NCBI RefSeq assembly: GCF_014196835.1
Contig: NZ_JACIEK010000001.1
Span: 1,066,283-1,130,282, forward strand
Source of the DNA: Aureimonas pseudogalii
Lineage (GTDB): Bacteria > Pseudomonadota > Alphaproteobacteria > Rhizobiales > Rhizobiaceae
DNA length: 64,000 bases
Reading direction: 5' to 3'
In this document: positions 1-64,000 of the stretch, piece by piece
How positions within the stretch are numbered: position 1 is the stretch's first letter
Layout: every line of letters starts with the position of its first letter
Made by a program: the position numbers and the translations under genes
Notes under the pieces: model-generated
Told to the model about the DNA's origin: nothing
The model's database searches: none
The model's input: the letters and a program-made list of their open reading frames with translations, nothing else

Positions 1-325
1 CCTTATCCTTTGCGTTTTCGACTGTGCTCAACTTGAACAACGTCTGCCGTATACCAGGGACAAGCAGTTCTGGCAGCGTTTTACCCTCGTGCGCTTCAAC
101 CGAAATTGTTCTAAACCCCTCCTTTTCAGCTATTTCTTTTACTTTGACGAGGAGAACGGTTTTCCCTACACCCCGCAGGCCGACTAAAATGGGGCTTTGG
201 ACCGATCGACCCAACCTAATGCGTTGTAGTGCTACCCTTGTTGCGTCTATAACGTCGCTTCGACCCGCCAACTCAGGCGGCGGGCTTCCAGCTCCAGGAG
301 CATAAGGATTTTTAACCGGATCCAT
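1..325 (-). CDS. AAA-family ATPase, N-terminal part (cut by window edge)
   Basis: Only the first 108 codons are in the window; the rest lies before position 1. The ATG is at 323-325. The protein opens with a Pro-rich stretch (PYAPGAGSPPPELAGR) and then has a Walker A motif, GLRGVGKT, near residue 50. This layout is typical of stand-alone ORC/Cdc6-like AAA_16 ATPases of unknown role, often found in accessory regions. It lies 7 bp from a 60-bp perfect hairpin (333-392) that would fall in its promoter or leader. The exact partner or substrate cannot be told from this fragment. Confidence 0.8.
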   Translation of the reverse strand, partial: MDPVKNPYAPGAGSPPPELAGRSDVIDATRVALQRIRLGRSVQSPILVGLRGVGKTVLLVKVKEIAEKEGFRTISVEAHEGKTLPELLVPGIRQTLFKLSTVENAKDK

Positions 326-332
326 GGTTGCA

Positions 333-392
333 CCATACCTAGTTTATGCGTTTATAGCGACTTTCAGCTATAAACGCATAAACTAGGTATGG
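333..392. repeat. Perfect 26-bp inverted repeat with 8-nt loop
   Basis: Arms 333-358 and 367-392 are exact reverse complements, separated by 8 nt. The arms are AT-rich compared with their surroundings. The hairpin lies just upstream of the AAA ATPase start (325). There is no T-tract on the minus side, so it does not look like an intrinsic terminator. It could be an operator, a leader hairpin, or the footprint of a mobile element or recombinase site. Confidence 0.95.
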
Positions 393-586
393 CATTCAAG
401 CTCTTTCGTAGCTCACGGTGCACCGTCTGAGATGTTTGAGTGCCCTGGCCAGCGCCTTGCCGCCAAAGCGACGGTAAGCTCGTTCATAGTCGCTGCCGAC
501 GTCGCATAGATCCCTGAGCACGACGCTGCACTTCGTACCGAGCCAACTTCGTTACCGCACGTAGCGCGTCGTGCTCTCTTCCCCGC
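393..586. other. No gene seen
   Basis: I see no supported gene between the inverted repeat and the SRAP pseudogene. The stretch contains many stops in all frames. Confidence 0.5.
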
Positions 587-885
587 ATGTGCAACCTCTA
601 CTCGATCACCAAGGGCCAGACGGCGATCCGCGAGTTCACACGCTCGATGCGCGACACGACCGGCAACCTACCGTCGATGCCCGGCGTCTTTCCCGACACG
701 ACGGCGCCGATCGCGCGCATGGGCCAGTGCATCCGAAGGCGATGCCGGTGATCCTGACAGACGTCGAGGAGATGGACGTGTGGATGCGAGCGCCGTGGAC
801 CGAAGCCGCAGCGTTGCAAAAGCCCCTGCTGGATGGGGTGCTGACGATTGTAGCCAGGGGCGATAGGAAGGACGACGTCGAATGA
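587..885 (+). pseudogene. SRAP (YedK/HMCES-type) peptidase remnant with internal deletion
   Basis: The 5' part from ATG 587 reads [11 protein letters not shown], with the catalytic Cys2 of SOS-response-associated peptidases, and continues through [19 protein letters not shown]. Near position 730 it jumps directly to the family's C-terminal part ([19 protein letters not shown], then LQKPLLDG) in another frame. Roughly 130 residues of the middle are missing and the frame is broken. Full-length family members repair or shield abasic sites by a DNA-protein crosslink. This copy should be inactive. Confidence 0.8.
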
Positions 886-1043
886 TGGACGGTGAAGAGG
901 TCTACCGGACGCGGCTTGCAGAAGCTCTTGCGGCTGCGGAGCGCGAGACGCTGGAGCATGCGAAACGAAAACACCTGACCGCTGCGGCGGCTTGGCAGAC
1001 CCTCATCGATCTCGATATCGAACGTCGTGCTGAAAACGATTGA
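882..1043 (+). CDS. Small hypothetical helical protein (53 aa)
   Basis: The start overlaps the stop of the SRAP remnant as ATGA. The product is a charged Ala-rich helix containing [20 protein letters not shown] and [16 protein letters not shown]. Similar short proteins are common in alphaproteobacteria next to SRAP-like genes, but no function is known to me. Coupling to a dead gene leaves its expression in doubt. Confidence 0.5.
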
Positions 1044-1187
1044 CCGTTGACGCTCAAAGCAGATCTAGACCTTACGCTATTCCAACACCTGACGATCACC
1101 AAGACGTTGGGACGGTTCCAAACTTGCTTAACCGTTCGGTAACGTCAGTCCCCCTTAAGTCCGATACCGGGCGGGAGACGGGACATA

Positions 1188-2045
1188 ATGCTGGTGGATA
1201 TTCAGACGATCGGCGTGCCCGCATTCGTCGTCGGCGTCGACGCGGACGGCAGCTTGCGAATGAAGTCGATCAACAAGGCCGATGAAGAAGCTACCGGCCT
1301 GCGCCTCTCAGACGTCGCCGACCGTCTTCTCGCCGACTGTCTGCCCACATCGATCGTGCCGCAGGTGACGGCCCGCTACAACGAATGCATCCAGAAGCGG
1401 ACGCTGCACGAATACGATGAGCGACTGGAGATACCGGGCAACACGCGCTGGTGGCGGACGACGCTGACGCCGATCATCGATGCCACGTCCGGACGCGTCG
1501 TTGAGCTCGTCGGCGTCGCGATCGAGATCACCGAACGCAAGAGATCGGAAGATCTGCTTGCGGAAGTCGCGTTCCAAGATCCGCTGACGAGCATTGCCAA
1601 CCGACGCCGGCTGGAGATCGACGTCGACGACGCAATGTCGGCGGCGTTGTACACAGGACGACGTTTTGGCTTGGTGCAGATCGACCTCGACGGCTTCAAG
1701 CCAATCAACGACAGGTACGGACATCGCAAAGGCGACGACGTGTTGCGTCACGTCGCCTCTTTGCTGAAGCTGATTGCTCGAAAAGACGAGACGGTCGCTC
1801 GCATTGGCGGCGACGAGTTCGCAATGCTGATCGGCGCCTCGACCGACCGGGAGTTTACAGCGAAGGTCGACGCGCTTCGTCGCTTTCTCGATCGCAGCAT
1901 GAGCATCGCCGAGATGGAGGTGAACGTCGGCGCGAGCGTCGGAGCAGCTATGTGGACGGGCGTCGAGACGTTCGAAGAGCTGTTGGCCGTTGCTGACGGG
2001 GAGATGTACCGACAGAAAGGGTGCCGTCGGAGCAGAGCCGCCTGA
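1188..2045 (+). CDS. PAS-GGDEF diguanylate cyclase
   Basis: The N-terminal about 115 residues form a PAS-like sensor domain that ends in the usual PAC signature (VELVGVAIEITERK). A GGDEF domain follows, starting at DPLTSIANRRRLE and with the intact active-site motif IGGDEF near residue 207. The protein should make cyclic-di-GMP from two GTP in the cytoplasm. There is no EAL domain and no membrane segment. The 285-aa length is normal for a soluble one-sensor cyclase. The gene stands alone on the plus strand. Confidence 0.9.
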   Translation: MLVDIQTIGVPAFVVGVDADGSLRMKSINKADEEATGLRLSDVADRLLADCLPTSIVPQVTARYNECIQKRTLHEYDERLEIPGNTRWWRTTLTPIIDATSGRVVELVGVAIEITERKRSEDLLAEVAFQDPLTSIANRRRLEIDVDDAMSAALYTGRRFGLVQIDLDGFKPINDRYGHRKGDDVLRHVASLLKLIARKDETVARIGGDEFAMLIGASTDREFTAKVDALRRFLDRSMSIAEMEVNVGASVGAAMWTGVETFEELLAVADGEMYRQKGCRRSRAA

Positions 2046-2061
2046 ATATCGACTTCGTAGT

Positions 2062-2340
2062 TCAGCCGATCCTTGTCTGAAGGCTGGGAACCGGGTTGAC
2101 GATCACCTGATCGGCAAATGGGTCGCCATCCATCGGCCTTCCAAAACTCTCGATGATGTTCAGCAGCTCGACTGCATCCGCGGCATCCACGTGGGACATC
2201 CTGCTGAGGACCTTGTCGCGGACCTTCGCCGGCAGATCCGTGTCGATGTCGACGACACTCCACGTTCCGAACTCGTCGGAGAGTAGCCAGAAACGATCCA
2301 CCTCGAAGCCTCCACGCAAACCGTAAGGGCAACAGAGCAT
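2062..2340 (-). CDS. Hypothetical protein (92 aa)
   Basis: The reading frame is open from 2409, but the best start is ATG 2338-2340 (MLCCPYGLRGG). The protein contains FGTWSVVDIDTDLPAKVRDK and ends in GDPFADQVIVNPVPSLQTRIG. I do not recognise a family. It converges with the GGDEF gene, 16 bp apart. Confidence 0.45.
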   Translation of the reverse strand: MLCCPYGLRGGFEVDRFWLLSDEFGTWSVVDIDTDLPAKVRDKVLSRMSHVDAADAVELLNIIESFGRPMDGDPFADQVIVNPVPSLQTRIG

Positions 2341-2545
2341 TAACAAATGATATAATCTAGAGTTATCACTGGTGTACCGCGGACTATCGTTGACATCCTT
2401 CCGACGCACTAACCTTCACTGCCTGCTTCGCTCATAGAGGTTTCGGCTAGCGCCGGACCTCGACCGCCACAACCCTCGTTGCCGTTCGCATCACCAGGTC
2501 CGCGATCTCCAGGATCGCCCGTTCGCGATCTGCGGCGACGATCGG

Positions 2546-2683
2546 ATGCGGATCCGCAAGCGCTTCGAGGAAGGCTGGCGCCGCGGTCTCGGGATCGTCG
2601 TGCGCTGCGATCGGTGCGCGAAGAAGATGACATACCTTTGCCGTGACTTCGAAGGCTACATCGCCCCTAGCGCCGACATTTAA
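2546..2683 (+). CDS. Small Cys-containing protein (45 aa), possibly a remnant
   Basis: The frame starts MRIRKRFEEGWRRG and has a CDRCAKK pair that could be half of a zinc ribbon, then TYLCRDFEGY. The frame continues open upstream of the ATG, so this may be the 3' end of a larger decayed gene. The next 150 bp (2692-2845) hold no convincing gene. Confidence 0.35.
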   Translation: MRIRKRFEEGWRRGLGIVVRCDRCAKKMTYLCRDFEGYIAPSADI

Positions 2684-2845
2684 GAACTGACGTGGCGGTG
2701 CTCGTGGTGCAGATTGATCTCGACATGGGTCCGCTACACGATGACTGGCGTCAACAACCGCGAAGGCTTGGCTCAGTGGACGCCGCCGCCCTGGATGAAG
2801 CGACGGTGGTCGGCCGGCATCGACGAAATCGAGGCCAGGACACGA

Positions 2846-3247
2846 TCATAGCTCGACGTCTCGGACCGAGCACCTGATCCGTCTGACGCGTTCCCTTGCA
2901 TCTCTGATCTCAGACAGCGGGATCATCCGCAAATCTCCCTGCCGCGATCGGCAGGTCACGTAGGGTTCCCGATCGGGATGAGCCGATGCGGAGGTCAGAC
3001 CGTGAGCGAGGAGGTTTCGTATCTCGGCAACGCTACGCAGAAGCGCAGCGATCTCGACCATATCATCGTCGGTTCGGCGGGAATGTCCGGCGAGCATCAG
3101 GTGCCACTTCGCTAGGCTCGTCATCGATGCTGGCGCCACGAACCTTGCAGTCCTGCCGTCGAGATCGGCTTCGAGAAAGCCCCACTCAAGAAGCATCCCG
3201 CCGATAGAGGCCATGAGATCGCGGAAGTCTGCACTACATTCGGACAC
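2846..3247 (-). CDS. Possible HEPN-like protein
   Basis: The start is probably GTG 3245-3247 (MSECSADFRDLMASIGG); the frame is open to 3292. The C-terminal half carries EIRNLLAHG, which matches the R-N-x3-H motif of HEPN RNases. The N-terminal half (IGGMLLEWGFLEADLDG) is helical. HEPN proteins are often toxins or abortive-infection RNases. The divergent XRE gene next to it (3274) could be its partner, but that is inference. About 133 aa, cytoplasmic. Confidence 0.45.
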   Translation of the reverse strand: MSECSADFRDLMASIGGMLLEWGFLEADLDGRTARFVAPASMTSLAKWHLMLAGHSRRTDDDMVEIAALLRSVAEIRNLLAHGLTSASAHPDREPYVTCRSRQGDLRMIPLSEIRDARERVRRIRCSVRDVEL

Positions 3248-3273
3248 GTGCCACCGGCGGGAGAGACGATCAT

Positions 3274-3519
3274 ATGATCGACGAAGAAACATACACGATT
3301 TCGGAGCCCGTCATCGACGCGATCGAAGGGGGCATGCCGGCAATCCATGCCTTCCGGCAGCATGACGGCCGATCGGCCTATGACGTCGCGACGGCCGCGG
3401 GGATCACCGAAGAGCGAATGGCGATCTTGGAGCGGGGATCCGACAACGCGACGAACGCCGAGCTCGACGCCTTAAACGAGGTTCTGGACGTACCGCGGGA
3501 TCTGCTGATTGACGAATAG
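3274..3519 (+). CDS. Small XRE-like helix-turn-helix protein
   Basis: ATG 3274 is preceded by a good ribosome site (GGGAGAG). The core RSAYDVATAAGITEERMAILERG reads as a Cro/XRE-type HTH, followed by a helix (NAELDALNEVLDVPRDLLID). It is divergent from the putative HEPN gene with about 26 bp between the chosen starts, so it may regulate or neutralise it. Confidence 0.6.
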   Translation: MIDEETYTISEPVIDAIEGGMPAIHAFRQHDGRSAYDVATAAGITEERMAILERGSDNATNAELDALNEVLDVPRDLLIDE

Positions 3520-3537
3520 GTCGGCGCGGGTGGGCCC

Positions 3538-4455
3538 CTAGCCTGTCACGCAGCAGGCGACATACTTCGAATAAGCCCATCCTTCGGCGCCGTCGTCGAG
3601 CCGCACACGAAGCCAGTTTCCAGACTGGTTCAGAACCTGAAGTCGCGTTCCCGGCCCCATCTTTCTCAGACGCTTCGACTTCACGTTCGGTGCGGCCTTC
3701 AGCGCCAACCAGTTATCACCGCTCGGATCGAGCCCGTCCACGTAATGTGATGCGGGCTTCGAAGGAGCCGCAAGGGGCGCCGAGGGGACCGGAGCAGCCG
3801 TCGCCTCATCCATGGGGGCTTCGCCGAGGTCCAGAAGGCTCACGTCGATACCTACCCGCTCTGCGTCAGCCGCCGTAAGCCAGGTCATCTCGGCTGGTCC
3901 GGCTCCGGCGATGTAGGCGACCGCTCGCGTCGGAAGGCCGAGACGGGTCAGATAAGCGCCCATCAGCGCGTTGCCGAACCCGGTCTCTTGGGCTCGCCCG
4001 TCATCATCGAGACGGTAAGCCAAATGGAAGCCGACGCGAGCATCCACCGACATGAACCGCTGTGTGCCCCCAAGCCAGGCCAGGGCACAGGCCGATGCGC
4101 ACATCGTATCCGGCGCTACGCCAGTTCCCAGCGCCTTCATTCGAATGGTCTCTCCGATGGCAATCCCGTCCATCAGCGAGCCGCCGGGGCTTCTCAGCAG
4201 CACCGCCCCTTTTGAAAAGGGCTGAATGATTGCATCGAACCTCTTCGCGTCGCCGACCTTGATCTCGCCGTCGATGACGACAAGTGCCGCGTCGTTTCCG
4301 AGGGACTGAGCGCTGAACTCCGCTGCGCTTGCGCCGCTAACGATAACGCAACCTAGCAACGCCATCCCATAAGCGGACAGCTTCCGGGCATAACGCAGCC
4401 GGACATTCAGAACGCCGAGCGCGGACGATGATGTCTGGAGACCGGAGCGGTTCAA
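3538..4455 (-). CDS. Exported ClpP/crotonase-fold protein with C-terminal SH3b domain
   Basis: The N-terminus has a signal-like segment (MALLGCVIVSGASAAEF). Next comes a ClpP-like domain with the oxyanion strand RSPGGSLMDG, a nucleophile-like Ser in CASACALAWLGG and a His in GFHLAY. After a Pro/Ala linker the C-terminal about 65 residues resemble a bacterial SH3 domain (NWLRVRLDDGAEGWAYSKYV). This architecture is known for periplasmic ClpP-like proteins of proteobacteria; the substrate is unknown. The longest frame starts at TTG 4453-4455, overlapping the upstream stop as TTGA; an internal ATG is also possible. Confidence 0.7.
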   Translation of the reverse strand: MNRSGLQTSSSALGVLNVRLRYARKLSAYGMALLGCVIVSGASAAEFSAQSLGNDAALVVIDGEIKVGDAKRFDAIIQPFSKGAVLLRSPGGSLMDGIAIGETIRMKALGTGVAPDTMCASACALAWLGGTQRFMSVDARVGFHLAYRLDDDGRAQETGFGNALMGAYLTRLGLPTRAVAYIAGAGPAEMTWLTAADAERVGIDVSLLDLGEAPMDEATAAPVPSAPLAAPSKPASHYVDGLDPSGDNWLALKAAPNVKSKRLRKMGPGTRLQVLNQSGNWLRVRLDDGAEGWAYSKYVACCVTG

Positions 4456-4691
4456 CTGGCTTTCTCCACCTTCCGAAGCCGCACGCCGGCCCCGCCGCCG
4501 TTCTCGGCAATGAACTCCACGCCGGCTGCCTCAAGGGCTGTCTGGATCGCTTCGAGAACATCGGGACTTCCGGCGTACCGTTCGTTCTCGAAGTTGGTGA
4601 TGGTGTTGCGATGGACCTTCGCCGCCTCGGCTAGATCCTGAAGCGACCAGCGTAAAGCGGCGCGCGCCATTCTGACTTGTGCAGGCTTCAC
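4452..4691 (-). CDS. XRE-family transcriptional regulator
   Basis: The 79-aa protein is almost entirely one Cro/CI-type HTH (WSLQDLAEAAKVHRNTITNFE), followed by the standard tail ALEAAGVEFIAENGGGAGVRL. Proteins of this size are common chromosomal DNA-binding repressors. It is probably translated with the downstream ClpP-like gene. Two 15-bp direct repeats at its start (4679-4693 and 4721-4735) are candidate operators for autoregulation. Confidence 0.85.
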   Translation of the reverse strand: MKPAQVRMARAALRWSLQDLAEAAKVHRNTITNFENERYAGSPDVLEAIQTALEAAGVEFIAENGGGAGVRLRKVEKAS

Positions 4692-4735
4692 AACCCATTA
4701 ACCTTGTGCTATCTGAACAAGTGCAGATTACACAA
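4679..4735. promoter_or_regulatory. Two direct repeats at the XRE gene start
   Basis: GTGCAGGCTTCACAA (4679-4693) and GTGCAGATTACACAA (4721-4735) differ at three positions and lie 42 bp apart. The first covers the XRE start codon and the second lies in the divergent intergenic region, so binding there could control both directions. The assignment to the XRE protein is inference. Confidence 0.5.
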
Positions 4736-4752
4736 TCAGTGCTCAGGGAGCA

Positions 4753-5064
4753 ATGAACATGAAAAACGGCCACATCCAGCCGACCGGCGAAGCTTTATCC
4801 CATCAAGCCGCAGTCGACCCGCTGCTGACGCTCGTGCGCGCCTTTCGCGCTGAAGCCGCGCGCATCGACGCGGACGAGACCGCCAGCGACGCGCATCATA
4901 CCTGGCTCTACGATCGGCTCATGAACGACACGCCGGAGTGCTGGACGGCCGAGGGCGCCGTCGAGGCCCTGCGGCTCGTCGCCGACGATCTCGAGCACAG
5001 CTACGACGGCTTCCATGCTGCGGTGCTGGCGTCGGTGCAGACGTTCCTGTCGCGCCGGACCTGA
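4753..5064 (+). CDS. Hypothetical protein (103 aa)
   Basis: The start is ATG 4753 (MNMKNGHIQ) with GGGAG upstream. The protein is acidic and helical (VDPLLTLVRAFRAEAARIDA; AVEALRLVADDLEHSYDG). I recognise no family. It is divergent from the XRE regulator and shares its repeat-bearing control region. Confidence 0.55.
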   Translation: MNMKNGHIQPTGEALSHQAAVDPLLTLVRAFRAEAARIDADETASDAHHTWLYDRLMNDTPECWTAEGAVEALRLVADDLEHSYDGFHAAVLASVQTFLSRRT

Positions 5065-5134
5065 CAGATCCAGTTCAGACGGAAAGAGGGAGGGCTGCCG
5101 AGTGCGGCCCCTTTCACGTTTTAGATCTGAAAGG

Positions 5135-6415
5135 CTAACCCGACGGCGAGGCGGCCTCGTCCGCATCGGGGTCGCGGCCGTGGCTGCGATCGAGCATGCG
5201 CATGATCGGCGTCACCGTGATGCCGTGCATCAGGATCGAGATCAGGATGATCAGCCCGACGATCGCCCAAAGGCGGTCGCCGCCCTCGACGTCCGGCATG
5301 TGGTTCAGCCCGTAGGCGAGGTAGTAGACCGAGCCGATACCGCGGATGCCGAAGAAGGCCAGGGTCAGCCGCTCCGTCCAATCGGCCCTGTGTCCCATGA
5401 GGCCGATCAGTCCCGTGAGAGGTCGCACGACGAGGAGGGTGACGACGGCTGCTCCAGCGTCGATCCAGCGCAATGGCGCGAGCAGGCCGCTTACGAGCGC
5501 GCCGCCGAAGACGAGGAGCAGCACCATCATCGCGATCCGCTCGATCTGCTCGGTCAGTTCATGCATCTCGAGCTGGAAGTCGTGGTCCCGGTGCGCGTGA
5601 CGGAAAGTGAGCGCCGTGACAAATACGGCGAGGAAGCCATAGCAGTGGATGAGCTCGGTCAGGCCGTAGGAGACGAAGGTCGCCGACAGAGCGATTAGGC
5701 CGTCTCCGGTCTTCGCCAGCTTGGTCTTGGCGGGTACATGAAAGGTCAGCCAGCCGAAGGCACGTCCGATGACATAGCCAGCGGCCACCCCGGCCCCGAT
5801 CTCCCACAGGACGTTGTAGGTGATCCACTCCGCGAACCACGGCTTGCCTGTCGATGCCGCCAGCGAAAGCGCGATGGCGAGGTGCACGAACGGGAACGCG
5901 AAGCCGTCGTTCATGCCGGCTTCCGAAGTGAGGCCGAAGCGGACCTCGTCCTCCTCGCCCGACTTCGGCGGCCCGACCTGGACGTCGGCCGCTAGGACCG
6001 GGTCCGTCGGCGCCAGCGCTGCGCCGAGAAGCAGCGCCACTGTCCACGACAGGCCCATCCACCAGCCCGCCAGGAGGGTGATGGCCGCGATGCTGAGCGG
6101 CATGGTCACGGCGATCAGGCGCCAGGTGATGCCCCAGTTCCGGAAGCTGAAGATGCGATCGAGCTTCAGCCCGGCGCCCATAAGCGCGATGATGACGACG
6201 AATTCGGAGAAGCGCTCGGTGATCTCGGGATAGTTCATCGGCAGCGGCTCAAGCGTCACCTGCGGCAGCGAGAAGATCGCGGCGCCGAGCCCAATGCAGA
6301 CGATCGGCAGGGAAAGCGGCAGGCGTCGCAATGCGAGCGGCAACCAGGCGACCAATGCGATGAGAAGGCCGGCCCCGGTCAGAAGCAGGATGTACGGGTC
6401 CGGGCTGAAGTCCAT
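5135..6415 (-). CDS. Na+/H+ antiporter, CPA1 family
   Basis: The 426-aa integral inner-membrane protein has about 12 hydrophobic segments. Family landmarks are the conserved GAALAPTDPVLAADVQ in the ion-binding region and EAGMNDGFAFPFV with its acidic residues. The C-terminal FFGIRGIGSVYYLAYG is also typical of CPA1 exchangers (NhaP/NHE-like). It should exchange cytoplasmic Na+ or K+ for protons in pH and salt homeostasis. The start is ATG 6413-6415 (MDFSPDPYILLL); the longer open frame upstream lacks a signal or family match. No transporter partner is nearby. Confidence 0.9.
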   Translation of the reverse strand: MDFSPDPYILLLTGAGLLIALVAWLPLALRRLPLSLPIVCIGLGAAIFSLPQVTLEPLPMNYPEITERFSEFVVIIALMGAGLKLDRIFSFRNWGITWRLIAVTMPLSIAAITLLAGWWMGLSWTVALLLGAALAPTDPVLAADVQVGPPKSGEEDEVRFGLTSEAGMNDGFAFPFVHLAIALSLAASTGKPWFAEWITYNVLWEIGAGVAAGYVIGRAFGWLTFHVPAKTKLAKTGDGLIALSATFVSYGLTELIHCYGFLAVFVTALTFRHAHRDHDFQLEMHELTEQIERIAMMVLLLVFGGALVSGLLAPLRWIDAGAAVVTLLVVRPLTGLIGLMGHRADWTERLTLAFFGIRGIGSVYYLAYGLNHMPDVEGGDRLWAIVGLIILISILMHGITVTPIMRMLDRSHGRDPDADEAASPSG

Positions 6416-6443
6416 GCCGATGTCCCTACCGTTCTCCTGCCGT

Positions 6444-6647
6444 TCAGGAGGCCATGAGCGGCGACGTTTCGTAGCGGGCGAGGAGATCAGCGGGATCGTC
6501 ATAGATCGCGACGGCGCCGGCCGCGGTCAGCACGTCGTCGGCGAACCCGCCGCTCCGCACCGCGATGGTGCGCAGCCCGAGCTTGGCCGCGGCCCTGATG
6601 TCGTAGGGGCTGTCTCCGATATCGAACAGGATCGCTTTGATGGTCAT
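6444..6647 (-). pseudogene. HAD-family hydrolase remnant with large in-frame deletion
   Basis: The first 10 residues (MTIKAILFDI) are the start of a HAD phosphatase up to its motif I. The next residues (GDSPYDIRAAAKLGLRTIAV) are motif IV and the C-terminal part. Everything between, including the DxDGT nucleophile and the cap (about 150 residues), is missing, yet the frame is kept. The 67-aa product cannot be a working phosphatase. Confidence 0.75.
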
Positions 6648-7046
6648 AGATTTCCTTGGGGGTTATAGGCCCAAGTCCACCAGCAAGCGCATGTTCCGTT
6701 TGGGATCTGTCGTCAGCTACTCACGTCGCCTGAAGGGCGCGACGCCGCCGGTCTCTCCGTCACGGTGGCGCCGGCCCTGCCCCGCTCTGCTCTGCCCCGC
6801 CCTGTCCTGCCCTGCGATGGCGCAGCCCGTCGTTGCGCTGCGGGCCTGACCTAGCCAATTATCTCACGAAAGAAGCGTGCCCGGTCGTCATACGGCGGCG
6901 GACAGTTTGTCCGGCGCTTGTCCGAACCGGCTGACATACAGCCAAAATTGGCAACCACAGCCGTGCTGCCCGCGTGCTGCCCACGTGACCATGACGATCG
7001 CCCCATCAGAAGCGGAAGCTGCAACACGCTGATTTTACTAGGGAAA
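6648..7046. other. Gene-free left junction region
   Basis: No supported gene. Positions 6769-6825 hold a low-complexity C-rich stretch made of variants of CTGCCC and CTCTG. The prophage left end begins at 7047. Confidence 0.6.
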
Positions 7047-7096
7047 ATGGTGCTGCGAGCGGGGATTGAACCCGCGACCTCTCCATTACCAATGGA
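7047..7096. repeat. attL: 50-bp copy of the tRNA-Thr 3' half
   Basis: These 50 bp are identical to 61224-61273 inside the intact tRNA-Thr gene. They cover CCA, the acceptor 3' strand, the T arm and the anticodon-stem 3' side. Beyond both borders the sequences differ at once. This is the left attachment site left by site-specific integration. Confidence 0.95.
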
Positions 7097-7206
7097 CTTC
7101 CAAAACACGGAACCCTTGTCGCATAGGGCTTTGCGCTTGGGAACAGGACAGAAACATTCGGATCGAAACTGTCATATCTGTCAGGTTCTAGTCAGGCGCT
7201 AAACGC

Positions 7207-7245
7207 AAAAAGGCGCCCCGCCACGGCCGAAGCCATGACGAGGCG
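7207..7245 (-). terminator. Intrinsic terminator at the end of the late block
   Basis: Read on the minus strand, a 14-bp stem (7245-7232 with 7227-7214, including G-U pairs) closes a TTCG loop. It is followed by CCTTTTT. It lies 33 bp after the last lysis gene and before attL, so it should stop late transcription from running into the host. Confidence 0.9.
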
Positions 7246-7277
7246 TTGAGACTCGTTTCGAGTTGTTGAGAGTTCGA

Positions 7278-7640
7278 TCACCGCCGCTGACGGCCCATCT
7301 CGTTCCGGTGCTCTTCGATCTCCTTCTCATGCGACTGCACCGCGCGGGTGTGCTCCTCCATCGCTTCAACCATCCGATCGACGGCCGCGATCACGTCTCG
7401 CCCCGTGGCTCGGGTTTCGGCCAAGGCCAGGCTATGCCCCTCCACGGCGCCCGACAGCCCTTTGATGGACGAACTGTCCACGAGCGCCCCTGCGATCTCC
7501 ATGTGGGTCGATGAGGCGGCGTTCTGCGGAGCGGGTGCCTTCTTCCCCGACCGAATGCCGAAGGCCGCCAGGAAGCCCGTCAGCAGGATGATGATGGCGT
7601 TGGCGATCTTCTCGAAGTCCAGTCCTGCGATCCACTCCAT
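7278..7640 (-). CDS. Small membrane protein of the lysis cassette (holin- or spanin-like)
   Basis: 120 aa. Residues about 10-30 form one membrane segment (NAIIILLTGFLAAFGI), followed by a basic patch (RSGKKAP). The C-terminal half is a long charged helix ending in HEKEIEEHRNEMGRQRR. One N-terminal anchor plus a coiled tail fits a holin-like or i-spanin-like protein, but no family motif decides between them. It is the last gene of the leftward late block, 3 bp after the four-helix membrane gene. Confidence 0.6.
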   Translation of the reverse strand: MEWIAGLDFEKIANAIIILLTGFLAAFGIRSGKKAPAPQNAASSTHMEIAGALVDSSSIKGLSGAVEGHSLALAETRATGRDVIAAVDRMVEAMEEHTRAVQSHEKEIEEHRNEMGRQRR

Positions 7641-7643
7641 TCC

Positions 7644-8096
7644 TCAACGCTCCGCAGCATTCTTTCCCACGTCCGACCAGGACCGGAAGACATTCCAGAG
7701 CTCAAGAACCACCATCGTGGACCAGCCGATGAAACCGGAGAATGCACCTCCGGCAGTGAGGAAGGCCATCAGGAACCCAAGGGAGACCTGAGACCAGATG
7801 CCGACGCCGACCAGAGAGGCGAAGGCGCGGATGTGGGGCGAGAAGGCGAACCCTTCGAACGTCCCGTTGATGGTGAGCGCCGCGAGGCGGAGCACGGCAC
7901 ACAGGCCGATGACGGCGCTCCACGTCCCTTCGTCGCCCCACGCCGCGATGAAGGCGAAGGACGGCGATTTGCCGAACATGGTGGGGTCGAGTTGCAGACC
8001 GAACCAGAGGCCCACGGCGGGCCAGACCATGACCCATTCGGAAACCCGGATCGGGAAGTGATCCGCGACGCCGCGGTAGACGCGGACGATGATCAT
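7644..8096 (-). CDS. Multi-pass membrane protein, putative holin
   Basis: 150 aa with about four hydrophobic segments (VMVWPAVGLWFGLQL; AVIGLCAVLRLAALTI; AFASLVGVGIWSQVSLGFLM; FIGWSTMVVLELWNVF). The start ATG 8094-8096 overlaps the endolysin stop as ATGA. Its place directly behind the endolysin makes a role in membrane permeabilisation likely. The family is not recognised. Confidence 0.65.
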   Translation of the reverse strand: MIIVRVYRGVADHFPIRVSEWVMVWPAVGLWFGLQLDPTMFGKSPSFAFIAAWGDEGTWSAVIGLCAVLRLAALTINGTFEGFAFSPHIRAFASLVGVGIWSQVSLGFLMAFLTAGGAFSGFIGWSTMVVLELWNVFRSWSDVGKNAAER

Positions 8097-9268
8097 ACGT
8101 GCCGCCCCTCGCGATAGGCCTGCACCTGCTCTTGGACGAAGCGCGCCCCGTAGTAGGCGCCGATCCCGGCCAAGACAGCGCCGACGATCCAAGGGGCTGC
8201 CCCGCCTAGAGCCGCCCAGATCATCTTGCCGGTGGTGATATGGCCCACCACGTCATCGACAGAGACCGTGCCATCCACCACGCCGCCCACGATCGATGCT
8301 CCGGCTGCGATGAGGCCGCCTGTCTTGAGTGCCTGCCCCTGCTGGATCGACGGGGCGTCCTTAAGCGTCTTAGCGGTCGCCTCGGCGCGTTCTGGCGCCA
8401 CGGGGCGCTGCGGGGCCTTGATGAGATCGGACAGGAGCGCGTCGCTGATCTCGCCCGTCAGAGCGAGCGTGTTGTCGGCCTGGAAGGCGAGGATGGCGTT
8501 GCGGGTGCGCGCGCCCATCTTGCCGTCCACGTTGCCGACCTCGGGGTAGCCGCGCTCGCGGAGAAGCTGCTGCACCTTCTCGATGAGGTCTTTGGGGGGT
8601 GGCGGCGTCATCGCCCCTTTTGACAGCGAAACCGCTGCCACATAGGGCTTTGAGGTGGCGGTCTGATCGGCGCCTGCGAACACCGTCAGCGCCTTCGCAT
8701 ACAGCGCTTCGACCTCGGCGAGCCCGATTGCCCCGCCGTTGATCGCCTTGCGGCATGCCTTCACGTCGCCCCGATCCGCCATGGCGTTGCATCCCCGCTT
8801 GGCCCATTCGCGCACCGCCGTGGAGAAAGCCGTAGCGGGATCGCGCAGCGCATCCGGGTTGTCGCCGAAGCCGAGCGCGGTGTAGTTCTCGCGCCCGGTG
8901 GTCTGCATCATGCCGGAGCCGCGGAACATCCAGCCGTCGTTCGACCCGGAGCGGTTCCCCATCCGGCCGTTGTAGACCTTGTTCGCGAGCTTCTGCGGCT
9001 GGCGCACGAAGGGCTGCGCCGCGGCGTCCGTCTTGAACCGTGACGGCCATACCGCCCGGATGCGGGCCGCGCTCGTGTAGTTCAGACTTTCGACAATGAG
9101 CCGGAGCCCGCCCGTCTCGACGCCGACGTTGGCGAAGAACAGCGCCATCCGCTGCTTGGTGGTGATCCCTGCGGCTTCGGCCTGGGGCCAGCCGTCGATC
9201 ACGGCCGCCACCAGTTCGGGCTTGGCGTTCGGGAACAGCTTCTTAAGTTGGGCTGCGGTGACGGGCAT
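8093..9268 (-). CDS. Endolysin: GH19-like muramidase/chitinase fold, peptidoglycan-binding domain and membrane tail
   Basis: 391 aa. Residues 1-190 are a glycoside hydrolase family 19-like domain: the catalytic Glu lies in ANVGVETGGLRL and the substrate region in FRGSGMMQTTGRENY. Residues about 215-280 form a PG_binding_1 domain (VQQLLRERGYPEVGNVDGKM; GARTRNAILAFQ). The C-terminus (IWAALGGAAPWIVGAVLAGI) is one hydrophobic segment, so the enzyme may be membrane-tethered until triggered. The start is ATG 9266-9268 (MPVTAAQLKKLFP); the open frame upstream is read-through of a terminator region. It should cut peptidoglycan at lysis. Confidence 0.88.
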   Translation of the reverse strand: MPVTAAQLKKLFPNAKPELVAAVIDGWPQAEAAGITTKQRMALFFANVGVETGGLRLIVESLNYTSAARIRAVWPSRFKTDAAAQPFVRQPQKLANKVYNGRMGNRSGSNDGWMFRGSGMMQTTGRENYTALGFGDNPDALRDPATAFSTAVREWAKRGCNAMADRGDVKACRKAINGGAIGLAEVEALYAKALTVFAGADQTATSKPYVAAVSLSKGAMTPPPPKDLIEKVQQLLRERGYPEVGNVDGKMGARTRNAILAFQADNTLALTGEISDALLSDLIKAPQRPVAPERAEATAKTLKDAPSIQQGQALKTGGLIAAGASIVGGVVDGTVSVDDVVGHITTGKMIWAALGGAAPWIVGAVLAGIGAYYGARFVQEQVQAYREGRHV

Positions 9269-9282
9269 GTGGACCTCGCATG

Positions 9283-9310
9283 AAAAAGGCGCCCCGATGT
9301 GGAGCGCCTT
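9283..9310 (-). terminator. Intrinsic terminator upstream of the endolysin
   Basis: On the minus strand AAGGCGC (9310-9304) pairs with GCGCCTT (9292-9286), and TTTTT follows. It sits between the stop at 9337 and the endolysin start at 9268. Confidence 0.75.
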
Positions 9311-9336
9311 GGATGGAATGGGGTGGTGGTGGTTGG

Positions 9337-9726
9337 TTAGGTCAGGCTGTCCAGCAGCAACTCGATTTCCCAATCGTCCGCGCAGCAGCCGTTCCACGAG
9401 GTGCGCCGCAAATGTGCAATCCGCGCCGCGTTCTCCTCCAGCGTCAAAGGCTTGAACCGGAGAAGATCGGTAAGCGCCTGTCGTTCGGCCTGCGTCGCTG
9501 CCTGATAACGGGCTTCGCGATCTGCCGCATCTGCCGGCGCGCTTCCCTTGGGGTAGTCGTTGTCCTCCGCAGCCTGAACCCACGCTGCGAAGAGTGAGCC
9601 GTGACGATCGGCCGTCATCTGCATCATGGAGATACCTGCGGTCAGGCCGCCAGCAGACGTTGCGAGTGCGTAGGCGCCGAAGCTGTGGCCGAGAAAGCCA
9701 CGGCGTGATAGAGTGGTGGAAGCCAT
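9337..9726 (-). CDS. Hypothetical exported protein with twin-arginine-like N-terminus
   Basis: 129 aa from ATG 9724-9726. The N-terminus MASTTLSRRGFLGHSFGAYA has an SRRGFLG motif like Tat signal peptides, followed by a mildly hydrophobic stretch. The rest is acidic and helical, with a CC pair in WNGCCADDWEIELLLDSLT. It may be a prophage moron. No family is recognised. Confidence 0.5.
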   Translation of the reverse strand: MASTTLSRRGFLGHSFGAYALATSAGGLTAGISMMQMTADRHGSLFAAWVQAAEDNDYPKGSAPADAADREARYQAATQAERQALTDLLRFKPLTLEENAARIAHLRRTSWNGCCADDWEIELLLDSLT

Positions 9727-9759
9727 CTGTCGGTTCTCCAAAATGGGTGGGTGGCGACA

Positions 9760-9795
9760 GGCCCGGCGGGATTGCAGTCCCGGCCGGGCCATTTT
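9760..9795 (+). terminator. GC-rich hairpin with T-tract on the plus strand
   Basis: GGCCCGGC and GCCGGGCC arms, with further internal pairing, are followed by ATTTTC on the plus strand. No plus-strand gene precedes it closely, so it may work as a barrier against opposing transcription, or be bidirectional behind the antirepressor gene. Confidence 0.5.
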
Positions 9796-9798
9796 CAT

Positions 9799-10578
9799 TC
9801 AGTTGAGCGGCTGGTTCAGCAACTCGGCGATCTTCACCAAGCCCTTCGCCGTCACCATGCACCGCGTCGAAACGCGCTCGCGGCGCTCGCTGTCGAGATA
9901 CAGGTGGTCGTCGTGTTCCAAATATCCGGCGCGGCGCTTGTCGTCATAGGCGAGCCAGTTCTTGTTCCCTGGCCGCTTGAAGATCCACTTCCGTCCGTCG
10001 AGGAACCGGATGAAGTCGTCTCTGCGCATGTTGAGGGTCTTCGCCGCGTCCGTCAGGCACATGGAGCCTGTCGCAGCTTCAAGCCGCTCCAGCTTCTTCA
10101 CTTGAACCGACTGCTCGGCGATGATCTCGTCCTTCTTAGCGTTCTCGGCCTGAAGGTGGTTCACCACGCCGAGCATGACGGCCGGGTCGGAATAGTCGAT
10201 CATGGCTGGACGCGGCTGAAGAAGTTCCGCCTCCATCGCCTCAAAGGCATCGATGTATCGGAGCTTCCAGCGGAGCGCCTTCTTGCCCGTGAAGCCCATC
10301 GACAGGATCGTGAAACCGCGGCGGTCCATCTCAAAGCAGCGATGCTGCTGCGAACCGGTAGCTGGCAGGGTGTAGAACCCTTCCCCAAAATTGGGGAGGC
10401 CCTCTCCGATCAGCTTGTCGATATCGCGGATCACATGATCGTGGCGCTTCTCGAAGAAGGAGGCCACGTCCCGGCTGTTGGCGAAGACTTCCCCGTTCCG
10501 CTGGAAGACGATCGGCTCCTGCTCAAACGGGACGCCATTGCCCTGCACGGGGGCAAGGCTCATATTTGGGTTGCTCAT
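9799..10578 (-). CDS. Antirepressor: Rha-like N-domain plus KilA-C domain
   Basis: 259 aa. Residues 20-115 match the phage Rha family (VFANSRDVASFFEKRHDHVI; FTILSMGFTGKKALRWKLRY). Residues about 165-255 match the KilA-C/ANT DNA-binding domain (LTDAAKTLNMRRDDFIRFL; VTAKGLVKIAELLNQ). Antirepressors of this type inactivate CI-like repressors or act as lytic regulators. The gene follows an Arc-like gene by 12 bp in the same direction, and a second Arc/Mnt-like gene is divergent. This is the gene order of phage P22 immI (mnt, arc, ant). Confidence 0.85.
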   Translation of the reverse strand: MSNPNMSLAPVQGNGVPFEQEPIVFQRNGEVFANSRDVASFFEKRHDHVIRDIDKLIGEGLPNFGEGFYTLPATGSQQHRCFEMDRRGFTILSMGFTGKKALRWKLRYIDAFEAMEAELLQPRPAMIDYSDPAVMLGVVNHLQAENAKKDEIIAEQSVQVKKLERLEAATGSMCLTDAAKTLNMRRDDFIRFLDGRKWIFKRPGNKNWLAYDDKRRAGYLEHDDHLYLDSERRERVSTRCMVTAKGLVKIAELLNQPLN

Positions 10579-10590
10579 GACGGTTCCTTT

Positions 10591-10827
10591 TCAACCGCTG
10601 TGGACGTTGCCAGCGGACACCAATCCGCCGGTGTGCTCGGAAGCGGCGGGGCTGTTGGCCTTGGAACCTTGCCCCGTCGCTTCCCTCGCCATCCGCTCTC
10701 GGATGGTCTGCACGATCACGTAATTCTGTGATCGATCGTCTCGTCTCGCCACATCCTCAATCCATCGTTTGATGTCGGCCGGAAGGCGGACACCAAAGGG
10801 GGGGATGTTGCGGATTGCCTCAGTCAC
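10591..10827 (-). CDS. Arc-like ribbon-helix-helix repressor
   Basis: 78 aa from GTG 10825-10827, with a strong AAGGAGG site. FGVRLPADIKRWIEDVARRD is the beta strand and first helix of an Arc/MetJ-type ribbon-helix-helix; QNYVIVQTIRERM is the second helix. By position (first gene before the antirepressor) it corresponds to P22 Arc, which represses ant transcription as a dimer bound through the beta sheet. The tail is Ser/Ala-rich and probably disordered. Confidence 0.8.
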   Translation of the reverse strand: MTEAIRNIPPFGVRLPADIKRWIEDVARRDDRSQNYVIVQTIRERMAREATGQGSKANSPAASEHTGGLVSAGNVHSG

Positions 10828-10865
10828 TTGGCCTCCTTACACCACAATTGCACCACAGCTTCATA

Positions 10866-10915
10866 GGTGCACTCGTGGGGCATAGAAGTCAAGCGTATAA
10901 TGGTGCATGCGTGGG
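10866..10915. promoter_or_regulatory. Promoter and repeated operator of the Mnt-like gene
   Basis: A perfect -10 TATAAT lies at 10896-10901. Two near-identical 14-mers, GGTGCACTCGTGGG (10866-10879) and GGTGCATGCGTGGG (10902-10915), flank it. The first covers the -35 position and the second the transcription start. The leader would be about 10 nt, with no clear ribosome site before ATG 10918. The repeats are candidate operators for one of the two ribbon-helix-helix proteins. Confidence 0.6.
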
Positions 10916-10917
10916 TC

Positions 10918-11229
10918 ATGGCACGAGATGACCCCTACTTCCGTCTTCGGATACCCGAGCCGCTGCTTGAAAGGATTAAGTCCTCGGCGGAGGAGAGCCA
11001 TCGATCCGCGACGGCAGAAATCCTTGCCCGTTTGGAAGACAGCTACGGACCTGACGACTATGCCTCTAAGGCTGGCACCGTTTATCGAGCGGAAGCGGAG
11101 GAGTGGCAGGTGTTTTCGAAGCGAGTTCTCGGAGAGCTTCAGGAGATGAAGAAAGCATTGGAGGACCGGGCGGGTGTCCTCAAAAGTGAGGAGACCCCAT
11201 TCACAGACCAGTCCGGTCAATCAGAATGA
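10918..11229 (+). CDS. Mnt/Arc-like ribbon-helix-helix repressor with coiled-coil tail
   Basis: 103 aa. MARDDPYFRLRIPEPLLERI gives the beta strand and first helix, and SHRSATAEILARLEDS the second helix, as in the Arc-like family. The C-terminal half (WQVFSKRVLGELQEMKKALE) is helical and may drive tetramerisation, as in P22 Mnt. The start at 10918 is chosen over upstream ATGs because the RHH strand begins there. It is divergent from the Arc-like/antirepressor pair. Confidence 0.8.
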   Translation: MARDDPYFRLRIPEPLLERIKSSAEESHRSATAEILARLEDSYGPDDYASKAGTVYRAEAEEWQVFSKRVLGELQEMKKALEDRAGVLKSEETPFTDQSGQSE

Positions 11230-11540
11230 CCAGCCTCCTCATAGCCCTTCTCCTGTCCGCTTCTCCCGCGCTGGCAGCTTCCGACTGCGGCACCTACACG
11301 CTGGAAAGCCGCCCTCCCGGTGAACGTGTCGCCACCATCGAAGATGAGCGCGTGCTGACGATCAAAGAGGCTGGCGAGGTCGAGACCTACGATCTCGTCT
11401 CTGCCGGGACAGGCCTGCCCTACATGGAAGGTCAGCCCGCGAACGGCGCCGAAGGTGATCCGGTCGAAGTGCTGGAGCACAAGGGCGATCTGATCGTGAA
11501 CTCGATGGTCTTCGTGCCGTTCTGTGGTGCGGCGAACTAG
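11226..11540 (+). CDS. Small secreted protein
   Basis: 104 aa, overlapping the Mnt-like gene as ATGA, so it is probably made from the lysogen's immunity promoter. A Sec signal peptide (MTSLLIALLLSASPALA) precedes a mature domain with two Cys (SDCGTYTLE; VPFCGAAN) that could form a disulfide. A periplasmic protein expressed with a repressor in the lysogen is a candidate for superinfection exclusion, but the function is unknown. Confidence 0.7.
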   Translation: MTSLLIALLLSASPALAASDCGTYTLESRPPGERVATIEDERVLTIKEAGEVETYDLVSAGTGLPYMEGQPANGAEGDPVEVLEHKGDLIVNSMVFVPFCGAAN

Positions 11541-11554
11541 GCGAAAGGCTCGCA

Positions 11555-11809
11555 CTAGAATGGTCGGCCAGTCTCCAGATTGATTTCAATGGAGGCGCCG
11601 TCATGCCCGAGAACGAACACCCGAGCGGTGCGAAGATACTCTTGCCACCGCTCGATGACGTTGGGAGCGCTATAGCCCCTGTACTTTTCAGCGATCATGT
11701 CGGGCCCCACGGCGGGCATGGCGGTATCGGCGGATTTGTGCTGGAGACCGTCCGGCATGTGACTGCCGCAGACGGGACAGTTAGCGCCTCGCGTGTTGTC
11801 GTCGCTCAT
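11555..11809 (-). CDS. Hypothetical protein with CPVC motif (84 aa)
   Basis: The N-terminus MSDDNTRGANCPVCGSHMPDG has one CxxC pair. The C-terminal half is ERWQEYLRTARVFVLGHDG. It may bind metal, but a second pair is not seen. It converges on the secreted-protein gene, 14 bp apart. Confidence 0.5.
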   Translation of the reverse strand: MSDDNTRGANCPVCGSHMPDGLQHKSADTAMPAVGPDMIAEKYRGYSAPNVIERWQEYLRTARVFVLGHDGASIEINLETGRPF

Positions 11810-11906
11810 GTGAGAATGCCCCTTGTATCAATTGTTACGCTGCGTGACGTTTTGAACGCCATATTGCTCCAAGCGGCACCGCCTGCGTCTGAAGCCTCGA
11901 ATTAAG

Positions 11907-12122
11907 CTATCTGACCCGATCGGCTTCGGTGACGGACAACGAGTTTGTCGCAGACCGCAGATCAATCCGTTCTACAAGCGCTATGCTGGCCGGGTCGTCT
12001 GCCACGTGAAGCAGAATATCTAGCAGGTTCAGGATCGCCCCCTCGGCGGCATCGCGAGGGCCCAGCGTCTCGAAGCCGCTTAGAGCCTCATACGCCCAGA
12101 AGCGCACCTTGTTGGCGTCCAT
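11907..12122 (-). CDS. Hypothetical protein (71 aa)
   Basis: The start ATG 12120-12122 overlaps the upstream stop as TAATG. The sequence MDANKVRFWAYEALSGFETL, then AILNLLDILLHVADDPASIA, is helical. No family is recognised. It pairs with the next upstream gene as a two-gene unit. Confidence 0.55.
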   Translation of the reverse strand: MDANKVRFWAYEALSGFETLGPRDAAEGAILNLLDILLHVADDPASIALVERIDLRSATNSLSVTEADRVR

Positions 12123-12337
12123 TAGTTGGCCTTCTGTGCATGCGGATCGGGGAGGCGACGCTCCTCCCGCCAGTCCAGAAGCTCCCTGACGAGGGCCAGG
12201 GTTTCGTCGGCGAGTTCCTTCTGACGCGGAAGTCGGCTGGCGATCCTGAGCGCGTCGGAGAGGATGGCGTCGCGCCCCTGCCACGCGGTCTCGGCGCGGT
12301 CGAATTCGTCCCACTTGGCTTCGGTGTCGTCGCTCAT
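12122..12337 (-). CDS. Hypothetical charged helical protein (71 aa)
   Basis: ATG 12335-12337 (MSDDTEAKWDEFDRAETAW) has GGAGAAC upstream. The protein is mainly helical (DETLALVRELLDWREERRLP). No family is recognised; it is coupled to the downstream gene through TAATG. Confidence 0.55.
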   Translation of the reverse strand: MSDDTEAKWDEFDRAETAWQGRDAILSDALRIASRLPRQKELADETLALVRELLDWREERRLPDPHAQKAN

Positions 12338-12402
12338 CGTGTTCTCCTTGACTCTCACTCATGAGTTGTGGGGTTCTGTCATCGCTCACACTGGAGGATG
12401 AC

Positions 12403-12792
12403 ATGCTCAGGACTCTCACGCTCGCTGCCCTGATGGCCGTGCCCGCAATGCTCTCATCGGCGCCGGCTATGGCCCAAACCTGCAGAACCGACGCATTTGG
12501 CAACACGCGCTGCAGCGACGGCGGCGGATACCGGACCGATAGCTTCGGCAACACTCAGGGCACCGGCACGTACAGTGGCGGCGGGTATCGCACCGACAGC
12601 TTCGGGAACACGCGTGGTACGGGATCGAACAGCGGTGGCGGCTACAGAACGGATAGCTTCGGCAACATCCAAGGCACCGGCTCTAATTCCGGTGGGGGCT
12701 ATCGTGTGGACAGTTTCGGCACCATCCGTGGGACTGGATCGAATACCGGCACTTCATGCCGGCAGGACGCCTTCGGGAACCTGCGCTGCTGA
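12403..12792 (+). CDS. Secreted protein made of about 20-residue GYRTDSFGN repeats
   Basis: 129 aa. A Sec signal peptide (MLRTLTLAALMAVPAMLSSA) is followed by a mature part that is almost wholly repeats. Four full units of about 20 residues read GGYRxDSFGxxxGTGSxSG, and the ends are capped by Cys-containing variants (CRTDAFGNTRCSDG; CRQDAFGNLRC). The repeats are also visible in DNA as about 60-bp units. A ribosome site CTGGAGG precedes ATG 12403. Such small repeat proteins occur in alphaproteobacteria and prophages without known function. It looks like a moron between virion and immunity genes. Confidence 0.8.
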   Translation: MLRTLTLAALMAVPAMLSSAPAMAQTCRTDAFGNTRCSDGGGYRTDSFGNTQGTGTYSGGGYRTDSFGNTRGTGSNSGGGYRTDSFGNIQGTGSNSGGGYRVDSFGTIRGTGSNTGTSCRQDAFGNLRC

Positions 12793-12855
12793 CGCCCTTA
12801 CCAGCGCGCTAATGCGCTGGGACTACCCTTGTGCGCCGTGGGGCTCATCGGCATT

Positions 12856-13074
12856 ATGGCGGCAATGACCGAACCTAACCTCTTCTGGCCGATCTTCACC
12901 GCCGTTCTCGCGGCACTCATGCTGGCCGGAATGTTTTTCGGTGCGCTGATCTCGTACATGCGCTTAGAACGGGAAGGCCGGGAGCACCAAGCGACGTTCA
13001 ACTACTGGATCGGGATGCTCCTCCCCATCGCCTTTCTCGTGATGGGTGTTCTAACGGTGATCCCGCGGGGCTAA
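12856..13074 (+). CDS. Two-helix membrane protein
   Basis: About 72 aa from ATG 12856; the start is uncertain (the frame is open from TTG 12829). Two hydrophobic segments (FWPIFTAVLAALMLAGMFFG; WIGMLLPIAFLVMGVLTVI) are joined by a charged loop. It overlaps the end of the convergent ejection-protein gene by 4 bp. Function unknown. Confidence 0.55.
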   Translation: MAAMTEPNLFWPIFTAVLAALMLAGMFFGALISYMRLEREGREHQATFNYWIGMLLPIAFLVMGVLTVIPRG

Positions 13075-14681
13075 TCGCGACCAACGAACGGCTGCCCCAG
13101 AAGGATCGACAGGGGAAGACGAGAACGGTCGTTAAGCATCTGCCCTCGCTGCACACCGATAGCCGCCGGCCCTAGCCCTTGGCGACCAAGTTTGACGACA
13201 TCTGGCACGGTTTGACCGCCACCGCGGATGATATCAGACAGCGCAGCGATGTTTCGCGTGGTAGCGCCATCGGCGAACCGCTTGGCTCCAACGCCTGCGA
13301 CCATCGCGGGGATCGTAACCGCAGGAACCGCCGCCGTTCCGCCCACACCAAGTGCTGCCATCAGGCCATTGCCTTGGGGCGAAAGCTTGCCAACGAGACG
13401 AGCGGCATTCTGCGTCGGCGTCCCGCGGACAACTTGCTCCATAGCGGCCCTCTCGGCTTTGGAATAGCCAGCGGACCGCTTGGGATTGTCGAGGATGGCG
13501 CGGATGTTCTGTCGCATTGCATTGTCGGCGTTGCCGCCCGATCCGGTCGAAGCCGCTCGCCGTTCGGCTTTGGCGGTTGCCTCTTCGACAGCTTCCAGAC
13601 GGCGCATGCGACCCCAATAATCGCGAGCCTGTCGAAGGGCCTTCGATCCTTGGTCCGCATTGCCCGTCATCACCTCGTCGGCCGGGATATCGTCGAGGTA
13701 GCTGTCGATCTTGTCGATGATCTTCGCACCCAGAGCCCGTTCAGAAGGCTCGGAACTCTGTGCAGCCCCGCGAGCGACACGACGCAGAACGTCCATGCCC
13801 TTAAGGGTGACGGGGTTCTCTGACAGAGTGCCGAGGCGGTTCAGAACAACACCAACGCGAGGCTGCAGGGCGGGGTCATATCCGAAATCTGCGAGATCAT
13901 CGGTGATGTCGGCTGTCAGGCGCTGGATACCCTTAGGGGCAACCACGACGCCAGCGGCCTCCGCATCGTCAAACGCCTGTTTCGATAGCGCCCTGAGCCC
14001 TTCCCGTGTCGGGAGAGCTTCACGCGCGGCGCGGTTCATGATCGTGCGTCCCACGGCATTCCCGACTGCCGCACCAGCGAGACCGAGGGCGCCGCCGGTC
14101 AGAGCGTTGTCGCGCCGATTTTCAAAGCCTCCCTCACCGGACCCGAAACCATACACGCCGCCAGCAGCAGCACCTTGAGCCAACATCCCAGGCAGAGATT
14201 TGGCACCCACGCTAGGCAGAGCCGCAGTGGCGGCGATGGAGCCGACAGCCGAAGCCACCGGATGCTCCTGCTGCGCATAGTCCATCAACTCTCGACGAGA
14301 GCGCAGTCCGCGATCGTAGCCGTCACGAATGCGGTCCATCAGCGATTTGCCGGCGTCCGCTCCGTTGTAGGCGCCAATCACCGCTTCGATCGGAACGCCC
14401 ATAGCCGCGCCTAGCTCGTCACCGAACCCAAAGGTCAGCACGTCGCCACCGGCCATGACGCTGGAACTGAGCGCATCAGGCTTCGTCGGATCTGGCTGCG
14501 GCGAGGCCGATGCTACCGCAGGGGTCGGTGCAGGGGCGGCAGCGGGGGCAACGTCGGCCGGTGCGGCGGAGGGTGACTGCGCACCAAGAGACCGCTGGAT
14601 GGCCGCGCTGATATCGGCGTCTGACATATCGGCGGGGAATTCGACCTCGCCCATGCCCGGCACTTCGATGATCTGAGCCAT
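13071..14681 (-). CDS. Putative internal virion (ejection) protein
   Basis: 536 aa. The N-terminus IIEVPGMGEVEFPADMSDAD, with ISAAIQ after it, is a short motif often seen at the start of phage internal virion proteins. A Pro/Ala linker follows. Then come Gly/Ala-rich helices that could insert in membranes (AAGGVYGFGSGEGG; GGALGLAGAAVGNAVG; AALGVGGTAAVPAVTIPAMV). The position after the tail genes fits a DNA-ejection protein of a short-tailed phage, and partner genes 14681 and 16378 are alike. The assignment rests on composition and context. Confidence 0.65.
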   Translation of the reverse strand: MAQIIEVPGMGEVEFPADMSDADISAAIQRSLGAQSPSAAPADVAPAAAPAPTPAVASASPQPDPTKPDALSSSVMAGGDVLTFGFGDELGAAMGVPIEAVIGAYNGADAGKSLMDRIRDGYDRGLRSRRELMDYAQQEHPVASAVGSIAATAALPSVGAKSLPGMLAQGAAAGGVYGFGSGEGGFENRRDNALTGGALGLAGAAVGNAVGRTIMNRAAREALPTREGLRALSKQAFDDAEAAGVVVAPKGIQRLTADITDDLADFGYDPALQPRVGVVLNRLGTLSENPVTLKGMDVLRRVARGAAQSSEPSERALGAKIIDKIDSYLDDIPADEVMTGNADQGSKALRQARDYWGRMRRLEAVEEATAKAERRAASTGSGGNADNAMRQNIRAILDNPKRSAGYSKAERAAMEQVVRGTPTQNAARLVGKLSPQGNGLMAALGVGGTAAVPAVTIPAMVAGVGAKRFADGATTRNIAALSDIIRGGGQTVPDVVKLGRQGLGPAAIGVQRGQMLNDRSRLPLSILLGQPFVGRD

Positions 14682-16375
14682 TATTCGATCGTCCCGGTGG
14701 CTGGGTTGAACTTACGGCGAGGTGACGGCGCCGCCGAAGCGGCTGCTGGCGGCGGTGCGGCGGGAGGGCTTGAGCCGCCGCCATTGGCCTGCGCTCGTGC
14801 GAGGCCCTGACGCACGATCTTCTCGTAGTCGTCGAGAGCCGACTTGAACGCTTCTTCCGACGTGGAAGTGTTCATGCGAGTGATCGCGCTGGTGGCCGCC
14901 TGACCTTCGTTATTCGACAGCGCGCCGAGGCCCTTCATCTGCTGGATAGCCTGCAGGAAGGCTCCGCTTTTGGCCTGCTCGACCTTGTTCGCGAAGTCAT
15001 ACCCACCCGACCCCGGGATGGAATTTGCAAGCGACGAAAAACCGACGCCACGCTCAAGGTACGGGTCATTGCGGATGCTATTGATCAGATCAAGCGCGTT
15101 CTGTGCGTTCGTCGCATCACTTGACGCAGAAGCTGCACGTTCGGCTCCAACACGGCCTTCAACGGTGCCCGCAGCGGTGTCAGCTGCTTCCTGCCGGTTT
15201 TGCTTCGGCGTGCGAGAGATGACGTTGCCCGCCTGGTCCAGCAGGATTATCTCGGTGCCCGTATCGACGCTCCGTGTCGGCGGTGCGAACGACTGGCCTT
15301 CCGGCAGAGAGATGGGCTTGAACGTGCCCTTATTTCCAATTTGGCCGTAGCTGATGGTGCCATCCGGGTTTTCGGTCGCGACGGGGTTTCCGAAGAAGCT
15401 TTCATCTGATCCGCCAGCTTCGGCCTTCCGACGCTCGCCCGCAATGCGGAGCCCTTCAGTGATGGGGAGGCCCGCATCCACCTGTTCCGCAAGATCGGGA
15501 TAGGTGGATTTCAGCCAAGCCTTTGTCTTGTTCTCGCCCTGCCCTGCAATGGCGACGTTGGCCGCTGATGGGTTGAACGAATACGCCCTAGCCTCCTCGG
15601 CATTCAGGCCTTGCGATCGAAGCGCAAGCTCAAGCGCACTGCGCTGGCTTTCTTGGTCGGCTCGATCCTGATCAATCTGATTTTGCTTCAGGCGCCGATT
15701 TTGGTTGGCATCCATCGCTACGCCAAACCCAGAAAGGGGCGCATTGCTCGGGCTTTCGAGAAGGGACCGGCCAAGGGACGAGAGGATGTCGCCAAAGGCG
15801 TCAGACTGCACGAAGCCGCCCAACCCGCCCAAGCCGCCGGGATTGCTGGTAGGCATGGAGCCTCCTGTCGTCAGTGTATCGTTTCCAGACCCGCCAGCGA
15901 GCGTGGCGTCGCCGCCGCCGTCTGCCATCTGCGTAGGTGCTGGCGCGCCGCCATAAGCAGCCACGAGCCAATCAGGGGCGTTTGCGCTCTTGCCGCCTGC
16001 ACCCCAAACACCCGGGGAGCCAAATCCGATGTGCATGCTGGCCGGAGCCATGTAATCGTCACCGGCGCCGATGCCGGTGATCCCGTTCGCCTTACCGCGA
16101 CGGACGATCTCTTCGAAGATGGGCCGATCCTCGGGGTTGGCCCAATCCAAGCGGCGTCCATCGCGAGAAAAGAACACGTCGGCAGCGTTGCCATGGTCGT
16201 GCCGGACAGACCCGACGCGAGCGCCGCCGCTACCTTTCGCAGGCTGACCACCGGAAAAGACCTCGGCTTGAATTCCGAGTTCAGGGAGGAACGCTAGGGC
16301 TTGCGTCAACTCCGGGCTCAAAGGCAGATTGCGCGTTGCCCCTTGGTTCAAATATTTCAGATAATCGGTCGCCAT
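14681..16375 (-). CDS. Virion protein with N-terminal M15-like peptidase domain
   Basis: 564 aa. Residues 35-135 look like a VanY/M15-type zinc peptidase: RHDHGNAADVFF supplies the HxxGxAxD-type ligands and MHIGFG the third His. The remaining 400 residues are long helices and Gly/Ser linkers (RLKQNQIDQDRADQESQRS; DDYEKIVRQGLARAQ). The domain could open the peptidoglycan during DNA entry. The start abuts the next gene; the stop shares one base with the neighbour's ATG. Confidence 0.7.
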   Translation of the reverse strand: MATDYLKYLNQGATRNLPLSPELTQALAFLPELGIQAEVFSGGQPAKGSGGARVGSVRHDHGNAADVFFSRDGRRLDWANPEDRPIFEEIVRRGKANGITGIGAGDDYMAPASMHIGFGSPGVWGAGGKSANAPDWLVAAYGGAPAPTQMADGGGDATLAGGSGNDTLTTGGSMPTSNPGGLGGLGGFVQSDAFGDILSSLGRSLLESPSNAPLSGFGVAMDANQNRRLKQNQIDQDRADQESQRSALELALRSQGLNAEEARAYSFNPSAANVAIAGQGENKTKAWLKSTYPDLAEQVDAGLPITEGLRIAGERRKAEAGGSDESFFGNPVATENPDGTISYGQIGNKGTFKPISLPEGQSFAPPTRSVDTGTEIILLDQAGNVISRTPKQNRQEAADTAAGTVEGRVGAERAASASSDATNAQNALDLINSIRNDPYLERGVGFSSLANSIPGSGGYDFANKVEQAKSGAFLQAIQQMKGLGALSNNEGQAATSAITRMNTSTSEEAFKSALDDYEKIVRQGLARAQANGGGSSPPAAPPPAAASAAPSPRRKFNPATGTIE

Positions 16376-16377
16376 GG

Positions 16378-17421
16378 CTACTTCAGCACCTTGCTGATGA
16401 GCGACCCGCCGAGGCTACCGCCACCCGGCATAGCCGCACCAAGGATGCTGCCGCCGACGCCGAGCACCTGCTGCAGGAAGCCGGGTGAATTGTCTGGCTG
16501 TGTGCCCGTCGCGGTGCCAGTCGTGTTGTAGACCTGCGGGGTGGCAGCGAGAAGCCGCTGCAACGCCGTCCACGGGCTATCGAGCGCCGACTGTGCGAAG
16601 AGCTGCTGCTGGTTGCCCGTGCCGAGAAGCGCCTGTAGCGCCGAGTTCTGGCGATCCGTCTGGCCGTTGCGCATGGCCTCCGCGACCTGTGCCGCCTGCA
16701 GGCCATAGCCGAGGTTGGCGGAGCTGGCGTCCTGCTGATAGCCCGCGTTCGTGAGTGCGACCTGCTGGCGACGATCAGCGTCCGCCTGTGCCGCCTGCTG
16801 CTGACGGGCTGCGTTGCTCTCGCCGGTCTGCTGGCGCATCTGGGTGTTCGCCATCGCGGTGGCCGTCGCGGTGTCAAAGCCCTGCGCGAGAAGCTGGGCC
16901 GTCGTCGCCTGCAGGTTTTCGTCAAAATCGTCCTGCGCTTTGCCGCGGGCCAGAACCTCACGACCGCCACCGAACGCTCCCGCCGCTGCATACTTGGCGC
17001 CGATGTCCGCGTTGGTCTGGCGAAGCTCGCCGCGGGCCTTGTTCGCAGCCTGCGTCACCACGCCGTTGATGAACGGATTGAGGAACGCCTGATAATCGCC
17101 GCCGCCAAGCTGTGCCGCAGTGGCCGAGGACGCCCCCGTAGAGCCCGGAGCGCCCACCTGCGCGGCAGTCATGCTCGCGCCGGTCGGAACGCCCGTAGCG
17201 GAGCCGGTGAACGCGCCCTGCGCCATCTGGCGGGCGAGATCGAACGCTTTGGTCTGGTCCGGGTTCAGACCCGCGACGGAATAGGCTGGCGTCTGCAGGA
17301 ATGGGTTCGTCATCCCCGCCGCCGAGGTATAGCCGTTCTGGCCGGCAGCCTGCGTCCACGGTGCGTAGGTGGTGGACGTGTTCTGCGTTGTGGTCTGGGT
17401 CTTATCGCCGCCCTTGCTCAT
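16378..17421 (-). CDS. Putative internal virion/DNA-transfer protein
   Basis: 347 aa, rich in Ala, Gln and Thr. It starts MSKGGDKTQTTTQNTSTTYA and has long predicted helices (NKARGELRQTNADIGAKYAA; QQQAAQADADRRQQVALTNA). The C-terminus is Gly-rich (GVGGSILGAAMPGGGSLGGS). Composition and place suggest an internal or ejection protein; no enzymatic motif is visible. Confidence 0.6.
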   Translation of the reverse strand: MSKGGDKTQTTTQNTSTTYAPWTQAAGQNGYTSAAGMTNPFLQTPAYSVAGLNPDQTKAFDLARQMAQGAFTGSATGVPTGASMTAAQVGAPGSTGASSATAAQLGGGDYQAFLNPFINGVVTQAANKARGELRQTNADIGAKYAAAGAFGGGREVLARGKAQDDFDENLQATTAQLLAQGFDTATATAMANTQMRQQTGESNAARQQQAAQADADRRQQVALTNAGYQQDASSANLGYGLQAAQVAEAMRNGQTDRQNSALQALLGTGNQQQLFAQSALDSPWTALQRLLAATPQVYNTTGTATGTQPDNSPGFLQQVLGVGGSILGAAMPGGGSLGGSLISKVLK

Positions 17422-17840
17422 GTCAGATCCTTCGTCATTGTGGTGACAAGCTCTCGATAGCCGTCAAATCCGCGAAGCCAGCCACGACGGCCAACGATCA
17501 TGATGCGAGCCGCGCCGATGGACCGCGCCCACCGCTCGACGCAGCCCTCAAGGTGCCGGACACCATCCAGCACCCCGCCAGCGAGCCAGCCGTGAACCTC
17601 GACGAGACCCGTGTCGGGATACCGCTCGACGCTGGTCACGACGGCCGAGTGCTGGTTCGTCCAAAGCTGGCTGTCGCCGTTCGCAATCCGAGACCAGACG
17701 CCATCCATCGTGTGCGTCGGGCCATACTGCTCCACGGCCCTCGCCAGCCACGGCCACACGCGACGGAAGTCACGGCGCGTCGAATGAAGCGAGCGCACCA
17801 CCTGCGGCCCGTATTCGCGATCATCCCACACGGCCATCAT
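17418..17840 (-). CDS. GNAT-fold-like virion-associated protein
   Basis: 140 aa. The pattern QLWTNQHSAVVTSVERYPDT, then VEVHGWLAGG, CVERWARSIGAARI and VGRRGWLRGFDGYREL follows the acyltransferase-like proteins encoded next to the tail nozzle in many podoviruses (T7 gp13 group). No evidence of catalysis is visible. It overlaps both neighbours by 4 bp. Confidence 0.6.
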   Translation of the reverse strand: MMAVWDDREYGPQVVRSLHSTRRDFRRVWPWLARAVEQYGPTHTMDGVWSRIANGDSQLWTNQHSAVVTSVERYPDTGLVEVHGWLAGGVLDGVRHLEGCVERWARSIGAARIMIVGRRGWLRGFDGYRELVTTMTKDLT

Positions 17841-19972
17841 CGGCGCGCCCCCGTCTTGTCGATATCAAGGCGCTGTGTGCCCCACCGGACGAACTGCGAG
17901 TTAGTGCCTGCCATCCATTCGATCTGGCACTGACGGCCAAGCTGGCGCATCGGAACGTCCGTGCGCGTCGGGGTGATCTCGTACTGCTTGGTGGAGACGG
18001 TCGGCCCACGCGGCCACTGCGAGAACGTGAACTTCACCAGCACATTGCCGGCCTGATCTTCGAAGTCGTGGACGTAGCGCTTGATCGTGAACAGGTTCTC
18101 GCCGTCCTCGATGTCCACCATGCCAGAGAGAAGCCGCCACATGATCGGGCCGCCGTTGGCCGTGCGACCGCGCTCGTGGAAATAGATCCGACCGTCCGTC
18201 GAAAAACCGAGTGGATTGGCGTAGACGCCCGCGGTGATCCACGAGGTGCGAGCCATCGTGCCCTTGGACCAGATACCCGTTTCCCAATTGAATGAGACGT
18301 AGCGGGAGCACTCGTTGCCGTCCCGACGATCGGGGTAGAACCACCAGATCTCGTTGAACTCGGCGTTGACCGAGGCGAAGACCTTCTCCTCCTGCGAGGG
18401 CGAGAAATTGTCCCACGCCTCACGACGCACGCCGCAGGGAATGATCTGGGGCTCACCGCCCGTGTAGGCGTAGAACTGACCATTCCTGCCCCACCAGTAG
18501 ACGCGGCCCTGATGCTCCACCGCAGCGTTCTTGCCGAGGAGACCGCAGCCCGTGCCCGCCAGCGCGAAGTTGAACACGTCGTCGGAGGAGCCAGTGAAGC
18601 GCATCGTGTAGAGCGCGCTGTCGGTCCAGATGAGGTTCTGGCCGCGCGTCGCGAGCGCCCCGATGATGCGGGAGCCGCTTGCGAGAAGGTAGTCGCCCGC
18701 GAGATTGTCGTCGTCGGGTATCCACTGCGTGTTGTCCTCCTGCGCGGACCAACGGACCTGCAGGGGGTTGAAGTCGCCGTCGAGTTCGATCGTGCCGTAG
18801 CAGACGACGATGCGGTTTGGATCGACGAACATGCCGGTGGAATACTGCGGCGCGCCGTTGATGCGGTAGGCGACGGGCACGACGCGGATCTGAAAATTGT
18901 CCACGGAGCCGGCGAACGTCGCATCCTTGGCAATACCGGCGAGGGTCGGACGGGATGGCGCCTTGAACTTGCGAACGTAGGTGCCGCTTTTGGCGATGGG
19001 CTCGCCGATCGTGACGGTGCCGGTCGCGGTGTCCTCGGACTGCACCTGAAACCGCGCGGCCCCGGCGGTGCGAACGATGTCGAATGTCACCTCGTAGACG
19101 ACGCCGCCAGACAGAACGCCTGCCACGTTGCGGGAAATGGCGCTTTCGGTCCCGGCCGCAGCGTTTGCCTTACCGCCCGAGATCGTCCAGCCAATGCCGA
19201 GGTTCCAGCCGGTAGCCGATGCGAAATCGCTGTTGGGGATAAGCTGGTTGTATGCTGGGAGAGGCTGCCATTCGTAGAGAGCGCCATTCCGGGGCACGGC
19301 GAGGAGGTTGGAGCCCCAGTTGTCCAGGCTCCAGACGCGGGGGTTGATGTCGCCGCCCGATGCCTGACCATAGAGGCCCGTGCCATAGGTGCCGGTGCCC
19401 CAGCCTGTGCCGCCCACGCCATCGATGAGGCCCATGGCGAGCGGAGCCGTGAACTCCAGCGTGCCGCCGCCTGTGGCCGTCGAGGTCGCAGCGGAGGGCG
19501 CCTTGATCGTGTAGGTGTCGATCGTCGGGACCGTCAGGACCGTGAACGAGCCGTTAAGCGTCAGCCCGCCCACCGCATCCGCCAGCCGGAAGCTCACCAC
19601 GTCGCCCACAGTTAGGCCGTGGTCAAGATCGGTCACGAGGACGGCGTCGGAGCCGGACGTGACGGAGAACGGATTGACGAGCGTTCCCGCCGCCTTCTCC
19701 GGGGTGATGTCCTTGATGGCGCCGCCAAAGAAACTGTAGAGCTTGGAGGCTGTCCCGAACGCCACCACACGATCGCCCGTGAGAGCCGCCCATGCGTGCG
19801 CGCCGCGCGCCGGATGCTGGAACGTGCCGCCACCCGCTGCCTCCCATCCGCCGATGGTCTGCGGACGATCGCGGACGAACCGGATGTTGTCCGCGTCGGC
19901 ATAGGTGCTCTCGGACGCCAGCGCCGTGTCGTCCGTGACGATGCCGGGCTGAAACTCCAGCTTCGCCAGCAT
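17837..19972 (-). CDS. Tail nozzle/tubular protein B-like protein
   Basis: 711 aa from ATG 19970-19972, which overlaps the upstream stop as TGATG. The opening FQPGIVTDDTALASESTYAD and IGGWEAAGGG are typical of large beta-rich nozzle or hub proteins of short-tailed phages. Repeated Trp-rich motifs (QVRWSAQEDNTQWIPDDDNL; NEIWWFYPDR; RYVSFNWETGIW) suggest a beta-propeller. It should form the DNA-conducting tail tip below the adaptor. Confidence 0.75.
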   Translation of the reverse strand: MLAKLEFQPGIVTDDTALASESTYADADNIRFVRDRPQTIGGWEAAGGGTFQHPARGAHAWAALTGDRVVAFGTASKLYSFFGGAIKDITPEKAAGTLVNPFSVTSGSDAVLVTDLDHGLTVGDVVSFRLADAVGGLTLNGSFTVLTVPTIDTYTIKAPSAATSTATGGGTLEFTAPLAMGLIDGVGGTGWGTGTYGTGLYGQASGGDINPRVWSLDNWGSNLLAVPRNGALYEWQPLPAYNQLIPNSDFASATGWNLGIGWTISGGKANAAAGTESAISRNVAGVLSGGVVYEVTFDIVRTAGAARFQVQSEDTATGTVTIGEPIAKSGTYVRKFKAPSRPTLAGIAKDATFAGSVDNFQIRVVPVAYRINGAPQYSTGMFVDPNRIVVCYGTIELDGDFNPLQVRWSAQEDNTQWIPDDDNLAGDYLLASGSRIIGALATRGQNLIWTDSALYTMRFTGSSDDVFNFALAGTGCGLLGKNAAVEHQGRVYWWGRNGQFYAYTGGEPQIIPCGVRREAWDNFSPSQEEKVFASVNAEFNEIWWFYPDRRDGNECSRYVSFNWETGIWSKGTMARTSWITAGVYANPLGFSTDGRIYFHERGRTANGGPIMWRLLSGMVDIEDGENLFTIKRYVHDFEDQAGNVLVKFTFSQWPRGPTVSTKQYEITPTRTDVPMRQLGRQCQIEWMAGTNSQFVRWGTQRLDIDKTGARR

Positions 19973-20403
19973 CAGAACGTCTGGTTGAAGGGGTTGGAGA
20001 CGCCCCACGGGAGGGGCTGGCCGTTGGAGGCGCCCTGCCCCACCGCGCCGCCGTTGGGCCGATAGACCGGAGATGCACCGGACATGCCGCCGAGGCCACC
20101 GAGGGAGCCGAACTGATCCAGCGCCGTGTTGATGCCCTCGAAGCCCGTCCTCAACTGGCCGTCGAGGAAGCCGGTGGAGTTGAACAGCGCCTCGCGCGTC
20201 AGACCGCCATCGTACTTCACGGTGCGGTTCGTGATCATGTCTGGCGTGGCGTTGCCGCCGTTCGTCAGATAGCTGACCAGATCATTGCCGCTCATCATAG
20301 TGCTGTTCGAAGGTCGAAAGAAGCCCTGCGTTTGGGAAGTTGCTAGGCCCATATTGGTCTGCGGGGCCTGATAGGGGCTCCAAGAGAACGGGGTCGTAGC
20401 CAT
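19972..20403 (-). CDS. Hypothetical structural-region protein (143 aa)
   Basis: Gly, Asn and Pro-rich with few charged residues (LGGLGGMSGASPVYRPNGG) and a start MATTPFSWSPYQ. It is coupled to the nozzle gene by TGATG. It may be a minor virion protein; no family is recognised. Confidence 0.6.
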   Translation of the reverse strand: MATTPFSWSPYQAPQTNMGLATSQTQGFFRPSNSTMMSGNDLVSYLTNGGNATPDMITNRTVKYDGGLTREALFNSTGFLDGQLRTGFEGINTALDQFGSLGGLGGMSGASPVYRPNGGAVGQGASNGQPLPWGVSNPFNQTF

Positions 20404-20417
20404 TTGGCGGCTCCATA

Positions 20418-20441
20418 GAAAAAGGCGCCACGCGGGCGCCT
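20418..20441 (-). terminator. Intrinsic terminator inside the late block
   Basis: On the minus strand AGGCGCC (20441-20435) pairs with GGCGCCT (20429-20423), followed by TTTTTC. It lies between the stop at 20473 and the next start at 20403. Confidence 0.75.
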
Positions 20442-20472
20442 GATGGTCGAACAGAGGGTGGTTTAGAGAGGG

Positions 20473-20904
20473 CTAGACGATCTGGGATGCTGCGCGGAAC
20501 AGGTTGTCGATCGTCGCATCATCGAGGCCGAGCGTGCGGCCGAGGCCGGCGACAAGCGGGTGGTCGCGGCGGAGGCTGGTCGCATATTCCCACTCGATCA
20601 GTGCCGCCTCGCCCGCATCCCCCGGTAGCGCTGCCATAGCGTCCGTCGCACGTTTCAGAAGCCCGGCACGGAGGAGCGCTAAGCGCGCCTGGCGCATCGT
20701 GACCGTCTCCGGCACAGATGGCGCGGGCTCTACCGAAGCGGCGAAGACATCGGATGATGTATCGTAGCGCCAACCGATGCCGACGCCCGAGCGGTCGGGC
20801 CGTTGGATCGAGCCTGCGGGAGGTTGGAACGAGTTCGTGTTCCCGTCCCACACGATCCGGTTCGTAACGACGCCATTTTGGATGATAAGCCAGATGTTGT
20901 TCAT
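20473..20904 (-). CDS. Small tail-fibre-associated protein (143 aa)
   Basis: It starts MNNIWLIIQNGVVTNRIVWD, with IGWRYD further on, and has a helical C-terminal half (VTMRQARLALLRAGLLKR). This pattern, a beta N-part and a helical end, is seen in short proteins encoded behind tail fibres, some of them fibre-assembly factors. It follows the fibre gene by 9 bp. Confidence 0.55.
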   Translation of the reverse strand: MNNIWLIIQNGVVTNRIVWDGNTNSFQPPAGSIQRPDRSGVGIGWRYDTSSDVFAASVEPAPSVPETVTMRQARLALLRAGLLKRATDAMAALPGDAGEAALIEWEYATSLRRDHPLVAGLGRTLGLDDATIDNLFRAASQIV

Positions 20905-20913
20905 GATCGGCTC

Positions 20914-23034
20914 CTAGAAGTGCGTCACGATGACGATGCGGCCGGGGCCGCCGTTGCCGCCCTTGCCGGAAAGGTTGCCGTTGAGAGAACCGCCACCACC
21001 GCCACCACCGGAGCCGACCGAGCCATTCGCGCCGTCGCCAGCGGTTCCATCTGAACTACTCCATCCGCCTGGGCCGCTCACTCCGATCGTGGAGAAGTCC
21101 AGTCTCGTCGGCTGCGTTGGCCCGATAGCGTTGGTCTTTGTCGCGCCCGCGCTCCGCTGCCCAGCGATTGCGATATTCTTGCTTGTCAAAGGCACTAGAG
21201 TATTGGCTGCGACGAGCTGCACGATACCGCCGTCATAGTTGCCGGGAGTGGTCGTCTGCCCCGCCCCAGACCCGCCAGAGTGAGATCGAGCCAAATTCGC
21301 CGCAGAAGCTGCAACCGAGCCGCCTGTAGCGCTCGACGCTGCGTACGTCAGAGCGCTCGCTGTGCCCCCTGCGCCCGCTGCTCCCACTGCTGATACGCCG
21401 GACGATCCTTGCCCACCCGAAGCAGCCAGAAAGAATGCGTCATCCACGCCGCCGAACTGAGCATTGCCTGCGTTCGTCCCTGCGTTGCCGGTCGCATTAT
21501 CGGATGTAACCGAGGCGCCACCCGATCCTGCGGCGCCAAGCGTGACTGGAACTGTGGCGGGCAGATCGTCTGCGCTGTAACTAAATGCGGAGGAGCCACC
21601 GCCGCCGCCGCCCGATCCACCTCGGGAAACAGTACCAGAAGCCCGCCTCTCACCTGAAGACCCACCACCGCCGGGCGCCTGAATGAATACATCGACACGC
21701 TTCGCGCTGGTCGGTTTTGTCCACGTACCGGATGCGTCGAATACGGCGATCTGCGCCGGTAGCCCTGCTGGACCCTGCAACCCTGTCAAGCCGGATAGGC
21801 GAATTGTCCAGTCCGTGAACGTGCCGCCGCCGGTGGTCGCATCAACCGCGACGGTCAACGCCGTCCCGCTGTAAGCCGTCACGAGGCCGTTCATGATGCG
21901 CGCGTCAGGCGCGCCATCGCTTGTGATGGCGACGCGCGATCCGGCGCCGTAAGCTTTGCCCGCCTGCGTCGTGAAGGTCTTGGACTCGGCCGAGATCGTC
22001 TGAGTCGTCGCGGATGTACCAACGAGGCGCGCCGCGCCTTCTTGCGCCTGGGTGGCAGCCGTTTGCGCCAAGCCCTGAGCGGCTACCGCCCCTTCTTTGG
22101 CCGTTTGTGCCGCATTCGCGAAGTTGCCTGCGGATTGCTTGCTCGTATCCGCTTGGGTCGCACTGGTTGATGCGTTCGACGCGCTCTGGCTGGCCGAAGT
22201 GGCGCTGGTGGCGGCTGAAGTCGAAGAGTTGGCCGCAGCATCCCGTGCCGTTTCAGCGCCAGTTCTTGCGGTCTGTGAAGCGGTCGCGCTGCCAGAGGCC
22301 GCGTTCGCACTTGATGCGGCAGCGGTTTTGCTCGCGTCCGCCGCTGATGCGCTTGTCGAAGCTGCCGATGCGCTGCCAGAGGCCGCGTTCGCAAATGCCG
22401 AACTGCTGTTTGCAAAATGACGCGCGGAATAGTCAGACGACCCATTCCCCCCAGCCGCCGCCGAGATCAGACTTCCGATCGCCTTGTTCGCCCATTCCTG
22501 AGCGTAGTTCTTGTTGTCGACCGCCGTGTTCTTGGCCGTCGTCGCAGTCCCGGCTGACGACGCCGCGCTGGTGGCGCTGGTGGCGGCCTGATCAGCAAGC
22601 GGCTGGACACCTGCGATGGCGCCGGCGACCGCGACCGTCACCGGGTCCAGCATGAACAGGTTCGAGCCGTCGCAGTAGATGTCGACCAAGCGTCCCACTG
22701 GGACCGTGACCGTCGTCCCACCCATCGTGAACACAAGCGGGTAGCTCGTGCGGTTGCTGACGTGCCAAGACTTCGGCGCGGGCGGGACGGTGATGGTCGG
22801 TGATGAGACGAGACCCGGCCCAGTCGTGAAGATCAAGGTGGCGTTGCGGGCTTCGTCCGAGACGAAGTTCTGCACCTGAAGCGTGACGTTGCCCGTTAAG
22901 GGCTTGATCAGGACGCCGCAGACAGCCTGCTCGACCATCTGCAAGGCCTGATTAAGACGCTCTCCCCACTGGTTTAGCGCCTCCCCGGTCTGCTGAAGTT
23001 CGAGACGGAGGCTGGTTGTCGGCGTGGACGGCAT
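20914..23034 (-). CDS. Tail fibre with polyglycine tip
   Basis: 706 aa. The N-terminal about 150 residues are a beta-rich virion-anchor domain. Residues about 155-345 are an Ala/Ser-rich coiled coil with repeated SAS, TAA and SQT units, as in trimeric fibre shafts. Residues about 425-706 contain several polyglycine runs (GGSGGGGGGSSAF; GSGGGGGGGSLNGN) and end in GPGRIVIVTHF. Gly-rich tips like this form the receptor-binding lattice of the T-even gp38 type. It should recognise the host surface. Confidence 0.8.
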   Translation of the reverse strand: MPSTPTTSLRLELQQTGEALNQWGERLNQALQMVEQAVCGVLIKPLTGNVTLQVQNFVSDEARNATLIFTTGPGLVSSPTITVPPAPKSWHVSNRTSYPLVFTMGGTTVTVPVGRLVDIYCDGSNLFMLDPVTVAVAGAIAGVQPLADQAATSATSAASSAGTATTAKNTAVDNKNYAQEWANKAIGSLISAAAGGNGSSDYSARHFANSSSAFANAASGSASAASTSASAADASKTAAASSANAASGSATASQTARTGAETARDAAANSSTSAATSATSASQSASNASTSATQADTSKQSAGNFANAAQTAKEGAVAAQGLAQTAATQAQEGAARLVGTSATTQTISAESKTFTTQAGKAYGAGSRVAITSDGAPDARIMNGLVTAYSGTALTVAVDATTGGGTFTDWTIRLSGLTGLQGPAGLPAQIAVFDASGTWTKPTSAKRVDVFIQAPGGGGSSGERRASGTVSRGGSGGGGGGSSAFSYSADDLPATVPVTLGAAGSGGASVTSDNATGNAGTNAGNAQFGGVDDAFFLAASGGQGSSGVSAVGAAGAGGTASALTYAASSATGGSVAASAANLARSHSGGSGAGQTTTPGNYDGGIVQLVAANTLVPLTSKNIAIAGQRSAGATKTNAIGPTQPTRLDFSTIGVSGPGGWSSSDGTAGDGANGSVGSGGGGGGGSLNGNLSGKGGNGGPGRIVIVTHF

Positions 23035-23049
23035 CGCGGTGTCCTTGAA

Positions 23050-23865
23050 TTAGGGTCGGAGGGCGATGATGCCGAGCGGGATCGTCTGCGCCGTCGCGAT
23101 GGAGAGGCCGAGCGCTGCGCTGTTGACGAGGACCACCGTCAAGGTGCCGTCCGTCAGGCAATAGGCCTCGCCCATAGAGAGGTTGGCAGGCAGCGCCGCG
23201 TTGGGCGTCACCACGAGGTTGTCGTTGCGCTTCAGGCCCGTGACGGCCACCGTGCGCGTGCTCTTGCCAGCGAGGATGGTGATGCCTGCAGCCAGCGTCA
23301 TCGTTCCCAGCAGCGGCACCACCACGGCCTTGAGAGCGTTGATCTGCGTCTGGAGGGCAGCGTCCGCATCTGCACGGGCCTGCGCTTCCGTCGTGACAGC
23401 AGCCGCGCGAGCCGTGATCTCCGCAGAGACCGCATTCTGTCGCGCCGTGACCTCGGCTGTGATCTGCGTCTGGAGGGCAGCGTCGGCATTGCTGCGCGCG
23501 GTCGCCTCGGCTGTGTCGGCCGCCGCTCGCGTGGATGCCTCTGCCGTGTCCGCATTGGCCCGTGCAGTGGCTTCGGCGGTGTCTGCGGCCTGTCGATCCG
23601 CTTTCTCCTGCGCGTCCGTTGCTGCCCTTGTCTGGGCCTCTGCGGTGTCGGCGCTGGTCCGCGCCTGCGCTTCGTTCGCATCGCCCGTCTGCCGCGCATT
23701 GCTCTCGGCGCGGAGACGATCGTCTAGCCCGGCTTCGACGTTCGCCGAATAGGACCGCAGCGTCCGCAGCGTCGCCCGTCCCGGCGTGAACCCCCGCTGG
23801 AACACCAGCAGTTCCATATCAAGGCTTGGCTCTGTGTAGAGCGGCGCAAGAGGCGGACTAGGCAC
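23050..23865 (-). CDS. Coiled-coil tail fibre or spike protein
   Basis: 271 aa from GTG 23863-23865. Residues about 45-180 are a regular Ala-rich coiled coil with repeats of DTAEAxAR and AALQTQI. A beta-rich end domain follows (GKSTRTVAVTGLKRNDNLVV). This is the build of a short trimeric fibre. The start overlaps the upstream stop by 8 bp. Confidence 0.75.
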   Translation of the reverse strand: MPSPPLAPLYTEPSLDMELLVFQRGFTPGRATLRTLRSYSANVEAGLDDRLRAESNARQTGDANEAQARTSADTAEAQTRAATDAQEKADRQAADTAEATARANADTAEASTRAAADTAEATARSNADAALQTQITAEVTARQNAVSAEITARAAAVTTEAQARADADAALQTQINALKAVVVPLLGTMTLAAGITILAGKSTRTVAVTGLKRNDNLVVTPNAALPANLSMGEAYCLTDGTLTVVLVNSAALGLSIATAQTIPLGIIALRP

Positions 23866-24211
23866 CGGAAGTCGCCAGAATGCGATCGGCTTCCGCCTGC
23901 CCGAACTCGTCTACAAACATGCCGTAGAACTCGGGGAAGAACGTGCCGCGGTGATAGACGGCCGTGATCGCCTCCCATGTCAGTCGCATGCGGGGTGTCG
24001 TCTGGTTCAACAGCGTGTCGAACGTGTCCACCTGGGCGTCCGTCATCCGGGTGATGATGTCCGACTTGTAGGTGAAGGGGCCGAAGTTCGGATCGACCAT
24101 GTAGTTGGCGAGCGCGATCTCGACCTTGCGGGCGAAGTCGTGAGCCCATGAGGGCGCCGCGCTATCTAGCGGGAACGTGTCACGGAGGCGAAGGGTGCGA
24201 ACACGCTTCAT
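23858..24211 (-). CDS. Structural-region protein (117 aa)
   Basis: ATG 24209-24211 overlaps the adaptor stop as ATGA. The sequence ALANYMVDPNFGPFTYKSDI, then GTFFPEFYGMFVDEFGQAEA, is conserved-looking but not from a family I know. Its position between adaptor and fibre suggests a connector or fibre-attachment role. Confidence 0.55.
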   Translation of the reverse strand: MKRVRTLRLRDTFPLDSAAPSWAHDFARKVEIALANYMVDPNFGPFTYKSDIITRMTDAQVDTFDTLLNQTTPRMRLTWEAITAVYHRGTFFPEFYGMFVDEFGQAEADRILATSGA

Positions 24212-24801
24212 GGCGTCGGTCCCGAGGCGCGCACCGAAGCCCGCGAATACCGGGCCATGTGGTCGAGGCTCTGGAGATCCGCCACCGCCTTCTGATAGAG
24301 CGCCGTCCACTTCGCCAGCGATGACGGATCGGCATCCTGCATGAAGATGCAGGCTTCCAAGAGCGAGCCGTAGAGGTAGATATCAGGAGCCCGCTGTAGC
24401 AGCCAGTTGGTTTGATTGGCGTCCGACAGCGGCGGGATGCGCGCATAGTAGTCGAGCGTGACGCCCGCGGAAGGCGTGAGGCCGCCGAGGCGAACCTTGA
24501 GCCCTTCGATGGCGAACTGATCACCCCAGCCGGCACTGGCCGACGACACCAACACGTGGGGGAATGCCCCGATGGTCGAGAAGTTACGGAACGCGAGGTA
24601 GTCGGTCGGGAGATCGCCCACCGAGTTCGTCAATGCGATCGGCGCGCTTGTCTCCTGAAACGTCGTTCGCAGCTCGCGATTGACCCGCGTTTCCAGTAGG
24701 CGGATGAAGTCGGGAACCGTGGCCTCGAACTCCTCGTCCTGAGACCGGAAGGCCCAAAGCGCGATGGATGTCTTGAGGGCGTCGTAGCTGTCGAGGGCCA
24801 T
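24208..24801 (-). CDS. Head-tail adaptor protein
   Basis: 197 aa, mostly helical. FIRLLETRVNRELRTT and the LPTDYLAFRNF segment are typical of adaptor proteins (P22 gp4/T7 gp11-like group) that ring the portal. The C-terminus (YLYGSLLEACIFMQDADPSS) continues the helical bundle. It should join portal and nozzle. Confidence 0.75.
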   Translation of the reverse strand: MALDSYDALKTSIALWAFRSQDEEFEATVPDFIRLLETRVNRELRTTFQETSAPIALTNSVGDLPTDYLAFRNFSTIGAFPHVLVSSASAGWGDQFAIEGLKVRLGGLTPSAGVTLDYYARIPPLSDANQTNWLLQRAPDIYLYGSLLEACIFMQDADPSSLAKWTALYQKAVADLQSLDHMARYSRASVRASGPTP

Positions 24802-24802
24802 T

Positions 24803-25165
24803 TCAGATACGCCCCTCCTTCGTCCGCAGCTTCGCGTAATCGCTATCGTTCAGGAATTTCTTCATCGCTGGCTTGTCGCCCGCAGCCCGGGCTTGGGCGT
24901 AGTAGCCGTCGCCGTAGAGGAGCGCGTTCGGGATGGAGGCGACGATCTGGCCGTCACCCCATCGTTTGCCGGCTGTCTCGGAACGCTTCTCGGCGTTGGC
25001 CTCTAGGATCGGGTCCACGAGGCTCTGATTGCACGTCGTGTACGAGCCGTCGCCGTTGTTCCTGATCCAGACGATATGGTCCGTCTCGCGGGAAAGGATT
25101 TCTCCCTCCCCGCCAAACGGGTCCATGCCGAACTGAGCAACGTCGCGAAACTCAGTCCTCTGCAT
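24803..25165 (-). CDS. Hypothetical structural-region protein (120 aa)
   Basis: The start is ATG 25163-25165 (MQRTEFRDVAQFGMDPFGGE), overlapping the upstream gene by 14 bp. It contains HIVWIRNNGDGSYTTCNQS and LLYGDGYYAQARAAGDKPAM. Proteins with this look often sit just before adaptors in podoviruses; no function is known to me. Confidence 0.6.
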   Translation of the reverse strand: MQRTEFRDVAQFGMDPFGGEGEILSRETDHIVWIRNNGDGSYTTCNQSLVDPILEANAEKRSETAGKRWGDGQIVASIPNALLYGDGYYAQARAAGDKPAMKKFLNDSDYAKLRTKEGRI

Positions 25166-25628
25166 CGAAGGCGTTCTCGGTCGTGGTGACGACGCCGGCC
25201 TTGATGAGGCGAGCTGCTTCCTTCTTTGGAAGACGCACGGTGCGGCCGACTGCGAGGGCGTCGTTCTGCACGCTGTCGTCCACGCGCTTGAAGCCGCCGT
25301 TGCCGTCCGAGACCGAGTTGCCGGCATCGTTGACCACGACCGCAGGATTGTAGCGGCGCAGGACTTCGACCTCAATGCAACCCTTCGGCACGGGGCCGGG
25401 GGTGCCGTCGCTGTCGTCGTGCTCGATGTCCTTCTCGACCAGCCGGTTGGTGTGGAAGTCGGGATGGTTCGGCATGCGATCCACGTGCCCGACCTGCTGG
25501 GGCCGCCCGTCCGTAGGCTTGTCGGTGGTCTCGCGCTCGTCGATCTGCTCGGGCAGATAGGGCTCGCCGGGCTGGATCTCGTCCTTGCGGGGACGGCCGG
25601 GGCCGCGCGTCTTCTGATCGTCTGCCAT
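25152..25628 (-). CDS. Hypothetical acidic protein with AT-hook-like N-terminus
   Basis: 158 aa from ATG 25626-25628 (MADDQKTRGPGRPRKDEIQ). The GPGRPRK segment resembles an AT-hook. The C-terminal half (VEVLRRYNPAVVVNDAGNSV; LPKKEAARLIKAGVV) looks like a small beta domain. It is in the head cluster. Role unknown. Confidence 0.6.
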   Translation of the reverse strand: MADDQKTRGPGRPRKDEIQPGEPYLPEQIDERETTDKPTDGRPQQVGHVDRMPNHPDFHTNRLVEKDIEHDDSDGTPGPVPKGCIEVEVLRRYNPAVVVNDAGNSVSDGNGGFKRVDDSVQNDALAVGRTVRLPKKEAARLIKAGVVTTTENAFDAED

Positions 25629-25654
25629 GGAATTTTCCTTTTCCGCTGGGATAT

Positions 25655-26026
25655 TCACTTCTGATGAGTGCCTTCGACGCCGCGGCGCATCCGCGCGAGC
25701 GTGCGCTGCTGCAGCCAGTGCTGCGCCTCTTCGATCTTGGTCAGCGCCAGCGCGTTCTCGCGGCAGGCGAATGGCCCGGCCTGGAACGAGCGCAGACGGT
25801 CAGCGACGATCGAAAGAAGAACCTCCTGCGTCAGGCCGTTCACACCGGCCTCGGCGATCGGCCCGTTCTGAAAGCGGATGACGGTGGCCGTCTCGTCGTT
25901 CTCACGATCGTGGTAACCGCGAACCTGATAGACATGGTTCGCCCCGCCAGCGCCCGGCTCGTCCAGTACCTCTAGGACAAGGAGGTCATTAGCAGGGTTG
26001 ACCTTATGGTCGTCGATCTCGCGCAT
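25655..26026 (-). CDS. Tad1/Acb2-like anti-defence sponge protein (putative)
   Basis: 123 aa from ATG 26024-26026. A beta-rich N-part (HVYQVRGYHDRENDETATVI) runs into FQNGPIAEAGVNGLTQEVLL. A helical hairpin with RSFQAGPFACRENALALTK, LQQRT and RGVEGTH follows. From memory this FQNGPI, CRENA and RGVEGTH pattern belongs to proteins now named for the Acb2/Tad1 hairpin domain. Tad1 sequesters the gcADPR signal of Thoeris, and members also bind CBASS cyclic nucleotides. A terminator separates it from the capsid gene. Ligand and activity are untested here. Confidence 0.7.
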   Translation of the reverse strand: MREIDDHKVNPANDLLVLEVLDEPGAGGANHVYQVRGYHDRENDETATVIRFQNGPIAEAGVNGLTQEVLLSIVADRLRSFQAGPFACRENALALTKIEEAQHWLQQRTLARMRRGVEGTHQK

Positions 26027-26042
26027 TGGGTGTCCTCTCATG

Positions 26043-26069
26043 AAAAAGGCCGCCCCGAATGGAGCGGCC
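26043..26069 (-). terminator. Intrinsic terminator behind the capsid gene
   Basis: On the minus strand a 9-bp stem (26069-26061 with 26056-26048) closes an ATTC loop and is followed by TTTTT. It lies 27 bp after the capsid stop. Strong terminators behind major capsid genes often set capsid excess, but downstream tail genes need read-through. Confidence 0.88.
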
Positions 26070-26095
26070 CACTGATGTCCTGATGCTGCGAAGGC

Positions 26096-27109
26096 TTACG
26101 AGGCGGTCGAGGTGCCGTTCAGGTCGGCGACGACAGCCATGGCGGCTTCGTTGCGAACGATCATCGTCAGCTCGGCGTTAAGCACGACCGGCTTGCCGTC
26201 CGCGTTCGGGTCGGCCTCGTCCTCGGCGATCTTGCGAAGCCAGGCCTTCTCGATCTTGTCCTTGTCGATGAAGAACGCATTCCGAGAAAGGTCGGTGCCC
26301 GCCGCGGTGGCGCGCGCCATCTGACGGTTCGGAACCACCTCGATGATGCCGTAGTCGGACAGGTAGGCGTCGGCCGCACCGACGATCGTTACCTGCTTGC
26401 TGGACGAGGCCGCGAAGCGCGTCTGCGCAACGGAGGCGTCCGACATGAAGGTGGAAAACACCTGCTTCAGATACGGGCTGACCATCAGCATATCGACGTT
26501 GCCGCCCGCGATGTAGCCGGCGGCGATGCCCTGGTCGAGGAGCGCCTTCGTGAAGGCGCGCTTCGTACCGTTCGTCGCGGCGTCCACCGCACCCGTGGAG
26601 GTGTTGTAGCCACCCGAAGCGCCACCGGTACCCATGAGGTCGTTGGTGGCGAGCCAGGCGCGGAGACCGGCCATACGGCGGGCGACCGAGGACGAACCGG
26701 CGACCGATGCCTGATTGCTCAGCATGGCCACTTCGATATCGACCTTTATCTCCTGACCCTTTTTAATTTTTTCGTAGGAGCTGTCGGTCGTCTTGCCGGC
26801 CTTCTTCACCGCCTCCTGGGTGTTGGAGATGATGAAGCGCTTCGAGAAGATCTGCGTGAAGTTCTTCACGCGGTTGGTGCCGGTGATCGGGTCGAAGGTG
26901 TAGATGTCACCTTCCACCTTGGCATTGTTGATGTCCGGCGCGGCCAGCGCGTCGAGCTGCCAGACGGGCTCGGTGCCGTCGATCGTGACATCGCCCGTGT
27001 TGGAGTAGAGCGGGGTTTCCGCCGGGGTCAGCCGGGACAGAATGTCGAGAAAGGTTTCCCGACGCGAGTTCGACTTGTAGGTGTCGAGGGTGTTTGCGAC
27101 CTGAACCAT
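26096..27109 (-). CDS. Major capsid protein, SU10/DUF5309-like
   Basis: 337 aa. The pattern LSRLTPAETPLYSNTGDVTI, RVKNFTQIFSKRFIISNTQE, YGIIEVVPNRQM and AWLRKIAEDEADPN is that of HK97-fold capsid proteins of the SU10 type. It follows the scaffold gene by 14 bp, as expected. No N-terminal cleavage segment is apparent. It should build the icosahedral head. Confidence 0.85.
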   Translation of the reverse strand: MVQVANTLDTYKSNSRRETFLDILSRLTPAETPLYSNTGDVTIDGTEPVWQLDALAAPDINNAKVEGDIYTFDPITGTNRVKNFTQIFSKRFIISNTQEAVKKAGKTTDSSYEKIKKGQEIKVDIEVAMLSNQASVAGSSSVARRMAGLRAWLATNDLMGTGGASGGYNTSTGAVDAATNGTKRAFTKALLDQGIAAGYIAGGNVDMLMVSPYLKQVFSTFMSDASVAQTRFAASSSKQVTIVGAADAYLSDYGIIEVVPNRQMARATAAGTDLSRNAFFIDKDKIEKAWLRKIAEDEADPNADGKPVVLNAELTMIVRNEAAMAVVADLNGTSTAS

Positions 27110-27123
27110 GGGGTGCGCGATCC

Positions 27124-28209
27124 TTATCCGGATTTATCGAGGAGGGCTGCGGCTTCTCGCAGGGAGAGCCCGCCCGGCTTGTTGATCTGCGCTTGCAGGG
27201 ATTGGGTCTTCCGAGCTTCGGCCTCGCCACTCGACACGCGGGGGCCGGGCTGGCTCACGCGAGGCGCTTGACGTTGAGGCTGGGCGGCGTTCGTGGGCTT
27301 CGGCTTGGCAGCCTGAAGCTTGCGGTAGGCGATGGCGTCCGACATCACCCGCATGAGCCGGTGATCGTAGGCGCCATTGATCTCCTGCGGCTGAAACCCG
27401 TAGGTCTCGGTGCCGAACTTCACGAGATCGTTCTGAAATGCCGTCCGCTTGGCGTCGTCCCTGAGTTCCGGCATCGTCTCAAAAAGCTGCTGACGCTGCT
27501 GATCGAGGAAGGCAGCCGTGGCGCGCTGCTGCGCCTGGGTCTGCTCCTGATGCCGAAGCTGCTGCCCCTGCTCGATTGCCTGGATCTCGGCCGCTCTTGC
27601 CTGATAATCCTCGATTGCCCGGTTCCGGTCGTCCACCATTGCGGAGTACGTAAACGGATCGGTTTCACGCAGAGACCGATCGGGCATTTCGGGGATCTGA
27701 GGTAGCTGCGACTGGAGAGCGGCAATCGCCATCGGGGCGATCTGCTCGAAATACTGCGCCTGCTGCGCTGCCTGTTGGGCCTGCTGTTCGAACTCCTGAC
27801 GCTGCTGCGTGAAGGTCGTGCGGGCCGTCTCAAGCTCCTGAAGGTCGCCCCAGCGCTTCTTCAGATCCCCAACGGTAATGTCGGAGCCGTCCCGCAGGCG
27901 CAGCTTCACGTTGCCATGGAGTTTGTCGAATTCGAAGGGTACGTCTTCCGGTGGATTTTCGTCGTCGCCCTCGCCTTCGTCGCCCTCGGGCTCGTCGGTC
28001 TGGTCGTCGGTGTCGCCCTGATCTCCGTCATCGTCTTTGCCGGTCTCTGCCGGGGGATTGGACGTGTCGTCGTCGGGCGGGGTCTGGTCCTCTCGCTCTT
28101 CGCGATCGGCGTTTTCGAGCATGCTCGCCGCAGCGGACAGGCTTAGGGGTTCGGACGCAGAAACGTCCACACTCTCGCCCGCAGGCGAAGCGGTATTGAT
28201 GTCAGACAT
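27124..28209 (-). CDS. Scaffolding protein
   Basis: 361 aa. The first 90 residues are extremely acidic (KDDDGDQGDTDDQTDEPEGD). The middle is a Gln-rich coiled coil (QQRQEFEQQAQQAAQQAQYF). The C-terminus is basic and ends in SLREAAALLDKSG. This charge pattern and the location just upstream of the capsid gene are standard for internal scaffolds that guide procapsid assembly and then leave. Confidence 0.8.
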   Translation of the reverse strand: MSDINTASPAGESVDVSASEPLSLSAAASMLENADREEREDQTPPDDDTSNPPAETGKDDDGDQGDTDDQTDEPEGDEGEGDDENPPEDVPFEFDKLHGNVKLRLRDGSDITVGDLKKRWGDLQELETARTTFTQQRQEFEQQAQQAAQQAQYFEQIAPMAIAALQSQLPQIPEMPDRSLRETDPFTYSAMVDDRNRAIEDYQARAAEIQAIEQGQQLRHQEQTQAQQRATAAFLDQQRQQLFETMPELRDDAKRTAFQNDLVKFGTETYGFQPQEINGAYDHRLMRVMSDAIAYRKLQAAKPKPTNAAQPQRQAPRVSQPGPRVSSGEAEARKTQSLQAQINKPGGLSLREAAALLDKSG

Positions 28210-28376
28210 GAGGGTTTTCCGTTGTTCGGGGACGCACCCCGGTTCAGGATTGCCTCATGACGCGAGGCTCACGATCCGCTAGGCGGAATAGGGTGGTGGT
28301 CTGCCGCTTCAAATCGTGGCTCAAACCCTTTTACCGCAAGCCTTTGCGGGTGGTGGCCTACCGATTTCTGCTGTTT
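28210..28376. other. Short gap with hairpin between head genes
   Basis: No gene seen. CCGCAAGCCTTTGCGG forms a 6-bp stem, but no T-tract follows on the minus strand. Confidence 0.4.
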
Positions 28377-28634
28377 CTAAATCGTGGGTGTCAGCGCGTT
28401 TTTTTGCGTTTCGATCTTGCCAAGCATGACGGTCGTCTGGATGCGCTGCCGCAGCGCACGAATGGCATTCACCTCGTCCAGATGGTGCCGGGCTTCGCGG
28501 GTGCCCTCTGGCTGCCAATAGGGGGCCATCAGAGCGCTTTCCATCGACTCCCGCTCCAGATCGGCGAGGAATGGCTCGATCTTCTCCAGCAGGGTTGCCG
28601 CCTCATGCCCCGCCTGAATGGCGGTGACGCTCAT
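28377..28634 (-). CDS. Small helical head-region protein (85 aa)
   Basis: It starts MSVTAIQAGHEAATLLEKIE, continues as helices (FLADLERESMESALMAPYW; AIRALRQRIQTTVM) and ends LTPTI. It overlaps the upstream stop as ATGA. It may help assembly; no family is recognised. Confidence 0.6.
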   Translation of the reverse strand: MSVTAIQAGHEAATLLEKIEPFLADLERESMESALMAPYWQPEGTREARHHLDEVNAIRALRQRIQTTVMLGKIETQKNALTPTI

Positions 28635-29152
28635 CGGACCTGCCCGTTGGGATACATAGCGGCGAGGAGCGGATTAGAGGCAGCCTGTGCCGGTGCCACG
28701 GGGGTAGCTGCCAGAAGCGGATTGGAAGCCGCTGCCGTCGTGGCCGATCCCTGTGGGTAGAAGAGCGCGTTCGCCGCGGCGTTGTCGATCGGGACGCTGC
28801 CATAGTCGCTATAGACGAACGGCATCTGGTTCATGCCCTCGGTCGCCTGACGAGCCGACTGCATGTAGGCGTCCCACGAGGCCGCATCCGTGCCATAAGA
28901 GGCCGGGAGCGCAGTGTTCGCAGGCGTGGCGACCGGCGCGGTAGGCACGGCAGCCGCGACCGGAGCATCGACACCCCACGTCCGGCCTTCCTGCTGACCG
29001 AAGTTCTGCCAGTGCAGCTTGGCGGTGTTTGCGCCATATGTCGGGACGGCCGCGGCCACGTCGGAATACCGCTTGATGTAGGCGATATCGTTCGGGTCGG
29101 TGATGCCAGCCGCCGCGAAATACTCAGCCATCGGATCGGCGATGTTGCTCAT
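28631..29152 (-). CDS. Hypothetical protein with a DVAxxV-type motif (173 aa)
   Basis: Residues 10-60 read ITDPNDIAYIKRYSDVAAAV with HWQNFGQQEGRTW after it. This resembles the short repeats seen in phage and secreted proteins (YLxxYPDVAxAV...HYxxxGxxEGR). The rest is Ala/Pro/Thr-rich with two ASNPLLAA copies. It probably belongs to the virion; the role is unknown. Confidence 0.6.
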   Translation of the reverse strand: MSNIADPMAEYFAAAGITDPNDIAYIKRYSDVAAAVPTYGANTAKLHWQNFGQQEGRTWGVDAPVAAAVPTAPVATPANTALPASYGTDAASWDAYMQSARQATEGMNQMPFVYSDYGSVPIDNAAANALFYPQGSATTAAASNPLLAATPVAPAQAASNPLLAAMYPNGQVR

Positions 29153-29364
29153 GCGGCCTCCATCAGTTCACGCTCGTATTGCTCCACAGCCGATCGCAGG
29201 GCAGCCGGTGATAGCGAGCGGTCACGCTGCATCATACGGCGAGCGACCCAAGTCCGATCCGATATGGACAACGGCGATCCATCCGGGATCGCCAGGACGA
29301 ACCGCTCGTGGTCGCAGTCCAACCCCGCATTGGCGCCCAGAATGATCCGCATCTCGCCGCTCAT
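29149..29364 (-). CDS. Small hypothetical protein (71 aa)
   Basis: ATG 29362-29364 (MSGEMRIILGANAGLDCDHE) overlaps the upstream stop as ATGA. The C-terminus is helical (SPAALRSAVEQYERELMEAA). Function unknown. Confidence 0.6.
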   Translation of the reverse strand: MSGEMRIILGANAGLDCDHERFVLAIPDGSPLSISDRTWVARRMMQRDRSLSPAALRSAVEQYERELMEAA

Positions 29365-29564
29365 TCTGGCCTCTCCGGTACAGGCATCCAATGCGTTGGC
29401 GCCCTATCAAGGTAGCCATTGAAGCCGTTGAAGCCATCTTCCCCAAGCACCGGATACAGGTTCCAAGATCCCGTTGAGACCTGAACTTCGTCAGCCATGA
29501 ACCGGGCCAAAAGAATTGTAGACCCATCCTTCGGCGCGGTTTCGATAGGCTGCCAGTCGCTCAT
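29361..29564 (-). CDS. DUF551-like small protein
   Basis: The opening MSDWQPIETAPKDGSTILLA and the end APTHWMPVPERPE are the two hallmarks of this widespread short phage protein family (consensus W.PI.TAPKDG ... PTHWMP.P). The function of the family is unknown. It overlaps portal and neighbour as ATGA. Confidence 0.8.
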   Translation of the reverse strand: MSDWQPIETAPKDGSTILLARFMADEVQVSTGSWNLYPVLGEDGFNGFNGYLDRAPTHWMPVPERPE

Positions 29565-31987
29565 TCTGGCCTCGCAATGTTCGCGGTGTTCAGGTTGACC
29601 TTCAGCGCCATGGCGATCTGCGAAAGCTGGCTCTCGATGTCCATCTCGCGATAGCGGGCCTCCTGCCGCATGCCCGCTTCCTCACGGGCGATCAGCAGCT
29701 TGGCCTCGTTCTCCTCACGGAGAAGCTGAAGGCGGGCCGCAGCCTCTTCGCGCATCAGCTGGAGCTTCAACGAAGCCTCGGCCTGACGGTTCTGCGTGTC
29801 CATCAGCAGCTTAGCCTGTGCGATCTCGTTCTCACGAGTGGCACGAGCCTCTTCCGACTGCTGCGTCATCTGGAACTCGGCCACCTTGGCCTGCTGCTCG
29901 AACTGCATCTCCTGCTGGCGGATCTGCAGCTTGGCCTGCGCTTCCATCATCTTCGGATCGGGCTGGCCCTTGCCGGCTTCCTGTGCCTGCTGGCGAAGCT
30001 GGGCGACCTGCTCCTGACTGATGGACGGGAAGAACGCCTCGGGGTTCCGAATGCCGGCGGCCTCGGCCATCTTCTGATAGCTCTCCGTCAGGTGTCCGAC
30101 GTTCAGCTGCTCGTTGAAGGGGCCAAACTGGCCGATGATCTGCTCCTGCTTGGCCGCGACGGCAGACAGGGCCGCGAGATCACGGTCGCGAGAGCCGGTG
30201 CCGAGACCGATGTTGATCGTCACGTCCATGTCGGCGTTCCACGAGCGCGGATCGATCTCGACCAGCTTGCCGTGAAGGCGGACCATCTTGGAATGATCCT
30301 GATGCTTCGTGATGAGCCGCAGGATGCACCGGAAGATGCGTTGCATGCCACCGCACTCGGCGATGTTGCGGGCGTATTCCTCATTTTTCGTCTGCACCGC
30401 AGCTTGGACGACGTTGACGGCCGTCGCGGACTGGTTCTGCAACGCGTTCATGTCAAGGGCGGACGTGCGCTGCGAGGCGCCCGTGCGCTTTTCCCCGACC
30501 GCATCCATGATGTCCATGAGCGGCAAGAGCTTGTCGGCGATGAACGGGATCTGGACCGGTGCCGGCGGCATTGCGCCAGCCTTCTTGAGAAGAATGATGC
30601 CGTCCGGTGTAGGTTCGAGAACCTCGTCCATGTTCTCGACATCGCCGATCACTACGGCGCGCTGCGGAGCGATGTTCTGGTAGGCGTTGTTCAGGACGCC
30701 GCGCAGCACCACCGTCTTGATGCGCTGGATGTCGCCAAGCTCCTCATAGAGCCCCTTGCCGCGCCATGCATGAGCCCGAGGGTTCGGCACGATGTCGGAG
30801 AACGGGAGATCGTCACCCCATTCGTCGTTGGCGAGGATCGAACGCTTGCCCGTCAGACCGCCCATGACGATGCGACGCCGCTCGGCAATGCCATCCCCAT
30901 CGGTGTCGATGAGCACGTAGCACTCGTAAACGTCCACGAGTTGCGTCGATTGATCGGGCGACACGTCGGCATCGTCGAAGCTGTCGTCACGCGCGCGGCG
31001 AGAGGCATCCCGCTCCATGTCGTTGGACAGGGGGATCTCGTCCACCTTGTCGCGCGGATAGCCTTCCTTGACCAGTTCCGAGCGGGTCGTGCGGCGGACG
31101 TGGGCGCAGAAGCGCACCGTCTCGTCCAGAGCGGTCGCACGGCGCTCGATGATGAACTCCTCGTGCGGCACGGCGGCGATCTGGAGCCGGCCATTCGAGC
31201 GGATGCGCTTGACCTTGAAGTCGTGCAGGCGTGGCGCACGCGGATCGGCGTCGTCCTCGCTCGTGTCCTTCGTGTCGCCGGTCTGACGCTCGTCGTCCTC
31301 GGCATCAACGAGATCGCCCACCAGCGCGCTCGGATCGATCGCAGTCGCCATCATAGGCGCAGGAGGCATGCCGGGCGCTGGCGGGGCTTCCATGGCTCCC
31401 AGAAGCGCCGACATCATCATGGCGGGCGGCGGCGGGGGCGGTGCGACCCAATCGGGATCGGCGTAGGTCTCGTGTTCTAGGATCTCCTCCACGTCCGCAT
31501 CGCTGATGACCATGCGGTATTGGTCTTCGGTCAACGCGGAGTACGTGTCGGTCGTGTAGTCGGGCGTGTTGTCCCACCAGTGCTTCACGATGCCGTTGCC
31601 GAGAAGCAGACCATCCGAGATCGCAGAGCGGAAATTGCGGTAGCCTTCGCACTCGCGCATGACGACGTAGTTCACGAGGTCGGACGCCTGATCCGCATAC
31701 TCCTCGTGCTCGGTGCGGGTGGGCTCGTAGCTCACGATGCGATCGGAGCCGAAGAACACACGCAGGAGGCTCGGCATGATGAGCCCGTGGATGTCGGACA
31801 CGTCACGCGACACGACCTGCGAGCCGTGCTTACCCATTGCGGGAAGGTCGGTCTCGCCGTCGAAGAACTTGAGCGCGAGTTCGCGTATTTTGTCGCGATC
31901 GGTCCCGCCGTAAAGCTGCGCGTCGGCGATCTGGCTATCGACCTTCGTCGCCAGATCATCGTCCGACATGCGCTTGCGTCGTGCCAT
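29561..31987 (-). CDS. Portal protein
   Basis: 808 aa. The N-terminal half has the podoviral portal pattern (SQVVSRDVSDIHGLIMPSLL; FRSAISDGLLLGNGIVKHWW; DIQRIKTVVLRGVLNNAYQN). The last about 150 residues are a Gln/Glu/Ala coiled coil (LQIRQQEMQFEQQAKVAEFQ), like the barrel helix of P22-type portals. A Pro-rich loop (WVAPPPPPPAMMM) interrupts the wing. Twelve copies should form the DNA gate and terminase dock. Confidence 0.85.
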   Translation of the reverse strand: MARRKRMSDDDLATKVDSQIADAQLYGGTDRDKIRELALKFFDGETDLPAMGKHGSQVVSRDVSDIHGLIMPSLLRVFFGSDRIVSYEPTRTEHEEYADQASDLVNYVVMRECEGYRNFRSAISDGLLLGNGIVKHWWDNTPDYTTDTYSALTEDQYRMVISDADVEEILEHETYADPDWVAPPPPPPAMMMSALLGAMEAPPAPGMPPAPMMATAIDPSALVGDLVDAEDDERQTGDTKDTSEDDADPRAPRLHDFKVKRIRSNGRLQIAAVPHEEFIIERRATALDETVRFCAHVRRTTRSELVKEGYPRDKVDEIPLSNDMERDASRRARDDSFDDADVSPDQSTQLVDVYECYVLIDTDGDGIAERRRIVMGGLTGKRSILANDEWGDDLPFSDIVPNPRAHAWRGKGLYEELGDIQRIKTVVLRGVLNNAYQNIAPQRAVVIGDVENMDEVLEPTPDGIILLKKAGAMPPAPVQIPFIADKLLPLMDIMDAVGEKRTGASQRTSALDMNALQNQSATAVNVVQAAVQTKNEEYARNIAECGGMQRIFRCILRLITKHQDHSKMVRLHGKLVEIDPRSWNADMDVTINIGLGTGSRDRDLAALSAVAAKQEQIIGQFGPFNEQLNVGHLTESYQKMAEAAGIRNPEAFFPSISQEQVAQLRQQAQEAGKGQPDPKMMEAQAKLQIRQQEMQFEQQAKVAEFQMTQQSEEARATRENEIAQAKLLMDTQNRQAEASLKLQLMREEAAARLQLLREENEAKLLIAREEAGMRQEARYREMDIESQLSQIAMALKVNLNTANIARPE

Positions 31988-32253
31988 TACACGTAGCGCC
32001 CGCGCAGCACATTGCCGGATTGCAGCAGATCTTGTCCTTCGGTCAGTTCGAAGCTGGGGGTCATCTTCCTGCTCACAAAGTGCAACGCCTCCTGAAGCGT
32101 AGAGAATGCTGCGACGTACGTGCTGATTTCGTAATTCGACATCGCCTGTTCGCCCACGTAGAAGCCTCCCTCGGGAGCGGCGAAGATCGTCATCGCAGTT
32201 TTCGGCTTGTCGCTCATCTTGTCGCTCATATCGCTACCCATCTCTCGCTTCAT
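31987..32253 (-). CDS. Small hypothetical protein between terminase and portal
   Basis: 88 aa from ATG 32251-32253, which overlaps the terminase stop as TGATG. It contains MTIFAAPEGGFYVGEQAMSN and FSTLQEALHFVSRKM. No family is recognised. Confidence 0.6.
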   Translation of the reverse strand: MKREMGSDMSDKMSDKPKTAMTIFAAPEGGFYVGEQAMSNYEISTYVAAFSTLQEALHFVSRKMTPSFELTEGQDLLQSGNVLRGRYV

Positions 32254-33689
32254 CAGATGAACCCTCGCAGGTCGCGCTTCGGCATCTTGAACGCCACCTG
32301 CTTCGGTAGCTCGGCGGATCGTAGCATCATCATCGCGTATCGGGTTGCTGAGAGTAGATCGTCGATCTCTTTCACCACCTTGCCGTTCTTTCGGTGGTAG
32401 AGACGAAATTCCTCGAACCACTCGCTGATGTTCGAGAACACCTTCCAGCGGTTCGTCTGCATCCGATCCAGCATTTCCATCAGGCCAGCCTCGACACTGT
32501 TCGAGCCATCCTCGAATGTCGCACGGTCTGGCAGGAGGTTCATGCCTTGTGATCGATACTGGCTAGCGAGGTTCGGTCCCGCTGCCGTGTCGTTGTTGCC
32601 GTCGTGAGGCCACGCCCACGGGAGTTTTTCGCCCCACGGCTTCAGTGAAGCAGCGTGAAGGACCGGCGTTGCCTCGCGGCGACGATAGCCTTTCGTGACG
32701 TAGATCGTGTCGCTGTCGCGGTCCCATGCGAGTTCGGCCGCCGCAGTCGGGTGGTCCCAACCGAAGTCGAGCCCGCCGATACGAGGCCAATGGTCTGGGA
32801 TCGGGAATGGCGCGATCGTAATCAGGCTTTCCTCGACCGGGAAGATGCGTCCCGATCCGAGGGACGGCACACCCTTCGTGCGGGCTTCTCGCTCGTGAGC
32901 CGGGTAGCTCGCAATGATCTTGTTGCGCTCTTCGTCCGAGTAGTGCTCAGCGTCGTCGATCGTCATCGTGACGGTCGTTCGATCCTTGCTCGGCTCCAGA
33001 AGATACCGCTGTACCACCGCCGACATTCCCCGAAGCGGTGTGAACGTCATCATGACGCTGCCCTTCGTGGCGTTGGTACGTGTGATGCCCTCAAAATAGA
33101 GGTCTTCGGGGCACTCCTCATCGAACCAGACGAAATCAACCGTATTGGCCTGCCACTTCGACCGGCCCTGATCGTAGCTCTTGAGGTAGAGCGTGGATCG
33201 TTCGCCAGTGACATGCTGGACCGTCACGGTATCAAGGGCATTGCTGACGCCCATGCGCCGCGTGCGGGCAACGATGGCAGACTGCGGGATGAAGCCTGTG
33301 CCCCAATCCTCTTCGCGATCAGGTGGCCCCACGAGAAGTCGTTGCACACCGTCGCGGGTCAGCTCGGCAGACTCCGACCCGGCGATGACGACAACCGCCT
33401 TCTCGAACCTACGGCCGTCCCACCACTCCGGATATTGGCCTGTGAGATGCATGGCGACCTCGGCGGCGCCGGAAAGCGTCTTGCCGAGCTGATTGCCAGC
33501 GAGAAACAGGCGCTCCCGAAAGCTGTGTCCCGCCCGATGAAACTCCCGCTGCTTGGCGTAGGGCTCGTAGTGGCGAAGGCGGTTAGTGTTTCGTCTTACC
33601 CGTTGAAGACGCTCCAACCTCGTCAGAAGTGCCGATCGCTGCGCGGAGGGCAGAGATTGCAGCATCGAGAGTGTTGTCGTCGATGTCAT
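32253..33689 (-). CDS. Terminase large subunit
   Basis: 478 aa. Walker A-like AGNQLGKT near residue 65 and Walker B VDFVWFDEECP near residue 185 define the packaging ATPase. IGGLDFGWDHPTA near residue 308 and the C-terminal DDLLSATRYAMMM supply the RNase H-like nuclease acidic residues. The start overlaps the small-subunit gene by about 80-107 bp, depending on which ATG is used. It should cut and pump DNA; a headful mechanism is likely but not shown. Confidence 0.92.
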   Translation of the reverse strand: MTSTTTLSMLQSLPSAQRSALLTRLERLQRVRRNTNRLRHYEPYAKQREFHRAGHSFRERLFLAGNQLGKTLSGAAEVAMHLTGQYPEWWDGRRFEKAVVVIAGSESAELTRDGVQRLLVGPPDREEDWGTGFIPQSAIVARTRRMGVSNALDTVTVQHVTGERSTLYLKSYDQGRSKWQANTVDFVWFDEECPEDLYFEGITRTNATKGSVMMTFTPLRGMSAVVQRYLLEPSKDRTTVTMTIDDAEHYSDEERNKIIASYPAHEREARTKGVPSLGSGRIFPVEESLITIAPFPIPDHWPRIGGLDFGWDHPTAAAELAWDRDSDTIYVTKGYRRREATPVLHAASLKPWGEKLPWAWPHDGNNDTAAGPNLASQYRSQGMNLLPDRATFEDGSNSVEAGLMEMLDRMQTNRWKVFSNISEWFEEFRLYHRKNGKVVKEIDDLLSATRYAMMMLRSAELPKQVAFKMPKRDLRGFI

Positions 33690-33924
33690 CGAGCTTGTCC
33701 GTCACGTCGGCCGTCATGGTGACGGGCTTGCCGTAGCCGCGGTCCAGAAGCTCCTTCGCAGCGGCGATGCGAACCTTCGGATCGTCTTCCTCCAGAGCTT
33801 CGGAGAGAACGTCCAAGGCGCGGTCGGTGTGCTCCCTCGCTCGCGCTGCGATACCCTTCGGACGGCCGCCGGGATTTCCGGTCTGTCCAGGGCTGAAAGG
33901 CTTCAGGTTCGCAAGCTTGTTCAC
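33583..33924 (-). CDS. Terminase small subunit-like DNA-binding protein
   Basis: 113 aa. The N-terminus FSPGQTGNPGGRPKG is the DUF5681 signature often found on small terminases. Helices follow (ALDVLSEALEEDDPKVRIAA; AKELLDRGYGKPV). The position just before the large subunit supports a DNA-recognition role. It ends inside the large-subunit gene. Confidence 0.75.
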   Translation of the reverse strand: MNKLANLKPFSPGQTGNPGGRPKGIAARAREHTDRALDVLSEALEEDDPKVRIAAAKELLDRGYGKPVTMTADVTDKLDDIDDNTLDAAISALRAAIGTSDEVGASSTGKTKH

Positions 33925-34193
33925 TGTTCTGTCACTGTTTTCAGTGAGCGACTCCGCAGCGCCACCTCAGTCAGCTTCGTGCGCAGAGGCTTCACGCCGT
34001 CCACGAGGTCGGCCATTGTCTTGCCGGTGGTATAGTCGGTGGTGGCAACCGCGTCGGCCGCTCGACCGACCGCATCCCGCGCGTCGGCCAATTCTGCAAA
34101 GTTGCCGATAGAGACCCCTTGGCAGAACGCTTCATGCCCGCCTGCATCCAATGGAGTAATTGACACCTCCACGATGGGAAGACCGGCCATCAC
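33921..34193 (-). CDS. Hypothetical protein (90 aa)
   Basis: It starts MMAGLPIVEVSITPLDAGGH, then ELADARDAVGRAADAVATTD. It overlaps both neighbours as ATGA. No family is recognised. Confidence 0.55.
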   Translation of the reverse strand: MMAGLPIVEVSITPLDAGGHEAFCQGVSIGNFAELADARDAVGRAADAVATTDYTTGKTMADLVDGVKPLRTKLTEVALRSRSLKTVTEQ

Positions 34194-34408
34194 TTCGCCC
34201 CTCCGTCGCCCTCACACCATGCGACGAGCTTGTCCGCCTCGGCGATGGCATCGCTCACGCGGCTGTTGAGTCCACCTCGGGTGACGGCATCGTAGGCCCA
34301 CCGGCGAAGGTTGGAGATGCGCTCGTCTCGGAATGAGGCATCATAGGCTGCCTGGAACGCGGCCTGATCGGCAGCTTGATCGTTGATCTGCTGTTCGCTC
34401 ATCTTCAT
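34190..34408 (-). CDS. Hypothetical helical protein (72 aa)
   Basis: MKMSEQQINDQAADQAAFQA and NLRRWAYDAVTRGGLNSRVS are helical. The start ATG 34406-34408 overlaps the preceding 27-codon frame as ATGA. Confidence 0.55.
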   Translation of the reverse strand: MKMSEQQINDQAADQAAFQAAYDASFRDERISNLRRWAYDAVTRGGLNSRVSDAIAEADKLVAWCEGDGGAK

Positions 34409-34488
34409 GCTCCGGCCAGCTTATCCAAGATCATGCTGACGAAGAAATAGGTGGACATACCTGCGAAGAAGAGGCCTGACTTGCTCAC
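34405..34488 (-). CDS. 27-aa membrane microprotein
   Basis: The frame starts at GTG 34486-34488 (MSKSGLFFAGMSTYFFVSMI) and ends TGA 34405-34407. Start and stop overlap both neighbours as GTGA and ATGA, so the whole frame fits the coupling pattern of this operon. Most of it is one hydrophobic segment. Function unknown. Confidence 0.55.
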   Translation of the reverse strand: MSKSGLFFAGMSTYFFVSMILDKLAGA

Positions 34489-34868
34489 TTTTTGCCTGCC
34501 ACAGATGACTTGGCGTCCTCAAACCGCTCTCGCAGCCAATCCTCTTGCTCGACAGTCTGAACGCGGTCGTCATTGATGCGCAACCGAACTCGGCTGCTTT
34601 CGAACACGGCTAACTTGGCCAAGATCTGCCCGTCGTCGTTCGGCTCCATCATGTGCGCTTGCTGCATCATGTAGTAGTGAAGCTGGTCGAGCATGCCAGC
34701 GAATACGCGGAGACGATCCGCCGCCTCGTGGCCATCCTGATCGTTGAAATCCGTGATGAGGGCTTCGGGACCGCCTGGTGTGCTCCAGATACGTAGATCG
34801 AAAGCCCACTTGGGTTCCGCAGCTTTGGGCTTGAGCCGATCGCGAATGTCGATGACGTTCTCGCTCAT
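34485..34868 (-). CDS. Hypothetical protein (127 aa)
   Basis: It starts MSENVIDIRDRLKPKAAEPK and has a helical middle (DRLRVFAGMLDQLHYYMMQQ) and charged end. It lies between the SleB-domain gene and the terminase cluster, with ATGA overlaps. No family is recognised. Confidence 0.55.
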   Translation of the reverse strand: MSENVIDIRDRLKPKAAEPKWAFDLRIWSTPGGPEALITDFNDQDGHEAADRLRVFAGMLDQLHYYMMQQAHMMEPNDDGQILAKLAVFESSRVRLRINDDRVQTVEQEDWLRERFEDAKSSVAGKK

Positions 34869-36976
34869 TTCTTGCCTTTCCCGCCCGAGGACTTGCCCGA
34901 GCTGCTGGATTTCGAGCTGGACGAGGCCGAGGACCGGCTAGAGCCCCCCACCTTGCCGCCATCGGTTCCAACCGCGCTGTCACGCTCGCCGAAGCCCGCG
35001 AAGCCGCCGCTCATGGTTCCGACACCGCCAGCACGACCCGTGCCGTTCGTACCCGTGGCAGAGCGGTTGCCGCCCATGCCGCTGGAGCCCATACCGTTCA
35101 TCCCACCGCCGAACATGCCGCCAAGGCCGGAGCCGATCCCGCCACGAGCCGCGGGGGCTGAGGCCATAGGTGCCGTTGCCGGTGCAGCAGCAGGAGCGGC
35201 AACGCGACCACCCAGCCAGCCGCCGACGATGCCGCCGATCGGACCAGCGACGACCGATCCGAGGGCAGCCCCGGCAATGCGACCCGGCGTCAGGCCAAGG
35301 CGCGAGGCCAGAGACGGCGCCTGCGTAACGGTCGGGGCCACCGGAGCCGCGGAGAACGTCGGCCTGGCTGTCGGCGTCGTAACAGCACGAGACACGACGG
35401 GCGCCGCACGCGAGACAGGAGCGGCGATCGTGCGTGTTGGAGCGACGGGGCGAGAGGTCGGGGCAGCCACCGCGGAGATCGTGCGAGGTGCGCTCGTGGG
35501 CGTCGGGACCGATGTCGGACCAAGAACGCCGCCGAGAGCATTCGCGGGCAACTGACCCTCGATGCTGCGGGGCGATCCGATCTTGCCGGCGAAGCTCGTG
35601 GCAGCAGGCGCAGAGAGAAGCGCATTGCCGACTGGAGCCGCTTGGGCCGCGCTCACGCCAAGAAGGCTGCCGAGAGACGGCGCGGTCTTCGTCGGCGTGC
35701 TGGTGCCGAGACGGCTGGCGAGGTTCGTCGCCTGTGCGGGCGTGAGACCGGCTGCCGAGATGGAAGCTGAAGCCGTCCGCAGGCTGGCGAGCGATTGCGT
35801 CGGGGTGAAGGCACCGCCGAGGCGAGTGGCGAGGTTTCCTTCCTGTGCTGCGGTGAAGCCTGTGGTGCGAGTGGGTGCCGAGACGGTCGGAGCCGAGACC
35901 GCACGTGTCGGCGTCGAGGCAACGCGCGAGCCCTTAGCCGATGCCGCGAGGCCGGACGGCAGGGACGCTGCGGAGCGGATGGATGCCGCGCTCGGCGCTG
36001 CCACGGAGATCGATCGCGGAGCGCTGGTGGGTGTGGGTGCCATCGCGAGAGAAGTTTGCGGCGACAGGCGGGATGCGAGGTTGCTGGCCTGTGCGGCGGT
36101 CAGTGCCGTGCTTGCGGGGCGGTTCGGGCCTTGGACAGGACGAGACGGCGCAAGGCCGGTGGTGACGGACTGCGGGGCGACACGAGATCCGGTGACGCCC
36201 GCTTTCTCGGCGAAGCGATCCATCATGGACTTCGGCATGTTGCCGGGAGCGAAGCTGCCGAAGCGGGTAGCATCGGGCTGGGTCTGTGGAGTTGTTTGCG
36301 CTTTCTGCAAAGAAGCCCCCACAGGCCGCGCACTCGGTGTCGGGATGCCTGTCGTGGTGTTCGGACCGACACGGCCACCACGGGACGACTGCAGCCCAGC
36401 CGGGAGAGACGAGGCAGCGGCCACGAGAGACGGGTTGCTGCGAGTTGAGACGGACCGAGGCGCCGTGGTTGGCGTTGGAACAGCGCGCCCGCTGGTCTGT
36501 GCCTCGATGGCTCGAAGCGCACCCGTTGCGCTCGGTGCTGGCGCATAGGCGGTCACGGCAGGGGCGCGGGAGGGATTGGGCTGACGGAACCCCACGGCGG
36601 AATTGATGGAGCGGTTCTGCGGGTCGGCGTAGTAGCGATGGCCGCTGGTGGACGTGACCTGTTTCAGACCCTTCGGCAGGTTCTTCGATGCGCCGGGCGT
36701 CGCGTAGAACGTGCCCGTGTGGATCGGACCAGTTGTCTGCACCTCACGGATCGCCTGCTCGGCGAGATCGCGATAGGCGTTGACGCCCTTCGGCAGAGCC
36801 TTGCCGTAGGCGTTAAACTCCTTGGAGTTGGCGACAACCTGCTGCGGGGTGATCCCCATCATGCGGGCGCGGTTTTCGATCACCGAGACGATGGCGCGCA
36901 TGTCGGCGGCGCGCTGTGCTCGGGTGCCGTGGGTGGCCTCCCCTAGCACTACGTCTTGGACTGTACGAGCGACCAT
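34865..36976 (-). CDS. SleB-like cell-wall hydrolase with long low-complexity tail
   Basis: 703 aa. Residues 5-125 look like a cell-wall hydrolase 2 (SleB) domain: GEATHGTRAQRAADMRAIVS, VIENRARMMGITPQQVV and FYATPGASKNLP. The next 480 residues are Ala/Pro/Ser/Thr-rich and repetitive, with copies of PTSAPRxIS and TxAQxxNLASRLG. The C-terminus has a Gly-rich hydrophobic part (GAALGSVVAGPIGGIVGGWL) and a Ser/Lys tail. It is the first larger late gene after the gene-free gap. A virion-borne hydrolase is likely. Confidence 0.7.
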   Translation of the reverse strand: MVARTVQDVVLGEATHGTRAQRAADMRAIVSVIENRARMMGITPQQVVANSKEFNAYGKALPKGVNAYRDLAEQAIREVQTTGPIHTGTFYATPGASKNLPKGLKQVTSTSGHRYYADPQNRSINSAVGFRQPNPSRAPAVTAYAPAPSATGALRAIEAQTSGRAVPTPTTAPRSVSTRSNPSLVAAASSLPAGLQSSRGGRVGPNTTTGIPTPSARPVGASLQKAQTTPQTQPDATRFGSFAPGNMPKSMMDRFAEKAGVTGSRVAPQSVTTGLAPSRPVQGPNRPASTALTAAQASNLASRLSPQTSLAMAPTPTSAPRSISVAAPSAASIRSAASLPSGLAASAKGSRVASTPTRAVSAPTVSAPTRTTGFTAAQEGNLATRLGGAFTPTQSLASLRTASASISAAGLTPAQATNLASRLGTSTPTKTAPSLGSLLGVSAAQAAPVGNALLSAPAATSFAGKIGSPRSIEGQLPANALGGVLGPTSVPTPTSAPRTISAVAAPTSRPVAPTRTIAAPVSRAAPVVSRAVTTPTARPTFSAAPVAPTVTQAPSLASRLGLTPGRIAGAALGSVVAGPIGGIVGGWLGGRVAAPAAAPATAPMASAPAARGGIGSGLGGMFGGGMNGMGSSGMGGNRSATGTNGTGRAGGVGTMSGGFAGFGERDSAVGTDGGKVGGSSRSSASSSSKSSSSGKSSGGKGKK

Positions 36977-36986
36977 CGTTCAAGCC

Positions 36987-37061
36987 TTAGAAGAGGATGG
37001 TGGCGAAGCCGAGGGCAACGATCGCTAGGAGGAAGGCGGCAAGGAAGCGTTCGTCATCCAT
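36987..37061 (-). CDS. 24-aa membrane microprotein
   Basis: ATG 37059-37061 has a good ribosome site (GAAAGAGG) at proper distance. The product MDDERFLAAFLLAIVALGFA, with TILF at the end, is one membrane helix with an acidic N-terminus. It would be the first translated frame of the late transcript. Function unknown. Confidence 0.5.
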   Translation of the reverse strand: MDDERFLAAFLLAIVALGFATILF

Positions 37062-37527
37062 GCGGCCTCTTTCCAAAATGCAGAAAGTCCCACGGGCGTG
37101 AACCGGCGGGGGTGATTTCCTAATCGGCTGATTTCGACTGTTTCCCACCCTAAACCCCTTCATAGCAAGGGTTACGAGGTGATTTCCTCAGGACGTGTCG
37201 GGTTCGACACCGACTTCCCATCAACGCTGTTTGCAGGCGACGATGATAGGCTGAATTGACCTGCGTTCGCTGCGTGTCCTTCCACGCCGCCGTCCTGATC
37301 TGAATGAGGCTGAACGTGCGCGTTCCCCATACATGGAGGGGGTATGTGCGCCGTTAATTCCTATCCCGCCGTGTCGTATGGTGAGACGACAAGCTCACCC
37401 GGCCGTTCAGCTTCAACTGTTCATGCCGCCCTGAGGGCACAAGCCACCATGATGCGGAGGACGATCAGTCCGCAACACCCCGGCGTGTCTCGTGGCCGCA
37501 CAGTCAGGCAAATTCGTCATCGCCAAT
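37062..37527. promoter_or_regulatory. 466-bp gene-free region between NusG-like gene and late genes
   Basis: No convincing gene on either strand. It contains an 11-bp direct repeat GGTGATTTCCT (37111-37121 and 37178-37188). A hairpin AACCCCTT/AAGGGTT (about 37153-37174) lies between the copies. A perfect 6-bp hairpin GTGTCG-GGTT-CGACAC follows at 37195-37210. It should hold the late promoter or an antitermination site, and perhaps an origin. Confidence 0.55.
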
Positions 37528-38088
37528 CTAGGCTACTAGGCGAAGAGCGTCAACATCTACAGTGACCTCTTCCATCACGCCAACGCACTCTTCAAGTCGA
37601 ACAAGTGCCTTGTTGCGGTTCATGATCTTTGCGACGACGCCATTCTTGGTCGCGAAGATACCAGACGCGACCTGAACAAGCTCGCCGCCGCTTAGACTTA
37701 AACGCTCACCCTTCACTTGTCGCGAGTCACGACGACGTTGCAACACGTTGGCTGCAATATCGTTGAATTCGCCACGAAACTCGGCGTCGAACAAAGGCTC
37801 AATCGCTTTCGCTGAGATCGGCATCGGCTTGCCGTTCACACCTAGGAACGCTTTTACTCCGTCACACCGGCGGGCAAAGCCGAAGTGGCGCGCAGCTTCT
37901 TCCATCCCCACGAACACATATCCGACCATCAGCGGCGAGAACCGCTCGATCTCAGCTTTGGTGCGGTGATGAAGTCGGACGCTGTAGATCCGGGGGCTAT
38001 AGGCTGCGAAGCCTTTGTCAGAAAGCGAGGCAACAGCCCGACCTTCACATCGGGGATTAGTGCGAGCGCAGAACCACGAGAGCGTCAT
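37528..38088 (-). CDS. NusG-like transcription antitermination factor
   Basis: 186 aa. The N-terminal domain has the NGN pattern: WFCARTNPRCEGRAVASLSD, then a basic stretch and FSPLMVGYVFVGM, then GVKAFLGVNGKP. The C-terminal part holds GELVQVASGIFATKNGVVAK and ALVRLEECVGVMEEVTVDVD, like a KOW domain. NusG/RfaH-type proteins bind the RNA polymerase clamp and reduce pausing and termination. It is the last gene before the gap leading to the late operon, a place like that of lambda Q. That role is inference from position. Confidence 0.85.
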   Translation of the reverse strand: MTLSWFCARTNPRCEGRAVASLSDKGFAAYSPRIYSVRLHHRTKAEIERFSPLMVGYVFVGMEEAARHFGFARRCDGVKAFLGVNGKPMPISAKAIEPLFDAEFRGEFNDIAANVLQRRRDSRQVKGERLSLSGGELVQVASGIFATKNGVVAKIMNRNKALVRLEECVGVMEEVTVDVDALRLVA

Positions 38089-38297
38089 GCTGCGCCCCCA
38101 ATCGAATGTGGCCTGTAAGTACCGTACCCCCGGTAGAACGGAGATGGAGACGGCGTCGCGATGGCGATACCGTTCGCAATTAGTAGGTCGCCATGGCCGC
38201 CGTAGCTTATCCGGGTTGCAGCGCGAGGCAGATGGTTACGCCCCATGTCTGAGCAAATGGGTGCGCCATATTGGCTATGAGTGATAACGACATCCAT
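38085..38297 (-). CDS. Hypothetical protein (70 aa)
   Basis: It starts MDVVITHSQYGAPICSDMGR and ends YRGYGTYRPHSIGGAA. GGAGAGG precedes the ATG. It overlaps the NusG-like gene as ATGA, so the two are coupled. Function unknown. Confidence 0.6.
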   Translation of the reverse strand: MDVVITHSQYGAPICSDMGRNHLPRAATRISYGGHGDLLIANGIAIATPSPSPFYRGYGTYRPHSIGGAA

Positions 38298-38356
38298 TGT
38301 GTTTGCCTCTCCACTGCGGTAGTTTCAAGTGTCCCCGCCAGAGGATAGATCAGGAG

Positions 38357-38387
38357 CCCGCTCGCACTGCCCGGTGCGGCGGGTTTT
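38357..38387 (+). terminator. Terminator-like hairpin oriented on the plus strand
   Basis: CCCGC-T-CGCAC (38357-38367) pairs with GTGCGGCGGG (38374-38383) around TGCCCG, with one bulge, and TTTT follows. It points against the leftward operon, where there is no plus-strand gene. It could block antisense transcription. Confidence 0.55.
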
Positions 38388-39071
38388 CTATGATATGCGC
38401 TTGATTAAAGCGTGAAGTTCATCGGCACGGGCAATTAGCTTCCCGATGTTGGCATTCGCTTCCGCCATTTTCCCCTTGAAGACATCTCGGTCTGCATTAA
38501 GAGCTTTTTGAGACGTTTCGATACCGATCCACAGCTCCTTAATTTGCTTGTAACAAAGCATAACGTTCTCGTTGGTCGAGATAGATCCGAAATTTTCCTC
38601 TCGTATGCGCTCAACCCATGATTTTGGGGTTCCAAGATCATCTGATATTTTCTGGTCAGACCAGCCTGCTGAGTATCCTTGATCCTCGCCAATATATACC
38701 TCATTGAGCTTAGCGAAAATAATCCGGCGATCATCGCGGGTCATCTCACGTGGAGGCTCAGTGACAGCGGGTGGGTTGCTCTTAGCCATGACGATTTGCT
38801 CCAAATCTAGCTTGTGAATTTTTGGTTGATTATTGTTTGAGGCAGAAATCGCGCTTGGGCGGCAGGAAGGGCAGCGGTTAAGCCGCTGTGAGCTCCCCAC
38901 CACCCAACCCATTCTCTTAAACTTCTCAGATGAAGCTCGATTTGGAGTGGGGCGCCCGCTAGCTGAATAGCTCAGCCCCTCTTCTTTACATGTGCCGCAC
39001 CGAATTGATGATGCGTTGACAACTCGACCATCGCGCATCTTGGTTAAGATAGGGAAGTGCTGCTCACCCAT
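38388..39071 (-). CDS. Hypothetical zinc-ribbon protein with HTH-like part
   Basis: 227 aa. The N-terminal 75 residues have IRCGTCKEEG and RCPSCRPS, two CxxC pairs that suit one zinc site. Residues about 110-165 (DDRRIIFAKLNEVYIGED; WSDQKISDDLGTPKSWVERI) look like an HTH. The end is a coiled coil (VFKGKMAEANANIGKLIARA). It may be a DNA-binding regulator; no family is recognised. Confidence 0.55.
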   Translation of the reverse strand: MGEQHFPILTKMRDGRVVNASSIRCGTCKEEGLSYSASGRPTPNRASSEKFKRMGWVVGSSQRLNRCPSCRPSAISASNNNQPKIHKLDLEQIVMAKSNPPAVTEPPREMTRDDRRIIFAKLNEVYIGEDQGYSAGWSDQKISDDLGTPKSWVERIREENFGSISTNENVMLCYKQIKELWIGIETSQKALNADRDVFKGKMAEANANIGKLIARADELHALIKRIS

Positions 39072-39360
39072 TTGCTTTCTCCACCATACGTCGGACAGCG
39101 CCAGGATCTCTCCATATAAACTCTCCGGTCTGCCGCCAGCCCATGCCGTGCTTACGACAAAGCCCTGCGACTTCGAGACGGATCTCCTTCATGACGCGAG
39201 TGCTGATTGGACTTCGAACGTAAGCGATTGTGGTGCGGCGTTGCGCGAGGAGCACATTAAGATCAACCTGAAACTCTGGATTGGCCTTGATGTTACGCGG
39301 ACGCCGAGACTTAGGCTTGATCATTCCATGATGGTTTTCAAAAACTGCGGCCTCGCTCAT
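39064..39360 (-). CDS. Hypothetical basic protein (98 aa)
   Basis: ATG 39358-39360 (MSEAAVFENHHGMIKPKSRR). The C-terminal half (EIRLEVAGLCRKHGMGWRQT; DPGAVRRMVEKANG) looks HTH-like. It overlaps the 48-aa gene as ATGA. Confidence 0.55.
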   Translation of the reverse strand: MSEAAVFENHHGMIKPKSRRPRNIKANPEFQVDLNVLLAQRRTTIAYVRSPISTRVMKEIRLEVAGLCRKHGMGWRQTGEFIWRDPGAVRRMVEKANG

Positions 39361-39503
39361 CCCACCCACTCCCTGATCGCGTAATCCGTGCCGTTGAACT
39401 GAAACCGTCCCTGCCTCACCATGGATTGAAGACGACGATCCAAGCATCCGGCAGAGGCGAGAAGGCCTAGGAATAGGCCGGTGATGAAGGCGAGCGGGGT
39501 CAT
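39357..39503 (-). CDS. 48-aa membrane-anchored microprotein
   Basis: MTPLAFITGLFLGLLASAGC forms a membrane or signal segment ending at a Cys; the rest is a short basic tail (LDRRLQSMVRQGRF). The stop overlaps the next gene as ATGA and the start overlaps the previous stop as TAATG, which supports translation. Confidence 0.65.
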   Translation of the reverse strand: MTPLAFITGLFLGLLASAGCLDRRLQSMVRQGRFQFNGTDYAIREWVG

Positions 39504-39754
39504 TATCGACCTCCATCAAGAATGGCGCGGATACGGGTCAGCTTCGCACCGTTGGCATGCGTTTCCTGCTGAACTCGCGCGGCATTCAGATAGCCGGTTT
39601 CAAAAGCCCGAATGCACTGCCGCGCCTCTTCGAGGAGTGCTGCGTCCTTTCGCTGCCAAGGAAAACCGGTGCCCCTCATCTGTCCAATTCGGAAAGAAAT
39701 ACGGGCGCAGATATCGTCTGCCATGTCCTTGATAACGTTGTCTTGATCGCTCAT
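39503..39754 (-). CDS. Hypothetical helical protein (83 aa)
   Basis: MSDQDNVIKDMADDICARIS and EEARQCIRAFETGYLNAARV are helical, ending RIRAILDGGR. It is coupled to both neighbours. No family is recognised. Confidence 0.6.
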   Translation of the reverse strand: MSDQDNVIKDMADDICARISFRIGQMRGTGFPWQRKDAALLEEARQCIRAFETGYLNAARVQQETHANGAKLTRIRAILDGGR

Positions 39755-39918
39755 GCCTTCGACTCCGTGACAACTGTGAAAAGCAAATCACCTGCGCGGC
39801 ACGCCACGACACCCGCAATGAACGACCAGCCGTTGAAGCCAGAGTTCAGCGCGCCGTCGATGAGAGCGATGATGACAAACGCGGGCCACGTGATGAGGAA
39901 GTGCCGAAACGTGCTCAT
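39751..39918 (-). CDS. 55-aa two-helix membrane protein
   Basis: MSTFRHFLITWPAFVIIALI and GWSFIAGVVACRAGDLLFTV give two hydrophobic segments. The start ATG 39916-39918 overlaps the stop of the DnaA-domain gene; its stop overlaps the next start as ATGA. Confidence 0.65.
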   Translation of the reverse strand: MSTFRHFLITWPAFVIIALIDGALNSGFNGWSFIAGVVACRAGDLLFTVVTESKA

Positions 39919-40427
39919 TCCGGCACCTCATCCAACGGGAGGACCGGGATGCCGAGAGCCTTCGCCTTTTCCGGCCACTTCCCGACCGCGTAGAGCAGGG
40001 TTGTGTGGTCACGGCACAGAAGGCGCGCCATCTCGGGATAGCTCACCCACGGGCATCTGCGGCGGATCTCATAAGCTGCGTGCTGGCGAGCGTTAATGAC
40101 CTTCGCAGAGCCGCGCGTGCCGATGATGACGTGCGTGGGAACCTGATGGAATGCGGACACCTCGTTCAGCACGTCGCGGGCAGTAGCGGCGCTCGGGGTA
40201 TAGCGGGCTAGCCGCTCTTCTAGGATCTCGATCTTGTCCTTGAGGTCGAAGATGAGGTCGGTCTTTTCCTTCGCGTCCTTCTCGGCGCGTCGCTTGGCGT
40301 GCTTCTCGGCTTGCAGTTCGGTTTCCAGTTCCGCGATCTGGCTGCGGAGGATCGGAACCAGTTCAGGGTCAATGCGGCGCTGAACGATACCGCGCTGCGT
40401 GTTGGTGGCGATGGCGATGAAGTTCAT
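39915..40427 (-). CDS. Coiled-coil protein with DnaA domain IV-like C-terminus
   Basis: 170 aa. Residues 28-75 form a coiled coil (LRSQIAELETELQAEKHAKR). Residues 95-155 resemble the DnaA origin-binding domain: VINARQHAAYEIRRRCPWVS and then MARLLCRDHTTLLYAVGK, with the hallmark DHTT(L/V)xxA. There is no AAA ATPase part. It may bind DnaA-box-like sites in the phage or host origin, or compete with host DnaA. It is in the replication gene block with GapR and RusA. Confidence 0.8.
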   Translation of the reverse strand: MNFIAIATNTQRGIVQRRIDPELVPILRSQIAELETELQAEKHAKRRAEKDAKEKTDLIFDLKDKIEILEERLARYTPSAATARDVLNEVSAFHQVPTHVIIGTRGSAKVINARQHAAYEIRRRCPWVSYPEMARLLCRDHTTLLYAVGKWPEKAKALGIPVLPLDEVPE

Positions 40428-40430
40428 GGC

Positions 40431-40694
40431 TCAAGCCTCCCCGAGCGCGTTGAGGTAGACTTCGAGGATCGCGTCCATCTCGGCGCGCTCGTCAGCGTCT
40501 TGCTTACGGAGGGCGACGATCTTGCGGAGCACCTTAACGTCGTAGCCGCGGCCACCGGCCTCGCCGTACACGTCCTTGATGTCGTCCGAGATCGTCTTCT
40601 TTTCGGTCTCAAGGCGCTCCACCCGCTCCACGAAGGACCGCAGTTCGTCGCCAGCGACGTTGGTCTCGGCGGTGTTCTCGATTGTGTCGCTCAT
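40431..40694 (-). CDS. GapR-like DNA-binding protein (DUF2312)
   Basis: 87 aa from ATG 40692-40694. [20 protein letters not shown], then [20 protein letters not shown] and [20 protein letters not shown], is the full GapR/DUF2312 pattern. GapR is an alphaproteobacterial protein that clamps overtwisted DNA and helps topoisomerases during replication. A phage copy next to replication genes may serve phage forks. Length and motifs are intact. Confidence 0.9.
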
Positions 40695-41068
40695 GCTGTC
40701 GGCTCCTGATTGGTGGGGTTGCAGGCCGTGATGGTGATCGTGCAGGGCTCGCCGCTGTCCTCCCATCCGATGGAGACACGGCGGACGAAGCGGTGGTCGT
40801 CTCCCTCAATGACGCCGTGCTTCACTAGGAGGTCAGTGACGCCTTTCTCGTAGTTCGCCGCGTCACGGAGGCGGTTGTCGGGGGCCACGAGGTCGATGCG
40901 GATGTTGACCGGGCCAAAGATGCGGGCTGGCTTCTGCGCCGCGACGCGCCACCCCGCCTCGTCCCGCCATGCCCTATAGCGAGGTGAAGGAACTCGGCTG
41001 TTGCCACGGGTGGGAAACATACCGTTGACGCTGATCGGGAACGAGAGGACGAGGCGAGCCGTGCTCAT
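40691..41068 (-). CDS. rusA: RusA-family Holliday junction resolvase
   Basis: 125 aa. The opening [20 protein letters not shown] and the acidic core [20 protein letters not shown] with HGVIEGDD match RusA, whose Asp residues bind Mg2+ and cut four-way junctions as a dimer. In phages it resolves junctions before packaging and recombination. It overlaps both neighbours as ATGA. Confidence 0.88.
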
Positions 41069-41538
41069 GAAGCCTCCAGAATGGCGGCAACCGGGCGGTC
41101 GGGCTGGTTCTGATATTTGCCGCGGTACGGGCGTTCAGTGGGTTCATCAAGCGTTTCGAAAATCACTTGGGCAATGGGGTATCCAGCAGGAAGCCGGACC
41201 GGCCAAGGACGATCGTGAGTTAGTTCGAGGGTGAGATGACCTGTCCACCCAGGCTCTGCGTTCGTCGATCTAGATGCGTCGATGAACAGGCGAGCGTTCG
41301 TTGATTTGTTGTCAATCTTGGCGCGGAGATCGCTTGGAATACCGATACGCTCCAAAGCTGAACCGAGGCGCCCCCAAAACGGAAACAGGACAACGGCTTG
41401 AGCCAACCGAATGTCATAGCCGCATGACGAAAGACCGAAGCTGAGGCCATAAGCTTTTTGCGGCTCTGGAAAGAATGGCTCAATGACGAGCGATCCATTT
41501 TCAACGCGCTTGCGGATGGTCTGTGCGGAGAGGATCAT
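41065..41538 (-). CDS. dcd: dCTP deaminase (Dcd/dUTPase superfamily)
   Basis: 157 aa. Family motifs are SSCGYDIRLAQAVVLFPF, DLRAKIDNKSTNARLFID, NAEPGWTGHLTLELT and the Gln-rich end YRGKYQNQPDRPV. The enzyme should convert dCTP to dUTP, feeding dUMP to the neighbouring ThyX. A bifunctional dCTP deaminase/dUTPase cannot be excluded. It is shorter than E. coli Dcd (193 aa), but the core is present. Confidence 0.85.
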   Translation of the reverse strand: MILSAQTIRKRVENGSLVIEPFFPEPQKAYGLSFGLSSCGYDIRLAQAVVLFPFWGRLGSALERIGIPSDLRAKIDNKSTNARLFIDASRSTNAEPGWTGHLTLELTHDRPWPVRLPAGYPIAQVIFETLDEPTERPYRGKYQNQPDRPVAAILEAS

Positions 41539-42182
41539 GCCGCTTCTCCGAAAATCAGAGGCTCATGCTCCGCGAGCGCTGCACGGATCTCGTTCGCCAG
41601 CAGGCGATGCTCCTTCTGCGTGCCGGCCTCCTCGCGAACGTCGAGATAATGCAGCCACGAGCGGAACGAGCCAGAGACGTAGAGGGTGGATGGCGTCAGG
41701 CCCTCGGGGAGAACAGCGCGGGCGACTTCCTTGGCTATGCCTTTCTCAATAGCCCCCTGATAGATACGAATAGCTTCTGCGTGGGCCATCCTCTGCGCCA
41801 TGATCCAGCCCTCTGAGAGCGCGGCGTTCTCACATTCGACGCTATTCTGGCGGTTCCGCTCATCCTGCATCCGCGCCTCGCGGAACACAGGCTCCGCATC
41901 GACCTCGGCGTAGCGCTGCGAGAACTCCTGAAACGAGAACGATCGATGCCGCAGAAGCTGTCGGGCGATATCTCGCGTGGTGACAACCTCGACGGTAGCC
42001 GAAACCATCTCAAACGGGCTCCAATGCCGATTGCGCATCAGGTAGGCCAGCAGCTTGGCGTCGGTCTCGCGGTTCGCCTGATTGGCGGGGTTGCTGACCC
42101 TCGCCGCGAACACGATGAACTCGCCGGCAGTCTGGCATTCGGGCACTAGCGGCTTGGTGATGGCGAAGACACGGGCGCTCAT
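41535..42182 (-). CDS. thyX: FAD-dependent thymidylate synthase
   Basis: 215 aa. The diagnostic ThyX motif RHRx7S is present as RHRSFSFQEFSQRY. Other conserved blocks are ARVSNPANQ, NRHWSPFEM and the C-terminal SWLHYLDVREEAGTQKEHR. It should make dTMP from dUMP using FAD, NADPH and methylene-tetrahydrofolate. It overlaps dcd by 4 bp, giving a two-step dTMP route from dCTP. Confidence 0.95.
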   Translation of the reverse strand: MSARVFAITKPLVPECQTAGEFIVFAARVSNPANQANRETDAKLLAYLMRNRHWSPFEMVSATVEVVTTRDIARQLLRHRSFSFQEFSQRYAEVDAEPVFREARMQDERNRQNSVECENAALSEGWIMAQRMAHAEAIRIYQGAIEKGIAKEVARAVLPEGLTPSTLYVSGSFRSWLHYLDVREEAGTQKEHRLLANEIRAALAEHEPLIFGEAA

Positions 42183-42550
42183 ACCAACGCATCCATGCTT
42201 GTCGCCCTAAGCGAAACCGCGACATGACGTGGGGCGTCGTTGCCAAACCAGATGGAAGCGATCTCGGGAACCATCCTCGTGAACTTCGGAAAGACCGGCG
42301 CATCAGGAACGGCGATCCGGCGAGCCTCGCGTTGCGCTTCTTCCTCGGCGCGAACCCTTTCGCCCCTGATGCTGTCCCGCACCCTCTTCGCATCGCGATA
42401 GAGCTTGAGGGAGGCGATCGTCGTGTTGGGGATCGTACGCCCGCGCTCTGCAAAGGCTCGCGAGATCAGCATCGACCCCATTCCTTTCGTCGCCATCTCT
42501 CCGATCAAGGCGCTCTCTTCATCGGAGAGGACGGTTGCGGATTTGGTCAT
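42179..42550 (-). CDS. HTH-like protein, paralogue A (123 aa)
   Basis: LSDEESALIGEMATKGMGSM, then RAFAERGRTIPNTTIASLKL, resembles a Myb/SANT- or GcrA-like HTH. The C-terminal part has PVFPKFTRMVPEIASIWFGN and ends in SLRATSMDAL. The next gene upstream (42547-42864) has the same layout, so the pair is a tandem duplication. Confidence 0.6.
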   Translation of the reverse strand: MTKSATVLSDEESALIGEMATKGMGSMLISRAFAERGRTIPNTTIASLKLYRDAKRVRDSIRGERVRAEEEAQREARRIAVPDAPVFPKFTRMVPEIASIWFGNDAPRHVAVSLRATSMDALV

Positions 42551-42864
42551 GACGGCATCCCCATGGAAATCGCTCGCAGCGAGATTGGAACCTGGATCGG
42601 AGTGGAATGCATGACGCCGGCAACGGAGGAAGGCGTGACCATCTGCGTGTAGATCGGGAAGTCGAAGGAGATCGGCGGTCGCGTTGGCGACTGACGAGAC
42701 CTGACGGCCGCTTTGAACACAGCCTTGCAGCGGATCGAATGCGCCGGGAGGATCCGACGACGCTTGGCGAACTCGGCGACGATCTCGGATGGTGTCGCGC
42801 CCGCCAGCGCCATCCTGACGATCAGAGCGTCTTCCTCGGCGGTGTATTCCAGCGTAACGCTCAT
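42547..42864 (-). CDS. HTH-like protein, paralogue B (105 aa)
   Basis: ATG 42862-42864 (MSVTLEYTAEEDALIVRMAL) overlaps the upstream stop as ATGA, which decides it over the ATG at 42873. The core EIVAEFAKRRRILPAHSIRC is HTH-like. The end (FDFPIYTQMVTPSSVAGV; PISLRAISMGMPS) parallels paralogue A. Confidence 0.6.
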   Translation of the reverse strand: MSVTLEYTAEEDALIVRMALAGATPSEIVAEFAKRRRILPAHSIRCKAVFKAAVRSRQSPTRPPISFDFPIYTQMVTPSSVAGVMHSTPIQVPISLRAISMGMPS

Positions 42865-43160
42865 GCTCGCCATTCCTCTTCGATGAGGATCACAGCGGCA
42901 GCCAAATAGTTGATGGCGCCTAGCAGCTCGAACACGGCATTCTGCGAGTTCCCGCGCCTGGCCATGGTGTTGGCCTCCTGCGCTTTCTTCATCACCTGTC
43001 CGATGGCAAAGCCGGGTCCGACCATGCGGCTGATGGTGAGGATGGGCTGGTCTGTGAAAGGCTGGCCGTTGGCGTGACGGTCTGCACCTTTGCCTTGAGC
43101 GGCTTGCTCTAGGGCTCGGGCTAGGACTTCACAGAGGGGAGCGTAGGGAGCGTCGGTCAT
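42861..43160 (-). CDS. Conserved phage protein of unknown function (99 aa)
   Basis: GKGADRHANGQPFTDQPILT and GPGFAIGQVMKKAQEANTMA form a pattern I have seen in phage proteins of Rhizobiales, without a known activity. Overlaps neighbours by 4 bp. Confidence 0.55.
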   Translation of the reverse strand: MTDAPYAPLCEVLARALEQAAQGKGADRHANGQPFTDQPILTISRMVGPGFAIGQVMKKAQEANTMARRGNSQNAVFELLGAINYLAAAVILIEEEWRA

Positions 43161-43432
43161 GCGGAGGTCGTTGCCTCCTTGATCGCGGCCTTCATCTCTT
43201 TATGGATGGTGCCGTTCATGGCCCACGTGTGCTCGAACAGGCGCTCCGCGGCGATGAGCGCCGCCAGCAGTCGAGGAGCAGTCGAGATGAGCGGTGCATC
43301 GCGCTTGCTACACGTGGCAACACCATCAAGGTTCGGGCCTCCCTCCTCGCCGATGAGATAGTCGTCAGATGTTAACCCCTGCGGATCTAGCGTTGCGACC
43401 CATGGCCCCGGAGTGTGCTGCATCTCGCTCAT
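43157..43432 (-). CDS. HTPGPW-type small phage protein
   Basis: It opens MSEMQHTPGPWVATLDPQGL and continues with ISTAPRLLAALIAAERLFEH. This is the common short phage family with HTPGPW and an AP(R/E)LLxAL segment. Function unknown. Confidence 0.75.
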   Translation of the reverse strand: MSEMQHTPGPWVATLDPQGLTSDDYLIGEEGGPNLDGVATCSKRDAPLISTAPRLLAALIAAERLFEHTWAMNGTIHKEMKAAIKEATTSA

Positions 43433-43483
43433 CGTCCTAGCTCCTCGTCGTAGTCGGTGTGTCGTTCAGGGTGATGGAGGGGG

Positions 43484-43759
43484 TTAGGCGGCGGCGTCGG
43501 TGCGCTTCGCCATGAAGACCCGGCCAGCTTCGGTGGCGACGAAGCACTGAGCGCCGCTCTCGGCGGTCCCGAGCGCCGTGACGAAGCCCTCTGCGACAAG
43601 ACGGTTCACAGGCTCCCGAGCCAATTCGGACGAGCGCCGCATGAAGCGGTGACCCAACTCTTTGACCGTGATCGAACCTCGACCTTGCTCGTCGTTGCGG
43701 ATGATGGCTCGAAGCACATTCGTTTGCTTATCCGTCAGCTTCACCTTGACTTCGTTCAT
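43484..43759 (-). CDS. Winged-helix DNA-binding protein
   Basis: 91 aa. LTDKQTNVLRAIIRNDEQGR, ITVKELGHRFMRRSSELARE, VNRLVAEGFV and CFVATEAGRVFM form a MarR-like winged helix. It probably regulates phage or host genes. Confidence 0.65.
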   Translation of the reverse strand: MNEVKVKLTDKQTNVLRAIIRNDEQGRGSITVKELGHRFMRRSSELAREPVNRLVAEGFVTALGTAESGAQCFVATEAGRVFMAKRTDAAA

Positions 43760-43792
43760 CGCTCTATCTCCTCGTCAAAATCGCTATGTCGT

Positions 43793-44179
43793 TCAGGGTG
43801 ATGGAGACGGCGCTTGCGGAACCTTCGAAGCTCTCGCTGCCGCCATGCGCTGCTGACGGCGTTCCAGAGCCGCCGCCAAAGTGATCTCGTGAGCCGTCTC
43901 AAGGTCGATCCTCTCCAGAAGCGCGGTCTGTTCCGCCTCGATGGCCTCGCTGCGTTCGCAGAGTGCGACGTAGGCCCCGCTGAGACGCATCAGGGCCTCG
44001 CCCGACACGTCCTTCATGTCCTGCCAGCGGCTCCAGATCCGAGCCGCGTAGGTGCGATCTATCCCCGCCGCTCGGGCCGCCCGATCTCGCGCTGCCGTCC
44101 ACGTATCGGCGGGGCCGCGATGGTGCGCGACGGTCAGGGCAACGAGCATTCGGCGGGAATGAGCGACGGCAGTGGTCAT
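43793..44179 (-). CDS. Hypothetical helical protein (128 aa)
   Basis: ATG 44177-44179 (MTTAVAHSRRMLVALTVAHH) overlaps the upstream stop as ATGA. RAARAAGIDRTYAARIWSRW could be an HTH; the rest is a coiled coil (EIEAEQTALLERIDLETAH-like, with Glu-rich heptads). No family is recognised. Confidence 0.55.
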   Translation of the reverse strand: MTTAVAHSRRMLVALTVAHHRGPADTWTAARDRAARAAGIDRTYAARIWSRWQDMKDVSGEALMRLSGAYVALCERSEAIEAEQTALLERIDLETAHEITLAAALERRQQRMAAARASKVPQAPSPSP

Positions 44180-44436
44180 GGTTTTGCTGACTGAGCTTTT
44201 GTCGTTCTCGACAAGCCTGCTGATGGGTGTGACATGACGTTTGGTAAACACGGGGCGGTCTCCGGTGCGATTGTTGACGCATGGAGACGCAGACCACTCA
44301 GGGCGGAAACGGCTTCACCAAAGCGCAGGACGGCAATCCCGCGCCGTACCCGGACGGCAATCCAGGCGACGATTATCTCGCTGATCGCAAAGCCAATGAG
44401 GCTGTCGCGGAGCGATGGAGACAGAGGGCGGCTCAT
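44176..44436 (-). CDS. Hypothetical protein with one membrane segment (86 aa)
   Basis: It starts MSRPLSPSLRDSLIGFAISE and has IIVAWIAVRVRRGIAVL as a hydrophobic stretch. TGATG and ATGA overlaps to both neighbours argue that it is translated. A plus-strand frame over the same DNA is rejected. Confidence 0.5.
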   Translation of the reverse strand: MSRPLSPSLRDSLIGFAISEIIVAWIAVRVRRGIAVLRFGEAVSALSGLRLHASTIAPETAPCLPNVMSHPSAGLSRTTKAQSAKP

Positions 44437-44759
44437 CAGGCTGCCGCATCCCGAACCGGGGCGACAGGATGAGGATCGAACTCGTAGGACTGGCAGGCTT
44501 CACCGGCGAACAGCGTGTCGCCACGCGGCTTCACGCGACCCTTGCGGATGATCTCCTCGGCGTACTGCGGGTCGCAGCGGATGCCATCCGGCTCCAGCAG
44601 GTAGACCTTGCCGCGAGGGATGCGATCGTCCTTCACGAAGTGCACCGTCATGCGCTGGCCGAGGATGATGCGCGAGAACAGGCGCTCGGCGGGCTCGGAC
44701 AGACGGGCCGGGTCCATCGAGACCGGCAGCTTCTTCGCGACCTTGGGCTTCTTGCTCAT
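44436..44759 (-). CDS. Hypothetical protein (107 aa)
   Basis: It starts MSKKPKVAKKLPVSMDPARL and contains MTVHFVKDDRIPRGKVYLLE and GIRCDPQYAEEIIRKGRV. A basic N-terminus suggests nucleic acid contact. No family is recognised. Confidence 0.55.
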   Translation of the reverse strand: MSKKPKVAKKLPVSMDPARLSEPAERLFSRIILGQRMTVHFVKDDRIPRGKVYLLEPDGIRCDPQYAEEIIRKGRVKPRGDTLFAGEACQSYEFDPHPVAPVRDAAA

Positions 44760-45007
44760 GCGACAACCCTTTCATTGACGGAGGATGCAGCTTGATCGAC
44801 GAGAGCGATGGACCGGGCGTGATGGACGAGGCGGGTGATATGGCCCCGCTCTTCCAGCGCCTTGATCAGGCGGTGGACGGTCGCTTTCGATGCCACGTCC
44901 AGAGCGACACACAGCTCGTCATAGGATGGTGGGACGCCGGTACGTTCTACGTGATCCCGTATTGAGGATAGGCAGTGATGCTGGCGTGCTGTGAGGCCGT
45001 AAGTCAT
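44756..45007 (-). CDS. LexA-type DNA-binding domain, stand-alone
   Basis: 83 aa. LTARQHHCLSSIRDHVERTG, then PPSYDELCVALDVASKATVH and RLIKALEERGHITRL, is the LexA winged helix. The whole C-terminal S24 peptidase domain is absent. It could occupy LexA-like or own operators without being inducible by RecA. It lies in the replication operon, downstream of dnaB. Confidence 0.82.
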   Translation of the reverse strand: MTYGLTARQHHCLSSIRDHVERTGVPPSYDELCVALDVASKATVHRLIKALEERGHITRLVHHARSIALVDQAASSVNERVVA

Positions 45008-45180
45008 CGAGCAAGCTCAATGATTGCATCGACCAGCCGAAGAATATTCCAAGTGATGCAGCAAACCGCTAAGCCGATAACGAAGCCCATGCCGCTACCA
45101 ATGTCGAAGTACTTGACGACCGCATATGCACCAAAAGTCACAGGCGAGGTCGCGAGAAACAGAATGAGGAAGCGCTTCAT
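45004..45180 (-). CDS. 58-aa two-helix membrane protein
   Basis: MKRFLILFLATSPVTFGAYA and GMGFVIGLAVCCITWNILRL are hydrophobic segments. The start ATG 45178-45180 overlaps the upstream stop as ATGA. Confidence 0.6.
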   Translation of the reverse strand: MKRFLILFLATSPVTFGAYAVVKYFDIGSGMGFVIGLAVCCITWNILRLVDAIIELAR

Positions 45181-45443
45181 GCGTCGGCCTTCTCGCGATC
45201 GGTGGGAGCAATGACGTGCCTGAAGCAATCCGCCGCAAAACTCGCTTCAACGACCTCCCCGTCTCCGAAGTCATGTGGGGTGTTGACGATCTCCCAAAAC
45301 CGGAGGCAAAGCGTTTCACTTGAACGATCCACGTCACGAACCGTGTAGTACTCGCCAAGGTTCGGCAGCTTTTCGTTGCCGCCCTTCCGTCGAAGAAAAA
45401 GGCGGATGCACCGGCACCGCATTCCTGGCTTCCAGATCGTCAT
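45177..45443 (-). CDS. Small beta-rich hypothetical protein (88 aa)
   Basis: MTIWKPGMRCRCIRLFLRRK, then LGEYYTVRDVDRSSETLCLR and CFRHV, resembles short SH3-like phage proteins that start with a CI(K/R)-type segment. The start ATG 45441-45443 lies 11 bp after the previous gene. Function unknown. Confidence 0.6.
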   Translation of the reverse strand: MTIWKPGMRCRCIRLFLRRKGGNEKLPNLGEYYTVRDVDRSSETLCLRFWEIVNTPHDFGDGEVVEASFAADCFRHVIAPTDREKADA

Positions 45444-45454
45444 GTTGGCCTCCC

Positions 45455-45715
45455 TCACGCCTCGGCCATGCGCTTCTGCGCAGCCTTCTCGCGAGCCGCG
45501 TCGCCAGCCTTCCGGCGCCGGGCGTACTCGGCTTCGTTCTCGGCAATGACCTTCGCCTTGAAGGCCTCGGCACGAGCGACGGCGTTCTCTGCGGAAGGGT
45601 CACGGAAGAACGGGAAGGAGGTTTTGGCGCTGTCGCCAATCAGAGCAATGGAGCCGTGCTCGGGGTTCGTGAACACCACAATCGGCAAATCTCGGATCGG
45701 ATGATAGATCGTCAT
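45455..45715 (-). CDS. Hypothetical protein (86 aa)
   Basis: A beta-rich N-half (IVVFTNPEHGSIALIGDSAK) and a charged helical C-half (KVIAENEAEYARRRKAGDAA). It is in the replication operon. Function unknown. Confidence 0.55.
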   Translation of the reverse strand: MTIYHPIRDLPIVVFTNPEHGSIALIGDSAKTSFPFFRDPSAENAVARAEAFKAKVIAENEAEYARRRKAGDAAREKAAQKRMAEA

Positions 45716-45765
45716 GTTGGCCTCCTAGCGGCGGTTGGGTTGGGTGTGAGATGCGGGGGAGAGGG

Positions 45766-46638
45766 TCATGCGACGGACCGGTAGAGTTCGTGCCAGAGGT
45801 CGCCGTCCTTGGGTTTCAGGAGGTGCGACGGAACACGGCAGTCAGGATGGCCGGGAACGCGGCCCCAATGCTCGACGAGCCATCGGCGGCTCACTCGGGC
45901 CATGTTGAGGGCCTTGTTCCAGTAGGCGTCGTCCTCGACGACCTGGGGCTTCGGAGCCGGGACGGCGCCCTCATCGCTGAACCGATCCTGGTTCAACCAC
46001 GTCGTCGCCTGCGGGCAGAAAGCCGATGGCTTGGGATGCTTTCGGGCGAAATGGACGACGGCGGCCATGATCGCCTCAACGGGCACGCCGCGCTTCACCG
46101 CCCGGTCGAACGCCAGTTTTGCAGGCTTCTTCGGGTTCGGACCATCTCGCTTCGGGTATGCAGCCCAAAAGGCATCGAAGGGATCAGGTTCGGAAGAGGT
46201 AGGTTTCTCCGGCTTAAGCGCAGCCGCGCTCGCAGACGCGCATGCGTCTTTTGATAGTTTATCTGGTTCTGGTTCTGTATGGTTAAGCCGTGGCTTCGCT
46301 AAGTCGTTGTTTTTCTTAGGATGAGAGCCGTTTTCGCGCTGTTTATCTTGGAGTTTCGCGAGAGTTTCGAGCTCCGAAACCGCGCGATAATTCGTCAGAA
46401 ACTCTCCTGAAACTTGGATCTTATCCGCTTCAATCAGGGCGGAACGGATGGTCGTCCACTTCCGAATGGAGCATCCCAGCAAGCCTGAAATGTACCGGTT
46501 GTCGTCGGGAAGGTTGCCGCCCTGCATGTAAATGAGGTCGAGGATGACGCGGTACGCGCACTTCACCTCGAAAGGCATTCCGATCGTGCCTTCGATGAAA
46601 TCGCGAGGATAGGCTTTGTAGTATGGGAGACCATTCAT
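45766..46638 (-). CDS. DUF1376-type replication protein
   Basis: 290 aa. LPYYKAYPRDFIEGTIGMPF, then AYRVILDLIYMQGGNLPDDN, is the DUF1376 opening. The C-terminal part (FDAFWAAYPKRDGPNPKKPA; FCPQATTWLNQDRFSD) resembles phage replisome organisers and helicase loaders. It overlaps dnaB by 4 bp, which supports a loader role for that helicase. Confidence 0.8.
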   Translation of the reverse strand: MNGLPYYKAYPRDFIEGTIGMPFEVKCAYRVILDLIYMQGGNLPDDNRYISGLLGCSIRKWTTIRSALIEADKIQVSGEFLTNYRAVSELETLAKLQDKQRENGSHPKKNNDLAKPRLNHTEPEPDKLSKDACASASAAALKPEKPTSSEPDPFDAFWAAYPKRDGPNPKKPAKLAFDRAVKRGVPVEAIMAAVVHFARKHPKPSAFCPQATTWLNQDRFSDEGAVPAPKPQVVEDDAYWNKALNMARVSRRWLVEHWGRVPGHPDCRVPSHLLKPKDGDLWHELYRSVA

Positions 46639-48080
46639 CCGGCGTACCTTTCCCCGTTACGGGCAGCCGAGAACGCCATGTCGCACCACAGGTTAATCGT
46701 GGTGACGGGGCCGTTTCTCTGCTTGGCGATGATGAACTCAAGACGGTTCTGGCAGGCGGCGAGCGTCGCGATGCGCTCGTTCTCCTTCTCCGTATCCGTC
46801 TCTTCGGTGCGTTCGAGGTAGTAGGCTTCCCGGTGAAGAAACACGACGACATCGGCGTCCTGCTCGATGTTGCCGCTGTCTCGGAGATCCGACAGGATCG
46901 GACGCTTGTTGTCGCGCTGGGCGAGCTGGCGGGAGAGCTGCGAAAGCAGCATCACCGCGATGTCGTATTCCTTGGCGTAGTCCTTGAGCGCGCGGGTGAT
47001 CTCGCCGACTTCGTTGTTCCGGTTGCCGCGGTAGTGCGCGCCGGGTTCAATGAAGCCGAGGTGATCCAGCATCAGGCATTCGAGGCGGGGCTGACCATTG
47101 CGCTCAAAGCGCTCGATCATCGCTTCGATCTTCATGCGGATGTCGAACACGTTGCCGCCGGCCTCCTCGACGAGGATCGGGTACGTGTGCAGCCGCTGGT
47201 TCATCGCCTCGACGCAGGCCAGACCGGCCTCGTCCATGCGACCCTGCAGGATGTCCACGTAGGGAACCGGGTTCTGCGTCGCGAGCGTCAGGTCAGAGAG
47301 GCCACGGGCGATCAGCTTGGCCGCGTCCATCTCCAGCGAGAGGATGCCGACGCCATGGCCCTTGCGAGCCGCACGGAGAGCGGTGGACATCATCACCGAG
47401 GACTTCCCCATCGACGGACGGGCGCCCACGAGGATCAGGTCCTTGCGCTGCATTCCGCCGGTGATGCGATCTACGTCCGCATAGCCCCAGGTCACGCCCG
47501 TCAGGCCCGCCCCGTTCTTCATCGCCTCACGAGCGGCGGCGATCGCAGCGTCACCTGCTTCGCCAGCGGACATGCGGGACCGGCGGGACGCACTGCGACG
47601 TACGCCGCTTCCCAACTCTTCCAGCACCGTCCCGGCCGTCTTGATCAGCTTGCCGACCGACGCCGAGGGATCGCGAGCCGCGATGGACGCGAGTTCCATC
47701 TGCTCAGCGAAGGCAAGGCGCGCCCACTGCTCGACGACCGACTTCGCCACCTTGTCGATCGACGCGACGGTGTGGACGCACTCGCCGATGAGGCGGGCGA
47801 GGTACTGGTGAATGCCGAGACCGTGACGGGTCTTGAACTCGAAATCGAAGCCTTCCGGCAGCAGCTTAGCGACGACCCGAACGTCTGTCGTGCCAGACCG
47901 CTCGAAAGCGTCCTGAATGGCCCGATAAATGATGCGATGGTCTTCGGCGCGGAAATGCTGCTCGTTGAGATAGGGCTGGACGCGGGCGAGGCCGTTGCCT
48001 TGAAGCAGGACGCCGAGAAGCGACTGCTCCAATTCCGGCACATAGCCATCCGCCCCTTGGGTGGTGACGAGCGCGTTCAT
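46635..48080 (-). CDS. dnaB: Replicative DNA helicase DnaB-like
   Basis: 481 aa. The N-terminal domain starts PELEQSLLGVLLQGNG and has FRAEDHRIIYRAIQDA. The RecA-type domain has Walker A GARPSMGKSS near residue 220, then GILSLEMDAAKLIARG, MLDHLGFIEPG (Walker B) and LLSQLSRQLAQRDNKRPILS with the arginine-finger region. It should unwind phage DNA as a hexamer. It is an early gene of the leftward operon that starts at the cro-like gene. Confidence 0.92.
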   Translation of the reverse strand: MNALVTTQGADGYVPELEQSLLGVLLQGNGLARVQPYLNEQHFRAEDHRIIYRAIQDAFERSGTTDVRVVAKLLPEGFDFEFKTRHGLGIHQYLARLIGECVHTVASIDKVAKSVVEQWARLAFAEQMELASIAARDPSASVGKLIKTAGTVLEELGSGVRRSASRRSRMSAGEAGDAAIAAAREAMKNGAGLTGVTWGYADVDRITGGMQRKDLILVGARPSMGKSSVMMSTALRAARKGHGVGILSLEMDAAKLIARGLSDLTLATQNPVPYVDILQGRMDEAGLACVEAMNQRLHTYPILVEEAGGNVFDIRMKIEAMIERFERNGQPRLECLMLDHLGFIEPGAHYRGNRNNEVGEITRALKDYAKEYDIAVMLLSQLSRQLAQRDNKRPILSDLRDSGNIEQDADVVVFLHREAYYLERTEETDTEKENERIATLAACQNRLEFIIAKQRNGPVTTINLWCDMAFSAARNGERYAG

Positions 48081-48253
48081 GCGGACCGCTTGAAAGGAAT
48101 TACGTTGGAGGGTGTGCAGAACACGCGCTCAAACTCGCACCATGCCTCTTCGGCTCGGCGTTCAGTTTCCGTCGTGGAATTCTCGAATGAGGCCAGCTTA
48201 GCGACGCGATACCGTTCAAAGGCGGCGTGCTGCTCGGCGATGAGATCGCTCAT
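48077..48253 (-). CDS. Hypothetical helical protein (58 aa)
   Basis: ATG 48251-48253 (MSDLIAEQHAAFERYRVAKL) overlaps the 24-aa frame as ATGA. It ends FCTPSNVIPFKRSA. Function unknown. Confidence 0.55.
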   Translation of the reverse strand: MSDLIAEQHAAFERYRVAKLASFENSTTETERRAEEAWCEFERVFCTPSNVIPFKRSA

Positions 48254-48324
48254 GCCCGCCACGCGACGGTCAGGAGCCCACACGTGATGACGGCGTATGC
48301 GAGGAAGAGTTCGAGCCAGATCAT
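48250..48324 (-). CDS. 24-aa membrane microprotein
   Basis: MIWLELFLAYAVITCGLLTV, then AWRA, is one membrane helix. Its ATG (48322-48324) overlaps the Cro-like stop and its TGA overlaps the next ATG, so it fits the coupled chain of the operon. Confidence 0.55.
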   Translation of the reverse strand: MIWLELFLAYAVITCGLLTVAWRA

Positions 48325-48566
48325 GCCGCTACCCCGGCGGACGAGGCGCGGTTCTGCCGACGTGCAGCGCGCATCTCGGCGAGGGCTTCGATGTCCACCT
48401 CGCGCACGCCCTTCGACTTGGCGGCGCGAACCAACTGCGGCCAGTATTCCGGCGGGACCGAGCCCCGCCGCTTCATGGCGCGCGCGTGCATATCGGAAAC
48501 GCCGATGTCGGCGCCGAACGCCGCGATCGTGTCCCACTTGGCGAAGAGGTCGGCAAAGGTTTTCAT
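48321..48566 (-). CDS. Cro-like repressor
   Basis: 81 aa from ATG 48564-48566. FAKWDTIAAFGADIGVSDMH, then RAMKRRGSVPPEYWPQLVRA, is an HTH of the Cro/carph-isopro type. Divergence from cI and operators between the two genes fit a lambdoid Cro. It is the first gene of the leftward operon. Confidence 0.78.
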   Translation of the reverse strand: MKTFADLFAKWDTIAAFGADIGVSDMHARAMKRRGSVPPEYWPQLVRAAKSKGVREVDIEALAEMRAARRQNRASSAGVAA

Positions 48567-48573
48567 GACCCAA

Positions 48574-48602
48574 TACATACGAAACGTATCGTGATCGGTC
48601 AA
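48574..48602 (-). promoter_or_regulatory. Leftward early promoter of cro and dnaB operon
   Basis: On the minus strand TTGACC (48602-48597), 17 nt, TATGTA (48579-48574). Operator 1 lies between the hexamers and operator 2 overlaps the -35. Confidence 0.75.
48576..48590. promoter_or_regulatory. CI/Cro operator 1
   Basis: CATACGAAACGTATC; its reverse complement matches GATACGTTTCGTATC at 14 of 15 positions. It sits in the spacer and -10 of the leftward promoter. Confidence 0.8.
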
Positions 48603-48615
48603 GACGAAAGGTATC
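48601..48615. promoter_or_regulatory. CI/Cro operator 2 (imperfect)
   Basis: AAGACGAAAGGTATC; reverse complement GATACCTTTCGTCTT keeps most of the palindrome. It overlaps the leftward -35. A further half site GATACG is at 48632-48637, next to the cI start. Confidence 0.65.
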
Positions 48616-48638
48616 GCGAATGCCGGTACACGATACGC

Positions 48639-49238
48639 ATGGAACCGTCAGACCGTCTGCGCGCCGCCCGCATCAAGGCCGGCATCGAAACCGCCAAGGA
48701 TGCGGCCAATCGCTTCGGGTGGAGCGAGCCGACCTACCGCGCTCACGAGAACGGCGTACGCGGGCTCACACTCAAGAACGTGAAGCCATATGCTAAGGCT
48801 TTCAGGGTATCGTCGGCTTGGCTGTTGACTGGTGAGGGCGGCGAGAACCCGCCAGCCCTTCGGGTGCCGGTCATCGGTTATGTCGGCGCGGGCTCCGAGG
48901 CGCACTTCTACTCGGATGGGCAAGGGATCGGCGAAGACGCGCCGATGCCGGCCTTTGGCAACGAGGACACGGTGGCGCTGGAAGCACGTGGCGAAAGCCT
49001 GGGGCACTTCTTCAATCGCTGGCTCGTCTATTACGACGAGGTGCGCAATCCGCCGACCGACGATCTGATTGGCCGCCTCTGCGTGGTCGAGACGATCGAG
49101 GGGAAGGTGCTGGTCAAGAAACTGATGAAGGGCACGGCTCGCGGCTACTTCCACCTTTTGTCGCAGACTGAGGCCCCGATCGAAGATGCCGAGCTGGTGT
49201 GGGCTGCGCTCGTCACCGGAATGACCCCGAAGGAATAG
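48639..49238 (+). CDS. CI-like repressor with S24 peptidase domain
   Basis: 199 aa. The N-terminal HTH reads RLRAARIKAGIETAKDAANR with FGWSEPTYRAHENGVRGL. The C-terminal S24 domain starts at VPVIGYVGAGSEAHFY and has a Ser in ARGESLG and the Lys in GKVLVKKLMKG as catalytic dyad candidates. It should hold lysogeny and be self-cleaved with RecA after DNA damage. No ribosome site precedes ATG 48639, so the mRNA may be leaderless, as for lambda cI. Confidence 0.88.
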   Translation: MEPSDRLRAARIKAGIETAKDAANRFGWSEPTYRAHENGVRGLTLKNVKPYAKAFRVSSAWLLTGEGGENPPALRVPVIGYVGAGSEAHFYSDGQGIGEDAPMPAFGNEDTVALEARGESLGHFFNRWLVYYDEVRNPPTDDLIGRLCVVETIEGKVLVKKLMKGTARGYFHLLSQTEAPIEDAELVWAALVTGMTPKE

Positions 49239-49245
49239 CGAAGAG

Positions 49246-49270
49246 GCCCGCCAAGCGCGGGCTTCTTTTT
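49246..49270 (+). terminator. Terminator behind cI
   Basis: GCCCGC (49246-49251) pairs with GCGGGC (49257-49262), and TTCTTTTT follows. Confidence 0.85.
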
Positions 49271-49280
49271 GTGTCGATGC

Positions 49281-49295
49281 GATACGTTTCGTATT
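49281..49295. promoter_or_regulatory. CI/Cro operator 3
   Basis: GATACGTTTCGTATT, 14 of 15 matches to the palindromic consensus. It overlaps the -35 of the rightward promoter. Confidence 0.8.
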
Positions 49296-49322
49296 GACCT
49301 CCTGCGATACGTTGCGTATCTT
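49294..49322 (+). promoter_or_regulatory. Rightward early promoter behind cI
   Basis: TTGACC (49294-49299), 17 nt, TATCTT (49317-49322), overlapped on both hexamers by operators 3 and 4. Confidence 0.75.
49306..49320. promoter_or_regulatory. CI/Cro operator 4
   Basis: GATACGTTGCGTATC, palindromic except for the central base. It covers the spacer and -10 of the rightward promoter. Confidence 0.8.
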
Positions 49323-49366
49323 CCATCCATCGGCAGCGAATGACGCGCCGGATGGAGCCCAGCACA

Positions 49367-50248
49367 ATGGACACAATCGCCAACCGTCACGCCGAGCTGC
49401 TGGAGCAGTCGCAGGCGCACTTCGCCGCCGACATGCTGGCGAAGGGTTTCTACGCAGCCGAAGACGGCGGCTTCAAGGGCTGCTCGGTGGGTTGCCACCT
49501 GCATCACATCTTCGCCGACAAGACGGCGGACGAGATCGAAGGACTCGACGGCAAGCACCGGATCGTCGCCGACTACTACGGCTACCCCGAATGGCTGGCA
49601 CTGCTGCAGGATACGATGTTCGAGGGCCTGCCGCAGCCTGACAACATGCGCTGGCACGTCCAGTTGGCCGAAGTGATCGCGTCTCGGAACGGCGACATTG
49701 ATTGGCAGCAGACGCTTCACCGCGTCCACCTCGGCATCCTGCGCTTGAGCTACGTCACGGCGGGTTCGGCTGCTGAGGCGGTCAAGACCGTCATGGATCT
49801 GCATGAGCGTGCCGCTGGCGGCGAGGCGATCGAAGAGAAGGCGTGGTCGGCAGCGTGGTCGGCAGCGGAGTCGGCAGCGGAGTCGGCAGCGAGGTCGGCA
49901 GCGGAGTCGGCAGCGAGGTCGGCAGCGTGGTCGGCAGCGGAGTCGGCAGCGAGGTCGGCAGCGAGGTCGGCAGCGGAGTCGGCAGCGGAGTCGGCAGCGT
50001 GGTCGGCAGCGTGGTCGGCAGCGGATTCGGCAGCGGAGTCGGCAGCGGAGTCGGCAGCGAGGTCGGCAGCGAGGTCGGCAGCGTGGTCGGCAGCGTGGTC
50101 GGCAGCGTGGTCGGCAGCGGAGTCGGCAGCGTGGTCGGCAGCGTGGTCGGCAGCGGAGTCGGCAGCGTGGTCGGCAGCGTGGTCTGCAGCGTATCTCGAT
50201 CTGCGCGACGCGATCCTCGACGCCATCAGCACCAAGGCGATGGCCTGA
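49367..50248 (+). CDS. CI-controlled early protein with 29 tandem X-Ser-Ala-Ala repeats
   Basis: 293 aa from ATG 49367, with GGAG at 49354; the frame is open from 49340. Residues 1-150 form a globular part with [19 protein letters not shown] and [20 protein letters not shown]. Residues 160-275 are 29 tandem tetrapeptides [12 protein letters not shown] or DSAA, then [13 protein letters not shown]. The repeat should form one long Ala-rich helix with a spiral stripe of W/E/R. It is the first gene of the operator-controlled rightward operon. Its globular part shares the C(S/A)xG motif with the 50561 gene. Confidence 0.75.
49844..50191 (+). repeat. 12-bp minisatellite, 29 units
   Basis: Units of NNNTCGGCAGCG where NNN is TGG, GAG, AGG or, once, GAT. 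The first 9 invariant bases are almost error-free over 348 bp; the last unit has TCTGCAGCG. All six frames are nearly free of stops because of the repeat. Confidence 0.95.
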
Positions 50249-50316
50249 CGCCTCGACCGAGGGCCGCACTCCCCTGCGGCCTTCCACCGAAGCGCCAGTC
50301 ACCCGGAGAACAGATC

Positions 50317-50535
50317 ATGTCCAAGCTCATCAATAAGTTGCGCGTCCTAGCCCATCTTCTGCGCGGCCCATTCCGCTACGGCATCGAGGCCTACTACTGC
50401 GAACTCTACGCCAGACGCTTGAGCGATCGCTTCAACCGCAACCCGGAGACCATCGCTCACGCGAAGCGCGCCATTCGTGACGCTCGTGCTCGACTGGCGT
50501 TCCACGCGGCCAATCCCCGCCTTTGCTTCGCCTGA
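50317..50535 (+). CDS. Hypothetical basic protein (72 aa)
   Basis: MSKLINKLRVLAHLLRGPFR, then RRLSDRFNRNPETIAHAKRA, is helical and basic. Its leader GGAGAACAGATC recurs before the next gene. Function unknown. Confidence 0.6.
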   Translation: MSKLINKLRVLAHLLRGPFRYGIEAYYCELYARRLSDRFNRNPETIAHAKRAIRDARARLAFHAANPRLCFA

Positions 50536-50560
50536 ACCCCTTACAGCTGGAGAACAGATC

Positions 50561-50980
50561 GTGACACGACAGCACTACGAAACATTGCAGGAAGTGTTCG
50601 ATGACGCTTATTGCGGCTTGGCTGCGCAGGGTTTTGTGAAGTCTACGCAAAAACTCTTCGCCATCGGCTCAGATGAGTACCTTCACGCCTCCTGCGCATA
50701 CCGCGGCGTTGATGGCCGGCGTTGCGCCATCGGTCACTGCATCCCCGACGACCTCTACACGGGGAAAATGGAGGGGGCCTCTGTGGGGACCAGTGCATCT
50801 GGTTTTATCGAAGCATTTGAAGTTTTTGCGCGGCTTTTCGGCTTGATCAGTATCAATGATATTCGTCGTCTTCAAGATATGCACGACGGGGCCTCGTCTC
50901 CTGGCAGTATGAAGGATCGGCTAGCGGATTTCGCCCAAGAGCATGGTCTCACCATCCCCTCCATCGAAGGGGCTGCCTGA
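50561..50980 (+). CDS. Phage protein with CAIGHCIPDDL motif (139 aa)
   Basis: GTG 50561 is preceded by TGGAGAACAG. GVDGRRCAIGHCIPDDLYTG is a motif of a phage family of unknown function and echoes the Cys motif of the X-SAA protein. The C-terminal half is helical (INDIRRLQDMHDG). AT content is higher than in neighbouring genes. Confidence 0.6.
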   Translation: MTRQHYETLQEVFDDAYCGLAAQGFVKSTQKLFAIGSDEYLHASCAYRGVDGRRCAIGHCIPDDLYTGKMEGASVGTSASGFIEAFEVFARLFGLISINDIRRLQDMHDGASSPGSMKDRLADFAQEHGLTIPSIEGAA

Positions 50981-51198
50981 TGTTCACCCCCATCCACGAA
51001 ACCCACACTATGCCCCCTCTCCGCGAGAGCAACCGCGCCCGCCGCGCCTTCTGGCTCGGCTACGGCTTCCTCTTCATCGCTGGAACGGTGTTCCTCGGCT
51101 CCTGCATCGCGTCTGGCATGGAGAACAGCCGGATCGCGCATCTGAGATCGCAGGAGGCGTTCTCCTCCTTCCGCACGGCCAATGGGGGCGGGCTATGA
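50980..51198 (+). CDS. 72-aa protein with one membrane segment
   Basis: FWLGYGFLFIAGTVFLGSCI follows a basic N-terminus. It is coupled to the previous gene by TGATG. Confidence 0.6.
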   Translation: MFTPIHETHTMPPLRESNRARRAFWLGYGFLFIAGTVFLGSCIASGMENSRIAHLRSQEAFSSFRTANGGGL

Positions 51199-51485
51199 CT
51201 TCACGGAAGTGGAAAGACGCCGAGTATTTAGATGCTCAGGTCGTCCGATCTGGCGAGATGGTTTGCTGCTCGTGCCACAAACTCATTGAAGGTGAGTATC
51301 GATCGCGCGAAGCAGATGACGCTTACATAAATCAGCATCGCGAGTGTTCTGAGCACGATGTTGTTTGGAGCAAGCGCGACGCTGAGAAAGCTAGCTGTCT
51401 TGCGTTGATAGAACGTCGAAAGTCCGCCGCAATCGACTTCATTTCCGAATGGGGAGTGATTGACCTCGAAGAGGCGGCCACATGA
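51195..51485 (+). CDS. Cys/His-containing hypothetical protein (96 aa)
   Basis: VCCSCHKLIEGEYRSREADD, then HRECSEHD, could be a zinc-binding treble-clef fragment. ATGA overlap at both ends. Confidence 0.55.
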   Translation: MTSRKWKDAEYLDAQVVRSGEMVCCSCHKLIEGEYRSREADDAYINQHRECSEHDVVWSKRDAEKASCLALIERRKSAAIDFISEWGVIDLEEAAT

Positions 51486-51580
51486 CCCGTTCCGATCTCC
51501 CCTCTCTCGCCGTCACCATCACGTTCCTCGCGCTCGTCGCCGCCTTGGCGAACCTCGCGCATAGCCTGGGGCCATTCTGA
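51482..51580 (+). CDS. 32-aa membrane microprotein
   Basis: MTRSDLPSLAVTITFLALVA, then ALANLAHSLGPF, is one membrane helix. It overlaps both neighbours (ATGA and TGATG). Confidence 0.6.
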   Translation: MTRSDLPSLAVTITFLALVAALANLAHSLGPF

Positions 51581-51921
51581 TGGCCCGCTGTCCCTACACA
51601 GGCCGCGTCCTACACGACCACTACCGGTCCAACCGCGCCGGCTTCCTCGATCTGATGGCTAGAGCCCGCGCGAACGGCAGCCCGCAGCTTGTCAAGGTCG
51701 TCCAGCGCGACGCCGCCGCCCTTCGCCGAGCCCACACCGAAGCCCTTCAAGATGAGGCCGCCATGCGCCGGAAGTCCATCGACGAGATCATTACGGAGAG
51801 CCGCGCCGACATCGCGGACCGCGAATACCAACTGGCCCGCGAAGAGGCTGTGAACCTCGGCGCGAAGCCCGTCACCAAAGAAGATTGCGAGCGCATCTTC
51901 GGCAGAAAGTTTGCAGCATGA
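51580..51921 (+). CDS. Hypothetical helical protein (113 aa)
   Basis: MARCPYTGRVLHDHYRSNRA, then DAAALRRAHTEALQDEAAMR and DCERIFGRKFAA. Helical and basic, no family recognised. Coupled to the next gene by ATGA. Confidence 0.55.
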   Translation: MARCPYTGRVLHDHYRSNRAGFLDLMARARANGSPQLVKVVQRDAAALRRAHTEALQDEAAMRRKSIDEIITESRADIADREYQLAREEAVNLGAKPVTKEDCERIFGRKFAA

Positions 51922-52922
51922 GCCTCACCTACGACTGGTACTTTGCCGCGCTTTCCAATCCATCGCAGGTCGGTCGGGCACCGCAGCTGGCCGTCCACGA
52001 AAACGAGCCGCAGCCGGGCTTTTATCGCAAGCGCCGCGGCAAGAACGGCCCGTTCGACCCGGTGGCCATCTGGCCTGAGGACGGCTCACTGGTCGCGATG
52101 CTCGGCAACGAGATCGCGGATCCGCACGATCTTTGGACTTGGGTCTGCCGGTCTCCTGTGACGGAAGAGGCCTATCGCCGCGCGGCTCGGGGCGACGGCT
52201 GGGGTGACGAACCACCGGCTCCTGCCGAGATTGGACACAACAGCGGCGCGTCGGATCCGTTCGATGCTCTGACGATCGAGTATGCCGGCGAGGCCGAGCA
52301 GGCGAACGAGTTCCTCGCCACACCGATCGCCACGCAGGAACAGGCCGACCGTGCTGCGGTCTGGTCGAAGCGGCTGAGCGAGATCGCGAAGAAGGCGGCC
52401 GACCTCCACAAGGTGGAGAAGCAGCCCGCTCTAGATGAAAGCCGGCGCATTGATGAGCGCTGGCGCGATCTGAAGGATGGACCGAAGGAGCTCGCGACGA
52501 AGCTCAAGCGCCACCTCGACACCTTCCTGCAGGAACAGGACCGCGTCGAGCGGGAGCGCCAGCGTGTCGCTTCGGAGGAAGCGGCGCGAATTCGTCGTGA
52601 GGCCGAGGATGCCGCACGCGCTGCGTCCGCATCTCAGAACTCCGATGCAGAAGCTCAGGCTAACGCCGATCGCCTCGCTCGCGAAGCACAGCAAGTCGAG
52701 AACGACGCCAAGGCACGGAACGCTGCAGCCGGACGTACCGGCGCCAAGGTCTCGCTGCGCACGTTCGTGTCCGCCGAGATCGCCGACTACGACGCGCTGC
52801 TGATGGCGCTCAAGGACCGGTCCGAAATCCGCGAAGTGGTTCAGAGCCTCGCCAACCGCGCGGCCAAGTCCGGCGTCGGCCTGCCTGGAATGAAGATCGT
52901 CGAAGAGCGGAGAGCAGCATGA
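51918..52922 (+). CDS. Coiled-coil protein encoded before RecT
   Basis: 334 aa. The N-terminal 90 residues are a beta-rich part (QPGFYRKRRGKNGPFDPVAI). IGHNSGASDPFDAL is a linker motif common in Rhizobiales phages. Residues about 150-270 are a coiled coil (QEQDRVERERQRVASEEAAR). The end (VSLRTFVSAEIADYDALLMA) is a small domain. It overlaps recT by 4 bp and may assist recombination, but no nuclease motif is visible. Confidence 0.65.
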   Translation: MSLTYDWYFAALSNPSQVGRAPQLAVHENEPQPGFYRKRRGKNGPFDPVAIWPEDGSLVAMLGNEIADPHDLWTWVCRSPVTEEAYRRAARGDGWGDEPPAPAEIGHNSGASDPFDALTIEYAGEAEQANEFLATPIATQEQADRAAVWSKRLSEIAKKAADLHKVEKQPALDESRRIDERWRDLKDGPKELATKLKRHLDTFLQEQDRVERERQRVASEEAARIRREAEDAARAASASQNSDAEAQANADRLAREAQQVENDAKARNAAAGRTGAKVSLRTFVSAEIADYDALLMALKDRSEIREVVQSLANRAAKSGVGLPGMKIVEERRAA

Positions 52923-53776
52923 GCAACGTCACCACACTGGCGCCGCCCGCGCTCGCCTCTGGCGGCCGGGTTGCTGCGATCGTGCCGCAGACGATGGAGG
53001 AGGCCTACCGCCTCGGCAAGGCCGTCTGCCTCGCGGGCATGGCGCCCAAGGGCATGGACACACCAGAGAAGTGCATGATCGCCATCATGCAGGGCCTTGA
53101 GGTCGGGCTATCGCCAATGCAGTCCTTGCAGCGGATCGCGGTCGTGAACGGTCGCCCGACGATCTGGGGCGACGGCGCGATGGGCCTCGTTCGCGGCTCG
53201 GGAATCTGTGAGTTCGTCCGAGAGACAATCGAAGGCCAGGGCGACTCCAGATCGGCTGTGTGCACCGTAAAGCGCCGCGGTGAGGCGGAAGAGGTCTCGC
53301 GTCGGTTCTCGGTCGCGGACGCCAAGAAGGCGAGCCTGTGGGGCAAGGCTGGCCCGTGGCAGCAGTATCCCGAGCGTATGTTGCAGATGAGGGCGCGAGC
53401 CTTCGCGCTGCGTGACGTGTTCGCCGACGTGCTGGGCGGACTGTATTTGCGCGAAGAGATTGAGGATGCAGGTCAGCCCCGTTCGCCGCCCGCCGCGGCG
53501 CTACGTACGTATATCTCGCCACCGCCGGCTATCCGGCCCGGCCCTCCCTCGCCGGCCCAGATCACAAATGAGCCTCTGCCGCAGGGCAGCGGCCTGCCGC
53601 CTAACCCGGAAGACATCTTCCGCGAGGCCGAGGAGCAGCTTTGCGTCGTGCAAGATATCGAGACTTGGGAGGAGGTCTGGAGCGAGTTCCAGCACTACCA
53701 AGAAACGCTCTTCCCGCCGGATTGGGAGCACCTGATCGGCATCGGTCAGAGGCATCGCGAGAGAGTTGAAGGGTGA
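52919..53776 (+). CDS. recT: RecT-family single-strand annealing protein
   Basis: 285 aa. TPEKCMIAIMQGLEVGLSPM, then QSLQRIAVVNGRPTIWGDGA, is the RecT signature; PWQQYPERMLQMRARAFALR with DVFADVLGG is the second conserved block. It should anneal single strands during phage recombination. No RecE or lambda-type exonuclease is seen next to it. The C-terminal 90 residues are Pro-rich and acidic. Confidence 0.9.
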   Translation: MSNVTTLAPPALASGGRVAAIVPQTMEEAYRLGKAVCLAGMAPKGMDTPEKCMIAIMQGLEVGLSPMQSLQRIAVVNGRPTIWGDGAMGLVRGSGICEFVRETIEGQGDSRSAVCTVKRRGEAEEVSRRFSVADAKKASLWGKAGPWQQYPERMLQMRARAFALRDVFADVLGGLYLREEIEDAGQPRSPPAAALRTYISPPPAIRPGPPSPAQITNEPLPQGSGLPPNPEDIFREAEEQLCVVQDIETWEEVWSEFQHYQETLFPPDWEHLIGIGQRHRERVEG

Positions 53777-54237
53777 CCAAAGCCGTTTTCCGAAAGATGG
53801 CGATGCCGCAAGGCGATGTCCTGATCCCGACCGACGAGGACGGGCGCGATATGGTGCGCGCCCTCAAGTCCATGAAGGACGTGATCGTTGATGTCCATGC
53901 GGCTCGCAATCCGCGCCACCACCGCATGCTTTTCCTCCTGTTTAAGAAGCTGGAAGACGGTGGCGCTTGGGAAGGAGATATGGACAGCCTTCTCGACTGG
54001 ATGAAGTTCGCGACCGGTCACGTCCGTACCGTCATTGACCATAACGGGCAGGTTCACACCGTCCCGAAGTCGATTGCCTTCGAGAGCATGGATCAAGCGC
54101 AGTTTTCACGCTGGTTCAGCCGCGTGCTTTTCGTCATTTGCGAGCGCCTCTTGCAAGGCCACAGCTGGGAAGCTCTGCGCGACGAGATCGTGGAAGTGAC
54201 GGACGGGCGGTTCGAAGCGCAGCGGAAGGCCGCCTGA
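53773..54237 (+). CDS. DUF1367-like phage protein
   Basis: 154 aa from GTG 53773. VHAARNPRHHRMLFLLFKKL and TVPKSIAFESMDQAQFSRWF match the DUF1367 layout (NxxHHRKFFALL ... PxSISFxxMDExEFxxLY). These occur beside recombination genes; function unknown. Confidence 0.7.
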   Translation: MTKAVFRKMAMPQGDVLIPTDEDGRDMVRALKSMKDVIVDVHAARNPRHHRMLFLLFKKLEDGGAWEGDMDSLLDWMKFATGHVRTVIDHNGQVHTVPKSIAFESMDQAQFSRWFSRVLFVICERLLQGHSWEALRDEIVEVTDGRFEAQRKAA

Positions 54238-54557
54238 TGCCTCGCGCCCACAACTTCACCCGCAAGCAGCGCCGGGAGATGGAAGCCCGCGCCGGCGGCT
54301 GCTGCGAGAAGTGCCACGCCGTCCTCAAGCCCAGCGAGGGCGATGCGGACCATATCCTTTCGGTCTGGATGGGCGGCGAGAGCGAACTATCCAACGGCCA
54401 ATGGCTATGCCGCCCCTGCCACAAAGGGAAGACGGCTCTGGACATCAACATGATCCGCAAGGTCGAGCGCGTGCGCGATAAGGATCGAGGCGTGTTCCCC
54501 AAATCCAAGAGGCCCCTCCGATCCCGCGGCTTCGCTTCGACGCGAGGCACCCCATGA
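54237..54557 (+). CDS. HNH endonuclease
   Basis: 106 aa. CCEKCHAVLKPSEGDADHIL with WMGGESELSNGQWLCRPCHK has the two CxxC pairs and the DH of an HNH fold. It lies after the RecT and DUF1367 genes in the recombination part of the early operon. It may cut DNA or RNA during phage growth; the target is unknown. Confidence 0.85.
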   Translation: MPRAHNFTRKQRREMEARAGGCCEKCHAVLKPSEGDADHILSVWMGGESELSNGQWLCRPCHKGKTALDINMIRKVERVRDKDRGVFPKSKRPLRSRGFASTRGTP

Positions 54558-54634
54558 CCGCCCTCTACGAAACATCCGGCGATGAAGACGCGGCCCGGCG
54601 CGTCATCCTCCAGGCACGGAGCAGCATCCGATGA
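54554..54634 (+). CDS. 26-aa microprotein
   Basis: MTALYETSGDEDAARRVILQ, then ARSSIR. It overlaps both neighbours as ATGA. Its end repeats the 3' end of the next gene (18-bp identical DNA), so it may be a duplication scar. Confidence 0.4.
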   Translation: MTALYETSGDEDAARRVILQARSSIR

Positions 54635-54888
54635 CCTTCTTCACCCGATGCCACGCCTGCCGTCTTAAGCAGGCTGATTGCGGCTCCCGTCATTGGCGCA
54701 TTCAGATCGACGGGTTCGACGAGCAAATCCAACCTGCCGCATCCATTGGTCAGGCTCGCTGGAGAAATTACCGAGCGGGGCGAGAGGCTGGCTACTTCAG
54801 CGGAGGCTTCTCTGACTACCTCTCTCGTCTTTCGAGTGTGACGGATGCATCCGACACCATCCTCCAGGCACGGAGTGCAAAGCTGTGA
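54631..54888 (+). CDS. Hypothetical Cys-containing protein (85 aa)
   Basis: MTFFTRCHACRLKQADCGSR has a CxxC and a third Cys; AGREAGYFSGGFSDYLSRLS follows. It ends in ILQARSAKL. Function unknown. Confidence 0.55.
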   Translation: MTFFTRCHACRLKQADCGSRHWRIQIDGFDEQIQPAASIGQARWRNYRAGREAGYFSGGFSDYLSRLSSVTDASDTILQARSAKL

Positions 54889-55196
54889 GCGAGATCGGAA
54901 CTCTGAGCTACCGACTGTACCGAACGCCGTATCTCGTAATACCGCGTCTCGCGCTGGAAGCGATGCCGCAAGACTGGCAGGAGCAGTTCGAGGCACTTCT
55001 TGTGGAAGCTGACAAAGCTGGTCTCCAAACCCCGGACTATCATGTCCTGCGCGACGATCCAGAATTCACGCTCGCCGAGCGGAACGACCCGGAAGACGAG
55101 GGTTCCGACCTCCGCTTCTTCACGATCATGCGGCCTGACCCGTGGGCCGATTATCGGCGCGGCGACGCTCAGAAGCTTTCGGAGGTTTCCCGATGA
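54885..55196 (+). CDS. Hypothetical acidic protein (103 aa)
   Basis: GTG 54885 overlaps the previous stop as GTGA. It contains RLALEAMPQDWQEQFEALLV and DYHVLRDDPEFTLAERNDPE. No family recognised. Confidence 0.55.
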   Translation: MSEIGTLSYRLYRTPYLVIPRLALEAMPQDWQEQFEALLVEADKAGLQTPDYHVLRDDPEFTLAERNDPEDEGSDLRFFTIMRPDPWADYRRGDAQKLSEVSR

Positions 55197-55879
55197 GCAC
55201 CGAACCCACCAGCCATCCCGACACCGCCTACTGCATCGCTTGCGACAAGCCGATGCAGAACGGGCAGCTCTATTACCCGGATGTGAGCGGCGGTGAACTC
55301 CACGCCGAATGCTGCGGCCCCGAGCGCGAGTGTTACACGCTCGACGGCGAGCCCCTTCCTGAGGGTGAGCCGATCCCGGCGCCTCGCGTTTGGTACGAAG
55401 AGCCCGTGACCTTCAGCGGGCCGCCGCGTCCGTCTGCCGCGCAAGAGTTGGCGTGGCACAACGAGCCGATCATGTCGGACAGCGATCATGACCTAGAGAA
55501 AGGCCGCGATCCTCATGCGATGGTCAACGATCTTTCTCATCCAGCAAAATCGCCATGTACCGAACAGGAGGTCGCTGTTGATCCGGTCTTACCACCGGAG
55601 AATGCTCCTGTGACCGACCTCCCCGTCTCATCCGAGGGCGTGGGGCAGGAACCTGCGAACGCTTTCGAGATGATCTACCGTCTCGGGGTGCAGGACGCCT
55701 GCGCGATGATCGCCCCGCCAGAAGACATGACGGACGGCGAATTGACCCCATACGGCCTTGGCAAGCGGACCGTCACGGCTTGGGCCAAGCGAGAACTTAT
55801 CAATCCGCAATCGGCTTGGCGGTCAGACGCTGCCCGCGCCGCGATCTCCCAGGCCACCCGTTCGGAGCCGAGCACGTGA
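55193..55879 (+). CDS. Hypothetical protein with N-terminal Cys cluster (228 aa)
   Basis: TAYCIACDKPMQNGQLYYPD and LHAECCGPERECY could be a LIM- or treble-clef-like zinc site. The middle is acidic and probably unstructured. The end (GVQDACAMIAPPEDMTDGEL) is helical. It is part of the coupled early operon. Confidence 0.55.
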   Translation: MSTEPTSHPDTAYCIACDKPMQNGQLYYPDVSGGELHAECCGPERECYTLDGEPLPEGEPIPAPRVWYEEPVTFSGPPRPSAAQELAWHNEPIMSDSDHDLEKGRDPHAMVNDLSHPAKSPCTEQEVAVDPVLPPENAPVTDLPVSSEGVGQEPANAFEMIYRLGVQDACAMIAPPEDMTDGELTPYGLGKRTVTAWAKRELINPQSAWRSDAARAAISQATRSEPST

Positions 55880-56283
55880 GCGGCATACTTACCCAGCATC
55901 AGGCGCTTTACGATCAGTGGCTTGCGAGAGCCCTTGAGACTGTCGAGAAGGAGAAGCAGTCTGTTCTCGACAATGACCCGAGCGAGTTCGGCGTCGGTTA
56001 CGGACGCGGCTACGCTCACGCGTGCCAGAGCATCATGGCAGAGCTTGTTTGTCTCGCCGAGACCTTTCATCTCGCCTCTCTGCGATCAGACCGCGAACCC
56101 AACGTTCAGACCATGACCGACGCCGAGCTCGTGGCTGAACTCAATCGATGCGCCTTTCACTTCGACCGCCGTGGCGAGCATGGCGGATCACCCGGTGAGT
56201 ATTGGGCCGAACGCGCCATGGAGATCGAGACGCTTCAACGCCGTCGAGCTGCCGTATCCGAAAACCCGGAGCCCACCCCATGA
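55876..56283 (+). CDS. Hypothetical protein (135 aa)
   Basis: GTG 55876 (GTGA overlap). GVGYGRGYAHACQSIMAELV suggests a small helical domain; MTDAELVAELNRCAFHFDRR follows. No family is recognised. Confidence 0.55.
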   Translation: MSGILTQHQALYDQWLARALETVEKEKQSVLDNDPSEFGVGYGRGYAHACQSIMAELVCLAETFHLASLRSDREPNVQTMTDAELVAELNRCAFHFDRRGEHGGSPGEYWAERAMEIETLQRRRAAVSENPEPTP

Positions 56284-57581
56284 CCGCCGATCGCAATTCA
56301 TCGCCAGCAGAGGCCGAGATGGTGTTCACCATTGGAGACCGGGTCGAGAAGTTCACTGGCGACTATCAGCTGCCGGGTGAGGTGCGTTCCAGCTTCACGA
56401 CACGCGCTGGCAAGGTTCGGTTCGTCGTCGAGCACGACCCCGGCTTCCTGCATATCTACGGGCGGCAAAACTTGCGCCTCCTCACCCCCGCCCCGAAAGC
56501 CACAGAGACGCCGGGGCTGCGGGAGGCGACGGTCGAGGACCGTGGTCGAGATCTTTGGAGCGCGGTCGGAGAATTTCTAGCGAACAACACCCGCATCACC
56601 GGTCATGAGAGACAACTTCTTGAGCGTCGGCGCGACGAATTCTGCGATGCGGTCAACCTCCCCCTCGCCGCCCTATCCGCCACGCCCCAGCCGGTCGCCG
56701 CCCCTGACGATCCAAACCTCTGGCATTTCTGGAATGAGAAAGCGCGCTGGCTCGCGGTGAAACTAGACGCCGAGCGCGCCGCCCATGAGCAGACCAAGCG
56801 CCAGTGGGGCGTTGATCTCAAACTGGCGGCGAAGCTTGACCGCCAGTTTGCAGAGACCATCGCCGAGCGTGACGCCGAGCGCGCCGAGGTCGCCCGTCTC
56901 CGCAAGGTGCTGGAGGAGGCGAAAGAGAACAACCCTGTATTCGCACAGGAAGAGCGCGCCAGTCGCCTCGGGAAGATGCTTCGCGAAGGCGCCGCCGCCC
57001 GATCCTCTCGTGAGGAGGGCTCTGAAATGACCGGCGACATCATGACGCCTCCCGGCCCGCGCTATGGCGGATCTGCAACAACGCCCGAGGGTGAGGCCTG
57101 CCCGGCTGTGGTGGAACTACGAAGCGCGCTTCGCGAAGCCCTGTCCGTCATCGACGAATACATCGCGTATGAACACGACGGCAATCCCGACACGGAGGAC
57201 GCCCGTGAGCACAACGAGATGGAGATCAACAGGTATGAGCGGGACGGTCGTCTAGACGCCGCGAAAGCACTCCTAACGTGCTCCGAGCCTACGGCATGGC
57301 GAGACGTGCTAGCTGAGCGACGCCGGCAGGTCGAAGTCGAAGGTTGGTCGGCTGAACACGACGACAGGCAGCATCCCTGCGCCTTGTCCAGCGCCGCTGC
57401 CTGCTATGCGCTCGCAGACCCCAACAACACCGTAAAGCCTCCTTCGATGCTCTGGCCTTGGGATGCGACGGCGTGGAAGCCGAGGGACGAACGATCAAAC
57501 CTCGTCCGCGCTGGCGCGCTAATCCTAGCAGACATCGAACGGCTGGGTCGTGCCGCCGCCCAATCCGAGGAGGGCAAGTGA
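56280..57581 (+). CDS. Multidomain phage protein with C-terminal ERRRQ..EGW domain
   Basis: 433 aa. Residues 10-70 are a small beta domain (FTIGDRVEKFTGDYQLPGEV; VRFVVEHDPGFLHIYGRQNL), like the KOW/SH3-type folds of phage proteins. A coiled coil follows (AETIAERDAERAEVARLRKV). The last 100 residues (LAERRRQVEVEGWSAEHDDR; WPWDATAWKPRD; LVRAGALILADIERL) match a widespread phage and bacterial domain of unknown function. It appears to be a fusion of parts that usually occur apart. Confidence 0.65.
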   Translation: MTADRNSSPAEAEMVFTIGDRVEKFTGDYQLPGEVRSSFTTRAGKVRFVVEHDPGFLHIYGRQNLRLLTPAPKATETPGLREATVEDRGRDLWSAVGEFLANNTRITGHERQLLERRRDEFCDAVNLPLAALSATPQPVAAPDDPNLWHFWNEKARWLAVKLDAERAAHEQTKRQWGVDLKLAAKLDRQFAETIAERDAERAEVARLRKVLEEAKENNPVFAQEERASRLGKMLREGAAARSSREEGSEMTGDIMTPPGPRYGGSATTPEGEACPAVVELRSALREALSVIDEYIAYEHDGNPDTEDAREHNEMEINRYERDGRLDAAKALLTCSEPTAWRDVLAERRRQVEVEGWSAEHDDRQHPCALSSAAACYALADPNNTVKPPSMLWPWDATAWKPRDERSNLVRAGALILADIERLGRAAAQSEEGK

Positions 57582-57742
57582 TGAAGAGCGCCCGCCAGCA
57601 GCTTGAGGAAGCCGAGGAGCGCCGCGTCGATATCGCGCGGGCCTCTACCATTCCCGGCATGGTGACGCACCAGTGGCAATCGCTGTTCTTCGCCGAGGCC
57701 ATCCGAGACCAGACCCCGCGCCGGAAGAGGAGGCCCGCATGA
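57581..57742 (+). CDS. 53-aa hypothetical protein
   Basis: MKSARQQLEEAEERRVDIAR, then THQWQSLFFAEAIRDQTP and a basic end. TGATG and ATGA overlaps on both sides. Function unknown. Confidence 0.55.
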   Translation: MKSARQQLEEAEERRVDIARASTIPGMVTHQWQSLFFAEAIRDQTPRRKRRPA

Positions 57743-58035
57743 CCCCGCAAGCGAACCAGCCCAGCGCCGATGTTCCGGAACTCCTGCCGTGCCCGTTCTG
57801 CGGCAAGGACAATATCCGCATTATGGGTCCAACATGCACACGAGAGACGCCTTATAATCCAGCACATCGAGCGTTCCCTGTTGCGCACTGCTGGACGTGC
57901 AATACGGAAGTTCCAGGCGAAAACTGGGATAGCCTTGGCATCTCGGCTCTCCGGCGCTGGAACACCCGAGCCGATCGTCAAGCCCGAGAGGAAGCCCGTG
58001 ATGGCGGTGGGTGGAGGGTGAAGGTCGATGAGTAA
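57739..58035 (+). CDS. Lar-like restriction-alleviation zinc-ribbon protein
   Basis: 98 aa. ELLPCPFCGKDNIRIMGPTC, then HCWTCNTEVPGENW and ALRRWNTRAD, is the CPFCG ... C..C ... WNTR pattern of the Lar family. Rac prophage Lar enhances host methylation and relieves type I restriction; many family members are only known by similarity. Confidence 0.75.
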   Translation: MTPQANQPSADVPELLPCPFCGKDNIRIMGPTCTRETPYNPAHRAFPVAHCWTCNTEVPGENWDSLGISALRRWNTRADRQAREEARDGGGWRVKVDE

Positions 58036-58651
58036 AGAACTTCCCGATCAAGCGCTTCTTCTGTCTCTGCTTTCGTATGAAGCCGATACTGGCCGATTGA
58101 CGCGGAAAGCCCTGCCGCTTGAGCACTTCATGGGAAGTGGTCACCCAGGCGGCCCCTCGCTCGCGGCGTTGATTTACAATGCGCGGAACGCCGGTCGTGA
58201 AGCGTTCACCACCTCAGATGCGCGCGGTTACAAGCACGGGAAAGTTCAAGGAGTGAACTATCAGGCACATCGGGTCATATGGAAAATGGTCCATGGCGAA
58301 GACCCGAACATCATCGACCACATAGACGGAGACCCCAGCAACAACCGTATCGGAAACCTTCGATCCTGCACAAACGAGCAAAACTGTCGAAATTACAAAA
58401 AACCAGCCGGCAGTTCGTCTTACCGAGGTGTGTGCTGGGTTCGCAGGGACAAACGATGGGCCGCAAGAATATCGGTTGGGAAGCTAGGGAAGATGAGCTT
58501 GGGAAATTTCAGAAGCGAGATAGAAGCAGCTCGCGCCTATGATGCTGCAGCAGTCATTCACCACGGTGAGTTCGCGATCCTCAACTTCCCTGAGGAGGCT
58601 CGCATCCGGTCCTCCATTGAGCCCTCCCCGGTGGAAGGAGATAGGCGATGA
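58028..58651 (+). CDS. HNH endonuclease with AP2 DNA-binding domain
   Basis: 207 aa. The middle (YQAHRVIWKMVHGEDPNIID, then HIDGDPSNNRIGNLRSC) is an HNH homing-type nuclease. Residues 140-195 (SSYRGVCWVRRDKRWAARIS; GNFRSEIEAARAYDAAAVIH) are an AP2/ERF-like domain. Such proteins are mobile nucleases common in phages. AT content is higher than in neighbours, which suggests a recent arrival. It overlaps the previous gene by 8 bp. Confidence 0.88.
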   Translation: MSKELPDQALLLSLLSYEADTGRLTRKALPLEHFMGSGHPGGPSLAALIYNARNAGREAFTTSDARGYKHGKVQGVNYQAHRVIWKMVHGEDPNIIDHIDGDPSNNRIGNLRSCTNEQNCRNYKKPAGSSSYRGVCWVRRDKRWAARISVGKLGKMSLGNFRSEIEAARAYDAAAVIHHGEFAILNFPEEARIRSSIEPSPVEGDRR

Positions 58652-59124
58652 GCGATCTCGTTGAACGGCTGCGCTACTGTGCTGCAAAATCACAGGACTA
58701 TGGAAGGCCGAAGGACAGCGCGACGTTGCTCGAAGTTGTCGCCGCCCTGGAAGCCGCCCAGGCTATCCACGCCGGCCTTCCAGACCCCGACATGCCCGCC
58801 AAGCAGCTTCGCCTCCACATGGGCGAGATGACCGCGCAGGAGATGCGGACTGCTCGCGCCGCCATCCGGTGGGCCAACTCTGCCGCTCAAGCCCGGATCG
58901 AAGCGGTGCGGAGGGGGACGGTGGAGGAGTGCGCCCAGCACCTAACGACGTTGGCCGACGCCATGCATGAAAAGGCGGAGGCCATCTCCGAACGAGCAAG
59001 CCGGCATGGACCTTTTGCGCGGCCGCCCGTGTCAGAGCGTGATGCCGCGGTCATGGCCTATGACTTCGAGCAGGCCGCCGCCGCCATCCGCGCCCTCACC
59101 GAAGCCAAGGAGGATCGGACGTGA
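58648..59124 (+). CDS. Hypothetical Ala-rich helical protein (158 aa)
   Basis: MSDLVERLRYCAAKSQDYGR opens like common phage proteins (MSELIERLR). The rest is helical (EECAQHLTTLADAMHEKAEA; YDFEQAAAAIRALTEAKED). Function unknown. Confidence 0.6.
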   Translation: MSDLVERLRYCAAKSQDYGRPKDSATLLEVVAALEAAQAIHAGLPDPDMPAKQLRLHMGEMTAQEMRTARAAIRWANSAAQARIEAVRRGTVEECAQHLTTLADAMHEKAEAISERASRHGPFARPPVSERDAAVMAYDFEQAAAAIRALTEAKEDRT

Positions 59125-59348
59125 AGCTGACAGAGAAGCAGCAGTTCGCTCGCGTCGCGATCCTTCGAGATGTCATTCGTTCAGGCGGCAAAGACCGTTG
59201 GTCGCACCTTCATAGCCACGGCCACCACTTCAAGCAGGTGATGGCATGTGTGCATCGAGGCGATCTCACATCGTCGGTCAGCTACGAGTTCGAGATCACC
59301 GAGACCGGTCGAGCCGCCCTCGCCAGCACGGAAGGAGAGAAGCGGTGA
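59121..59348 (+). CDS. Small hypothetical protein (75 aa)
   Basis: GTG 59121. MKLTEKQQFARVAILRDVIR and YEFEITETGRAAL look like a winged-helix remnant with the usual TxxGRxAL end. Confidence 0.55.
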   Translation: MKLTEKQQFARVAILRDVIRSGGKDRWSHLHSHGHHFKQVMACVHRGDLTSSVSYEFEITETGRAALASTEGEKR

Positions 59349-59848
59349 GCGCCGTCCTCTTCCTCGACGTTGATGGGGTGCTGAACAACGAGGCCGTCTT
59401 TCGGGATCGTCGATTTGGCCCCTTCCCGATCGACCACCAATGCGTCGAGAGGGTGCACACGGTGGTACGTGAGACTGGCTGCGAGATCGTGCTGTCCTCG
59501 TCATGGCGCGGAATGGAGAAGTTGGAGAGCAAGCTTGTTGGCGATGGCGTTTTCAGCGTCTATCGCGACATCCCAGGCCGTCAATTCGGCGAGTTCGCCT
59601 TCGTTCGTCATCAGGACGGGCAGACCAAGCGCCTTGAGGGCCGCCGAGGTCCAGAGATAGCAGAATGGTTGTCGCGTCACCCGGAGGTGGATCGGTATGC
59701 CATCCTTGATGACGAAAGCGACATGCTCCCGGAGCAGATGCCGCACTTCGTCAAGACGGAGTTCCAAGGCGGTATCATGGACGAGCATGTGCCGTTGCTG
59801 GCAGCTGCACTCGCCCGCAGTCTCAGCGAGGATAAGGCCGATGGGTGA
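59345..59848 (+). CDS. HAD-like protein of the Swiss-army-knife RNA repair type
   Basis: 167 aa from GTG 59345. VLFLDVDGVLN holds the nucleophile Asp pair, EIVLSSSWRGM motif II, and DRYAILDDESDML motif IV. This set (DVDGVLN, SSSWR, ILDD) is the HAD domain found in RNA-repair proteins and many phages. It could remove 2'/3' phosphates from RNA ends; the substrate is not shown. Confidence 0.8.
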   Translation: MSAVLFLDVDGVLNNEAVFRDRRFGPFPIDHQCVERVHTVVRETGCEIVLSSSWRGMEKLESKLVGDGVFSVYRDIPGRQFGEFAFVRHQDGQTKRLEGRRGPEIAEWLSRHPEVDRYAILDDESDMLPEQMPHFVKTEFQGGIMDEHVPLLAAALARSLSEDKADG

Positions 59849-60221
59849 GGTCCACACGCTTATGACGCTCAAGGAAGCCTGCAGCACCGTGTTCCGCGGC
59901 GCCATCTCTCCCGCCACGCTTCGGGCCGAAGCTTCTCGCGGCCGCCTGCGGTTGACCCGCATCGGCCGAAAGGATTTCGTGACGGAGAATGCCCTGGAGG
60001 AGATGACCCGTCTATGCCACGCGCCGCAAAGGGAGCCCGCGTCTGGCTCGATCCGACCACCGAGCTTTGGTACATCAGGGACGGATCAGTCAAGCGCGGC
60101 ACAGGCTGCCGCGCTGCGAACCGCGAGGGAGCTGACAAAGCGCTCGCGGACTACATCGCCGAGAAATACGAGCCCGTCAGGGACAATCGTCCCGATGTCG
60201 TCAGGGTCGCGGACGTCCTGA
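59841..60221 (+). CDS. Excisionase-like HTH protein overlapping int
   Basis: 126 aa from ATG 59841. MTLKEACSTVFRGAISPATL, then RRLRLTRIGRKDF-like wing residues, form a MerR/AlpA-type winged helix as in excisionases. The rest is Ser/Thr-rich (SSAAQAAALRTARELTKRSR). The last 208 bp overlap the integrase start in another frame. It should bend attachment-site DNA and direct Int to excision. Confidence 0.75.
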   Translation: MGEVHTLMTLKEACSTVFRGAISPATLRAEASRGRLRLTRIGRKDFVTENALEEMTRLCHAPQREPASGSIRPPSFGTSGTDQSSAAQAAALRTARELTKRSRTTSPRNTSPSGTIVPMSSGSRTS

Positions 60222-61144
60222 ACTTCTACGGGAAGACGGTCGCGAACCAACATCTGTCCAACGCGGCTGGGTACGCGATCAAGGCCCTGACGAAATGGTG
60301 GAAGGGCCGGACGGTCTCAGAGATCCGAGCTTCGACTTGCAAGGAATACGTCGCCTACCGCACCTCGCAGGGCATCCATGGGGCGAAAAGCGAGGAGGCG
60401 TTGAAGCGAACGGTGAAGGGCGGGACCGCTCGACGGGAACTCGCCGTCTTGCAAGCCGCCCTGAACGCCTACCACAAGGAGACCCCCTTCACGGCCCTGC
60501 CCTCCGTGACCCTGCCGCGGGCGTCTCCTCCGCGCACACGCTTCCTGTCACGAGCCGAGGCCGCGCGTCTTCTCCTGGCGACTCGAAAAATGGAGGACAA
60601 GGAAGGCGCGCGCGGCATCCGGCGCTTCGTCCTGATCGGCCTCTACACCGGCACCAGATCAGGTGCGATCCGCGATCTAGGATGGATGCCGAACGTGACC
60701 GGCGGGTGGATCGACCTTGACCGCGGCATCTTCCACCGGCGCCCAGAGGGAGAGGTCGAGACGAAGAAGCGGAAGCCGTCGTCGCGCATTCCCGATCGGC
60801 TCGCCGATACGCTCAGGCGCTGGCGCGACGCGGACATGAACCCTCCGGCGCGCGAGGACGGCACGACACCAGCGCCCATCCCCTTCGTCATCCACTACCG
60901 CGGGGTACGAGCCCAGAGCCAGCGCAAGTCGTGGGTCGAAGCTTGCAGGATCGCCAAGCTCGACGGGACGGTCACGCCTCACATCCTTCGACATACCGCG
61001 GTCACCTGGATGATGCTGGCCGGCAACGACCCCTATGATGTGTCGAGCTACGTCGGCATGAGCGTGAAAATGCTGGACGAGGTGTACGGTCACCACCATC
61101 CCGACCATCAGAAGGCGATCGCGAGCAAGATCGGGCGACGGTAA
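60014..61144 (+). CDS. int: Tyrosine integrase
   Basis: 376 aa. The N-terminal part (MPRAAKGARVWLDPTTELWY) is an arm-binding-like domain and residues 65-150 a core SAM-like domain. The catalytic domain shows LYTGTRSGAIRDLGW (Arg I), HILRHTAVTWMM (His-x-x-Arg) and SVKMLDEVYGHHHP with the Tyr nucleophile. It lies 80 bp from attR in the tRNA-Thr gene, the expected place. Confidence 0.95.
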   Translation: MPRAAKGARVWLDPTTELWYIRDGSVKRGTGCRAANREGADKALADYIAEKYEPVRDNRPDVVRVADVLNFYGKTVANQHLSNAAGYAIKALTKWWKGRTVSEIRASTCKEYVAYRTSQGIHGAKSEEALKRTVKGGTARRELAVLQAALNAYHKETPFTALPSVTLPRASPPRTRFLSRAEAARLLLATRKMEDKEGARGIRRFVLIGLYTGTRSGAIRDLGWMPNVTGGWIDLDRGIFHRRPEGEVETKKRKPSSRIPDRLADTLRRWRDADMNPPAREDGTTPAPIPFVIHYRGVRAQSQRKSWVEACRIAKLDGTVTPHILRHTAVTWMMLAGNDPYDVSSYVGMSVKMLDEVYGHHHPDHQKAIASKIGRR

Positions 61145-61223
61145 CTGTCAGCGTATCTGTCAGGCAGCTCAACTGCCGGGGTTGCCCGAAATGCCGGAAG
61201 GTGCTGATTTATAAGGGGTTCCG

Positions 61224-61273
61224 ATGGTGCTGCGAGCGGGGATTGAACCCGCGACCTCTCCATTACCAATGGA
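61224..61273. repeat. attR: 50-bp repeat inside tRNA-Thr
   Basis: Identical to 7047-7096. Integration rebuilt the full tRNA at this end, so the host gene stays functional. Confidence 0.95.
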
Positions 61274-61300
61274 GTGCTCTACCACTGAGCTACCGCAGCC
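61225..61300 (-). tRNA. tRNA-Thr (GGT)
   Basis: 76 nt including the encoded CCA (61227-61225 on the minus strand). It begins GGCTGCGGTAGCTCAG; the anticodon loop TTGGTAA gives GGT. The T arm has GGTTCAATCCC. It is the integration target of the prophage. Confidence 0.95.
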
Positions 61301-61470
61301 TGTCGATGGAGGGCTATTGCCACAGCCGGCCGGGGAGCGCAAGCGCCCGGCGCGCTCGAATTTCGTGGCGGGTTCGGCGCAAAGGGGTGGACAGGAAAAA
61401 GGCCCGTGCCTATAAGGCCTCCACCACGGCGAGACGCACCAGCCCAACCGGTTGCACGCTTGCCGAAGGC

Positions 61471-61546
61471 GCCCGGGTAGCTCAGTTGGTAGAGCATGCG
61501 ATTGAAAATCGCAGTGTCGGCGGTTCGAATCCGTCCCTGGGCACCA
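61471..61546 (+). tRNA. tRNA-Phe (GAA)
   Basis: 76 nt with encoded CCA. GCCCGGGTAGCTCAG opens the gene, the anticodon loop is TTGAAAA (GAA), and the T arm has GGTTCGAATCC. Acceptor pairing has one G-U. It is divergent from tRNA-Thr. Confidence 0.96.
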
Positions 61547-62170
61547 CCCTTCCCATTCGTTTGCTTCGATCGACGTCGCTGGCTCCTTTCGCCTTGATGG
61601 CTGGCTCCTTTCGCCTTGATGAAAGCCGTGCGCTGAAGAGGTGACAACGGGCGAAACTCGCTCGTGGAGGCCATGTGCTCGCTCTGCTTTGCTGAAGTTC
61701 TCAACGGCTTCGTCCACCACCACGTGGCGATGGACGAGCGCAGTCGGTTGAAGCTCGCCGAGGCGCTGGGGCGGCACCATGGCAAGCCCACTCGATGCTG
61801 GGGGGACTGTCGGCCGGTTCGGTGTCGAAGAGGTTTTTCCTCGCGAGTCGAGGCGGCGTCAGAGGTGCCCCCGACGGCCATCTGAAACCCGATGGGAAGT
61901 CCGCATCGCGATCGACGGCCGCGCATTCGGGAGCCGCCGGGTGGACGGGCCGACGACGGCGGGATCGCACCGCAACGAGGATCGCCTCGCCCGTTCGACA
62001 TTTCACGCGCCGCGACGCGTGTCATGACGCGGCCGGCTCTGCGCCGACGGAACCGCGCGCTCGGCTGCGACGGAATGGGCGGCTTGAAGCGCGGCTCGCG
62101 GAAGCCAAGTCTGGCTGACGATACTGAACGCGCCGACACGCGATCGACCCGATGGGATGGAGCCCAAAAG
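61547..62170. other. Gene-free region with a 22-bp tandem duplication
   Basis: No supported gene. Two exact 22-bp copies lie at 61578-61599 and 61600-61621. Open frames here on the minus strand run across tRNA complements and are spurious. Confidence 0.6.
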
Positions 62171-63172
62171 ATGAGCGAACAGACCCTTTCCCGTCGCACG
62201 GTTCTCGGAGGCGCCGTCCTCGGCGCCGCCGCCACGACCCTGGCGGCTCCGGCAACGGCGCAACAGGCGGCTTCTGTGACGGGGGGCGCCGCGATGCTGA
62301 GCGACCCTCGAACCAAGTACACGAACGATCCGTTCCCCGAGCAGAAGCAGCCGTGGCCTGCCCTGCAGTCGAAGATGATTCCCGTGCCGGATTGCGGCGA
62401 GACCAGCTACAAGGGATCGGAAAAGCTGACCGGCCGCCGGGCGCTGGTCACCGGGGGCGACAGCGGCATCGGACGCGCCGCGGCGATCGCCTTCGCCCGC
62501 GAAGGGGCCGACGTCGCCATCAACTACCATCCCGACGAGGAGACGGACGCGCAGGAGGTGGTGGCGCTCGTTCGCGAAGCGGGTCGCAAGGCCGTCGCGA
62601 TCCCCGCCGACATCCGGACGCTGCAGGCCTGCGAAGAGGTGGTGCGCAGGGCCGTGAGCGAACTCGGCGGCCTCGACCTTCTCGTCAACAACGCGGCCTA
62701 CCAGCAGAGCAAGGCCGACATTCTCGAGATCAGCGACGAGCAGTTCGTGCGGACCTTCGAGACCAACGTCTTCCACGTCTTCCGGTTTTCCAAAGCCGCC
62801 ATTCCCAGCCTGCCGCCGGGCGCCTCGATCATCAACACGGTGTCGGTCAATTCCTACGATCCCGGCGAGGAGCTGATCGACTACGCCTCGACCAAGGCGG
62901 CGATCCTGAACCTCACCAAGGGCATGGCCAAGCAACTCGCGGTGAAGGGCATCCGGGTCAACGCGGTCTCGCCCGGTCCGGTCTGGACGCCCCTGCAGGT
63001 CGCTGGCGGCCAGATCGAGGGAACGATGGGAGAGTTCGGGCAAGATACGCCCCTCGGTCGCGCGGGCCAGCCGGCCGAACTCGCTTCGCTCTATGTCGCT
63101 CTGGCATCCGACGAGTCGAGCTTCAGCACGGGAACCGTCGTCGGAGCGCATGGCGGTAAGGGCAACCCGTAG
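62171..63172 (+). CDS. Tat-exported short-chain dehydrogenase/reductase
   Basis: 333 aa from ATG 62171, with GGAG upstream. A twin-arginine signal (SRRTVLGGAVLGAAATTLAA) precedes an SDR domain: LVTGGDSGIGRA binds NAD(P), LVNNAAY follows, and Ser (NTVSVNSY) and YASTK are the catalytic residues. The form with a 60-residue N-extension ending GETSYKGSEKL is the YghA/general-stress type, here with an export signal. It is a host gene next to a ferritin-like gene, so a stress role is likely. Confidence 0.88.
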   Translation: MSEQTLSRRTVLGGAVLGAAATTLAAPATAQQAASVTGGAAMLSDPRTKYTNDPFPEQKQPWPALQSKMIPVPDCGETSYKGSEKLTGRRALVTGGDSGIGRAAAIAFAREGADVAINYHPDEETDAQEVVALVREAGRKAVAIPADIRTLQACEEVVRRAVSELGGLDLLVNNAAYQQSKADILEISDEQFVRTFETNVFHVFRFSKAAIPSLPPGASIINTVSVNSYDPGEELIDYASTKAAILNLTKGMAKQLAVKGIRVNAVSPGPVWTPLQVAGGQIEGTMGEFGQDTPLGRAGQPAELASLYVALASDESSFSTGTVVGAHGGKGNP

Positions 63173-63350
63173 CTAGCCTCGGTGCCCTCGTTCAGAAAAA
63201 GAAGCGCCTTGTGGAAGGTCACTGAAAGAGAAAAGGACCGCGGCTGGGAGGGCCGCAGTCCGATCGATGGACGGATTTCCCGGTTTTCTGCCATGGACCC
63301 GGACCCGTATTCCCGCGCAAGCGTCGAGGCCGGGATCGTCTCGAACGCCG

Positions 63351-63797
63351 CTAGGAAGCGGCGGTCTGGTCCATCCAGGCCTTGTGCTTGTCTTCGTCGG
63401 CAAAGGCCGTCCGGAAGAAGGCCAGGGCATCCGACGAGGCCGCCGCATTCTTCGAGGCGTGATCGTAGGCCATCTTGGTCTCGATCTCGTTCGTCGACAT
63501 CGCCTTGAGGATCGTCTTGTCGCCGATGATGCCGGCGAGCGCGATCTTTCCGGTGGTGAGATACTGTTTCATGTCGCCTTGCGTGGGCGCCTCGATCCCG
63601 AGCGATGCTGCCAGACGCTTCAACTCGGCGACATGGCGCAGATGGTCCTCGCGGAACTCGGCGATCTTCGCCTTGTAGCCGGTGTCGTCGAGCTTCTCGA
63701 CGGTCGAGTCGTACGCGGCGATGGCGTCGTGCTCGAGAATGAGAAGGTTCTGCACCAGCTTCTCGAAGGTGGATTCGGTGCCGACAGTGGTGACCAT
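63351..63797 (-). CDS. Ferritin-like four-helix protein (DUF2383/PA2169 type)
   Basis: 148 aa. The helices contain FEKLVQNLLILEHDAIAAYD, REDHLRHVAELKRLAASLGI and MSTNEIETKMAYDHASKNAA, with Glu and His at the places used for a di-iron site in ferritin-like folds. Proteins of this type are linked to stress survival in proteobacteria. It converges with the SDR gene. The last 200 bp of the window hold no gene I can support. Confidence 0.78.
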   Translation of the reverse strand: MVTTVGTESTFEKLVQNLLILEHDAIAAYDSTVEKLDDTGYKAKIAEFREDHLRHVAELKRLAASLGIEAPTQGDMKQYLTTGKIALAGIIGDKTILKAMSTNEIETKMAYDHASKNAAASSDALAFFRTAFADEDKHKAWMDQTAAS

Positions 63798-64000
63798 GGT
63801 TCTTCGCCTCGGTTGGTGGATGATTCGGGAACCGTATTTTGCCGCGCCGGTTGCATTTCATTCGCTTGGCTGCCGAACGATCGAGGCGCATCGCGCGCGT
63901 CTCGCATCGAGCGATGGCGACGACGTCCCCCCCTCGCAGCTGAAAGCGGCGAACACCGCAGTCGGTTCGCCGGAGGCGAACGAACGCGGGCGGGACGACC

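What the first reader, a model, noticed from the sequence alone, without database searches (positions are those of the whole stretch)
37062..38088. Phage-encoded NusG paralogue placed like a Q antiterminator
The NusG-like gene is the last leftward gene before a 466-bp gene-free gap, and all virion genes lie after it. At least three strong intrinsic terminators (26043-26069, 20418-20441, 9283-9310) lie between late genes. A processive factor would be needed to read through them. Late control by a NusG-type protein instead of Q would be an unusual switch. Known NusG paralogues such as RfaH act on long host operons.
Basis: partly seen in the sequence, partly recalled or inferred. Interest (0 to 1): 0.82.

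Follow-up and report, generated by a model that had tools for sequence, protein, structure and literature searches.

The report
Phage NusG late-gene switch
A virus hidden in a bacterial chromosome carries its own version of the universal transcription factor NusG, next to a promoter and a conserved structured leader that together look like the switch that turns on its particle-building genes, a job done in textbook phages by an unrelated protein called Q.

Summary
Window 37528-38088(-) encodes an NGN-KOW NusG paralogue. It is the last early gene of a prophage in an Aureimonas-like genome; the virion genes follow leftwards. The three terminators are real and are the only ones a strict scan finds on the late strand.

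A promoter (TTGACG-17-TAGATT) has its -10 on the nusG stop codon; 10 of 29 phage nusG genes score 8/12 or more at this offset against 2 of 539 other genes. A covarying leader starts 15 nt after the -10; a covariance model built without the window finds it at 37510-37428(-), E 7e-7, next best 8 bits. In 11 of 29 loci a GGGCTCGC/GCGGGCC hairpin closes the leader, only some with a good T-tract; the window lacks it. TerL, or once a portal, follows in 28 of 29 loci. One relative is recombinant exactly at that hairpin.

Best reading: a NusG-type late antiterminator, placed like lambda Q, with LoaP-like leader logic. Function is untested; in this phage the first stop signal is unknown.

The parts
37528..38088 (-). 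NusG paralogue, NGN plus KOW, 186 aa; last gene of the early block
   Evidence: Pfam PF02357 E 8e-13; PHROG 6386; AlphaFold and Foldseek
37525..37553 (-). predicted late promoter TTGACG-17-TAGATT, its -10 on the nusG stop codon TAG
   Evidence: same geometry in 10 of 29 phage nusG genes vs 2 of 539 other genes
37428..37510 (-). conserved structured leader (P1/P2, P3, degenerate P4)
   Evidence: model R1 built without the window: 37 bits, E 7e-7, next best in window 8 bits; covariation
37428..37438 (-). GCCCTCAGGGC, counterpart of the terminator hairpin of relatives, without a T-tract
36987..37061 (-). 24-codon ORF that ends the 466-bp gap; may or may not be a gene
   Evidence: inside the 58-aa ORF 36987-37163; sequence
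32253..33689 (-). terminase large subunit (Terminase_6 type)
29561..31987 (-). SU10-type portal protein
26096..27109 (-). major head protein
   Evidence: PHROG 1328
26047..26070 (-). intrinsic terminator after the head protein gene
20423..20441 (-). intrinsic terminator in the late operon
9286..9310 (-). intrinsic terminator in the late operon
8093..9862 (-). endolysin-like ORF (probably starting near 9268)
   Evidence: PHROG 181; gene call 8093-9268
39915..40427 (-). DnaA C-terminal-domain-like early gene
46635..48080 (-). DnaB-type helicase, early gene

Best explanation
A NusG-type late antitermination switch. Read from sequence: the early leftward operon ends with the nusG paralogue; a near-consensus sigma-70-type promoter overlaps its stop codon; a structured leader begins 15 nt after the -10, so about 8-10 nt into the predicted transcript; in relatives a terminator-type hairpin starts roughly 87-110 nt after the -10; the late genes follow, with three intrinsic terminators. 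Inferred: the late promoter is on by default, but its transcripts end in the leader or in the late operon. When the early operon is induced, the paralogue accumulates and recognises the leader in the elongating polymerase, as nascent RNA hairpins (LoaP-like) or as non-template DNA (RfaH-like). Its NGN domain takes the place of housekeeping NusG on the polymerase, and the modified polymerase reads through the leader and the internal terminators to the lysis genes some 28 kb away. This is the logic of lambda Q, pR' and tR' with an unrelated protein.
For: NGN-KOW fold. Same place before TerL or portal in 28 of 29 loci, with at least three Pfam types of terminase. Promoter at the fixed offset: 10 of 29 vs 2 of 539, p 1.4e-12. 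Leader found in the window by a model built without it, next to nusG in 11 of 28 loci searched, 4 of them training rows, and in one new genome where a paralogue then turned up. Covariation: 12 of 22 pairs, 0 of 500 shuffles; group-B leaders 7 of 30 pairs. The leader keeps its distance to the -10 (15-21 nt, sd 2.0, six loci) and not to the stop codon (18-83 nt). Leader type follows NusG clade, and L062 is recombinant at the hairpin. Three terminators on the late strand.
Against: No functional data. The window has no intrinsic terminator in the gap. Of the 11 hairpins only about five have a T-rich tail. In 12 of 29 loci no promoter passed p 0.05, and model R1 misses 17 of 28 loci. Three of eight genome hits of the model, at 27-36 bits against the window's 37, are not beside a paralogue. 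The alignment behind one search was fitted to the structure and its group-B rows are uncertain; a plain MAFFT alignment of nine leaders showed only 1 of 17 pairs covarying. Part of the -35 may be kept by the Val-Asp codons. Terminators inside late operons also occur in phages without such a factor (recalled).
Confidence: 0.75

Rival explanations
1. The conserved element between nusG and terminase is the packaging site (cos or pac); promoter and hairpins are incidental.
For: Packaging sites often lie just before the terminase genes (recalled).
Against: The same leader type goes with different terminases: Terminase_6 in the window, HK97-like TerL in L060 and L081, GpA-type in L070 and L084, phiLM21-like in L072. 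It keeps its distance to a promoter and covaries as RNA.
Confidence: 0.05
2. The paralogue acts mainly by keeping housekeeping NusG and Rho off the late transcript (anti-polarity), with no role in intrinsic termination; the leader only loads it.
For: The window has a 466-nt untranslated leader without an intrinsic terminator. RfaH is known to exclude NusG and Rho (recalled; abstract of PMC7593976).
Against: Terminator-type hairpins close the leader in 11 of 29 loci, and three intrinsic terminators lie in the window's late operon. The gap shows no marked C-over-G bias except its last 70 nt.
Confidence: 0.12
3. The paralogue regulates the early operon or host genes; its place before the late genes is inherited.
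For: RfaH acts on distant operons (recalled).
Against: The place is kept beside unrelated late modules; the best leader match in the window is right beside the gene and is the only match of model R1 in its genome at E 0.01.
Confidence: 0.06

Closest known systems
Lambda Q with pR' and tR' (also phage 21 Q and AlpA)
   Same: Regulator gene, then late promoter, leader and terminator, then the late operon (lambda details recalled).
   Different: The protein is a NusG paralogue, not a Q-type nozzle protein; the conserved cis element lies downstream of the promoter start, not between -35 and -10; in the window the leader terminator is missing.
LoaP of Bacillus velezensis with the dfn leader
   Same: NusG paralogue with a leader holding RNA hairpins ahead of a terminator (passages of PMC12691694).
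   Different: Phage late operon instead of an antibiotic operon; far below the LoaP model cut-off (18 vs 125 bits); other hairpins; RNA binding untested here.
RfaH and plasmid-borne specialised NusG paralogues
   Same: NGN-KOW protein serving one long operon; plasmids carry such genes within tra operons (passages of PMC7593976).
   Different: Below the RfaH cut-off (36.9 vs 144.5 bits); C-terminal domain predicted as strands, not a helical hairpin.
'NusG-like' antiterminators annotated in Rhizobium phage RHph_TM3_3_3, Sinorhizobium phage phiLM21 and its prophage relatives
   Same: Same place at the end of the early block before terminase; PMC12429752 reports a phiLM21-type antiterminator ORF in all its phiLM21-like prophages (passages).
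   Different: There only an annotation; I saw no promoter, leader or late-control analysis. Their C-terminal parts do not align as KOW.
GafZ of the Caulobacter gene transfer agent
   Same: Alphaproteobacterial processive antitermination of a virion gene cluster (passages of PMC11150451).
   Different: GafZ is described as working with housekeeping NusA, NusG and NusE, and its binding element is placed between -10 and -35.

Membership tests
NusG/Spt5 family | NGN domain | tested here: met
   Pfam E 8e-13 over cut-off; NGN TM 0.84 to RfaH 8pen
NusG/Spt5 family | C-terminal KOW barrel | tested here: inconclusive
   Pfam KOW 14.5 bits, below cut-off 22.3; strands predicted at 137-184 with pLDDT about 75-85
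RfaH | RfaH model cut-off | tested here: not met
   36.9 vs 144.5 bits
RfaH | ops element and fold-switching helical C-terminus | tested here: inconclusive
   C-terminus predicted as strands, which a fold switch would not exclude; ops not searched
LoaP | LoaP model cut-off | tested here: not met
   18.3 vs 125 bits
LoaP | hairpin-bearing leader ahead of a terminator | tested here: inconclusive
   leader with covarying hairpins in window and relatives; closing hairpin in 11 of 29 loci, not in the window
UpxY | UpxY model cut-off | tested here: not met
   52.1 vs 100 bits
Lambda-type Q antiterminator | Q protein family | tested here: not met
   only NusG-type families matched in Pfam, PHROGs and NCBIfam
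Lambda-type Q antiterminator | gene between early and late blocks with a late promoter just downstream | tested here: met
Lambda-type Q antiterminator | terminator between late promoter and late genes | tested here: not met
   no intrinsic terminator in the window gap; hairpin present in 11 of 29 loci
Processive antiterminators | read-through of distant terminators | not testable with these tools
   needs RNA-seq or in vitro transcription

The most novel reading that the evidence does not exclude
Many alphaproteobacterial temperate phages use an undescribed class of late switch: a phage NusG paralogue with its own promoter-leader cassette, in several coevolving specificity types, exchanged as a unit between phages with unrelated late modules. 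The paralogue recognises its own structured leader and makes the polymerase terminator-resistant, so lambda Q and these NusG proteins are convergent solutions to one problem, and two prophages in one cell, as in this genome, can run separate NusG-leader pairs beside housekeeping NusG.
Probability: 0.6. Interest if true: 0.86.

Novelty: new variant of a known kind. Interest (0 to 1): 0.8.

Why it matters
Specialised NusG paralogues have been studied on bacterial and plasmid operons, and late control in phages on Q. A phage NusG with a matched promoter, leader and terminator would be an unrelated protein solution to the Q problem. It also offers a natural set of NusG-leader pairs for asking how such paralogues choose their targets, with a natural recombinant (L062) that separates the recognition cassette from the terminator and late genes.

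Tried and rejected
Rfam on the window and 16 further loci gave only tRNAs; nothing in window 36950-38450 at E up to 5. Folding the 466-nt gap alone was not significant (z -1.08); only comparison showed the element. A MAFFT alignment of nine leaders gave 1 of 17 pairs covarying; some rows were misaligned, so model R1 was built on four clean leaders without the window. PHROG 6386 over 397 genomes was uninformative because it also matches housekeeping NusG. Greedy longest-ORF gene calling was poor and was replaced. Dropped before the counts of 29 loci: L077-L079 (Bacteroidetes or Flavobacteriales, distant), further copies of phages already in the set (L071, L073, L075, L080, L082, L083, L093, L094, L098-L104) and L095 and L097 (found together with L096). 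L006 and L007 are near-identical and both kept. The terminator count (11 of 28 loci vs 1.6 in single-base shuffles) includes L007 and L091, which are not the conserved hairpin, and misses weak-tailed ones. The cos/pac reading was set aside.

Literature: nine searches of the open PMC library listed no paper on a phage-encoded NusG as a late antiterminator; searches returned none. Passages only were seen of PMC7819879, PMC7593976, PMC12429752, PMC5537653, PMC11150451 and PMC12691694; no paper was read whole. Subscription papers were not searchable.

Full report
WHAT IS THERE. The window lies in contig C1 of a 5.0-Mb genome. The nearest named relatives of its paralogue are in Aurantimonas, Aureimonas and Jiella, and same-genus genomes of the search coincide with Aureimonas records. 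Most of the window is a prophage: IMG/VR record UViG_2829993952_000002 corresponds, by my arithmetic, to window 7278-61144. The leftward early block holds a DnaB-type helicase and a DnaA-domain-like gene and ends with a 186-aa NusG paralogue at 37528-38088. After a 466-bp gap come small genes, TerL, portal, head and lysis genes, leftward. The genome also has a housekeeping nusG and a second prophage-type paralogue.

THE PROTEIN. Pfam NusG matches over cut-off, KOW weakly. AlphaFold2 on an alignment of six sequences gives pLDDT 79; the best PDB matches are NusG and RfaH, with TM 0.84 and 1.8 A to the RfaH chain of 8pen. It is below the cut-offs of the NCBIfam NusG, RfaH, UpxY and LoaP models. 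PHROG 6386 already bears the label 'transcription antiterminator'.

THE TERMINATORS.

POSITION IN RELATIVES. I assembled 29 loci with a paralogue: the window, and loci from phage records, viral contigs, genomes and one found through the RNA model. In 28 of 29 a terminase large subunit, or in L062 a portal, lies downstream in the same direction: window; L005, L060, L064, L068, L070, L076, L081, L084, L096, and the L062 portal; L066, L072, L074, L086, L087, L089, L092 by similarity to known TerL; L006, L007, L085, L088, L090, L091, L113; L008, L010, L011 by annotation, L011 across the start of a circular record. In L009 the candidate had no Pfam match, but a major capsid protein is annotated downstream. 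The terminases are of at least three Pfam types. Of the window's late genes only the two at the far end (7278-8192) had a match in the stretches fetched from four same-genus genomes and the second prophage. A regulator that keeps its place beside unrelated late modules is what a late-operon regulator would do.

THE PROMOTER. In the window TTGACG-17-TAGATT sits with its -10 on the nusG stop codon. At this fixed geometry 10 of 29 phage nusG genes reach 8 of 12 matches against 2 of 539 other genes in the same loci (Fisher p 1.4e-12); at 9 of 12 it is 6 against 0. One of the ten, L072, has a better site elsewhere. TAG is the stop in 11 of 29 nusG genes and in 71 of 569 genes of 80 aa or more in these loci, a tally that includes nusG genes. 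In L081, L072, L084 and L089 a promoter-like site lies further downstream. A free search around the stop gave p 0.05 or less in 17 of 29 loci. Some of the -35 may be kept by the protein's Val-Asp codons; the bases after the stop codon are not coding.

THE LEADER. Comparing gaps showed a shared element just after nusG. Model R1, from L060, L062, L070 and L081, finds the window at 37510-37428(-) with 37 bits, E 7e-7; the next best place in 64 kb has 8 bits. Among 28 paralogue loci, 11 have a hit directly after nusG, four of them training sequences; three further hits of 16-18 bits lie elsewhere. Over 394 genomes 8 had a hit: five beside a paralogue, one of which (L109, extended as L113) was new and confirmed by a protein profile, and three of 27-36 bits not beside one. 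On the ten-row alignment 12 of 22 pairs change on both sides, 98.9% of cells pair, and none of 500 shuffles reaches this; that alignment is fitted to the structure and its group-B rows are uncertain. A separate MAFFT alignment of six group-B leaders gives 30 pairs, 7 with changes on both sides.

ONE UNIT. In six group-A loci the leader starts 15-21 nt after the -10 (sd 2.0) though 18-83 nt after the stop codon (sd 22.3). In L087 another gene follows nusG at once, and a 41-nt stretch like L089's leader lies 431 nt after the nusG stop. A GGGCTCGC/GCGGGCC hairpin lies within 300 nt of the stop in 11 of 29 loci, of both leader types; about five (L068, L072, L074, L081, L084) have a T-rich tail and six a weak one. 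Group-B leaders go with a NusG clade of support 0.998; the window, L060, L062, L070 and L081 share leader type A and group together, but the nodes that join the window and L081 are weak, and L072 and L084, with A-like leaders, fall elsewhere. L062 matches L060 from -865 to +123 around the nusG stop and nothing further in 6 kb, while its match to L064 starts at +96; L064 also matches it in an upstream stretch (-886 to -478, 74%) and further on. The joint falls on the hairpin at +99: nusG, promoter region and leader go with one parent, terminator and first late sequences with the other.

READING. The order regulator, promoter, leader, terminator, late operon is that of lambda Q, pR' and tR' (recalled). 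The leader logic resembles LoaP, a NusG paralogue that needs a leader hairpin ahead of a terminator (passages of PMC12691694). In the window the closing hairpin is degenerate and the gap has no intrinsic terminator, so the first barrier may be Rho on the long untranslated leader, or the terminator at 26 kb. Binding, read-through and the effect on late genes are inferred.

WHAT IS KNOWN. Annotators have called such genes NusG-like antiterminators. PMC12429752 reports an antiterminator ORF in all its phiLM21-like prophages and puts it at the end of the phiLM21 early region (passages). PMC7593976 mentions rfaH-like genes on prophages and NusG paralogues in plasmid tra operons (passages). I found no description of the promoter, the leader or a late-control role in the searched library.

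Noticed in passing
window 37188-37298 (-): A tRNA-like element in the same gap: closing stem TCAGGAC/GTCCTGA, a D-arm-like conserved core and a T-arm-like hairpin. The core 22-mer occurs in 18 viral contigs; of 14 distinct ones 12 have a 7-bp closing stem nearby, against 31% with shuffled arms. No Rfam match in the window or in ten of these contigs and no ARAGORN call at it. Only two of the 18, the window's own phage and the L092 phage, had a paralogue in the stretch held.
   Followed up: partly
G000 contig C1 about 782,600 (locus L068): A second prophage in the same genome has its own NusG paralogue with a group-B leader, a closing hairpin with a good T-tract and a GpA-type terminase.
   Followed up: partly
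L008 1347-1422, L010 15284-15360, L092 10681-10754: tRNA genes lie between the paralogue and the terminase (two annotated tRNA-Met, one CAT tRNA by ARAGORN).
   Followed up: no
L008 and L010: In these two paralogues the part after the NGN domain does not look like KOW.
   Followed up: no
window 9799-10578 (-): An antirepressor-like gene (PHROG 63) sits in the late block near the lysis genes.
   Followed up: no
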